This document shows, one piece after another, positions 1 to 36,949 of a stretch of DNA of 36,949 nt (its first letter is position 1; each line of letters starts with the position of its first letter). The notes below the pieces were generated by a model that worked only from the letters and a program-made list of their open reading frames with translations, searched no databases and had not been told where the DNA came from. Source of the DNA: an uncultured Chlorobiaceae bacterium (GTDB lineage: Bacteria; Bacteroidota; Chlorobiia; Chlorobiales; Chlorobiaceae); contig CAIPKT010000057.1 in assembly GCA_903865705.1 (NCBI GenBank), positions 1 through 36,949 on the forward strand. Direction: 5' to 3'. The position numbers and the translations under genes are program-made.

Positions 1-1143
1 CAGATATCGGGTATTGCCGGTAATAAGAAGCCCGGCTGAAAGATTAGTGGAAACCATGTCAAAAACATAACTCAAAAAAATCCATGGCAAAATGGACAGC
101 CCAATCCAGTAACGGGGAGGAAGCAGATAAAAGCTTCCGCCGTAATGATACCGGACAAGATCAGGCACAAAAAAGGTGGCTGCAAGCGCCAGGAACATGG
201 TAAAGATGGTGGAAATGCTCAGCACATGCTGGAACAGTCTTTTCGCCTCGGGATCCTTGGCATGCTGCAGAAAAAAAGGTTGCCATGCAAAACGGAAAAC
301 CTGGATAAAAAGCTGCAACACCACGCCGAACGCGGCAATCCTTCCATAAATACCAACAATATCAGAGGCCTGGTAACCCGAGCCATAAATCCTCTGAATC
401 TCTGAGGGCGATATGCGAATCAAAATATTGCGGTCAATAAGATGGATCAGCAGTCCGGCAATCCCGGTAGGCACATAGGGCAGCCCTATGCGAAGCATCG
501 AACGCAGTTTGAGTGTTGAAAAGGAAAACCTGAACTGACGGAACACAGGAATGACCACCAGAAGACTGACCAGAGAACCGAACGCTTGTGAAATAAAAAC
601 ACCGGACAAACCGGCCTGGAGTGGAACAATCAGAATAATGGCACTGACAACAACAGCGATTACCCCGACCACTCTGGCTATAGCAAACTGAAGCGCTTTT
701 CTTTTAAGCCGAAGTTCAGCAAAAGGAATGACCAACATGGTGTCAATCCATAAAATAAGAGCAGCATAGCGGACAAAAAGATAATCTCCGGCAGCAAGCC
801 CTATCGATTCAGCTATGAGCGGGGCAAAGAGAACAATCAAGAGGACAAACAGTGTTGACGTAACAAAGAGAGCGATAAAAGCCGTTGAAAAGAGCTGTTT
901 TTCGTCCCCTTCACGATCTTCCGAATCAGACAAGACCTTGAGATAGGAGGTCTCCAGTCCATACGAAAAAAGAACATTTGCCAAAGCAATATTGGCATAA
1001 ATGATCGTCTGCACCCCATTATCAAACGTCGAAAGTTTGTTGGCATAGAGGGGAACCAACAGATAATTGAGACTGCGGGCCAGTATGGTACTTGAACCGT
1101 AAATAACGGTGTCTTTGAAAAGAAGCTTTAACTTTGAAAACAT
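1..1143 (-). CDS. Polysaccharide flippase (MATE/Wzx-like), 3' end outside window
   Basis: This is an open frame from ATG at 1143 to the window edge (381 codons, no stop). The translation is very hydrophobic, with repeated membrane spans. It begins [20 protein letters not shown] and includes [22 protein letters not shown] and [18 protein letters not shown], the pattern of Wzx/MATE-type lipopolysaccharide O-unit flippases of the MOP superfamily. Such proteins move undecaprenyl-linked sugar units across the inner membrane. Full-length members have about 430-500 residues and 12-14 helices, so roughly the last fifth is missing. The preceding gene ends 25 bp upstream on the same strand, so the two are probably cotranscribed. 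The transported substrate cannot be told from the sequence. Confidence 0.8.
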
Positions 1144-1168
1144 GCCGCTAAAAAAATATCAAAAAAAC

Positions 1169-1519
1169 TTAAACTGTATCCTTGTTTGCCGCTCCATTAC
1201 GAGCTTCATTTTCAAGTGCTGCGGCCCGACGCTGGCGTATCGCCTCCTCATCAATCTGAAAGCGACCATCCTTTTGAATAACGGGAATTTTTGATATTAC
1301 CTCATTGAGATGGCGCTGTGCCTCCTTCTGTTGCTCCTTGAGTTTCTCAAGCTCCTCACCATAGAGGCCTACAGGGTTATCCTTGTCGATCATCATGTCT
1401 TTGAACGACTCTATCTGCAGATTCTGCTCTTTTTTCATATATCCCACAAACTTGCGGAAAAGAAAAACGAACAGAAAAAAGACCAGCAGGGAAAAACAAA
1501 GAAGAACGACCCAGCTCAT
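1169..1519 (-). CDS. Small single-span membrane protein with coiled coil
   Basis: The 116-residue product has one N-terminal membrane segment at about residues 3-22, rich in Leu, Val and Phe, followed by a Lys/Glu-rich stretch. Residues about 52-75 (GEELEKLKEQQKEAQRHLNE) look like a coiled coil facing the cytoplasm, and a second charged helix (EEAIRQRRAAALENEAR) lies near the C-terminus. I do not recognise a named family. It lies 25 bp upstream of the flippase on the same strand and probably shares its transcript. A divergent promoter gap of about 120 bp separates it from the isomerase gene. A scaffolding role in the envelope is a guess only. Confidence 0.6.
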   Translation of the reverse strand: MSWVVLLCFSLLVFFLFVFLFRKFVGYMKKEQNLQIESFKDMMIDKDNPVGLYGEELEKLKEQQKEAQRHLNEVISKIPVIQKDGRFQIDEEAIRQRRAAALENEARNGAANKDTV

Positions 1520-1640
1520 GACAAAATGTTTAGTCTTAGTAAAGGAAACTGTATTTCTTCAATTTAGACGATATTACAGTTTATAAAAATAGTAACCAAC
1601 CATCTTTTCGTCATTGAAGCATCCATTCAGCCAGAATACT

Positions 1641-2621
1641 ATGAGTGCACCATCCCAAAACCAGCACATTATTGCGAGCGGAAAAATAATTCTTGAACAG
1701 GAGGCCCGCGCCATTCACCTGATAGCTGAACGGCTTGACGAGCGTTTTTCGGCGGCAGTGGAGCTTTTGGCAGCATGCCGGGGAAAAATCATCATCTCCG
1801 GCATGGGCAAATCAGGCATCATTGCACAAAAAATAGCCGCTACCATGGCCTCGACCGGGTCAACAGCTCTTTTTCTTCATCCGGCAGATGCTGCTCATGG
1901 CGATCTTGGTATTGTTGATCATGATGACATTGTTATCTGTCTGTCGAAAAGCGGTACGACCGAAGAGCTGAACTTTATTATCCCGGCTCTCCGCCAGATC
2001 GGGGCAAAGATAATTGCCATGACAGGCAACCAGCGCTCCTTTCTTGCCCAGAACGCCGATATCACGCTCGATACCGACATAGAAAAGGAAGCCTGCCCCT
2101 ACGATTTGGCGCCGACGACATCAACAACAGCAATGCTTGCCATGGGAGACGCCCTTGCCATTTCCTTGATGCAGCAGAAAAATTTTACCCAGAGAGATTT
2201 TGCCCTGACCCATCCAAAAGGGTCGCTCGGACGACGGCTGACGGTAAAAGTAAGCGACATAATGGCAAAAGGCGAAGCCGTTCCAGTCGTTCCGGAAAGT
2301 GCTTCAGTAACCGATCTTATCCTGGAGATGACCTCAAAGCGATATGGTGTGAGTGCCGTTGTTGACCGCAAAGGCGCTCTCTGCGGCATTTTCACCGACG
2401 GCGATCTGCGTCGCCTGGTACAGAGCGGAAAGGAGTTTTTAAGCCTCAATGCAGGTTTTGTCATGACAGCAAATCCAAAAACAGTGACATCAAGTACCCT
2501 GGCCAAAGAGTGCCTTGATATTCTTGAGACCTGGCGCATCACGCAACTGCTGGTTTGCGACGCTGAACAGCGACCGGTAGGTATGGTCCATATTCATGAC
2601 CTGATTACCCTTGGGCTGTGA
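1641..2621 (+). CDS. kdsD: Arabinose-5-phosphate isomerase (KdsD/KpsF/GutQ family)
   Basis: This enzyme interconverts D-ribulose 5-phosphate and D-arabinose 5-phosphate, the first step towards Kdo of the lipopolysaccharide core. The N-terminal SIS domain carries GKIIISGMGKSG, the ASTGSTALFLHPADAAHGDLG segment and CLSKSGTTEEL. Two CBS domains follow (from about VSDIMAKGEAVPVV and from GFVMTANPKTVTS). Starting at ATG 1641 gives 326 residues, matching the about 328 of E. coli KdsD. An in-frame TTG at 1614 would add nine residues; neither start has a clear Shine-Dalgarno sequence. No other kds gene is adjacent. The divergent membrane-protein/flippase pair upstream fits an envelope-sugar neighbourhood. 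Confidence 0.92.
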   Translation: MSAPSQNQHIIASGKIILEQEARAIHLIAERLDERFSAAVELLAACRGKIIISGMGKSGIIAQKIAATMASTGSTALFLHPADAAHGDLGIVDHDDIVICLSKSGTTEELNFIIPALRQIGAKIIAMTGNQRSFLAQNADITLDTDIEKEACPYDLAPTTSTTAMLAMGDALAISLMQQKNFTQRDFALTHPKGSLGRRLTVKVSDIMAKGEAVPVVPESASVTDLILEMTSKRYGVSAVVDRKGALCGIFTDGDLRRLVQSGKEFLSLNAGFVMTANPKTVTSSTLAKECLDILETWRITQLLVCDAEQRPVGMVHIHDLITLGL

Positions 2622-2703
2622 AAGGATTTGAAAAAAGAAAGGCGCATTTTCATGCGAAAGCCTGTATTCATTAGCTTGCAGGCGTTTTGCATCGGATATT
2701 TGC

Positions 2704-2740
2704 GCCCTGATACAGGGCAAGGACAGGGCAACGGTTGCCC
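2704..2740. other. Two adjacent perfect hairpins
   Basis: GCCCTG-ATA-CAGGGC (2704-2718) is followed seven bases later by GGGCAAC-G-GTTGCCC (2726-2740). Both arms are perfect and neither has a T-run. A third, weaker stem (CGCAT-tttc-ATGCG) lies near 2665. They sit between kdsD and the barrel gene and could end the kdsD transcript or protect an RNA end. Their function is not known. Confidence 0.5.
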
Positions 2741-2833
2741 ATAAACTATTTACAGCCCGCCTTTGTTTAAGTATTTTCTTTAATCAGTTGATGCAGTTGT
2801 GACTTCTTTACAAGAACCATAATTGGAGAAAAA

Positions 2834-3412
2834 ATGAAAAAGAAACTTCTTCTGGCTATGCTTTTTGCAGCCCTTGCTGCATCTCCTGCATACGCGGCTC
2901 CTTATGTCAGTGGCTCGGTTGGGCTTGGAATGGCTGGTGATTTTAAAGAACCAGCACTTGGTAATGTTTACAAAAATGATTCCGGTTTTGCCTTAAACGG
3001 TGCAGTTGGTTACGATTTTGACGGATTCAGGGTTGAAGGCGCAGTCGGGTATCAGGAAAATCAATATTCTGATTCAGACACTCTCGGTACATCACTCTTG
3101 ACTTTTATGGCTAACGGCTATTACGATTTCAATGCAGGCGGAGGGTTTAAGCCGTATGTTATGGCAGGCCTTGGTATTGCCGATCTGAAAGTTGATGATC
3201 AACCTGCTTCTTCAGACCCTTGGCTTGACGATACCTATTTCGTCTGGCAGATCGGTGCAGGTGTAGGTTATGAAGTATCCAGCAACGTCACAATTGATGT
3301 TGGATACCGGTATCTCAAACCTGAAGGTATTGACTGTCCAAACCCACTCCATTTAACCGGTGTAAGTTGGGAGAGCCATAACATTCTTGCCGGAATCCGG
3401 TACAAGTTCTGA
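2834..3412 (+). CDS. Outer-membrane beta-barrel protein (OmpA/opacity-like)
   Basis: The 192-residue precursor has a clear signal peptide (MKKKLLLAMLFAALAASPAYA, cleavage after AYA at about residue 21). After it come alternating amphipathic strands typical of an eight-stranded barrel, such as NGAVGYDFDGFRVEGAVGYQ, FMANGYYDF, VWQIGAGVGYEV and VTIDVGYRYL. It ends in ILAGIRYKF, with the C-terminal aromatic residue recognised by the BAM machinery. A GGAG ribosome-binding site precedes ATG 2834. It has the architecture of the four-gene barrel array at 20446-26643 but is clearly divergent from it and lacks the array's THYVSGFGG start. It is probably an exported structural or small-pore protein; the ligand is unknown. 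Confidence 0.85.
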   Translation: MKKKLLLAMLFAALAASPAYAAPYVSGSVGLGMAGDFKEPALGNVYKNDSGFALNGAVGYDFDGFRVEGAVGYQENQYSDSDTLGTSLLTFMANGYYDFNAGGGFKPYVMAGLGIADLKVDDQPASSDPWLDDTYFVWQIGAGVGYEVSSNVTIDVGYRYLKPEGIDCPNPLHLTGVSWESHNILAGIRYKF

Positions 3413-3471
3413 TAAGCTGGCATAGCATGACCTCATGATTTGCATATTCGGGCGAACCTCGATAGCAAATC

Positions 3472-3528
3472 CCGCTGAGCTTTGAACACTTTTTTTCCTG
3501 AGCGTAAAAGGTGTTCGAAGTTCAGCGG
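3472..3528. repeat. Long imperfect inverted repeat (23-bp arms)
   Basis: The left arm at 3472-3494 (starting CCGCTGAGCTTTGAACAC) pairs with the right arm at 3506-3528 (ending AAGTTCAGCGG) with only a few mismatched or G-T pairs, leaving an 11-base loop. A further short inverted pair GATTTGC/GCAAATC lies just upstream (3437-3443 and 3464-3470). The element separates the barrel gene from the PEP-CTERM relic. It could be the barrel gene's terminator or the end of a lost mobile element; no transposase remains. Confidence 0.55.
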
Positions 3529-3551
3529 AAAACCTGCCATAATTCTTACCT

Positions 3552-3813
3552 GGACCATTGTACTATTCATTCACGCCCATCGGTTTTGTTGGATTTAGTT
3601 CGGACATCCCCTTCTCTTCGATTACTATTATCGATCCAAGCTATCCTACCTTAATTGACAACTTCGCATACAAAACCTCCCCCAACCCCGAACCAGCCTC
3701 AATGCTGCTTCTGGGCACCGGCTTTGCAGCCCTTGCAGGTGCGCGCAAGCTGAAGAAACAGCAGACCGCATAAGAGAAAACTATCGAACACGCGCATAAA
3801 GAGGGGCTGGCCA
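3552..3813 (+). pseudogene. 3' fragment of a PEP-CTERM protein gene
   Basis: The frame ending at 3773 encodes GFVGFSSDIPFSSITIIDPS, then NFAYKTSPNPEP and a full sorting tail (MLLLGTGFAALAGARKLKKQ). It matches residues from about 153 onward of the PEP-CTERM protein at 13174-13845, and nucleotide similarity continues past the stop codon to about 3813. The signal peptide and first two thirds are absent, and no ribosome-binding site precedes the fragment, so it is a truncated duplicate and not a working gene. The tail has drifted more (A for T in PEPAT, F for L) than the two intact tails. From 3814 to 3980 I see no gene or clear signal. Confidence 0.8.
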
Positions 3814-3980
3814 GCAATAGAGTTTGAACAATTTGCGTAAATAATGAGTTCAACTATCAGAGGGTACAGCGTGGGCGTCTAAAAAAGATAAGTTACCAAC
3901 TTACGCCTGTATCTGAATATTGTGTGTACATAGAACCCAAGTTCATATTGACTTGCTAACGACTACTCAATCATCGCACT

Positions 3981-5102
3981 ATGCTGAACGGTGTTTATAA
4001 AAAGCAGCTTGAACGCATCCTTGATGATGCCGATATCAAAATAGGAGGTAATCGGCAGTGGGACATTCATGTCCATAGACCGGAACTTTACCGTCGCGCT
4101 ATAATCCAGGGAAATCTTGGTTTGGGTGAAGCATATATGGAGGGTTGGTGGGACTGTGAGCAGCTTGACGAGTTTTTTTATCGAATTATCAGTTCCAGGG
4201 CAGAGGATAAAGTGTCTCCTCCTGTAATGCTTTTTGGCGAGATGGTCAGCAAGCTCTACAATATGCAGCGTCCTTCAAGAGCCTTCAAGGTGGCAGAAAA
4301 ACATTATAATATTGGCAACGACCTGTTTAAAGCAATGCTGGACAAGCGGATGCTTTACAGTTGCGGCTACTGGAAAGAGGCCCAAAACCTTGAGGATGCA
4401 CAGGAAAAGAAACTTCACCTGATTTTTCAGAAGTTGCAGCTTAAACCTGGAATGAGGGTACTTGATATCGGGTGCGGTTGGGGTGGAGCTGCACAATTTG
4501 CTGCTGAACACTACGGGGTATCGGTGCATGGCGTAACGGTTTCAACTGAACAGGCTGCTATTGCAAGGGAATATTGCTCAGGCCTGCCAGTTACCATCGA
4601 AGTTACAGACTACCGGAAGCTGCAGGGCTCCTTCGACAGGGTCTATTCCATCGGCATGTTCGAGCACGTTGGCGCCAAGAATTATCGGGACTATTTCAAA
4701 ATTGTCCACCAATGCCTGAAAGAGGACGGCTTGACCCTTTTGCACACCATCGGGGGAAACAATTCAACCACCAGTGTTGAACCATGGGCCAACAAATACA
4801 TCTTTCCGAATGCAAATATTCCTTCGGCGAGCCAAATCGCCTCGGGCTATGAAGAGCTCTTTACGCTGGAGGACTGGCATGTTTTCACCCATGACGATTA
4901 CGCCCGGACGCTATTGGCGTGGTATGAGAACATCGAAAACAAGTGGTCATTGCTTCAACCCCGGTACAACAAAGAGTTTCAACGCATGTGGCGATACTAC
5001 CTGCTGAGCTGCACTGGCGGGTTTCGGTCAAGAACGAACCAATTATGGCAAGTGCTGCTTTCGAAAAACGGTATTCAGGAGAGTTTCAGTATTCCGAGAT
5101 AG
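3981..5102 (+). CDS. cfa: Cyclopropane-fatty-acyl-phospholipid synthase
   Basis: The enzyme transfers a methylene group from S-adenosylmethionine to the double bond of unsaturated acyl chains in membrane phospholipids. The 373-residue product is close to E. coli Cfa (382). It has the N-terminal region with GLGEAYMEGWWDC (about 47-59), the YNIGNDLF lipid-site motif (109-116), YSCGYW (126-131), the SAM-binding motif LDIGCGWGG (161-169) and SIGMFEHVG downstream, and the usual C-terminal half ending NQLWQVLLSKNG. The ATG at 3981 gives the family's normal N-terminus, although no strong Shine-Dalgarno is visible. It stands alone, flanked by PEP-CTERM material on both sides. Regulation is not evident. 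Confidence 0.95.
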   Translation: MLNGVYKKQLERILDDADIKIGGNRQWDIHVHRPELYRRAIIQGNLGLGEAYMEGWWDCEQLDEFFYRIISSRAEDKVSPPVMLFGEMVSKLYNMQRPSRAFKVAEKHYNIGNDLFKAMLDKRMLYSCGYWKEAQNLEDAQEKKLHLIFQKLQLKPGMRVLDIGCGWGGAAQFAAEHYGVSVHGVTVSTEQAAIAREYCSGLPVTIEVTDYRKLQGSFDRVYSIGMFEHVGAKNYRDYFKIVHQCLKEDGLTLLHTIGGNNSTTSVEPWANKYIFPNANIPSASQIASGYEELFTLEDWHVFTHDDYARTLLAWYENIENKWSLLQPRYNKEFQRMWRYYLLSCTGGFRSRTNQLWQVLLSKNGIQESFSIPR

Positions 5103-5256
5103 AAGGGTTTGGCTTCATGATAACCTGCCTGCTGAAAGGGCAGCTCTGCGCTACCTTTTTTATCCTTCCGTTCTGGAAAACAGGGGTTCTCCCCCCTTAA
5201 CTCGGATCAATCTCACCCAATTCCATGTAAGCCCTGAGTATGGTTGCCCGGTTTTA

Positions 5257-5517
5257 GCTCCCTTTCTTATGTCCTGCCAGTGCGGGTAGGGTGCATGCTT
5301 GAAGCAAAGTGCTGCTCAATGCGGCAGAAGCAAAGTCCACACTCCAGAGCGGACATTATGATGCATTTTCACGTATTATTATTTTGCTTAATTACAATAA
5401 TTTCACGCCGCAAATTAACTTTAAAGAAATTAGGTCGTCCTAACCCTGATTCATAACGTCGTACAAGAGTAGTACAAATCATAATGTTCTGCGGGATGGT
5501 CTCGATGAACATAACTA
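5257..5517 (+). repeat. PEP-CTERM leader repeat, copy A
   Basis: About 260 bp upstream of the lectin-type PEP-CTERM gene align with 12865-13165 upstream of the second PEP-CTERM gene. The first about 105 bp align without gaps, the middle drifts, and the last block (5430-5480) is nearly identical. Frames through the first block look alike in both copies, but about two thirds of the changed codons are non-synonymous, so I treat it as non-coding. The piece 5103-5256 between cfa and this repeat shows nothing recognisable. Confidence 0.75.
5430..5480 (+). promoter_or_regulatory. Putative operator pair upstream of lectin PEP-CTERM gene
   Basis: TTAGG-tcgt-CCTAA (5430-5443) is a perfect inverted repeat. 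Thirteen bases after it comes CGTCGTACAAGAGTAGTAC (5457-5475), which contains GTAC-n7-GTAC. Both elements and their spacing are kept in the second leader, where only the TTAGG spacer changes. They lie 58 bp before the start codon. I found no convincing sigma-54 (GG-n10-GC) box here. Confidence 0.45.
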
Positions 5518-5537
5518 ATACAACAAAAGGAGAACTG

Positions 5538-6083
5538 ATGAGGAAATTATTGGCAGGGTTGGTAACTGTGATGATGATGCTCGTTATGAATGCGGTAGTT
5601 GCACCGGCTGCTCCGATTATCTGGATTGGTAACGGGCACGGATACGAACTGGTTAGCGGAAATGATTGGTATATAGCCGAGGCATCTGCTATATCCAACG
5701 GCGGGCATCTGGTAACAATAAATGATGCAGCAGAACAAGTTTGGTTGAGTCAAAATTTTAGTCAACCTAATCTTTGGATAGGCTTTAATGACATCGCACA
5801 AGAGGGGAATTGGGTGTGGACAAGTGGCGAGGCCGCGTCATACACCAACTGGATGGTTGGCGAACCCAATAATGCTAATTCCGGCGAGGATGTGGCGGTC
5901 ATGAACTGGGGTGGAAACCAGTGGAATGACCTGCCAGTATCAGGTTGGACAAGTCAGGGTATTGCAGAGTATGCCTCAGCACCCACCCCCGAACCAGCCA
6001 CCATGCTGCTTCTGGGCACCGGCCTTGCCGCCCTTGCAGGAGCACGCAAGCTGAAGAAACAGCAGTTTGCTATTATGATTTAA
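5538..6083 (+). CDS. PEP-CTERM exported protein with C-type lectin domain
   Basis: Starting at ATG 5538, behind a strong AAAGGAGAA site, the product has 181 residues. A signal peptide (MRKLLAGLVTVMMMLVMNAV...) is followed by a C-type lectin-like fold: GGHLVTINDAAEQVWL, LWIGFNDIAQEGNWVWTSGE, TNWMVGEPNN with the EPN sugar-selectivity motif, EDVAVMNWGG, and WND as the calcium/sugar loop. The C-terminus is a PEP-CTERM sorting signal: PTPEPAT, a hydrophobic stretch and RKLKKQQ, here followed by five extra residues (FAIMI). Such proteins are exported, cleaved by an exosortase and delivered to the surface or extracellular matrix; no exosortase gene is in the window. Carbohydrate binding, perhaps to the cell's own polysaccharide, is an inference from the EPN/WND motifs. 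Confidence 0.88.
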   Translation: MRKLLAGLVTVMMMLVMNAVVAPAAPIIWIGNGHGYELVSGNDWYIAEASAISNGGHLVTINDAAEQVWLSQNFSQPNLWIGFNDIAQEGNWVWTSGEAASYTNWMVGEPNNANSGEDVAVMNWGGNQWNDLPVSGWTSQGIAEYASAPTPEPATMLLLGTGLAALAGARKLKKQQFAIMI

Positions 6084-6112
6084 TGGACATATTTTGTTTA
6101 GTTCGTGAGCAA

Positions 6113-6138
6113 CCACCCTTTTTCGGGTGACTGGGTGG
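6113..6138. terminator. Hairpin between convergent genes
   Basis: CCACCC (6113-6118) pairs with GGGTGG (6133-6138), and ACCC-tttttc-GGGT offers an alternative inner stem. The hairpin lies between the stops of the lectin gene and hsdR, so it may end either transcript. The T-run is poor. Confidence 0.4.
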
Positions 6139-6147
6139 TGAATCGCC

Positions 6148-9100
6148 TTACGCGGCGTATACACTGCGCCCTGAACCATAATAGGCATCATAGACATGCT
6201 GGAACACCGCTGTTGATTTCTGCCTGAAGAGCTCCGGAGTGTATGCTCTTGGCAGATGGTCGTCCAGAATCTTGTCAATGGCAACCCTGACCGCTGCACG
6301 CGCTTGTTGCCGTTTCCGCCAATCAAGCACCAATTTGTTGTTCTTGAGTGTCACCAGCAAATCCTTTGCGGTCGCTTTCACCTTCTCCCGGTCAGCATCG
6401 CTCATCTCAATCGGTGGCTTCATCAACAGGTCAAAAAGTGCCAGCTCTTCTTCGGTTAACTGTTCACTCACCCCCCGTTTCTCCTCCTTATTCAGGCTTT
6501 GGGCAAAAGTGACCAGTTGCCGGAAAAACTCTTCGGGATTGAGGCTTCCGGCATTGTAGGCTGCAATCATTTGTTGAAACCGCTCGAGATAATCCATACG
6601 AGTCCGATTGAGTCGAACCATTGCCATCAGCTTTTGCCCTACACTTCCCTTGAGTTTTTCGTTGAGCGTCCGCTTCCTGCTTGTTTTGAACTTTTCAGCC
6701 AGCTTGTCAAAATCAATGGAGCTGAGGTCAATCAAGTGCTCATCGTTATCAGGATCGCTCACCTCTCTGATAACATAGCCTTCTGTTGCAATCGACTGAT
6801 CAAGAAGCGCTTCAACCTGCTCCATCACCTGTGTAATATCGGCAGAGGGAACCAATGCACGAATTTTATCAGCAATGACCTTGATGGGCGATACCTCAAC
6901 AGCAAACTCATGCGCCCGCAGGTCGGGCAGCACCGCCTTGTAAAGCCGCTGGACGGTGTTGGTCAAATCAAGATAACGTCGTTTGACTTCCTCTGACGCA
7001 ATCAGTGCCTCGACGGCATTGTCGAGCAGATCAACACGCGAAAACCCTTCAGCATTCTGGATAGAGGCCAGGTTTACACCCTGTTGTGTACACAGGCTGC
7101 GGGTCTCTTCCAATCCCTGCCGTAATGCAACCACCAATGCGGACTTGTCCTCAACCGGCTTCTTGCCGCAGCCGCCACCCACACCGTAAATAGCCAGAGC
7201 TTTCTCAAGATTGCGGAACACACCGGCATAGTCTACAATCAGACCACTGATCTTGTCAGGAAAAACCCTGTTGGCACGGGCGATAGTCTGCATCAGGGTG
7301 TGGTTGCGCATCGGCTTGTCGAGGTAGAGGGTAGAACAGCTCGGCACATCAAACCCGGTCATCCACATGGCGCAGACAAAAACCAGGCGGAACGGGTCAT
7401 CCGGGTCCTTGAATTTCTTTTCAAGATCCTCGTCTACCATTCGTTTACGGTGCCGTCGGATGTCCAGCCCCTTCTCGTTCATATCGGCTATCTCATTCTG
7501 CCCCTGAGAGACCACCACCGCCATATCGGTCTCTTTCATCCGTGCAATGCGATCGTTGATGTCTCGCCTCTCTGCATCAATACTTCGCATCAGTTCAGCC
7601 TGCAATGAAGCAATCTTCGCCGTCCAATGCTTGTTTACCTTGTCATACATCTTGATGGCTGTCGCCTTGTCGATGCAGATCATCATCCCCTTGCCCTGAA
7701 AGCCGCGTCCGGTGAAATGTTCCACAAGATCTTTTGCTACTCTCTCCAGTCGGTCGTCACGGGTAATCAGGTGATACTCTCGGGCAAACTCCCGCTCAAG
7801 CTTCTTCTCCTGTGCCTCGTCAAGCTCTGCGGCTTCGAGCAGGCGCTCCATATCCTCGTTGAGGTTCTCATTGACCAGTTGCAGCTCAGGGATTCGGTTT
7901 TCATAATAGAGAGGAACTGTTGCTCCATCGGCCACCGACTGCTGGAAGTCATAAACGCTTACGTACTCACCAAAAACCTGCCGGGTTTTCTCTTCCCCAA
8001 TAATCAGCGGAGTTCCTGTAAATGCCAGGAAAGAGGCGTTTGGGAGAGCGGTGCGCATATTCATCGCCAGAGTGTCATACTGGCTGCGGTGAGCTTCGTC
8101 GGTGATGACAATGATGTCTCGACGGTCGGAGAGCATGGGGTGAGCCTCTCCATTTTCGGTGCGGAACTTGTGAATCAACGTGAACACATAGCGGTGATCC
8201 TCCGTCAACAACTGCCGCAGATGCCTGCTGCTTTCGGCTTGGGCGCCATTTTCAGTGACCACACCGGCTGAGGCAAAGTGTTTGTAAATTTGGCCGTCCA
8301 GCTCCTGCCGGTCAGTAACAACAACAAACGTCCAGTTCCCCGGCACCTTGCGCAGTACCTTCTGGGCAAAGAACATCATCGAGATACTTTTTCCACTCCC
8401 TTGCGTGTGCCAGAAGACTCCCAGCTTCCCCTCCCGCTGGCGAATATCGGCAAGAGCTTCCAGCGCATTATTGACACCGAGATACTGGTGATTCTTCGCC
8501 GTCAGCTTGATCAATCCGCCCGGAGCCTCCTGAAAGAGGGTGAAGTTTTCAACCAGGTCAAGAAACCGTGCAGGGTCACAGACTCCGCGCAGCATGGTCT
8601 CCAGCGATACCTGCCCGGCCTCACTTTCACTGCCAATCTTTTTCCAGTCTGCAAAGTGTTCCCACCCGGCAGACAAGGTTCCAAGGCGGCTCTGGCTGCC
8701 ATTGGAGATGATGATGAGCGCATTGGCCCAGAAAAGCTGCGGCACGGTATCCTTGTAGTCGCGCAAATTATCTTTCCAGGCCGCTTCAAGCCGTCGATGG
8801 GTGGCTTTCAGCTCAATGAAGAGCAAAGGCAACCCGTTCACAAAGCCAACCAGATCAGCACGGCGCGTGTGCATTTCACCCGTTACCCAGAACTGCGAAC
8901 AGAGCAGAAAGTCGTTGTTGAGGGCGTTCTCCCAATCAACCACCCGAACCACTTCCACCGTGTCGCCATCTCCATCGGGATCGACTACCGACACCCGGAT
9001 GCCACTTTTGAGCAGAAGGTAGATTTCGCGATTGGCGGCAACCGGAGCCATGCGTGACCGGTCGCGGGTCAGCTCTTCGATGGCCAGGTGGATCGACTCG

Positions 9101-9309
9101 ACCGCCACATCGGGGTTGAGCCGCAACAGGGCCAGACGCAAGCGGGTTTTAAGCACCACTTCCGCTTTGGTCTCACGGCCAAGCGGGCTTACACCGTGGT
9201 CGAACTCCCGATAGGCGTTGAAACTCTCCCAGCCGAGCGTCGAGAGCAAGGCAATGGCTGGCTGCTCAACCAGAGCATCTTCGGTGTATCCGCCTGGAGG
9301 TGGTGTCAT
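6148..9309 (-). CDS. hsdR: Type I restriction enzyme, HsdR endonuclease/translocase subunit
   Basis: The 1053-residue protein has the full type I R-subunit plan. An N-terminal PD-(D/E)xK nuclease carries D152 and the ELK triad at 166-168 (LLFIELKAT). The first helicase lobe has Walker A TQGSGKS (302-308) and DEAH at 404-407. Then come AFTGTPLI (motif III) and motifs V-VI in MWMTGFDVPSCSTLYLDKP and QTIARANRVF. The C-terminal helical region joins HsdM. It works with HsdM and HsdS to translocate and cut DNA lacking the host methylation. The start ATG overlaps the stop of the 63-codon ORF by ATGA. No frameshift or lost catalytic residue is visible. Confidence 0.95.
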   Translation of the reverse strand: MTPPPGGYTEDALVEQPAIALLSTLGWESFNAYREFDHGVSPLGRETKAEVVLKTRLRLALLRLNPDVAVESIHLAIEELTRDRSRMAPVAANREIYLLLKSGIRVSVVDPDGDGDTVEVVRVVDWENALNNDFLLCSQFWVTGEMHTRRADLVGFVNGLPLLFIELKATHRRLEAAWKDNLRDYKDTVPQLFWANALIIISNGSQSRLGTLSAGWEHFADWKKIGSESEAGQVSLETMLRGVCDPARFLDLVENFTLFQEAPGGLIKLTAKNHQYLGVNNALEALADIRQREGKLGVFWHTQGSGKSISMMFFAQKVLRKVPGNWTFVVVTDRQELDGQIYKHFASAGVVTENGAQAESSRHLRQLLTEDHRYVFTLIHKFRTENGEAHPMLSDRRDIIVITDEAHRSQYDTLAMNMRTALPNASFLAFTGTPLIIGEEKTRQVFGEYVSVYDFQQSVADGATVPLYYENRIPELQLVNENLNEDMERLLEAAELDEAQEKKLEREFAREYHLITRDDRLERVAKDLVEHFTGRGFQGKGMMICIDKATAIKMYDKVNKHWTAKIASLQAELMRSIDAERRDINDRIARMKETDMAVVVSQGQNEIADMNEKGLDIRRHRKRMVDEDLEKKFKDPDDPFRLVFVCAMWMTGFDVPSCSTLYLDKPMRNHTLMQTIARANRVFPDKISGLIVDYAGVFRNLEKALAIYGVGGGCGKKPVEDKSALVVALRQGLEETRSLCTQQGVNLASIQNAEGFSRVDLLDNAVEALIASEEVKRRYLDLTNTVQRLYKAVLPDLRAHEFAVEVSPIKVIADKIRALVPSADITQVMEQVEALLDQSIATEGYVIREVSDPDNDEHLIDLSSIDFDKLAEKFKTSRKRTLNEKLKGSVGQKLMAMVRLNRTRMDYLERFQQMIAAYNAGSLNPEEFFRQLVTFAQSLNKEEKRGVSEQLTEEELALFDLLMKPPIEMSDADREKVKATAKDLLVTLKNNKLVLDWRKRQQARAAVRVAIDKILDDHLPRAYTPELFRQKSTAVFQHVYDAYYGSGRSVYAA

Positions 9310-9497
9310 GATTGGGACTCCTTTGCTGGCAAATATCGTTTCTGTGGGTCGTAAGTGCTCTTGCCAATGGCTTCACGGAACCCGGCAAACAACCCGGACA
9401 CAACCCGGACGTCCAGTGTGTCCGGGTTGATCTCAGGCTCAGGATTGAACGCAACGGTTTTTCCCTCAGGTCGGCTGAGTAACGTTTCAATTTTCAT
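9306..9497 (-). CDS. 63-residue ORF between hsdS and hsdR, possible AlbA_2 remnant
   Basis: The frame starts at ATG 9497, overlapping the hsdS stop as ATGA, and ends at 9306, overlapping the hsdR start as ATGA. It therefore sits exactly as a translationally coupled gene. The first residues, MKIETLLSRPEGKTVAFN, resemble the start of Schlafen/AlbA_2-domain regulators often encoded in hsd operons, where the stretch usually reads SRPEGKTLEFK. After about residue 17 the resemblance stops, and a repeat-rich segment follows. I infer a large in-frame deletion that left only the N-terminus and a tail; a new small peptide or a spacer ORF keeping coupling are alternatives. No function can be assigned. 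Confidence 0.55.
   Translation of the reverse strand: MKIETLLSRPEGKTVAFNPEPEINPDTLDVRVVSGLFAGFREAIGKSTYDPQKRYLPAKESQS
9379..9428. repeat. Short tandem and inverted repeat in the 63-codon ORF
   Basis: Three tandem units of 11-12 bp share the core AACCCGG (9379-9390, 9391-9401, 9402-9412). The middle unit, AACCCGGACAC, recurs as a perfect inverted copy at 9418-9428 (GTGTCCGGGTT). The repeats lie entirely within the 63-codon ORF. Confidence 0.75.
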
Positions 9498-10771
9498 GCA
9501 ACGGCCTCCTCTGGAATGGCAATATCAAGTTCGGAGACATCCACCTCGCCGGAGATGAGCCTAGGCAGCAGCATGTCGCGTGTGCGGCGAAGAGAAATGT
9601 TTTTTTTTGCCAATATAAATGATTGTTGAAAAATCGGGGCAATATGAATAGTGAATTTTGACAAGGTATCTTGATCAGGATGGGCAATTACGAAATTGTC
9701 AAAACATTTTTCAGAAACTCTTTGACGGCCTGTTGCACCCGACATACTCTTGATCGCATTGTCACGAAATTCACTGGAACGAGCCAATAAATAGACGAAC
9801 TCAGGTGATAAGCTCAACGAACGAAGAACAATGAATTCTGTAGAACCGAAAGCTACAGCCTTATCATTTGAGAGAAACTGTACATATCCTGTCTTACCAT
9901 TTTCGAGACAAGGTGTGATTCGAGCAAAGAGAGTATCAGTATTTTGAAACTTGGAACCGCTATTACCAGTCCGAGTTTCCACTTCACAAATCAACATCGA
10001 ATTATTGGCGAGTAATCCCATTGATACAAAAGGCTTTTCCCCATTTTTTGGGACGCGCACCTTTGGATTGACAGCAATCGACGTTGTAACTGCTTTCGCT
10101 TCCCATCCCTCCGGTATCATTCCCAAAGGTGAATCGACAAAGCGGGCCTGCTCATGGCCGGGAAAGCGGAACTTGACGAACCACTCACGGTAGAGGTTTT
10201 GTGCCATCTCCTCCAAAATCTTGATCCGCCGCAGGTTGTTCTCAATCAGCTCGTCGTAAGCTGAGAGGATAGCTGCGATTTTTCGTTGTGTCAGGAGTTC
10301 TGGCAGATAGATTTCCAGACAAGGGACATCTTCCAATCGCATGTGTTCAACTGTAGCGCCTGACCCATAGCCTCTGATTTGACCTTGTAAATCATCGTAC
10401 AGCAGTGCATAAAGCAAAAAATCAGCATCCAGTTTTTGTGGATTTGTTCGGAAGTGATAAAGACGTTGTCCCAAAAATATCTGGTCATCTGATCGGATTT
10501 TACCAACTTTACCCAACGGAGCCTCGCGTGTGAGTATCACGTCCCCTCTTTTTGGTATAAGGCGACGTGTCCATTTTTTATAGGTTTCCTCAGTAACACA
10601 TCGCACGTTTTCAGTGTCGATAAATCCATCACGCACGTTCGTTGTGCGGATCATCTTATATGGTGTTGGGGAGTCAACAACTGGTGCTGTGCGATTCACG
10701 CAATCCACATGAGCTTCGCATAGTTCAACAATTGGAACACGACACCACTTTTTCGAGTTTAAACTCTTCAC
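9494..10771 (-). CDS. hsdS: Type I restriction enzyme, HsdS specificity subunit
   Basis: The start is GTG 10771, behind a strong AAGGAGG site (10782-10776) and overlapping the previous stop as GTGA; a longer frame to 10825 lacks this support. The 425-residue product has two target-recognition domains. The first (about WCRVPIVELC to EIYLPELL) is followed by the central conserved helix AILSAYDELIENNLRRIKIL. The second (from GMIPEGWEAKAV to FVIAHP) is followed by a C-terminal helix ending RDMLLPRLISGEVDVSEL. It chooses the bipartite DNA site for the HsdM2S methylase and the HsdR2M2S nuclease. The actual site cannot be read from the sequence. Both halves look intact. Confidence 0.93.
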   Translation of the reverse strand: MKSLNSKKWCRVPIVELCEAHVDCVNRTAPVVDSPTPYKMIRTTNVRDGFIDTENVRCVTEETYKKWTRRLIPKRGDVILTREAPLGKVGKIRSDDQIFLGQRLYHFRTNPQKLDADFLLYALLYDDLQGQIRGYGSGATVEHMRLEDVPCLEIYLPELLTQRKIAAILSAYDELIENNLRRIKILEEMAQNLYREWFVKFRFPGHEQARFVDSPLGMIPEGWEAKAVTTSIAVNPKVRVPKNGEKPFVSMGLLANNSMLICEVETRTGNSGSKFQNTDTLFARITPCLENGKTGYVQFLSNDKAVAFGSTEFIVLRSLSLSPEFVYLLARSSEFRDNAIKSMSGATGRQRVSEKCFDNFVIAHPDQDTLSKFTIHIAPIFQQSFILAKKNISLRRTRDMLLPRLISGEVDVSELDIAIPEEAVA

Positions 10772-11088
10772 TTCCCCTCCTTCAGCAAATTGCCAACACT
10801 TCGAGCAGGCCCTTGCGCACTCCAACGTTCAATACGACACATTTCAGCATAAAAATCACGCTGCAAAGATTTTTCAAGAGGGATGATTTCACAAAAATGC
10901 GACCAACTCAATTGTTGCGACAGTGTCGCAACAATTCGCGTTCCAATTCGCCAGTAGAGCATGGTCATTGCAGCATTAACCGCCGCAGCGAGGCTCCTGC
11001 GGCTCTCTTCAATCATCCCGCGAAGCTCATCCAGAAGTGGAGGTGATACACGCATCATTCCGTCGGTCTCTCTTTGCTTGTTCGCCAT
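10768..11088 (-). pseudogene. DUF1016/YhcG-type nuclease remnant, internally deleted
   Basis: The 106-residue frame (ATG 11088, TGATG overlap with the hsdM stop) begins like the DUF1016 N-terminal domain of YhcG-type proteins: LLDELRGMIEESRR, then LYWRIGTRI. It jumps straight to IVATLSQQLSWSHFCEIIPL and RDFYAEMCRIERWS. In full-length relatives a first IVATLS-type segment follows LYWRIG, then several dozen residues, then a second copy before SWSHF, so this protein looks like the product of recombination between those two similar segments. After RWS the sequence no longer fits the family, and the C-terminal PD-(D/E)xK nuclease is absent. It remains open and coupled between hsdM and hsdS. It is very unlikely to be an active nuclease. 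Confidence 0.75.
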
Positions 11089-12638
11089 CACTCCACCTCC
11101 AGCAGCTTCACAACATTCTCCGCAATCCGCTCTTCCAGCTCCCGCGCCTCAATGTTGAGGGTTTCGAGTTCCTCGTTCAGCTCTTCAAGCCGCTCCTTAA
11201 AATCGAAGTCATCTTCAACTCTGGCGGTAACACCCACATAGCGTCCGGGGTTGAGGCTCCACCCCTGTGCTTCGATATCTTCTTTTGTGGCTATTTTGCA
11301 CAATCCGGCAATGTCGGCGTAGTGGCCATCGGGGAAGTGTTCTCCAACCAATTCGGTACTATCATGCAGGTTCTCTGTAGCTTCACCACGGTAGAGCCGG
11401 ACAATATTGGCCAGAAACTCAATTTGTGCCGGTGTCCAGTCGCGGTGAGCGCGGTCAATCTGGCGGTAGAGGTGACGAGCGTCGATGAAGAGCACCGTAT
11501 CAACCCAGTTGCTCTTGCGTTTGCCCTTGTCGAAAAACCAGAGGGTGCAGGGGAGCGTCACGGTGTAAAAGAAGTTGGAACCAACGGCGACCATCACATC
11601 CACAACACTTGCCTCAATGAGTTCACGCCGGATATCCATTTCAGAACCACGGGCATCGGATGCAGAGTTGGCCATGACAAACCCTGCTCGACCAGTTTCG
11701 TTTAGAGCACTGTAAAAGAGCTGAATCCAGAGGTAGTTGCCGTTATCGGTACGTGGCAGACCAAAGGGAAACCGCTTGTCATCCTTGAGCCGTTCCTTGT
11801 CGATTCGGTCAACGTTGAAGGGCGGATTGGCCATGACGAAGTCAAACTTTCCAATAGAGCTGTGCAGATCCTCGTAGTAAGCGTTGCCCTGACGAATATC
11901 GCCACCAAGCCCATGGACCGCAAGGTTCATCTTGCCAAGACGCACTGTCTCAGAAACCTTCTCCTGCCCGTAAACGCTCAGCTCAGCATCAGGGTTCATC
12001 TTGTGTTCACCAACAAAGCGGGCGCTCTGCACAAACATGCCGCAGGAACCGCAGGCCGGATCAAAAATACGCCCATGAAACGGTTCGATGATGCTGACAA
12101 TGAGCTGAACAATGGCGGTTGGAGTAAAGAACTCTCCCCCCTTCTGCCCCTCGCTCATGGCAAAGTGCCCAAGGAAGTATTCATAAATCTTGCCAAAAGC
12201 ATCCCCCTCAATGTCCATAGGAACAGAGTTCATGGTTTTGAGCAGCTCCTTAAGCAGGGAGTTCTCAAAACGGTTGTAGGTTTTAGGCAAAACATCCTTG
12301 AGATCCGGGTTCTCCGCTTCAATGGCCCGCATGGCCTCGTTGATTGCCGCACCAATGTTGACACTTTCAGGGAGTTGTATCAGTGTCGAAAAGCGAGCCT
12401 CCTCCGGCAGAAAGAGCACACCCTGAGCCTGGTAGTCCGCCGGGCCGATGCTGCGACGGTTCCCACCTGATCCCTCAAGCTCTTTCGCTGCTACCTGGAA
12501 CTTGTGGTCGGCAAATCGCAAAAAGACCAGCCCAAGAACTGGAACCGAGTATTCCGAAGATTTCAGCTTAGAGTTAGCCCGAAGTTCGTCTGCCGCTGCC
12601 CAAAGTCGTGATTCTATGTTGCTTCCGTTGTGGTTCAT
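11088..12638 (-). CDS. hsdM: Type I restriction enzyme, HsdM adenine methyltransferase subunit
   Basis: The product has 516 residues from ATG 12638 ([20 protein letters not shown]), the usual N-terminus of this family. An upstream in-frame GTG at 12698 would add 20 atypical residues. The N-terminal helical domain is followed by an N6-adenine methylase core with [17 protein letters not shown] motif I at 193-202 ([10 protein letters not shown]) and catalytic motif IV NPPF at 271-274. The C-terminal coiled coil contacts HsdS. Motif I normally reads GSGGMF; here the third residue is Cys, a single-base change. It is the first gene of the minus-strand operon hsdM - remnant - hsdS - ORF63 - hsdR. 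Confidence 0.95.
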
Positions 12639-12864
12639 GGATTGGTCTGTAGTCAGTAGTAATTTGTATATGCCGATCTTGGTGAAGTAATCTATCACTC
12701 AGTTTCATAATGTACCATAACTCTAATACAAGGTCACACGAACAAAAAAAAATCCGTTTTCTGAAGCGACACCAAAAAAAGTCTCTTATCGGTACGAATC
12801 GATGAAGCAAGCATGAAGAACACAACCGACTTTAGGGCGAAGCCTCATCGTTCAGTTCGCAAGG

Positions 12865-13165
12865 GCTCCCTTTCTTACGTCATGCCGGTGCGGGGCGGGA
12901 GCATGCTTGAAGCAAAGTGCGGCTCAATGCTACAGAAGCGAAGTCCGCACTCCAGAACCGTCATAATGATGTATTATCAATGTATTATTATCGCGCTTGC
13001 TGACAAATATTTAGCGCCAGGTGTTAAGTTTCATCCAGATTAGGTCATCCTAACCCTGATTGATATCGTCGTACAAGAGTAGTACAAATCCCTGTAGGTA
13101 AATCAGTACCAGTAATGTTCGGTGGGGTGGTCTCGCTGGGCATCATTAACCATCACTATTTGGAG
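12865..13165 (+). repeat. PEP-CTERM leader repeat, copy B
   Basis: This about 300-bp segment is homologous to 5257-5517. It precedes the second PEP-CTERM gene and carries an extra 20-odd bp between the operator block and the start codon. Between the hsdM start (12638) and this repeat, 12639-12864 contains the hsd promoter region, AT-rich but with no box I can defend. Confidence 0.75.
13040..13090 (+). promoter_or_regulatory. Putative operator pair upstream of second PEP-CTERM gene
   Basis: TTAGG-tcat-CCTAA (13040-13053) and, again thirteen bases later, CGTCGTACAAGAGTAGTAC (13067-13085) reproduce the elements at 5430-5480. The second element is identical in both copies through position 13090, and the changed base in the first lies only in its spacer. 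They lie 84 bp before the start codon. Confidence 0.45.
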
Positions 13166-13173
13166 AACTAATT

Positions 13174-13845
13174 ATGAAAAAGAGACTCTTCACCGGGTTG
13201 TCAGTTGGTATGCTGTTGTTGGTGCCGGTTGTTGCTCAAGCCACACTCACCACCTACAACGATAGGTCTGCATTCGATGCGGCAGTAGGAAGCACCCCGA
13301 TTATAAATTTTGAGGCACAGCAGAAGAACGAGTGGATTGGAGGAACCGATTATGGTGCAAACCTAACGGTTGGTGATGTGAGTTTTACTCAATTAAACGG
13401 TCAGCTTGAGGTTATATCTCCGGCTTGGTCACCACAAAATTCCAATTTCCTATACAACCCATACAACCCCAATGTTCCTCAGACATTTGTCATTAACTTT
13501 GCATCGAAAGTTTCATCTGTCGGAATGGATCTTGCGTGGGCCTGGGGTTATTGGGGTACTGGAGGCATGATGGATATTGCCTTAAATAATGGCGAATCAT
13601 TTACAAAGTATAATGTCTCTGGCCCATTGTACTATTCAGGCCTGCCCCTCGGTTTTGTTGGATTTAGTTCGGACAACCCCTTCTCTTCGATTACTATTAT
13701 CGATCCAAGCCATTCTACTAGCATTGACAACTTCGCGTACAAAACCTCCCCCAACCCCGAGCCAGCCACCATGCTGCTTCTGGGCACAGGCCTTGCCGCC
13801 CTTGCAGGAGCACGCAAGCTGAAGAAACAGCAGTTGCCTGCATAA
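13174..13845 (+). CDS. PEP-CTERM exported protein, body of unknown fold
   Basis: The 223-residue precursor starts at ATG 13174 behind TTTGGAGAA. A signal peptide (MKKRLFTGLSVGMLLLVPVV, cleavage near AQA) is followed by about 170 residues beginning TLTTYNDRSAFDAAVGSTPI and containing NFEAQQKNEW and VINFASKVSSVGMDLAWAWG. This resembles the beta-rich bodies common among PEP-CTERM proteins, but I cannot name a domain. The C-terminus has NPEPATMLLLGTG, a hydrophobic helix and ARKLKKQQLPA, a complete sorting signal for exosortase-dependent export. Its 3' third also exists as the relic at 3552-3813. Expression is probably controlled by the shared leader. Confidence 0.85.
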   Translation: MKKRLFTGLSVGMLLLVPVVAQATLTTYNDRSAFDAAVGSTPIINFEAQQKNEWIGGTDYGANLTVGDVSFTQLNGQLEVISPAWSPQNSNFLYNPYNPNVPQTFVINFASKVSSVGMDLAWAWGYWGTGGMMDIALNNGESFTKYNVSGPLYYSGLPLGFVGFSSDNPFSSITIIDPSHSTSIDNFAYKTSPNPEPATMLLLGTGLAALAGARKLKKQQLPA

Positions 13846-13865
13846 GAGAAAGCTATCGAACACGC

Positions 13866-13912
13866 GCATAAAGAGGGTCGGCAGGATCTGATTTCTTTGC
13901 CGCCTCTTATGC
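13866..13912 (+). terminator. Extended hairpin after PEP-CTERM gene
   Basis: GCATAAAGAGG (13866-13876) pairs with CCTCTTATGC (13903-13912) with one bulge, and an inner GGCA/TGCC pair extends the stem. It begins about 20 bp after the stop codon. The relic at 3552-3813 keeps only the left arm. There is no T-run. Confidence 0.4.
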
Positions 13913-14233
13913 TGCTCGCTACGCCGCCAGTATCATTGCCTCCCGTACAATGCAAACGCCACCCATAAAATTATGCGTGGACTCGCCACCCGTCACGCCT
14001 TGACCGGAGTTTTGAATAAACGCGGTTTGGGGATTCCGGCTATGCTATGGAAGAGCCTAAGAAGAATTTTACAGGAGCCACTTACATGTTTCCGTGGCGC
14101 AGTAAATAAAATCTTAACGAAAGCTGGCAGAGCGTGAGCGCAAAAGTGAAAAGAGTAGGAAAAACCTTGGCCAGGCGGTGGATTCATGCATGAAAAGCTG
14201 GTTAAGGTAACCGATGCAACTGCCGACACAGAT
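13913..14233. other. Unassigned intergenic region
   Basis: This stretch of about 320 bp holds no recognisable gene. The best plus-strand frame runs from ATG 13973 to TGA 14137 (54 codons, basic, no family resemblance), and a minus-strand frame at 13993-14229 is equally anonymous. I found no tRNA, SRP RNA, tmRNA or RNase P signature. It may be decayed coding sequence. Confidence 0.4.
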
Positions 14234-14260
14234 TAAAAAAGGCGCATTTTCATGCGCCTT
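14234..14260 (-). terminator. Rho-independent terminator of gatA-sucD
   Basis: Read on the minus strand, AAGGCGCAT-gaaa-ATGCGCCTT is a perfect stem followed by a T-run (the A-run at 14235-14240). It lies about 35 bp after the sucD stop. Confidence 0.85.
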
Positions 14261-14293
14261 AAACAATCTTACTTGTTCATTTTTTCAGTCCTC

Positions 14294-15193
14294 TTACCGA
14301 CCGAGCGCTTTCAGCATCGCTTCACCGATATCGGCAGGGCTTTGGACTACATGAATGCCCGCAGCTTCCATCGCGGCTATCTTGTCTTCGGCAGTTCCTT
14401 TCCCGCCCGATACAATAGCTCCTGCATGACCCATCCTGCGGCCGGGAGGTGCTGTACGTCCGGCAATAAATCCGATAACCGGTTTTTTGAAATATTTCTG
14501 GATATAGGCTGCGGCCTCTTCTTCTGCGCTGCCGCCTATTTCACCAATCATCACCAACCCTTCAGTTTCATCATCCTCCGCAAAAAGTTTGACGGCATCG
14601 ATAAACTGGGTGCCAATAATAGGATCACCGCCAATACCGATACAGGTTGACTGACCAAGACCAACCTGGGTAAGCTGGTGTACCGCTTCATAGGTCAGGG
14701 TTCCACTCCGTGAAACAACACCAATTGTCCCCTTTTTATGGATAAAGCCCGGCATGATACCTACCTTGGCCTCACCTGGAGTAATGACGCCCGGGCAGTT
14801 CGGCCCGATAAGAACAGCTCCCTTCTGCTTGACAAAGGCAAAAGCTTTCATCATATCGTTGACCGGAATGCCTTCAGTAATGCAGATTATCACTTTCAGC
14901 CCGGCATCAGCAGCCTCCATGATAGCATCGGCCGCAAAAGGAGCAGGAACAAAAATCACGGTTGCATTGGCTTCCGCCTTTTCAACAGCCTCACGTACCG
15001 TGTTAAAAACCGGCACTGGACGGCAAAACTTGTCTTTTTCGTTGCCATGATAAAGGATATCACCTTTTCCGGGAGTGACTCCGGCAACCACATTGGTGCC
15101 ATATTCAAGAATCTGGGAGGTATGAAAAGTACCTTCCGCACCGGTTATCCCCTGCACGAGCAGGCGGGTATTCTTGTCTACCAATACGCTCAT
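14294..15193 (-). CDS. sucD: Succinyl-CoA synthetase, alpha subunit
   Basis: The alpha subunit binds CoA and carries the phosphohistidine in the reversible reaction succinate + CoA + NTP to succinyl-CoA. In green sulfur bacteria it runs in the reductive TCA cycle direction. The 299-residue frame from ATG 15193 starts [20 protein letters not shown], with CoA-site [10 protein letters not shown] (15-24), GPNCPGVI, and the active-site loop GHAGAI with His256 (E. coli His246). The frame could extend to 15307, but those residues do not fit the family. The beta subunit gene sucC is not adjacent. It lies 61 bp after gatA and ends at a clear terminator, so it probably shares the gatA transcript. Confidence 0.95.
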
Positions 15194-15254
15194 AATATTG
15201 TGTTGATTAGAATTAATGATTAACTCAATATACTCATCCCCTCCCCACCGAAGC

Positions 15255-16682
15255 TCAGCTAAAACGCTGAATATGCCTGGCGATCCCAAGCAGCTTTCCC
15301 TCCTCAAAAAAGTTACAGATAAGATGCATCCCGACCGGAAGGTTCAGACTGTCGAACCCAAGCGGAACACTAACCGCAGGCATGCCGACGATACTTGCCG
15401 GGACAGTGAAGACATCTGCCAGGTACATTTCAAGGGGATTTTCAGTTTTATCACCGATACCAAAAGGAGGAAAAGGCGATGTCGGGCCGGCTATGACATC
15501 AACACCCTCCAGGGCTTCACGATAGCGATCCTGAAAAACCCGGCGTACCTGCTGGGCCTTTTTATAATACGTGTCATAATAGCCAGCTGAAAGCACATAA
15601 GTACCAAGCATAATCCGGCGCTTGACCTCCCTGCCGAACCCTTCAGTCCTTGAATTCACATACATGGCCGCAAGATCTTCCGAATTTTCAGCGCGATAAC
15701 CATACCTCGCACCATCAAAACGGGCAAGATTAGATGACGCTTCAGCCGTAACAAGGATATAATAGGCCGCTATAGCATATTCACTGTCAGGAAGCGTGAT
15801 CGGAACAAGCTCTGCCCCCTGATCACGGAGTTCCGCAAGCTTTCCCTTTACCATTCGGGAAACATCCGGGTTAAGACTTTCGGGAAAATACTCTTTCGGC
15901 ACGCCGATCTTCAATCCCTCAACCGATACCGTAGCCATTTCCGAACCGTAATCCGCCACTGGATGCAACGAAGAGGTTGCATCGCGTCCATCATTGCCAG
16001 CCAAAACCCCAAGCACCAGCGCCGCATCATCACAGTTGCGTGCAAGCACACCAATTTGATCGAAAGAAGAGGCAAAGGCCACCAGGCCGTAACGGGAAAT
16101 TCTTCCATAGGTTGGTTTCAGGCCAACAATATCGCAGAACCCTGCCGGCTGCCGGACGGAGCCTCCGGTATCGGAGCCAAGAGCCACAAGGGCAAGACCG
16201 CTTGCAACTGCCGCAGCCGAACCACCCGAACTGCCGCCGGGAACCCGATTTTTATCAAACGGGTTGGGAACATTACCAAAAGCAGAATTTTCATTTGAGC
16301 TGCCCATGGCAAACTCATCCATGTTGGTTTTACCCAAAAATATAGCGTCTTCCTGCTCAAGCCGAATCACCGACGTGGCATCATAGACACTTTCATAATT
16401 TTCGAGAATTTTTGAGGCACAGGTCAGTCGCCTCCCTTTAATGGCAATATTATCTTTTATTGCCATCGGCATACCGAACAGCTTTCCGGGGATCCCCCCT
16501 TCACTGAGTTTGCGGTCGAGAGCTCTTGCCCGTTCCAATGCAGACTCGTGGAATACCGTTATGTAAATATTATCACTGCGATGACTTTCTATACGTTCCA
16601 GATAAGAACGCACGACCGCTTCGCAGGTGATCGAACGGGAGAGAAGCTTGGAGCGTAAATCTTCGTAACTACTTGATTGCAC
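15255..16682 (-). CDS. gatA: Asp-tRNA(Asn)/Glu-tRNA(Gln) amidotransferase subunit A
   Basis: GatA is the amidase that frees ammonia from glutamine so that GatB can convert misacylated Glu-tRNA(Gln) (or Asp-tRNA(Asn)). The 475-residue product has the amidase-signature triad: Lys76 in AIKDNIA, Ser151 in GGSSGGS and Ser175 in DTGGS, three residues below the S. aureus numbering. The start is GTG 16682, which gives the family N-terminus [20 protein letters not shown]; no good Shine-Dalgarno precedes it. gatB and gatC are not in the window. A promoter candidate lies at 16792-16820, and sucD follows in the same direction. Confidence 0.95.
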
Positions 16683-16791
16683 GTCTTTTGTGAATTATTT
16701 TAAAAGGAAGTTTACTGGAACTCATCGATATTACCTCTCTGGAGAAAAATAGCTGTCAGGATGCAGTGCCTCCGTTCCGTGTAAAGTTTGT

Positions 16792-16820
16792 ATAATAAGA
16801 AATAACTCCATATTATTCAA
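16792..16820 (-). promoter_or_regulatory. Sigma-70-like promoter for gatA
   Basis: On the minus strand, TTGAAT (16820-16815) and TATTAT (16797-16792) are separated by exactly 17 bp, matching 4/6 and 5/6 of the -35 and -10 consensus. Transcription would begin near 16785, giving a leader of about 100 bases before gatA. Confidence 0.5.
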
Positions 16821-16908
16821 TTCAGGGTAGATTTAGTCTCGATAAGATTATTCATATATTCCATTACATTACTGCTCACCAGGCAATAATGACAGATCCC
16901 CGGATTTC

Positions 16909-17757
16909 ATGGCACTTAACAACCTAATGGACATTTCAGCGGCACCTAAAACCCACTGGTTTTCCAACAAAAGTAATGCTGAAGACAATAACATTCAGGC
17001 TAAACTGAAAGCAACGTGCCTAATCCCCCGTCATATCGCCGTTATTATGGACGGAAATGGGCGATGGGCAAGACTGAAAGGAAAAACAAGAATCGAGGGG
17101 CATATTGCCGGGGTAGAGTCGGTCAGGGATATTGTGGAATCCTGCTCTCAGCTTGGCGTTGATTATCTTACCCTTTTTACATTTTCAACAGAAAACTGGA
17201 AACGCCCGGAGCAAGAGATCTCTGCGCTGATGCAGCTTCTTATTAAGGTTCTTGGACGTGAAACCCGTAAACTGCACGACAACAACATCCGTCTCAATGT
17301 TATCGGAGAGATGGATCTTTTGCCGGAAAAGGTGCGGGCCCTCCTGATAAAAGCAATGGAACTGACCAAAAACAACAGCAAACTCATGTTGAACATTGCT
17401 CTCAGTTATAGCGGTCAATGGGATTTGACGCAGGCCTGCAGGGCAATTGCCCTGGATGTCGAGGCAGGGCTGATCAAGGCAAAATCTATTGATGAGCAAC
17501 TGGTGGCGTCATACCTCTCCACCGGTTCCATACCTGACCCCGACCTGCTTATCCGCACCAGTGGAGAATTCCGAATAAGCAACTTTATGCTCTGGCAATG
17601 CGCATATTCCGAAATCTACGTCACCAACACCTACTGGCCCGACTTTCACCGTACACAACTTTATGAAGCCTTACGGGAATTTCAGAACAGGGAACGGAGG
17701 TTTGGACAGACAAGTGAACAAATTGAGAAAACAAATATCTCTACAAGAAAGCTTTAA
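16909..17757 (+). CDS. uppS: Undecaprenyl diphosphate synthase
   Basis: UppS condenses isopentenyl diphosphate units onto farnesyl diphosphate in cis to make the C55 carrier used for peptidoglycan and polysaccharide synthesis. The 282-residue product has the catalytic P-loop IAVIMDGNGRWA (Asp48), FTFSTENWKRP, and the C-terminal LLIRTSGEFRISNFMLWQ and YSEIYVTNTYWPDF. Compared with E. coli UppS there are about 22 extra N-terminal residues before the MDGNGR loop, without recognisable sequence. bamA begins 23 bp downstream, so the two probably form an operon. Confidence 0.95.
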   Translation: MALNNLMDISAAPKTHWFSNKSNAEDNNIQAKLKATCLIPRHIAVIMDGNGRWARLKGKTRIEGHIAGVESVRDIVESCSQLGVDYLTLFTFSTENWKRPEQEISALMQLLIKVLGRETRKLHDNNIRLNVIGEMDLLPEKVRALLIKAMELTKNNSKLMLNIALSYSGQWDLTQACRAIALDVEAGLIKAKSIDEQLVASYLSTGSIPDPDLLIRTSGEFRISNFMLWQCAYSEIYVTNTYWPDFHRTQLYEALREFQNRERRFGQTSEQIEKTNISTRKL

Positions 17758-17780
17758 TCAGATTGATTCCCCTAAATTTC

Positions 17781-20270
17781 ATGAAACAAACGCGAAAACT
17801 GATAACTCTGGTTCTGCTTGCTTTGGCACTCAATGCAGCAGGAAAAACCGTTGAAGCAAAAAGTTTGCCCGTCAAACAGCCCGGTGCTCAAGAACAGTCC
17901 ATAAATAACGCTCCAAAAAAGGAGCTCTACACGGTAACGGCCATCTCTTTCAGCGGTCTTCAATCACTCAGTGAACAGGAATTGACAGCCAGTATCCCGC
18001 TTAAAGTCATGGACAAGATCACCATCCCCGGAACTGAACTCTCGGGAGCGCTGCAATACCTCTGGAAACTGCAGCTTTTCAGCGATATCACGGTTGAAAA
18101 AAACGATCTTGGACAAAATAATATCGCGCTGAAATTCACCGTCACCGAACTGCCTGCGCTCGATCAGGTAACCTTTACCGGCAACAGCAAACTCAACAGT
18201 GAAGATCTGAAGAAGACGGCGGCCCTGGTGACCGGCAAAAAAATCAGCCCGCAGGAACTGCTTACCGCCGCCAACAAAATTGAAAAGTCTTATGCTGCAA
18301 AAGGTTACCTGACAGCCGAAGCAAAATTCAAGTTAGAGGAGAGCGGAAAAAATCAGGTCAAGGCACTTTTCTCGATAACCGAAGGCCCTAAAGTCTCGAT
18401 TGAAAAAATCACCTTTCACGGCAACACCGCCTTCAGCCAGAAAAAGCTGAGAGGAGTTTTCAAAGAGACCAATCAAAACTCATGGTGGCGCAAAATCTTT
18501 GGCACGCCAAAACTTGATAACGAAAAATTTGGTGAAGACAAAAACCTGCTGGTTGAGTTTTACCGCGACAACGGCTATCGCGACGCACGTATCGTGAGTG
18601 ATGCAATCAGCTATACCGAGGACAAAAAAGGACTTTTTCTCGATATTTATCTGGAAGAAGGGTTGAAATACCATATCAGAAACATCACCTGGACGGGCAA
18701 TGCAAAGGCTTTTGCGACAACTGAAATTCTCGACCGTACCTTCCGCATCAAGCAAGGTGATCTCTATAGCCCGAAACTGATACAGGAACGTCTGAACTTT
18801 TCGCAAGATAACTCCGACGTCAGTTCACTCTATCTCGATCGCGGCTACCTCTCCTTCAAGACTAACATTGAAGAGCTGATCATCAAACCCGATCAGGTCG
18901 ATCTGGTTATCACCATGAACGAGGGCGAACAGTTCCAGTTCAACACCATCCTGATCAAAGGCAATACAAAGACAAAAGATCATGTGATCCGCCGTGAGCT
19001 GTACACCATTCCTGGCGACATGTTCAGCCGCAAAAACGTTGTCCGCAGCATCCGCGAATTGAGCATGCTCAACTACTTCGATCCGCAGCAGATTACGCCT
19101 GATATTCAGCCGAATCAGGATAATAACACCGTTGACATGACCTACAATGTCACCGAAAAACAGACCGATACCTTCAACGCTTCGGTAGGCTACAGCGGCA
19201 GCGGCGTTACCGGTGCGCTCGGAGTCACCTTCAGCAACTTCTCGTTGCAGGATATTTTCAACCGCGAGGCCTACAAACCACTGCCACACGGCGACGGGCA
19301 ACAGCTTGGTTTGCAATGGCAGTTCGGAAGCTACAACTACAACACGCTCAGCCTCTCCTTTACCGAACCATGGGCATTCGGCGGTCCGACGGCGGTGGGC
19401 TTTTCGGCATTCAAAACCCACCGGTCTTACTACTTCGATACCAATGACGTTAACAACGCCACAAATATTGACCAATACGGCACCACGCTCTCCATCGGAA
19501 GGCGCCTCACCTGGCCGGACGATTACAGCTCCGTCAACTGGAAGCTGAAATACATTCACAGCGAAGGAGGCCTTTTGAGTCCTGTTTATAACGACATAAA
19601 CGCCCCAACCAAGGCTGACGAATTTTCAATAACACAAACGCTTAGCCGAAACAGCATCGACAGCCCACTCTATCCGCGAAGAGGCAGCAAAAACTGGATC
19701 ACGGCAGAGCTTGCCGGCGGACCACTGCCCGGCACGGTCGATTTCTATAAATTCACCGAAAGCTCAAGCTTTTACTTCCCGATAACCAAAGACGTCATCT
19801 GGAATGTGGCGATGCAGCACGGCTATCTCTCGACCTTCTCGAAGAGTGACTACATCCCTTACACCGAGTACTTCTACATGGGCGGCACGGGCATGTCTTC
19901 GTTGCCCACCATACCGCTGAGAGGCTATGACGACCGGAGCCTCGGTTCAACGCATGGAGACTCAGGCCTCTATAACGGAACCATCTACTCGAAGTTCACA
20001 TCAGAACTGCGCTACCCCTTTACCCTTTCACCATCAATCAGTATTTATGGACTGGTTTTTGCTGAAGCAGGTGGCCTCTGGGAAAACGCACAGGCCGTCG
20101 ATTTTTCGAAGCTGAAAAAATCAGCCGGCCTTGGGCTGCGGCTCTATCTACCCATTATCGGCCAGATCGGACTTGATTACGGCTACGGATTCGATGCCGT
20201 TGAAAGCATTCCTTTAAAGACAAAGCAGGGATGGAGCTTTATGTTCAGCTTCGGCTCGGCCGCCGACTAA
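17781..20270 (+). CDS. bamA: Outer-membrane protein assembly factor BamA (Omp85)
   Basis: BamA folds and inserts beta-barrel proteins into the outer membrane. ATG 17781 gives a proper signal peptide (MKQTRKLITLVLLALALNAA) and an 829-residue protein; an upstream TTG (17763) would add six residues. POTRA-type repeats start at LYTVTAISFSGLQSLSEQEL, LDQVTFTGNSKLNSEDLKK, VSIEKITFHGNTAFSQKKL, YHIRNITWTGNAKAFATTEI and FQFNTILIKGNTKTKDHVI, which makes five. The C-terminal barrel carries the lock motif LRGYDDRSLG and closes with GWSFMFSFG. It lies in the uppS transcript and immediately upstream of an array of barrel genes, its likely clients. Confidence 0.96.
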   Translation: MKQTRKLITLVLLALALNAAGKTVEAKSLPVKQPGAQEQSINNAPKKELYTVTAISFSGLQSLSEQELTASIPLKVMDKITIPGTELSGALQYLWKLQLFSDITVEKNDLGQNNIALKFTVTELPALDQVTFTGNSKLNSEDLKKTAALVTGKKISPQELLTAANKIEKSYAAKGYLTAEAKFKLEESGKNQVKALFSITEGPKVSIEKITFHGNTAFSQKKLRGVFKETNQNSWWRKIFGTPKLDNEKFGEDKNLLVEFYRDNGYRDARIVSDAISYTEDKKGLFLDIYLEEGLKYHIRNITWTGNAKAFATTEILDRTFRIKQGDLYSPKLIQERLNFSQDNSDVSSLYLDRGYLSFKTNIEELIIKPDQVDLVITMNEGEQFQFNTILIKGNTKTKDHVIRRELYTIPGDMFSRKNVVRSIRELSMLNYFDPQQITPDIQPNQDNNTVDMTYNVTEKQTDTFNASVGYSGSGVTGALGVTFSNFSLQDIFNREAYKPLPHGDGQQLGLQWQFGSYNYNTLSLSFTEPWAFGGPTAVGFSAFKTHRSYYFDTNDVNNATNIDQYGTTLSIGRRLTWPDDYSSVNWKLKYIHSEGGLLSPVYNDINAPTKADEFSITQTLSRNSIDSPLYPRRGSKNWITAELAGGPLPGTVDFYKFTESSSFYFPITKDVIWNVAMQHGYLSTFSKSDYIPYTEYFYMGGTGMSSLPTIPLRGYDDRSLGSTHGDSGLYNGTIYSKFTSELRYPFTLSPSISIYGLVFAEAGGLWENAQAVDFSKLKKSAGLGLRLYLPIIGQIGLDYGYGFDAVESIPLKTKQGWSFMFSFGSAAD

Positions 20271-20376
20271 GCCCTGAAAAAAGACCATAAAAAAACAAGT
20301 TATGTTTAAGCGAAAGCCTTTTATTACGCCAAAACAGTTGTATAATCCGTAGGAATCACTTAATTTTCCTCCATAA

Positions 20377-20409
20377 CACACAAGAAATTGTGTGGGCAGT
20401 GTTTTTTTT
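20377..20409 (+). terminator. Hairpin plus T8, bamA terminator or attenuator
   Basis: CACACAA-GAAA-TTGTGTG (20377-20394) is a perfect seven-base-pair stem with a GAAA tetraloop, followed after seven bases by eight T (20402-20409). It lies about 107 bp after the bamA stop. A TATAAT hexamer at 20341-20346, with no good -35, lies just upstream, so the hairpin might instead be in the barrel gene's 5' leader. Confidence 0.5.
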
Positions 20410-20445
20410 GATGCCTTTATTCAAACAAAAACTATGGGGGAAACA

Positions 20446-21225
20446 ATGAAAAAATCTCTTTTATTGCTTACAGCTTTAGCCGTTGCTGGCATGTCGAGTA
20501 CATCGGCACAGGCAGCAACACATTACGTCAGCGGATTTGGCGGTGTTTCGTGGATGCAGAATATGGATGCATCAGACACCTATATTTCTGATCCGGGCTC
20601 AGGAGATCATACCGCAAATTATGACTTAGGTACAGGCTTTACTGTAACCGGTGCCATCGGTTGTGATTACGGCAGCTACCGTCTTGAGGCTGAGGTCGGT
20701 TACCAGACAAATGATTTCAAGTCGGCGATTGACTATACTGATGGTGTTGCTGATAATTACCCTTCAGATGCTATTGGTACCTTATCTGCCAGTTATCCGA
20801 TGAGGGGCGACGTTTCCGCACTCACGCTCATGGGCAACGGCTACTACGATGTCGACCTTGGCAGCAAGGTTGAACTTTACGTAACTGCCGGTGTCGGTGT
20901 CGCTCAGGTCTCCTTCCATGATGTCAATGATACCGGTAGTTGGACTGCAGGATCAGGAGAACTTTCTGGTACTTATATATTTGGTGCGAATAATGATCCC
21001 GGATTCAACGCACACGAAACAACCCTTGCCTGGCAGGTTGGCGCTGGTATTGCCGCTCCGATAGCCGACAACGTCAAGCTGGATCTCCGTTACCGCTACT
21101 TCGCAACAACGGACTTCACCGTTGCTGACATGGGGGAGGAGATGCCTAGCCCTAATAACACCATTTCACGGAACACCAACCTCTCCAGCCACAGCGTCCT
21201 GCTCGGTTTGAGAGTTGATTTCTAA
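20446..21225 (+). CDS. Outer-membrane beta-barrel protein, array copy 1
   Basis: From ATG 20446, behind GGGGGAAACA, the 259-residue precursor has the signal peptide MKKSLLLLTALAVAGMSSTS (cleavage after AQA) and mature start ATHYVSGFGGVSWMQNMD. Alternating strands follow (GAIGCDYGSYRLEAEVGYQ, TLMGNGYYDVDLGSKVELYV, LAWQVGAGIAAPIADNVKLD). It ends SVLLGLRVDF with a terminal Phe for BAM recognition. The fold is that of opacity/OmpA-like eight-stranded barrels. The first about 130 coding bases are nearly identical to copy 2 at 22012. Its upstream leader is unlike those of copies 2 and 3, suggesting that this copy is at the outer edge of the duplication. Ligand unknown. Confidence 0.85.
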   Translation: MKKSLLLLTALAVAGMSSTSAQAATHYVSGFGGVSWMQNMDASDTYISDPGSGDHTANYDLGTGFTVTGAIGCDYGSYRLEAEVGYQTNDFKSAIDYTDGVADNYPSDAIGTLSASYPMRGDVSALTLMGNGYYDVDLGSKVELYVTAGVGVAQVSFHDVNDTGSWTAGSGELSGTYIFGANNDPGFNAHETTLAWQVGAGIAAPIADNVKLDLRYRYFATTDFTVADMGEEMPSPNNTISRNTNLSSHSVLLGLRVDF

Positions 21226-21256
21226 GAGATAAGTTCTTTTGGTCAAGCCTTACATG

Positions 21257-21284
21257 GAGCCCTGCAATGCGGGGCTCTTTTTTT
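21257..21284 (+). terminator. Rho-independent terminator, barrel copy 1
   Basis: GAGCCC-tgcaatgcg-GGGCTC followed by seven T, about 32 bp after the stop codon. The same stem is found after every gene of the array. Confidence 0.9.
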
Positions 21285-21820
21285 ACCCGCCAACCACGTT
21301 GACCACCTTCATGACCGTTGCCGTTCTTTCTTCATTCCTTGTCCAGCAGGGCACGCTGAGCAGTTTTTGACTGTTGAACAACGAAGCACCGCCGACGACG
21401 CGCACATGGTTATACACTTCCGGATCAGCATCTTCCATGATGATAAGCTGCGGGCAAAGTGTTTCAGCAAAAGATAGCTACTCAAGGGGAGAATAGGATG
21501 AGTTACGGTGTTCCGTCTGTTCTCTGCCAACCAGCAGAACATCACACCACTCCACAGGCCACCCGTTTCTCATCACCTGATTATCCGTAACGTGCAGAAT
21601 CATGGCGTCGACCGTACTGTCCAGCGAGAGCATCCTCGCGCCATCGAATGCACCGGAACAGGTTTTATTGACGCACTCCTTAACTGTCCAGACCTCCTTG
21701 CCACTGACAAGACCGGCGTTGATTCCTCTTGCGATGCGTTCCCGCCTTATTGAAAAACTGATATTTTCCGCGCTCCATTCGGCCTCCACAATAATCACAA
21801 CAGGGATTCTCCCGTTACCG
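21283..21820 (-). pseudogene. Decayed 3' end of the ATP-grasp/Mur-like gene
   Basis: Read on the minus strand, this matches residues from about 475 to the C-terminus of the intact protein at 22798-24720: GNGRIPVVIIVEAEWSAENI, then NKTCSGAFDGARMLSLDSTV and PVEWCDVLLVGREQTE. A TGG codon has become TAG at about 21478-21480. Past it the same frame continues (LSFAETLCPQLIIMEDADPE) through a 23-residue segment absent from the intact copy, to a stop at 21283. The 5' three quarters are gone; the break lies at GTTACCG (21814-21820), after which the sequence is the leader of the next barrel gene. Confidence 0.85.
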
Positions 21821-22011
21821 AACGACAAGGATTGAAAACGTATCTCATGCTGAATGTATTGGCTTCTTGAGGATATCCAAACAATCAGAATCCTCCATTT
21901 TTTCCAGTGACACTTTTTGAGATACAAATTAATTACGTTAACTTAAAATTATAAAGCTTGTAATCTTTTTTGACTTGAACTGACAACAAGTAAATCCATA
22001 GGGAGGAAACA
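21814..22011 (+). repeat. Barrel leader repeat, copy before 22012
   Basis: This about 200-bp leader is nearly identical to 24753-24949 before barrel copy 3, including the GGGAGGAAACA ribosome-binding site and a TTTTTTGACTTGAAC stretch about 45 bp before the start codon. Copy 3 has TATAAT where this one has TGTAAT upstream of that stretch. In copy 3 the same DNA includes the region just 5' of the ATP-grasp start codon. Confidence 0.8.
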
Positions 22012-22773
22012 ATGAAAAAATCTCTTTTATTGCTTACAGCTTTAGCCGTTGCAGGCATGTCGAGTACATCGGCACAGGCAGCAACACATTACGTCAGCGG
22101 ATTTGGCGGTGTTTCGTGGATGCAGAATATGGATGCCTCAGAGACCTATATTCAGGATGCTCGTGGAGAAGATTCTTCTACTGACTTGGGTTCAGGTTTG
22201 GCTCTGACCGGAGCTATTGGCTGTGATTACGGCAGCTATCGCTTTGAGGCTGAGGTTGGCTACCAGACAAACAATGTCAAGTCGGCGATTGACTATATTA
22301 ATGGTGATGCTGAGACTTATCCTTCAGATGCTATTGGGACCTTATCTGCCAGTTATCCGATGAGGGGCGACGTTTCCGCACTCACGCTCATGGGCAACGG
22401 CTACTACGACGTCGACCTTGGCAGCAAGGTTGAACTCTACGCAACAGCCGGTGTCGGCGTCGCCCAAGTCTCCTGCCATGATGTCAATGATACCGGTAGT
22501 TGGACAACAAATGGACAAAGTGGATATACGTTATCTCCCAATAATGATCCCGGGTTCAACGGTCACGAAACCACACTTGCCTGGCAGGTTGGCGCAGGTA
22601 TTGCCGCACCGATTGCAGATAACGTCAAACTTGATCTCCGTTACCGCTACTTCGCAACAACGGACTTCACCGTTGCTGACATGGGGTCACATGGTAATTA
22701 TTTCGGTACCAATTCACTCAACACAAACCTCTCCAGCCACAGCGTTCTGCTTGGTTTGAGAGTCGACTTCTAA
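22012..22773 (+). CDS. Outer-membrane beta-barrel protein, array copy 2
   Basis: The 253-residue precursor has the same signal peptide and mature start as copy 1 and a strong GGGAGG ribosome-binding site. Predicted membrane strands are almost unchanged (GAIGCDYGSYRFEAEVGYQ, TLMGNGYYDVDLGSKVELYA, LRYRYFATTDFTVADMG), and it ends SVLLGLRVDF. Differences from copy 1 cluster in likely loops: residues about 44-60 (ETYIQDARGEDSSTD), about 165-180 (TTNGQSGYTLSPNND), and the stretch after VADMG. One Cys (VSCHDVNDT) replaces Phe of copy 1. It is convergent with the ATP-grasp gene, whose stop codon lies 24 bp beyond its own. Confidence 0.85.
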   Translation: MKKSLLLLTALAVAGMSSTSAQAATHYVSGFGGVSWMQNMDASETYIQDARGEDSSTDLGSGLALTGAIGCDYGSYRFEAEVGYQTNNVKSAIDYINGDAETYPSDAIGTLSASYPMRGDVSALTLMGNGYYDVDLGSKVELYATAGVGVAQVSCHDVNDTGSWTTNGQSGYTLSPNNDPGFNGHETTLAWQVGAGIAAPIADNVKLDLRYRYFATTDFTVADMGSHGNYFGTNSLNTNLSSHSVLLGLRVDF

Positions 22774-22797
22774 GGGATTACCTCTCTTGGTCAAGCC

Positions 22798-24720
22798 TTA
22801 CATGGAGCCCTGCAATGCGGGGCTCTTTTTTTTGCTCAGCCCATCGACCACCGTCATGACCGTTGCCGTTCTTTCTTCATTCCCCGCCCAGCAGGGCACT
22901 TCCTTATCACCATCTTCCATGATGATAAGTTGCGGGCAAAGTTTTTCAGCAAAAGAGAGCCACTCAAGGGGAGAATAGGATGGGTTACGGTTTTCCGTCT
23001 GTTCTCTGCCAACCAGCAGAACATCACACCACTCCACAGGCCACCCAGTCCTCATCACCTGATTATCCGTAACGTGCAGAATCATGGCATCGACGGTGCT
23101 GTCTAGGGAGAGCATCCTTGCACCATCGAAAGCACCGGAACAGGTTTTATTGACACAGTGCTCACCGATCCACACCTCCTTGCCACTGACAAGACCGGCG
23201 TTGATTCCTCTTGCGAGGCATTCCCGCTGTATTGAAAAACTGATGTTTTCAAGGCTCCATTCGGCCTCCACAATAATCACAACAGGGATTCTCCCGTTAC
23301 CGCCCTTAAACATGGTGACCAGCATGGTCTTTTGCAAGGTGTTTATCATCCCGGGCCTGGCATTGACCTCACAAATCCAGGCGCCAGTATCGAGGCAGGA
23401 GCGTTCAATATCCGGAATAAGCAGGTCAATGCCGGCAACATCCAGTCGCAGAGCTTTTGCCGCGCGCATTGCCAGTGCGAGATTGTCGGGGTGCACCTGG
23501 AGCAACGGTACGGGTATGAGCACGCCGCCACTCGAACGATTACAGGCTCCCCTGAGCCTGACCCATTGACCGTCTTTCGGAATCGAATTGCCGTCAAGAT
23601 TTTGATCGGCTAACAGCTCTTTTGCCTCTTCGTCAAAGGCAATTGAACGCAGAAGACGGCGATCATCTTCCGCCGTCTCTCGCTGTTGATTCTGCCGTTC
23701 AATCAGGGTCGTGACGGCATCCCTGCCGTTGCCTGTGACTCCTCCCACCACCCGTTCATAGGCGCCAAATACTTCACCACTGGCTACCAGAATCCGATAG
23801 TCGCGCCCCGTCACATGCTTTTCAACAAGTACCTGTTGCGAACACTTTGCAGCAGCCAAAAATGCCCGGGCAACGGACTTGGCCGATTGCAGATTGGTCC
23901 TGACACCCTTCCCGTTATCCAGATCGGCAGGCTTTATGACAACGGGATAGCCCAACACTTCGGCCTGCCGAATGGCCTCCTCCTTACTCCTGACAAGAAA
24001 ATGTTCCGGTACTGGTAACCCCAAAATATGCAAGATATAAGCAGCGGATGGTTTATGGCGAGCAAGCTTCGTAGAAATGACCGGTGTTGTATCAGTAAAA
24101 GTGCTGTCAAGCCAGCGAGCGTTACGGCCAACCCCCAACTGGAAAACATTACCCGTTAAGTGAAACCATTGGATACCCAGTTCAGAGGCTGCTTTCAAAA
24201 TAAATTTCTGGTTCAAGCCTTGCAATTCAGTAAAAGCAAGAGTTTGCTGGAAGCTGCTGAACGATTCTTTGACCTCCTTGAGACCATCAACAAACCTTTC
24301 CTGAAAAGCCAATTTCAAGAGCCGTATGACAAAAACAACTGCCGCTAATGCAGCTCCATGATCCATGCAGGGCTGAAAAATAAGATAGTGATTTGGATTT
24401 TTACCCTCGGTCTTCAGGATACGAGCTGGCTCAAAAACCGGATGATTTGCCTGATTGAGAAGAGCTGAAGGCCACTGCAAAAGGCGCATCAGGACTGGAT
24501 CATTTTCATCAGGCAGAACAAAATCACAGGGCACGCCCAACTCTTTCAAAAAAAAGGCATCAATTTCAGGAAGATTGGGCGGATTTACAATTTCGAGATG
24601 CAGCTTGTAACGCAGCGTTGGCTGATGGAAACCATGGACGTATCCCTGAAAGGCATATGGCTTGCCTGTCAGCTCAAGCGCGGAAAGCGAAGAAGATTGA
24701 GCACTGGCGTTCGAATTCAT
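22798..24720 (-). CDS. Cyanophycin-synthetase-like ATP-grasp protein with degenerate Mur domain
   Basis: The 640-residue protein matches the order of cyanophycin synthetase but stops short of its about 870 residues. Residues 1-210 are a CphA-like N-terminal domain. Residues about 215-465 are an ATP-grasp with VVIKPADLDNGKGV (260-273), VLVEKHVTGRDYRILV, GGVTGNGRDAVTTLIE, VRLRGACNRSSGG, VAGIDLLIPDI and the metal-site EVNARPGM (451-458). Residues about 477-600 align with the Mur-ligase central domain (NKTCSGAFDGARMLSLDSTV, WCDVLLVG), but the GTNGKTT P-loop is replaced by VEAEWSLEN, and the final Mur domain is missing. It could join one amino acid to a peptide or carboxylate, but probably cannot complete both cyanophycin steps. 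The last eleven residues are encoded through the neighbour's terminator hairpin. Confidence 0.8.
   Translation of the reverse strand: MNSNASAQSSSLSALELTGKPYAFQGYVHGFHQPTLRYKLHLEIVNPPNLPEIDAFFLKELGVPCDFVLPDENDPVLMRLLQWPSALLNQANHPVFEPARILKTEGKNPNHYLIFQPCMDHGAALAAVVFVIRLLKLAFQERFVDGLKEVKESFSSFQQTLAFTELQGLNQKFILKAASELGIQWFHLTGNVFQLGVGRNARWLDSTFTDTTPVISTKLARHKPSAAYILHILGLPVPEHFLVRSKEEAIRQAEVLGYPVVIKPADLDNGKGVRTNLQSAKSVARAFLAAAKCSQQVLVEKHVTGRDYRILVASGEVFGAYERVVGGVTGNGRDAVTTLIERQNQQRETAEDDRRLLRSIAFDEEAKELLADQNLDGNSIPKDGQWVRLRGACNRSSGGVLIPVPLLQVHPDNLALAMRAAKALRLDVAGIDLLIPDIERSCLDTGAWICEVNARPGMINTLQKTMLVTMFKGGNGRIPVVIIVEAEWSLENISFSIQRECLARGINAGLVSGKEVWIGEHCVNKTCSGAFDGARMLSLDSTVDAMILHVTDNQVMRTGWPVEWCDVLLVGREQTENRNPSYSPLEWLSFAEKLCPQLIIMEDGDKEVPCWAGNEERTATVMTVVDGLSKKKSPALQGSM
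22805..22833 (+). terminator. Rho-independent terminator, barrel copy 2
   Basis: GAGCCC-tgcaatgcg-GGGCTC followed by eight T, identical in its stem to the copy 1 terminator. It overlaps the 3' coding end of the opposing ATP-grasp gene. Confidence 0.9.
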
Positions 24721-24752
24721 GCGGTCTCAAATAAGGGAGTTAAGAGGATTTT

Positions 24753-24949
24753 GTTACCGAACGATAAGGATTGAAAACGTATCTCATGCTGAATGTATTG
24801 GCTTCTTGAGGATATCCAAGCCATCAGAATCCTCCATTTTTTTCAGTGACACTTTTGAGATACATAATATTTACGTCAATTTGAAATTGTAATGCTTATA
24901 ATCTTTTTTGACTTGAACGGACAACAAGTAAATCCATAGGGAGGAAACA
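24753..24949 (+). repeat. Barrel leader repeat, copy before 24950
   Basis: This is the counterpart of 21814-22011, starting at GTTACCG (24753-24759). It lies between the divergent ATP-grasp and barrel copy 3 genes and probably holds both promoters. TATAAT is present near 24896, but no -35 box stands out at the right spacing. Confidence 0.75.
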
Positions 24950-25690
24950 ATGAAAAAGACTCTTTCACTTCTTTCTGTTTTAATGGCTGCCGGTGTCGCA
25001 GCAACGCCGGTACAGGCCGCAACCCAATACGTCAGCGGCTTTGGCGGTGTTTCATGGATGCAGAACATGAATCTTGACGAGCTCTATCAGGCTACCAGCG
25101 GAAACATTAGCACCGATTATGATTTAGGTACAGGATTTACTGCAACTGCTGCCATCGGTTGTGATTACGGCAGTTATCGTTTTGAAGCTGAAGCTGGCTA
25201 CCAGACAAATGATTTCAAGTCGGCAGTTGATTTTATTGATGATGTAGCAATAGACCCCAGTCCATACGTAAATCCTCGGGTTGGCTCAAGCTATCCTGTC
25301 AGGGGTGATGTTTCTGTGGCCTCGCTCATGGGCAATGGCTACTACGATTTCGACCTTGGAAGCAAGGTTGAACTCTACGCAACGGCCGGTGTCGGTGTTG
25401 CCCAGATCTCCTACCACGATGTCAATATTACCGGTAGTTGGTCCAGTGTGACTTGGACACCTAACAATGATCCCGGTTACAATGGCCATGAAACCACGCT
25501 TGCCTGGCAGGTTGGCGCAGGTATTGCCGCACCGATTGCCGACAATGTCAAGCTTGACCTCCGCTACCGCTACTTCGCCACAACGGACTTCACACTTACT
25601 GGGGATGGATTTGATTTTGTAACTATGCAGACCGGAAACACCAATATCTCCAGTCACAGTGTTCTGCTTGGTTTGAGAGTTGATTTCTGA
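24950..25690 (+). CDS. Outer-membrane beta-barrel protein, array copy 3
   Basis: The 246-residue precursor starts at ATG 24950 behind GGGAGGAAACA. The signal peptide is MKKTLSLLSVLMAAGVAATP (cleavage after VQA), and the mature start is ATQYVSGFGGVSWMQNMN. It keeps the GCDYGSYRFEAEAGYQTNDF strand pair, NGYYDFDLGSKVELYATAG, HETTLAWQVGAGIAAPIADN and the SVLLGLRVDF end. Loops differ from copies 1 and 2, for example IDDVAIDPSPYVNPRVG in place of the DAIGTLSA segment. It is more distant than copies 1 and 2 are from each other, yet its leader is almost identical to that of copy 2, so leader and coding part have different histories. Confidence 0.85.
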   Translation: MKKTLSLLSVLMAAGVAATPVQAATQYVSGFGGVSWMQNMNLDELYQATSGNISTDYDLGTGFTATAAIGCDYGSYRFEAEAGYQTNDFKSAVDFIDDVAIDPSPYVNPRVGSSYPVRGDVSVASLMGNGYYDFDLGSKVELYATAGVGVAQISYHDVNITGSWSSVTWTPNNDPGYNGHETTLAWQVGAGIAAPIADNVKLDLRYRYFATTDFTLTGDGFDFVTMQTGNTNISSHSVLLGLRVDF

Positions 25691-25713
25691 GCAAACCCTT
25701 ATTCAACTATCAT

Positions 25714-25742
25714 AAAAGCCCTGCATTGCGGGGCTTTTTTTT
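25714..25742 (+). terminator. Rho-independent terminator, barrel copy 3
   Basis: AAAAGCCC-tgcattgcg-GGGCTTTT running into eight T, about 24 bp after the stop codon. Confidence 0.9.
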
Positions 25743-25932
25743 ATTGGCAACCAGGTTACCCTCAACCTCTGCGCCGGAAAAAAGATAAAAAATAGTACAG
25801 CCCGTGTCGTCAGCAACAATTTTTTCCTTCGAATCACACGTGATATACAATTGATTTACGTAAGTTTGAATATGAGTTAATATTATTTTTTTTCGATTTG
25901 CAAGAAACAAGTCAAATCCTCTGGAGAAAACA

Positions 25933-26643
25933 ATGAAAAAAACTCTTTCACTTATTGCTGTTTTGGCCGTGGCTGGCATGGCAAGCGCACCGGCTCAAGC
26001 TGCAACACATTATGTTAGTGGTTTGGGCGGCATTTCATGGATGCAGAACATGAAGCTTGACCAGGTCTATCAGGATGCCAGTGTTAACTACAGCATTGAT
26101 TATGATCTCGGCTCAGGCGTTAACCTTTTGGGTGCTATCGGTTGCGATTACGGTAGTTATCGCTTTGAAGGGGAAGTCGGCTATCAGCGGAACAACCTGA
26201 AAACCGGGAGTGAATCTACGAACGGGATTGTCGATGTTACTCCCCGAGGTGACAGTCCCGCATCCCCTTATGACATGAAGGGCGACGTTTCCGTGCTTTC
26301 GCTCATGGCTAACGGCTACTACGATTTCGACCTCGGAAGCAAGGTTGAACTCTACGCAACTGGCGGTGTCGGTGTTGCGCAGGTTTCCTTTCTTGATGAG
26401 AATGATGTAGCTAATATTGATCCTGGCTACACTGGCCATGAAACCACGCTTGCCTGGCAGGTTGGTGCTGGCTTTGCTGCACCGATTGCCGATAACGTCA
26501 AGCTTGATCTCCGCTACCGCTACTTCGCCACAACGGACTTCACCTTTTCAGAAGGCGCGGGTGCAGCAGCTCAAAGCAATTACACCTACAACACCAACGT
26601 TTCAAGCCACAGCGTCTTGCTTGGTTTGAGAGTTGACTTCTGA
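25933..26643 (+). CDS. Outer-membrane beta-barrel protein, array copy 4
   Basis: The 236-residue precursor starts at ATG 25933 behind CTGGAGAAAACA. The signal peptide is MKKTLSLIAVLAVAGMASAP (cleavage after AQA), and the mature start is ATHYVSGLGGISWMQNMK. Strands match the other copies (GAIGCDYGSYRFEGEVGYQ, NGYYDFDLGSKVELYATGG, TTLAWQVGAGFAAPIADNVK), and it ends SVLLGLRVDF. It is the most divergent and shortest array member: the loop before HETTLAWQ is cut to DENDVANIDPGYTG. Its leader lacks the long repeat shared by copies 2 and 3. It is the last gene of the array and convergent with the nuclease gene. Confidence 0.85.
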   Translation: MKKTLSLIAVLAVAGMASAPAQAATHYVSGLGGISWMQNMKLDQVYQDASVNYSIDYDLGSGVNLLGAIGCDYGSYRFEGEVGYQRNNLKTGSESTNGIVDVTPRGDSPASPYDMKGDVSVLSLMANGYYDFDLGSKVELYATGGVGVAQVSFLDENDVANIDPGYTGHETTLAWQVGAGFAAPIADNVKLDLRYRYFATTDFTFSEGAGAAAQSNYTYNTNVSSHSVLLGLRVDF

Positions 26644-26676
26644 AGCAAGTGTTTTTTGATTTATTGCTGATTCATA

Positions 26677-26709
26677 GCACAAGAGCCCTGCATAGCGGGG
26701 CTCTTGTGC
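26677..26709. terminator. Twelve-base-pair hairpin shared by convergent genes
   Basis: GCACAAGAGCCC (26677-26688) pairs perfectly with GGGCTCTTGTGC (26698-26709). It is related to the other array terminators but has a longer stem and no T-run. It lies 34 bp after barrel copy 4 and 45 bp from the end of the opposing nuclease gene. Confidence 0.7.
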
Positions 26710-26754
26710 GTTGCGGTCTTAGACTGGAGGATACCGGGGTTACCCTGCAGCGGC

Positions 26755-27345
26755 TCATGAGCTGCGTTTAAGGCGCGTTATTTCATCGCGCAGCCGGGCG
26801 GCTTCTTCGTAGTTTTCGTTGTTGATGGCATCATTGAGTTCTGATTGCAGCTCTTCGAGCAGGGCGTCGGTACGAAGCAGGCCGGCGGGCAGCTCTTCTG
26901 GCTCAAGCGGGCTCTCCTCTTCGCCTTCTTCTTTTTGCTCTTCTTTGATACCTGCCTCGTTCATGATTTCTTCGGTCACATAGAGCGGCGCGTTAAAACG
27001 CACGGCAATGGCAATGGCATCGCTGGGGCGTGCATCAATTTCATGCACTTCGCCATTCATTTCACAGACAACCTTGGCATAAAAGGTCTCGTTGTGCAGT
27101 TCATCAATAATAATTTCATTGACTCGCAGATGAAAGGCATCGGCAATATTTTTGAACAGGTCGTGGGTGAAGGGGCGGGGCGGCTTTATGTTTTCAAGTT
27201 TGAGGGCAATGGCCTGTGCCTCGAAGCCGCCGATAATAATTGGAAGTTTCCGTTTTCCCTCGAGCTCGTAAAGAATAAGGGCATAGGCTCCATTGGTATG
27301 GGGGCTTGTCGAAAGTCCGAGAATATCTACCTGAAGTTTACGCAT
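26755..27345 (-). CDS. Bifunctional nuclease family protein (DUF151) with UVR motif
   Basis: The 196-residue product has an N-terminal DUF151/BFN domain (about 1-135). Its typical stretches are LPIIIGGFEAQAIALKLE, RPFTHDLFKNIADAF and IDARPSDAIAIAVRFNAPLY. An acidic linker follows (EEQKEEGEEESPLEPEEL). The C-terminal UvrB/UvrC-type helical hairpin (about 160-193) contains LNDAINNENYEEAARLRDEI. DUF151 proteins of Chlorobi and Bacteroidetes often have this two-domain form; plant relatives have DNase/RNase activity. Partners in this organism are unknown. It is downstream of etfA on the same strand, separated by about 80 bp, and may have its own promoter. Confidence 0.9.
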   Translation of the reverse strand: MRKLQVDILGLSTSPHTNGAYALILYELEGKRKLPIIIGGFEAQAIALKLENIKPPRPFTHDLFKNIADAFHLRVNEIIIDELHNETFYAKVVCEMNGEVHEIDARPSDAIAIAVRFNAPLYVTEEIMNEAGIKEEQKEEGEEESPLEPEELPAGLLRTDALLEELQSELNDAINNENYEEAARLRDEITRLKRSS

Positions 27346-27427
27346 TGGTTCAAAAAAAAGATTGATAGTTACGGCAGAATAAAAAAATCAACGTATCGTG
27401 ACCCTCTTAACACTAAAGTACAGTTAA

Positions 27428-28426
27428 TCATTTCTTCTGCAAAAATTCTTGCAATGCTTCGAGCAGTTTAGGCAGGACAATATGCACGTCGCCGACTATG
27501 CCGTAATCGGCAACATCGAAAATCGGGGCATGCGGGTCCCGGTTGATGGCAACGACCGTGCCGGCTGACCCCATGCCGGCAAGATGCTGAGGGGAGCCTG
27601 ATATGGCGCAGGCAATGTAGAGTAAAGGAGCCACGGTTTTGCCGGTCTGGCCGATCTGTTCGGCATGGGGGCGCCATCCTTCATCAACGACCGGACGGCT
27701 CGCTCCTACAGCCCCTCCGAGGGTGCGGGCAAGCTCTTCAAGCAGTGCAAAACCTTCTTGGCCACCCATGCCTCGTCCTCCGGCTATAACAATGCCGGCT
27801 TCGGCCACATCCGTAGTGCCTTTGTGCATGGCAAGCTGGCGCACCAGCGGAAAAAGAGCTTCACCGGTAATTGCATAGGGTTCAAGGGCTACAAATGCAA
27901 TATGGGCTCCGGAAGAGGCATCGAATGGGGCCGCGGAGTGAGTTGGGCGTGAAGAGGTGGTATAGATCCGCAGAGGACGCAGGGGTAGAAACGAGGCGAT
28001 GACCGAACCGGAATAGACCGGTCGCCGGCAGCCGCCATCATCAGGCCATGTATCGTCGAGGGTCGGGCATCCCGAGAGCAGCGAAGCCTGGAGACGAACC
28101 GAAAGCCGTGGAGCAAGATCGCGGCTGAGCGCCGTATCGGCAAAAAAGAGGGTGCTGGCGTCCTCCTTAGTCAGGGTATCGGCCACAAGCCTCATATAGT
28201 GCTGCGGATTATAGAGTCGGAGCCTTTCTTCACCAGCTTGATAAATAACTCCCTTTCCGGCAAGGCGGCCTTCGAGTTGCCCTATGCTTGCCGGACCGGG
28301 AAGCAGACCATATACAACGGTGCCGGGCAGCAAGGCGGCAAGCTCCTGAACACGGTTCCAGGCATCAATGGAGGATTGTTTGACAATACCTTCCCGCTGT
28401 TCCAGAAATACCAGCCATTTTGTCAT
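27428..28426 (-). CDS. etfA: Electron transfer flavoprotein, alpha subunit
   Basis: EtfA carries the FAD that passes electrons between flavin dehydrogenases and a membrane quinone reductase or, in bifurcating systems, ferredoxin. ATG 28426 gives 332 residues starting MTKWLVFLEQREGIVKQSSI, the usual N-terminus; the frame could extend to 28477 but would overlap the etfB end. The C-terminal FAD domain is clear: ASRPVVDEGW, EQIGQTGKTVAPLLYIACAI, SGSPQHLAGM and INRDPHAPIFDVADYGIVGD. An AGAGGAAA stretch about 12 bp upstream may be its ribosome-binding site. etfB precedes it by 31 bp on the same strand. No acyl-CoA dehydrogenase is nearby, so the electron donor is unknown. Confidence 0.93.
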   Translation of the reverse strand: MTKWLVFLEQREGIVKQSSIDAWNRVQELAALLPGTVVYGLLPGPASIGQLEGRLAGKGVIYQAGEERLRLYNPQHYMRLVADTLTKEDASTLFFADTALSRDLAPRLSVRLQASLLSGCPTLDDTWPDDGGCRRPVYSGSVIASFLPLRPLRIYTTSSRPTHSAAPFDASSGAHIAFVALEPYAITGEALFPLVRQLAMHKGTTDVAEAGIVIAGGRGMGGQEGFALLEELARTLGGAVGASRPVVDEGWRPHAEQIGQTGKTVAPLLYIACAISGSPQHLAGMGSAGTVVAINRDPHAPIFDVADYGIVGDVHIVLPKLLEALQEFLQKK

Positions 28427-28457
28427 TGTTGTATGGTTTCCTCTTTTGCCGATGGGT

Positions 28458-29204
28458 TCAGAATAGAGCGTGTTCATGACTGAGCAGCCTGACCAGTTCG
28501 GACGGATCCGTCACAAACCGGCATGTTTTTTTTCTGACGAGTGGCTTCATGCCGGTGATGGTGACAAAAGGGCTTTCGCTGATGGTGACCGGCAAGACGT
28601 CAATCGGTTTTTTACGGGCTTCCATGACTGCTTTGATGGTGGTTTTCCGTGGTACATTCAGCCCTTTTTCAACACTGAAGAGTACCGGATAGTGCACGCT
28701 GATATATTCAATGCCTCCCTCAATTTCACGTTCAACCTCGATGCCTTCGGCAGATGCATGCAACTTGATGACGGCACTGACTGAAGAGATACCAAGCAGT
28801 TCGGCGAGCATCATGGGTACCTGGGCGCTCTGAAAGTCGGTCGAGTGTTTGCCGCAGAAAACAAGGTCGGGAAGAGCACCTTCATAAAACCCGGTAATCG
28901 CACGGCTGAGAAGCATGGCTGTCTGAAAGGGATCCGGGAGCTCCCGGGCGCTTACCAGCACAGCGCGGTCTCCACCCAGGGCAAGGCCTTTGCGAAGCAT
29001 CTCTTTTGCAGAAGAAGAGGAAACCGAGAACATGGTCACAACGCTTCCCTCAAAACGCTCTTTGAGACGCACGGCCTCTTCGAGGGCATACTCATCGAAG
29101 GGATTCATCACCTCATTGACTCGTGAAAGGTCTATGGTGTCCTCAACAAAGCCGATAACGGATGCTGTATCGGGCACCTGACAGAGGCAGACGGCAATAT
29201 GCAT
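28458..29204 (-). CDS. etfB: Electron transfer flavoprotein, beta subunit
   Basis: The 248-residue frame from ATG 29204 begins MHIAVCLCQVPDTASVIGF, the classic EtfB start (normally KQVPDT). The longer frame to 29285 adds 27 residues without family support and would run into the tRNA terminator. Recognisable parts include NPFDEYALEEAVRLKERF, VLVSARELPDPFQTAMLLSR, DLVFCGKHSTDFQSAQVPMM with the AMP/FAD-contact loop, and the C-terminal VPRKTTIKAVMEARKKPIDV. It forms the heterodimer with EtfA encoded next in the operon. It lies just after the tRNA operon terminator, so it probably has its own promoter in 29205-29244. Confidence 0.93.
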   Translation of the reverse strand: MHIAVCLCQVPDTASVIGFVEDTIDLSRVNEVMNPFDEYALEEAVRLKERFEGSVVTMFSVSSSSAKEMLRKGLALGGDRAVLVSARELPDPFQTAMLLSRAITGFYEGALPDLVFCGKHSTDFQSAQVPMMLAELLGISSVSAVIKLHASAEGIEVEREIEGGIEYISVHYPVLFSVEKGLNVPRKTTIKAVMEARKKPIDVLPVTISESPFVTITGMKPLVRKKTCRFVTDPSELVRLLSHEHALF

Positions 29205-29244
29205 AGCGTGTTGTGAACTGAAGGTCAGAAAAGCTTGTTTCATC

Positions 29245-29270
29245 AAAAAAGCCGCGTGAAAGCGGCTTTT
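29245..29270 (-). terminator. Rho-independent terminator after the tRNA genes
   Basis: On the minus strand, AAAAGCCGC-tttcac-GCGGCTTTTTT is a strong stem ending in a T-run, 17 bases after the tRNA-Leu acceptor end. Confidence 0.9.
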
Positions 29271-29286
29271 CCGGGGTATAAACAAG

Positions 29287-29368
29287 TGCCCGAGAGGAGA
29301 TTCGAACTCCTACACCTTTCGGCGCTACCCCCTCAAGATAGTGTGTCTACCAATTTCACCACTCGGGC
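29287..29368 (-). tRNA. tRNA-Leu(GAG)
   Basis: The minus strand folds as a class II tRNA. The acceptor stem is GCCCGAG/CTCGGGC with discriminator A. The anticodon stem is CTATC/GGTAG around loop TTGAGGG, giving anticodon GAG (Leu). There is a long variable arm and a T-arm AGGAG-TTCGAAT-CTCCT. CCA is not encoded. Confidence 0.95.
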
Positions 29369-29391
29369 TTACAGGACGCGATTAACATCCG

Positions 29392-29464
29392 TGAGAATAG
29401 AAGGACTCGAACCTTCGACCCTCTGCTTAAAAGGCAGATGCTCTACCGACTGAGCTATATTCTC
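29392..29464 (-). tRNA. tRNA-Lys(UUU)
   Basis: The minus strand folds as a class I tRNA. The acceptor is GAGAATA/TATTCTC with discriminator A. The D-arm contains AGCTCAGTCGGTAGAGC. The anticodon stem is TCTGC/GCAGA around loop CTTTTAA, giving anticodon TTT (Lys). The T-arm is GAAGG-TTCGAGT-CCTTC. CCA is not encoded. It is 23 bp upstream of tRNA-Leu, with which it is probably cotranscribed. Confidence 0.95.
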
Positions 29465-29498
29465 AACCTATAACGAAGGTACGGAAGAGTACCGGAAC

Positions 29499-29606
29499 TT
29501 ACTTATTCTGGTATCTCTGGCGCTTCTTGTGACGGTTCTTGCGGCGCATTTTTTTACGCTTGTGTACCGCCATTTTATGACGTTTTCTCTTTTTTCCGCA
29601 GGGCAT
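29499..29606 (-). CDS. 35-residue COX24/AURKAIP1 (mS38/bS22-like) basic protein
   Basis: The short frame from ATG 29606 to TAA 29499 encodes MPCGKKRKRHKMAVHKRKKM and fifteen further residues ending RYQNK. More than half the residues are Lys or Arg. The pattern KR-x-KM-x-x-HKRKK-x-RRKNR matches the COX24/AURKAIP1 domain, known as mS38 in mitochondrial ribosomes and related to bS22 of mycobacteria, and annotated as a tiny protein in Chlorobi and Bacteroidetes. By analogy it probably binds the small ribosomal subunit near the decoding centre. It lies between rho and tRNA-Lys on the same strand; an AGAGGAAAG sequence about 16 bp upstream is a rather distant ribosome-binding site. Confidence 0.82.
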   Translation of the reverse strand: MPCGKKRKRHKMAVHKRKKMRRKNRHKKRQRYQNK

Positions 29607-29729
29607 ATAGTAAGTGTCTTTCCTCTTGTTTTAAAGGCAGATAATATAGGAACATTTTTCAGAAGTGCAAATATATATTACTGTTTTTCTGAAATATAGC
29701 TTCCATTTTAAGCTTTCCGACAGGGTTTG

Positions 29730-31019
29730 TCAGGCATTCATGTACTTGAAAAAGTCCTTGTTGTCTTTGGTATCCATCATTTTTTCGCGCATAAACTCCA
29801 TGCACTCGATAGGATTCTTGTCGGCAAGGTACTTGCGGAGCAACCAGGTCCTTGAAAGCTCTTCCTGTGTAAAGAGCAGCTCTTCTTTACGGGTGCTGGA
29901 GCGAAGAATATCGATGGAGGGGAAGATACGGCGCTCAGACAGCCGCCGATCAAGCAGAAGCTCCATATTGCCGGTACCCTTGAACTCTTCAAAAATAACG
30001 TCATCCATGCGTGAACCGGTATCGATCAGCGCAGTGGCAATAATGGTAAGGCTGCCGCCCTCCTCAATATTGCGGGCCGCTCCGAAAAACCGTTTCGGCT
30101 TGGTAAGCGCATTGGCATCGATACCGCCCGACAGAATTTTTCCTGAATGAGGGATGATGGTATTATGCGCCCTTGCAAGCCTGGTAATGGAATCGAGCAG
30201 CACCACCACATCACGGCCAACCTCCACCAGTCGTTTTGCCTTTTCAAGCACCATGTCGGCCACAAGAACGTGACGTTCAGGATCTTCATCAAAGGTTGAG
30301 CTCACCACTTCTGCCGGCACGCTCCGGGCCATGTCGGTCACCTCTTCAGGGCGTTCATCAATAAGCAGCACAATAAGGTAAACCTCAGGATGGTTTTTGA
30401 TGATCGCATTGGCAATCATCTGGAGCAGCATGGTTTTACCGGTTTTCGGCTGCGCCACAATCAAGCCTCGCTGTCCTTTGCCGATGGGAGTAAAAATATC
30501 CATAATCCGGCCACATACTTCCGACTGCTTGGTCTCAAGCTTGAGGCGATCATGAGGAAAAAGAGGAGTGAGATTTTCGAAGTAGGGTCTTTCTCTGGTA
30601 ATTTCCGGATCGTTGCCGTCGATGGTGTTGATCTTCAGCAAGGCAAAAAAGCGCTCCCCCTCTTTCGGCGCCCGAACCTGCCCGGAGACGGTATCGCCTG
30701 TTCTCATGTTGAAGCGCTTGATCTGCGACGGGGACACATAAATATCGTCGGGGGAGGAGAGGTAGTTGTAATTAGCGGAGCGTAAAAAGCCGTAACCTTC
30801 CGGTATGACCTGCAGAACACCGGTGTTGACCATAACATTGCCGCTTTCAGAATCGGTATTCTTCTGTGACTGCGCTTCAATAATCTTGAAAATCAGCTCT
30901 TCCTTTCGCAGGCCGGCAGCCATTACCCCAAGCTCTTTAGCAAAAACATGCAGTTCAGAAACCTTTTTTTTCTGGAGCATATTGATGTCCAGACCTTTAA
31001 AAACCGAATTGTTCGACAT
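29730..31019 (-). CDS. rho: Transcription termination factor Rho
   Basis: Rho is the hexameric RNA-dependent ATPase that ends many untranslated transcripts. ATG 31019 gives 429 residues (E. coli 419); an in-frame TTG at 31034 would add five. The N-terminal helical part ([15 protein letters not shown]) is followed by a cold-shock-like RNA-binding domain with EGYGFLRS and [19 protein letters not shown]. The ATPase core has Walker A AQPKTGKT (Lys195), [10 protein letters not shown], the Walker B region [15 protein letters not shown], and the Q/R-loop region [10 protein letters not shown] and [14 protein letters not shown]. It ends with [15 protein letters not shown]. The 35-residue COX24-like gene follows. 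Confidence 0.97.
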
Positions 31020-31344
31020 TTTGATGGTGTTCAACGCTTGTTAATTTAAAAAAGCAAGAGAAATCAGGAAGGAAAGCACTTCCCCCTGTAAAGAAGTTCC
31101 GGCCGAATGGCCAATAAGCGGGTTCATTACCTTGAAATTACCATTATCGCTTCATCATGGAGCGGGAATGCTGGACACAAGAATATCACAGGGGAAAACT
31201 CTCTATAATTGAAAAAGGGATAAGCACGGTAAGGAATTATGGAACGGGATGTATTCCCTGTTCATAGATGAAGATTTCAGTAGCTTTGATCAAATATAAA
31301 AAAAATAATCGATAAAAAAGTGTTCTATCAAAATGAAGTATAAA
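31020..31344. other. rho leader and folC 3' flank, no gene seen
   Basis: The 325-bp gap between the rho start and the folC stop is AT-rich in its outer half. Both genes point the same way, so it should contain the rho promoter and a long 5' leader, as is common for the autoregulated rho gene. I see no tRNA, riboswitch motif or convincing promoter pair, and no strong terminator after folC. Confidence 0.4.
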
Positions 31345-32613
31345 TCACGTAACGCTTGCAAGAATTTCGCCTGCAAGATAAAACGAGCCGGTCACCAGAA
31401 TCAAATCATCAGCATCAGCTTTTGCTCGCAGGTAAGCAAGCCCTTCGTTCCCGGTTGTAAACCCGGTCGCTGCGGCTCCCTCTTCCCGGCACATCGCAGA
31501 GAGTGCTTCGGCTGAAACACTTCGCTCTGAGGGAATATTGACTGGAACAAATGAGCCGTTAAGGCGCAGAAGTTCGCGAACAATGGCTCTGGCATCCTTG
31601 TCCGAGGCCAGACCGAAAAGAATATGCACTCTATTGAAGTTACAGCGAAAGGCCTCAAGAGCATTGACGGTTTCACGCATGCCGTCAGGATTATGCGACA
31701 CGTCAAGAAGTATGGTGGGACGGGATCCAATCCGCTCAAGCCTTGCGCGGTATCCGGTCTGCAATAACCGCTCAAGCCCGGATGCGATATGTTCGGCAGC
31801 AATGCCTGCATCTTCGGCAACCATAACGGCAAGAGAGATATTCGCGGCATGAAACGATCCGGTAAGCGGGGCCTTCAATGCGGGATAATGCCGCGAAGGG
31901 GTCGTGAGCTCAAGCTCAAGGTTGCCCGGAGCAGCTAAAGTGACCGTGCAGAGGGAATCAATTCCTGCAACAAACAGCGGTGCGCGACATGATTCCGCCA
32001 TCTGCCGGACAGGATAAAGCGCTTCAGGCTGAGAGACCGCCGTGAATACCCTGCTCCCTTTTTTAATAATGGCTGCTTTTTCAGCGGCAATGAGAGAAAT
32101 TGTTTCGCCCAGCCAATCGGTATGGTCAAGGCCGATCGTGGTAATCACCGCATAATCGGACTGCACAACATTGGTTGCATCGAGCCGACCGCCCAGACCG
32201 GTCTCCAGAATGGAAACATCTACTCCTTCATCGGCAAACCAGGCAAATGCAATGGCTGTTGTCGCTTCAAAGAAGGTGAAATGGTTATCAATAAGGTCGT
32301 CCTTCAGCAAGGAACAATAATGAGCAACTTTCTCGCGCGGAATCGGGCGACCGTCGATGCGAATACGCTCGGTAAAATCAACCAGATGCGGAGAGGTATA
32401 GAGCGCGGTTTTTTTGCCGGAGGTCTGGAATATCGAAGCAAGTGATGCCGCAACACTTCCCTTTCCGTTGGTACCGGCAATATGGACAACCAGCCCCAAA
32501 CGCTGGTGCGGTGAACCCAGAAGAGCAAGCAGGGAGCTAATACGATCAAGACCGGGCTTTATGCCAAACCGGTGTAGAGGGTAAAGAAAATCGAGAGCGT
32601 CCTGATAGGTCAC
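31345..32613 (-). CDS. folC: Folylpolyglutamate synthase/dihydrofolate synthase
   Basis: FolC adds glutamate to dihydropteroate and then to folates; it is a Mur-ligase-superfamily enzyme. The 422-residue product has the family opening YQDALDFLYPLHRFGIKPGL and LLALLGSPHQRLGLVVHIAG, the P-loop HIAGTNGKGSVAASLAS, FFEATTAIAFAWFADEGVD, ETGLGGRLDATNVV and TTIGLDHTDWLGETISLIAA, followed by a C-terminal domain with LLDVSHNPDGMRETV. The start is GTG 32613, 11 bp after the ruvA stop. No good Shine-Dalgarno is visible, so translation is probably coupled to ruvA. Confidence 0.95.
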   Translation of the reverse strand: MTYQDALDFLYPLHRFGIKPGLDRISSLLALLGSPHQRLGLVVHIAGTNGKGSVAASLASIFQTSGKKTALYTSPHLVDFTERIRIDGRPIPREKVAHYCSLLKDDLIDNHFTFFEATTAIAFAWFADEGVDVSILETGLGGRLDATNVVQSDYAVITTIGLDHTDWLGETISLIAAEKAAIIKKGSRVFTAVSQPEALYPVRQMAESCRAPLFVAGIDSLCTVTLAAPGNLELELTTPSRHYPALKAPLTGSFHAANISLAVMVAEDAGIAAEHIASGLERLLQTGYRARLERIGSRPTILLDVSHNPDGMRETVNALEAFRCNFNRVHILFGLASDKDARAIVRELLRLNGSFVPVNIPSERSVSAEALSAMCREEGAAATGFTTGNEGLAYLRAKADADDLILVTGSFYLAGEILASVT

Positions 32614-32624
32614 CGCGTTATTTG

Positions 32625-33227
32625 CTAACTGTTATGGATTGCGACAAGAGCCGCCTTGATCACCTCTTCAACCGTAAGCTCCGGGGTTTGATGGAGAATA
32701 GCTGCAACAGCTTTCTGAACAGCAATCCTGGAAAACCCAAGGGTTAAAAGAGCATTGACGGCATCGTCCTGCAACCGGGTTGACGAAAGTCGGGCCGGTG
32801 AGGCAATTCCGGCAACAGGAGAGAGCTTCAGAATTTTATCCCGCAGCTCAAGAATAATCCTTGCCGCTGTTTTTTTTCCTACTCCGGTGATACCGTAAAG
32901 CCGTTCGGGAGCATCGGACAGAATAGCTTCATAAATATCCTGAGCCTGTAGTCCTGAAAGCAGCGCAAGGGCAAGTTTTGGGCCAACGCCTGAAGTAAGC
33001 AAAAGCAGCCGGAACAATTGGCGCTCTTCCTGGCTTGAAAAGCCATAAAGCTGCAGAAGATCTTCCCTGACAACAAGATGTGAAAAAAGGAGGACTTCGC
33101 TACCCTGTTCGGGTAACTGACGATGCGTGGTTGCGGAAATCAGAAGCTGGTACGCAATACCGGAAACCTCGATAACCGCCTCTTCTGGCAAGACTGAAGC
33201 CAACTTGCCGCGAAAATATGCAAACAT
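32625..33227 (-). CDS. ruvA: Holliday junction helicase subunit RuvA
   Basis: RuvA tetramers bind four-way junctions and recruit RuvB for branch migration. The 200-residue product has the OB-fold domain ([20 protein letters not shown] to about residue 64), two helix-hairpin-helix motifs ([19 protein letters not shown] and [20 protein letters not shown]), and the C-terminal RuvB-contact domain ([20 protein letters not shown]). ATG 33227 is the expected start, although no Shine-Dalgarno precedes it. folC follows after 11 bp; ruvB and ruvC are not in the window. Confidence 0.96.
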
Positions 33228-33245
33228 GTTTGAGGGTATGGAAAC

Positions 33246-33297
33246 CCGGCCTTAAAAGTACCTGATAACTATTTTAGTTTCAGCTTTTTCAGGCCGG
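33246..33297 (-). terminator. Hairpin between rpsT and ruvA
   Basis: CCGGCCTTAAAAG (33246-33258) pairs with CTTTTTCAGGCCGG (33284-33297) with one mismatch and one bulge, leaving a loop of about 25 bases. It follows rpsT and precedes ruvA on the minus strand. It may stop or reduce readthrough into ruvA; it lacks a long T-run beyond the stem. Confidence 0.45.
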
Positions 33298-33347
33298 ATG
33301 TCAGACAATGAAGATCACTACTGGCCGTACCGGCAACGTTCTGCGTC

Positions 33348-33623
33348 TTAGTCGGCCTTCACGTAACTGTTTAACAGACGTGTCAACTGTGACTTCTTGC
33401 GGGATGCCTTGTTGGTATGGATGTAAGTTTTTACCCCGAGGCGATCAATTTTCTGTATCGCTGAGCGGTAGGCGACTTCGACTACTGCCTTGTCAGCGCT
33501 GGTATCAATCAGTTTCTGCATGGTCTTGACAAGAACTTTCAGCTCTTTTTTCCGTGCTCTGTTCCTGGCATTTTTTCTTTCTGACTGCCGCAATCTTTTT
33601 TCAGCCGATTTGTGTAAAGGCAT
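33348..33623 (-). CDS. rpsT: Small-subunit ribosomal protein bS20
   Basis: The 91-residue frame from ATG 33623 starts [20 protein letters not shown], the standard bS20 N-terminus, and continues with three basic helices ([53 protein letters not shown]). It binds 16S rRNA early in 30S assembly. The longer open frame to 33698 adds a hydrophobic stretch foreign to the family and is rejected. A good promoter lies about 50-75 bp upstream. ruvA follows after about 120 bp. Confidence 0.96.
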
Positions 33624-33669
33624 ATAAGGAGCTGTTAGGATAAATATATTGTTGAATAACAAAAGGCAT

Positions 33670-33698
33670 ATAATATAGAAGAAACAAGCAAAAATCAA
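33670..33698 (-). promoter_or_regulatory. Sigma-70-like promoter for rpsT
   Basis: On the minus strand, TTGATT (33698-33693) and TATTAT (33675-33670) are exactly 17 bp apart (4/6 and 5/6 of consensus). A start near 33663 would give a leader of about 40 bases. Confidence 0.6.
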
Positions 33699-33852
33699 AA
33701 GAATTTTCTTACACCCCTTACTGACCGCCCAACTTCCTCCTGCCTGCCATATTTCTCTTAAAACTCAGCATTCACTACCTCGCAACACGTAAAACTCAAC
33801 CCTCTTTTGCTTATATTGCCCGAAATTTCAACCATTGTTATCGCAGAGTCTT

Positions 33853-35289
33853 ATGAGTCTTATGATCAGCATTTCAGGGATACGGGGAATTGTCGGCGAA
33901 AGCCTGACCCCGAAAAACCTTACCGCATTTGCCATGGCTTTTGCCTCTTTCATTATTTTGAAAAAAGGAAAAAGTGAGGGAAACAGCACCGAACAACGAC
34001 CAAAGATTGTCATCGGCCGGGATACCCGACCAACGGGCAAGGCTATCGGGGATCTGGTGAGCAATACGTTGCTGCTTTGCGGATGCGATGTTATTGACCT
34101 TGGTATTGCCACAACTCCGACCGTTGAAATTGCTGTTCCGGCGGAACATGCCGACGGAGGACTTATCATTACTGCCTCACATAACCCGGTTGCATGGAAT
34201 GCGCTGAAAATGCTTGACCACCGGGGGGAGTTTTTGACTGCCGGAGACGTTGATGAACTGCTTGCCATTGCCGACAACGAGCAGTTTGTGAGCGCACGCT
34301 GGGACCAAATCGGCACGCTCTCCGAAAATGACCGGTACGACGCCCTGCACATTCAGCAAGTGCTGCAGCTCCCCTGTATTGATCCCGCAGCCATTGAAAA
34401 AGAGCAGTTCCGGGTACTGGTTGACTGTGTGGAAGGGGCTGGTTCCTCAATTGTTCCCGAGCTTTGCCGGCAGCTCGGCATCAAGAGCATTGTCGAAGTT
34501 GCCTGTGGGAGCACCGGCCTCTTTCCACGGAACCCTGAACCAATAGAAGAAAATCTTTGGGGAACCATCGCTGCGGTTAAAGAGAGCTGCTGCGATTTTG
34601 CCCTGATTGTTGATCCTGATGTCGATCGTCTTGCCCTTCTGTGTGAAGATGGCTCGCTCTTCGGAGAAGAGTACACGCTGGTTGCCTGCGCTGATTTTTA
34701 CCTCCAGCATAAATGCGGACCGGTAGCCAACAATCTTTCGAGCAGCCGTGCCTTGCGCGATATTGCGGCTAAATACGGTGTAGCCTGTTACAGCGCTAAA
34801 ATTGGTGAAGCCAACGTCAGCGAATTGATGAAAGAGGTGCATGCTGTTATTGGCGGTGAAGGAAACGGAGGGGTCATCCTTCCTGAACTGCATTACGGCC
34901 GGGATGCGCTGATTGGCATTGCGCTTATCGTTCAGGCTTTCACCCTCTGGCGTACCGAAAACGGGGGCGGTTCGCTCTCGCAGTTCCGCCGTCACTTCCC
35001 TGACTACTTTATGTCGAAACATAAAATTGAGCTTGGCAAGGCTGACCGGACTTCACTTGAAAAGCTTTTTACCGATATTGCCAGCCACTACCACACCGCC
35101 GAAGCAAACCGGGCTGACGGGCTGAAACTTGATTTTGCCGACAGTTGGGTGCACCTGCGGCCTTCCAATACGGAGCCTATTATAAGAATCTACTCTGAAG
35201 CACCATCAAAAGCCCGGGCCGAAGAGCTGGCAAATGAGCTGAAGCATGAAATTGAGAAAAGAGTCGCGGGAATTGAGGCCCATGAGTAG
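33853..35289 (+). CDS. glmM: Phosphohexomutase, phosphoglucosamine mutase family
   Basis: The 478-residue product belongs to the alpha-D-phosphohexomutases, which move phosphate between C1 and C6 of hexoses; GlmM makes glucosamine 1-phosphate for UDP-GlcNAc. ATG 33853 gives [20 protein letters not shown]; an upstream codon at 33835 would add six residues. The phosphoserine loop is TASHNPV (Ser109), the metal loop is DPDVDR (254-259), the sugar loop is GEGNGGVI (about 335-342), and the phosphate loop is [16 protein letters not shown] near the C-terminus. The sugar loop is not the usual SGEQSGH of bacterial GlmM, so phosphomannomutase or phosphoglucomutase activity is possible. The ABC exporter gene overlaps its end by 8 bp. 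Confidence 0.88.
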
Positions 35290-36949
35290 CGATTCGACAA
35301 AAAAAAGCTTTCGCCCGCAGCAGGATGAAACCCTGCAAAAAGGGCAAAAACGTTCGGTTGACCGCTACATCGTCTCTCGCCTGTTTTCGTATATCAAGCC
35401 ATACAGCAAGCTTGTTGCCGCGGCTATAGCCATCACCATCGCGGGCTCTTTTCTTGGTCCGTTGCGCCCCTGGCTGACCAAAATTGCCATTGACGACTAT
35501 ATCGCCCAAGGCAATCTCAAGGGGCTGACCATGATCAGTATTTTGCTTGCAGGTGCCATATTGCTTGACGGTATCAAGCAATATATCACAACATGGATGA
35601 CCCAGATTATCGGCCAGAAAGCCGTGTACGACATCCGAATGGATATTTTCCGTCACCTGCAGAAACTCCCTGCAAGGTTTTATGACCGAAACCCCATCGG
35701 GCGGCTGATCACCCGTACAACCAGTGATGTTGAATCACTGAACGAAATGCTTTCGAGCGGCATCATCACTATTCTTGGCGACCTTCTGCAGCTCATTTTC
35801 ATTGTTGTGCTGATGGCATGGATCGACTGGAAACTGACCCTTATCGTCTTGAGCATTCTGCCCCTGATGGTCTATGCAACCATACTCTTCAAAAACAAGG
35901 TGAGGATTGCCTTCCAGGATGTGCTTACCCATCTTGCCCGCCTGAACACCTTTTTTCAGGAACATCTCACCGGCATGAGCATTGTGCAGCTTTTTAACCG
36001 TGAAGAGCGAGAAGCGGGGAAATATGCCGTCATCAATGCTGATCACCGGGATGCCAATATCCGGACGGTCTTCTATTTCTCTATTTACTATCCGCTGATT
36101 GAGACATTGAGCTCTGCCGCTGCCGGCCTGGTTATCTGGTACAGCGCCGTCCGCCTGCTCAAGGCTGAGCTCTCGATAGGAGTGGTCGTCTCGTTTGTCC
36201 AGTATATCTGGCTTTTTTTCCGTCCCTTGCAGCATCTTTCCGACCGGTTCAACGTTATTCAGACCGCCATTGCCAGCTCAGACCGCATTATCCGCCTGCT
36301 CGACGAACACGAAGGCATCGAAGATCCTTCAGGGAAACAACTGATTGAGACCTTCAAAGAAAAGATTGAGTTCAAGAACGTCTGGTTTGCCTATGAAGGT
36401 GAAAACTGGATACTGAAAGATGTCTCCTTTACCATCCGCCGTGGAGAAAAAATTGCCATTGTCGGCGCAACAGGAAGCGGCAATACAACCCTTATCAATA
36501 TTTTATCGCGCCTCTACCCCTTTGCAAAAGGGTCGGTGTCGATTGATGGTATTGAACTGCCGGAGATAGCAGAAAACTCGGTAAGATCACTAATCGGTGT
36601 GGTCATGCAGGATGTCTTTCTCTTTTCAGGCACCATCCGTGAAAACCTTGCTTTCGGCAATCCTGACGTCTCTGATGAAGAAATAAAACAAGCTGCCCGG
36701 ATTGTCGGAGCTGACCGTTTTATTGATCAGCTCGCCGGCGGATATGAGTACAGGGTGCTCGAAAACGGTACCGGACTCTCTTCCGGCCAGAAACAGTTGA
36801 TCGCCTTCGTCCGGGCGCTCCTCTACAATCCGGAAATACTGGTGCTTGATGAAGCTACCAGTTCAGTTGATACTGAAACTGAATTGCTGATTGATGCCGC
36901 AACTGCCCGGTTGATGAGTGAGCGTACCTCCATTATCATTGCCCACCGG
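35282..36949 (+). CDS. ABC exporter, fused membrane and ATPase domains, 3' end outside window
   Basis: The frame from ATG 35282 stays open to the window edge (556 codons). It begins [21 protein letters not shown] six-helix exporter domain follows ([40 protein letters not shown]), then an ATPase domain (from about residue 360) of the MsbA/MdlB type. It has the A-loop region [20 protein letters not shown], a Q-loop in [20 protein letters not shown], signature LSSGQKQ, Walker [13 protein letters not shown] and the H-loop IIIAHR. The Walker A reads [10 protein letters not shown]: residue 401 is Asn where Lys is nearly invariant. It may be the degenerate half of a heterodimer or a sequence error. 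The substrate is unknown. Confidence 0.88.

Follow-up and report, generated by a model that had tools for sequence, protein, structure and literature searches.

What does a cyanophycin synthetase-like (CphA-like) protein do when its Mur-like half has lost the P-loop and its last domain is missing? The gene that raises this question lies in a 36,949-nucleotide stretch of Chlorobiaceae DNA (the window; Table 1). A sequence-only reading had described the product as a CphA-like ligase in which the ATP-grasp half keeps its motifs and the dead Mur domain serves only for binding. The analysis described here supports a CphA-derived protein in which one ATP-using site is intact and the Mur core, no longer catalytic, is kept for structure or binding.

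Architecture of the short ligase

The ligase reading frame starts with ATG and contains no internal stops. The top family models for the protein are both CphA models, NF010623 (299 bits, residues 107–570) and TIGR02068 (274 bits), and the ATP-grasp part is matched by Pfam RimK. These scores are about one third of the curated cut-offs (877 and 850 bits, respectively), placing the protein outside CphA1 as defined by curated score. CphA1 chains in the PDB align to residues 172–570. A usable AlphaFold model (pLDDT 72.5, pTM 0.66) was built on a nine-sequence alignment, as single-sequence prediction gave a pLDDT of only 31.7. From residue 15 onward the model aligns with CphA1 from its residue 1 (Z 27.3 against CphA1 residues 1–581), and Foldseek matches it to CphA2 (7ta5, E 8e-31; 8fxi, E 5e-29), such that the predicted fold resembles both enzymes. 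A second structural comparison returned mostly single ATP-grasp domains, and the absence of CphA2 from that result is not evidence. The tail of the model beyond residue 572 is of low confidence.

Table 1. Positions of the ligase, its parts and its neighbours in the window
Feature	Position	Strand	Remarks
CphA-like short ligase, intact	22798..24720	(-)	640 aa
N domain, residues 15–165, CphA-type fold	24226..24678	(-)	Cx19HxxEH primer-making site absent
ATP-grasp G domain, residues 166–463	23332..24225	(-)	profile, PDB, alignment and model
Phosphate-binding loop KPADLDNGKGV, residues 263–273	23902..23934	(-)	Asn269 at CphA1 His267 position
Degenerate Mur core, residues 464–572	23005..23331	(-)	without P-loop and lid domain
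VEAEWSLEN, residues 484–492	23245..23271	(-)	occupies GTNGKTT position
Second ligase copy, remnant	21253..21831	(-)	residues ~470–640; 86% then 74% identical
OMP_b-brl barrel, copy 1	20392..21225	(+)	neighbour, outside ligase function
OMP_b-brl barrel, copy 2	22012..22773	(+)	neighbour
OMP_b-brl barrel, copy 3	24950..25690	(+)	neighbour
OMP_b-brl barrel, copy 4	25933..26643	(+)	neighbour
BamA/Omp85	17763..20270	(+)	left border of conserved interval with ligase insertions
Bifunctional nuclease (BFN) gene	26755..27345	(-)	right border of that conserved interval

Alignment and relatives bear out the earlier observation that GTNGKTT has been lost, with VEAEWSLEN in its place, and that the last Mur domain is absent: no C-terminal lid was found 3' of the Mur core in the window ligase, where the reading frame stops about 70 residues later. 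The loss of GTNGKTT is common to four close relatives (70–78% identical; two from genome G021 and one each from G002 and G106), and also occurs in every more distant short relative examined. Because close and distant short relatives show the same loss, it is a family trait and no sequencing error, and a frameshift or sequencing error concealing the P-loop is ruled out. By its substitution pattern, the dead Mur part is constrained as is the catalytic part, since pairwise dN/dS values in clade I (the window ligase with its relatives from G021, G002 and G106) are 0.21–0.29 overall and 0.15–0.28 in the pseudo-Mur part.

Catalytic residues, phylogeny and the comparison with CphA2

The ATP-grasp half had been said to hold its expected ATP and metal motifs, and the alignment agrees. 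The catalytic residues Arg309, Arg323, Asn394 and Ser396 (CphA1 numbering) are retained, as is the metal-site E/N pair, and the fold of the N and G domains is shared with CphA1. The differences from CphA1 lie in the determinants of cyanophycin synthesis. Of the three CphA1 residues concerned, His267 supports the acyl phosphate, whereas Glu215 and Arg458 recognise the primer (through its Arg side chain) and the incoming Asp, respectively; activity is impaired or abolished when they are mutated (PMC9427784). The window ligase has Asn, Lys and Ile at these positions, respectively. Both His267 and Glu215 are replaced in all short Chlorobiaceae, Ramlibacter and phage members examined, and Arg458 in all but one (G021a, with Arg at a position where the alignment is uncertain). 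Also missing from the window ligase are the primer-making motif Cx19HxxEH and the Mur P-loop and lid, which in CphA1 serve Arg side-chain ligation. Cyanophycinase was found in none of the 86 Chlorobiaceae genomes (the positive control matched elsewhere), and no full-length CphA was found in the source genome (G000). Judged from these residues and genes, the window ligase is probably not a cyanophycin maker.

Full-length CphA relatives with an intact Mur P-loop do occur in four Chlorobiaceae, and His267 is missing there too. The full-length CphA-like proteins at loci L053, L048, L075 and L076, in which the Mur P-loop is intact, carry Gln or Phe at the His267 position and Arg at the Glu215 position, and are adjoined by ThiF/ThiH-type genes.

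In a tree of G domains, clade I stands beside a Ramlibacter protein (support 99/97), followed by clade II (99/96) and clade III (97/87). Together these lie apart from CphA1, CphA2 and the N-acetylglutaminylglutamine (NAGGN) synthetases. The window ligase does not group with CphA2; the CphA2 pair falls outside, with its own placement weakly resolved. When more Ramlibacter sequences were added using a quick method, protein L121 of Ramlibacter sp. WS9 fell within clade I at full SH-aLRT support. Its identity is 51% to the G106 member and 47% to the window ligase, while L027 of the same genome is about 36–39% identical to the latter. These are the nearest relatives outside Chlorobiaceae; they have likewise lost the P-loop and lid, and differ in their genomic locations. 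No described function was found for either. In some betaproteobacteria, cphA' genes adjoin cphA.

The sequence-only reading knew of no described system with this arrangement. Such a system exists: the layout has a described counterpart in CphA2, because P-loop^M and Mlid are also missing from cyanobacterial CphA2 (PMC9427784; structures 7TA5 and 8FXH/8FXI) and the model aligns with CphA1 and CphA2. Both CphA2 and the window ligase combine N and ATP-grasp G domains with a Mur core devoid of P-loop and lid, leaving a single, intact ATP-grasp site. They are similar in length (629–642 aa in the PDB versus 640 aa), and His267 and Arg458 of CphA1 are replaced in both. Since CphA2 joins beta-Asp-Arg dipeptides using one site (PMC10206079), the window ligase could be its equivalent, linking beta-Asp-Arg units or a close analogue into cyanophycin through its one ATP-grasp site. 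The shared domain loss, fold and residue replacements favor this explanation, which is nevertheless unlikely. Sequence identity in the structural alignment is only ~21–22%, the GHKGIG loop of CphA2 is absent (LDNGKG in the window ligase), and the tree places the protein elsewhere, with clades I to III and Ramlibacter. A CphA2 is expected alongside CphA1 and cyanophycinase, the suppliers of its beta-Asp-Arg, and this co-occurrence is not seen in the source genome. There is no known source of beta-Asp-Arg, because cyanophycinase is missing from all Chlorobiaceae genomes searched and full-length CphA from the source genome. Furthermore, the neighbours of the relatives are tailoring enzymes, as described below.

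The barrel genes and the duplication

The window contains a direct repeat (20433–21820 and 21999–23302, 85–91% identical), and the ligase had been thought to be duplicated together with barrel genes. The duplicated unit is a barrel and the C-terminal part of the ligase, so that only one intact ligase remains. Of the remnant copy, no more than ~170 C-terminal residues are left, and these carry an in-frame TAG as well as another early stop, ruling out a second functional copy.

A link between the ligase and the barrels had also been considered conceivable, and it would follow if the ligase modified the adjoining outer-membrane barrels or another surface acceptor. Barrels do flank the ligase in the window and at loci L036, L039, L041 and L071 in the same interval (at L043, a barrel fragment), but the interval between BamA and BFN carries barrels and no ligase in five other genomes (G096, G001, G032, G093 and G105). 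OMP_b-brl barrels occur in 62 of the 86 Chlorobiaceae genomes versus 22 with any CphA-type match, and most ligases are located outside the interval, with homologues scattered with no barrel beside them, the pattern that the sequence-only reading had named as speaking against the link. In addition, ATP-grasp chemistry takes place in the cytoplasm, and no signal sequence is evident in the ligase. Barrel modification is consequently very improbable, and the BamA–BFN interval looks like a spot for insertion of ligase cassettes in which the barrel is a bystander.

Elsewhere in the window, a type I restriction gene set spans 6148–12698, in which the reading frame at 6148–9309 matches the R subunit (HSDR_N, SWI2_SNF2). 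Two proteins (5484–6083 and 13174–13845) have C-terminal PEP-CTERM sorting motifs, and one of them has a C-type lectin domain.

Relatives, their neighbours and a proposed function

Short ligases (550–680 aa) lacking the Mur P-loop are found in 18 of the 86 Chlorobiaceae genomes, and 16 of these 18 have no full-length ligase, although some of the assemblies are incomplete. Most relatives were obtained from whole-genome searches, as a scan of contigs yielded two loci only. There are up to five ligases per Chlorobiaceae genome, and of the 13 CphA-family genes in Ramlibacter sp. WS9, 12 are short. Three short ligases of this organism lie in tandem near two ABC transporter genes (L118, 6371–11984). 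Short CphA-like ligases are also present on phage contigs. In viral contigs L089–L096 the ligase is 584–660 aa long and lies, in most, between a 308–309 aa gene of no recognised family directly upstream and a Methyltransf_24 gene downstream. In viral contigs L097–L099 a 565 aa ligase (5410–7107) is followed two genes downstream by Sulfotransfer_2, an arrangement that parallels the Stf0–ligase pair of Chlorobiaceae. No description of a short CphA in Chlorobium or Ramlibacter was found in the literature searched, which was covered in part.

The neighbourhoods of the relatives offer insight into the pathways in which these enzymes may act. G106 has a same-strand run of Stf0 sulfotransferase, ligase, methyltransferase and adenosine deaminase (ADA) genes separated by gaps of 22–91 bases, and G002 has the same order with a broken ADA gene. 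The Stf0 gene is found in two of the 86 Chlorobiaceae genomes, exactly these two. In Ramlibacter, as in G106, the ligase is adjoined by an ADA-like gene: the clade I ligase L121 is directly followed by a gene that carries an internal deletion and is 47–51% identical to the G106 ADA. The ADA partner is thus broken in two independent lineages (L039, 7673–8725; L121, 8035–8650) in which the ligase is intact, and the association may be a relic. Partners differ within clade I, as G021 has a seven-gene run of a clade III ligase, radical SAM/SPASM, GT2, phosphorylase (PNP) and SDR genes and two clade I ligases, the first five genes of which recur in G035 and G105. Clade II ligases neighbour methyltransferase and dehydrogenase genes, and clade IV ligases neighbour a PLP enzyme and a carboxyl methyltransferase. 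The small gaps in the operons leave little room for a graspetide precursor peptide gene. These neighbour lists are incomplete, since the longest-ORF gene caller misread the G+C-rich Ramlibacter and missed the G002 ADA and methyltransferase genes, which were recovered by tblastn.

The reading favored here, with a probability of roughly 0.55, is that the window ligase is a single-site amide (peptide) ligase derived from the cyanophycin synthetase family that forms one amide bond during assembly of a small tailored metabolite. By analogy with family chemistry, the G domain would bind ATP and Mg and phosphorylate the carboxylate of a substrate, and attack of an amine on the acyl phosphate would then give the amide bond. 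The Mur core, its own chemistry lost, would be retained for structure or for holding substrate, as in CphA2. Cyanophycin, Asp and beta-Asp-Arg are improbable substrates; a precursor of a tailored metabolite is suggested by the genes around close relatives, with a sulfotransferase and a methyltransferase as likely pathway partners in the clade. The argument for specialised metabolism is best founded in G106 and G002 and least so in the source genome, in which no tailoring gene stands beside the ligase and homologues of Stf0 and ADA are absent genome-wide. There, the ligase has been left alone, its partners gone, yet it is conserved.

The solitary position of the gene suggests two further explanations. 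One is that the ligase makes another cytoplasmic poly- or oligopeptide reserve or a compatible solute, either without Asp and Arg or as a NAGGN-like dipeptide. The closest characterised folds are indeed those of polymerases or dipeptide ligases (CphA, GshF), and the ligase has been kept in the source genome without partners. NAGGN synthetase (TIGR03103) and GshF are related ATP-grasp ligases that act on a small substrate to form a single amide bond, but the window ligase has neither a GNAT nor a glutamate-cysteine ligase part. It scores 129.8 bits against TIGR03103, far under the cut-off of 569. (A true NAGGN synthetase, at L085, scores 832 bits and is adjoined by an amidotransferase gene.) Specialised metabolism fits better because of the patchy occurrence, the multiplicity and the varied tailoring neighbours of these ligases, and a reserve or solute is a rather doubtful product. 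The other explanation is that the gene is an orphan heading for loss and inactive in the source organism. The pseudogene copy, the missing partners, the unique changes G269N (in the G loop) and W442C and the 16 residues missing near the C-terminus would agree with such a fate. However, the reading frame is full-length, dN/dS against the closest relative is about 0.24, and the share of unique changes (5.9%) is the lowest of the five clade I members, with no excess. Decay is therefore improbable, and a working amide ligase in a specialised pathway is still preferred.

The interest of this locus is in an overlooked ligase family more than in the window gene alone. Single-site amide ligases derived from CphA may form an undescribed, broad family, multiplied in genomes and carried by phages, that makes the amide bonds in numerous small tailored metabolites; the majority of CphA homologues in Chlorobiaceae would belong to it, and their hosts would be without cyanophycin. 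This wider proposal is tentative, at somewhat less than even odds. The window ligase also shows that constraint on a dead Mur core extends beyond CphA2. Counts of cphA homologues serve to infer nitrogen storage as cyanophycin, as for coral-associated green sulfur bacteria, which have 2–5 CphA homologues (PMC10158934). If most such homologues are repurposed ligases, this inference fails. If the proposal is true, these genes would encode uncharacterised amide-forming enzymes with ready-made operons, including sulfotransferase, methyltransferase, radical SAM and glycosyltransferase genes, in which their function could be tested.
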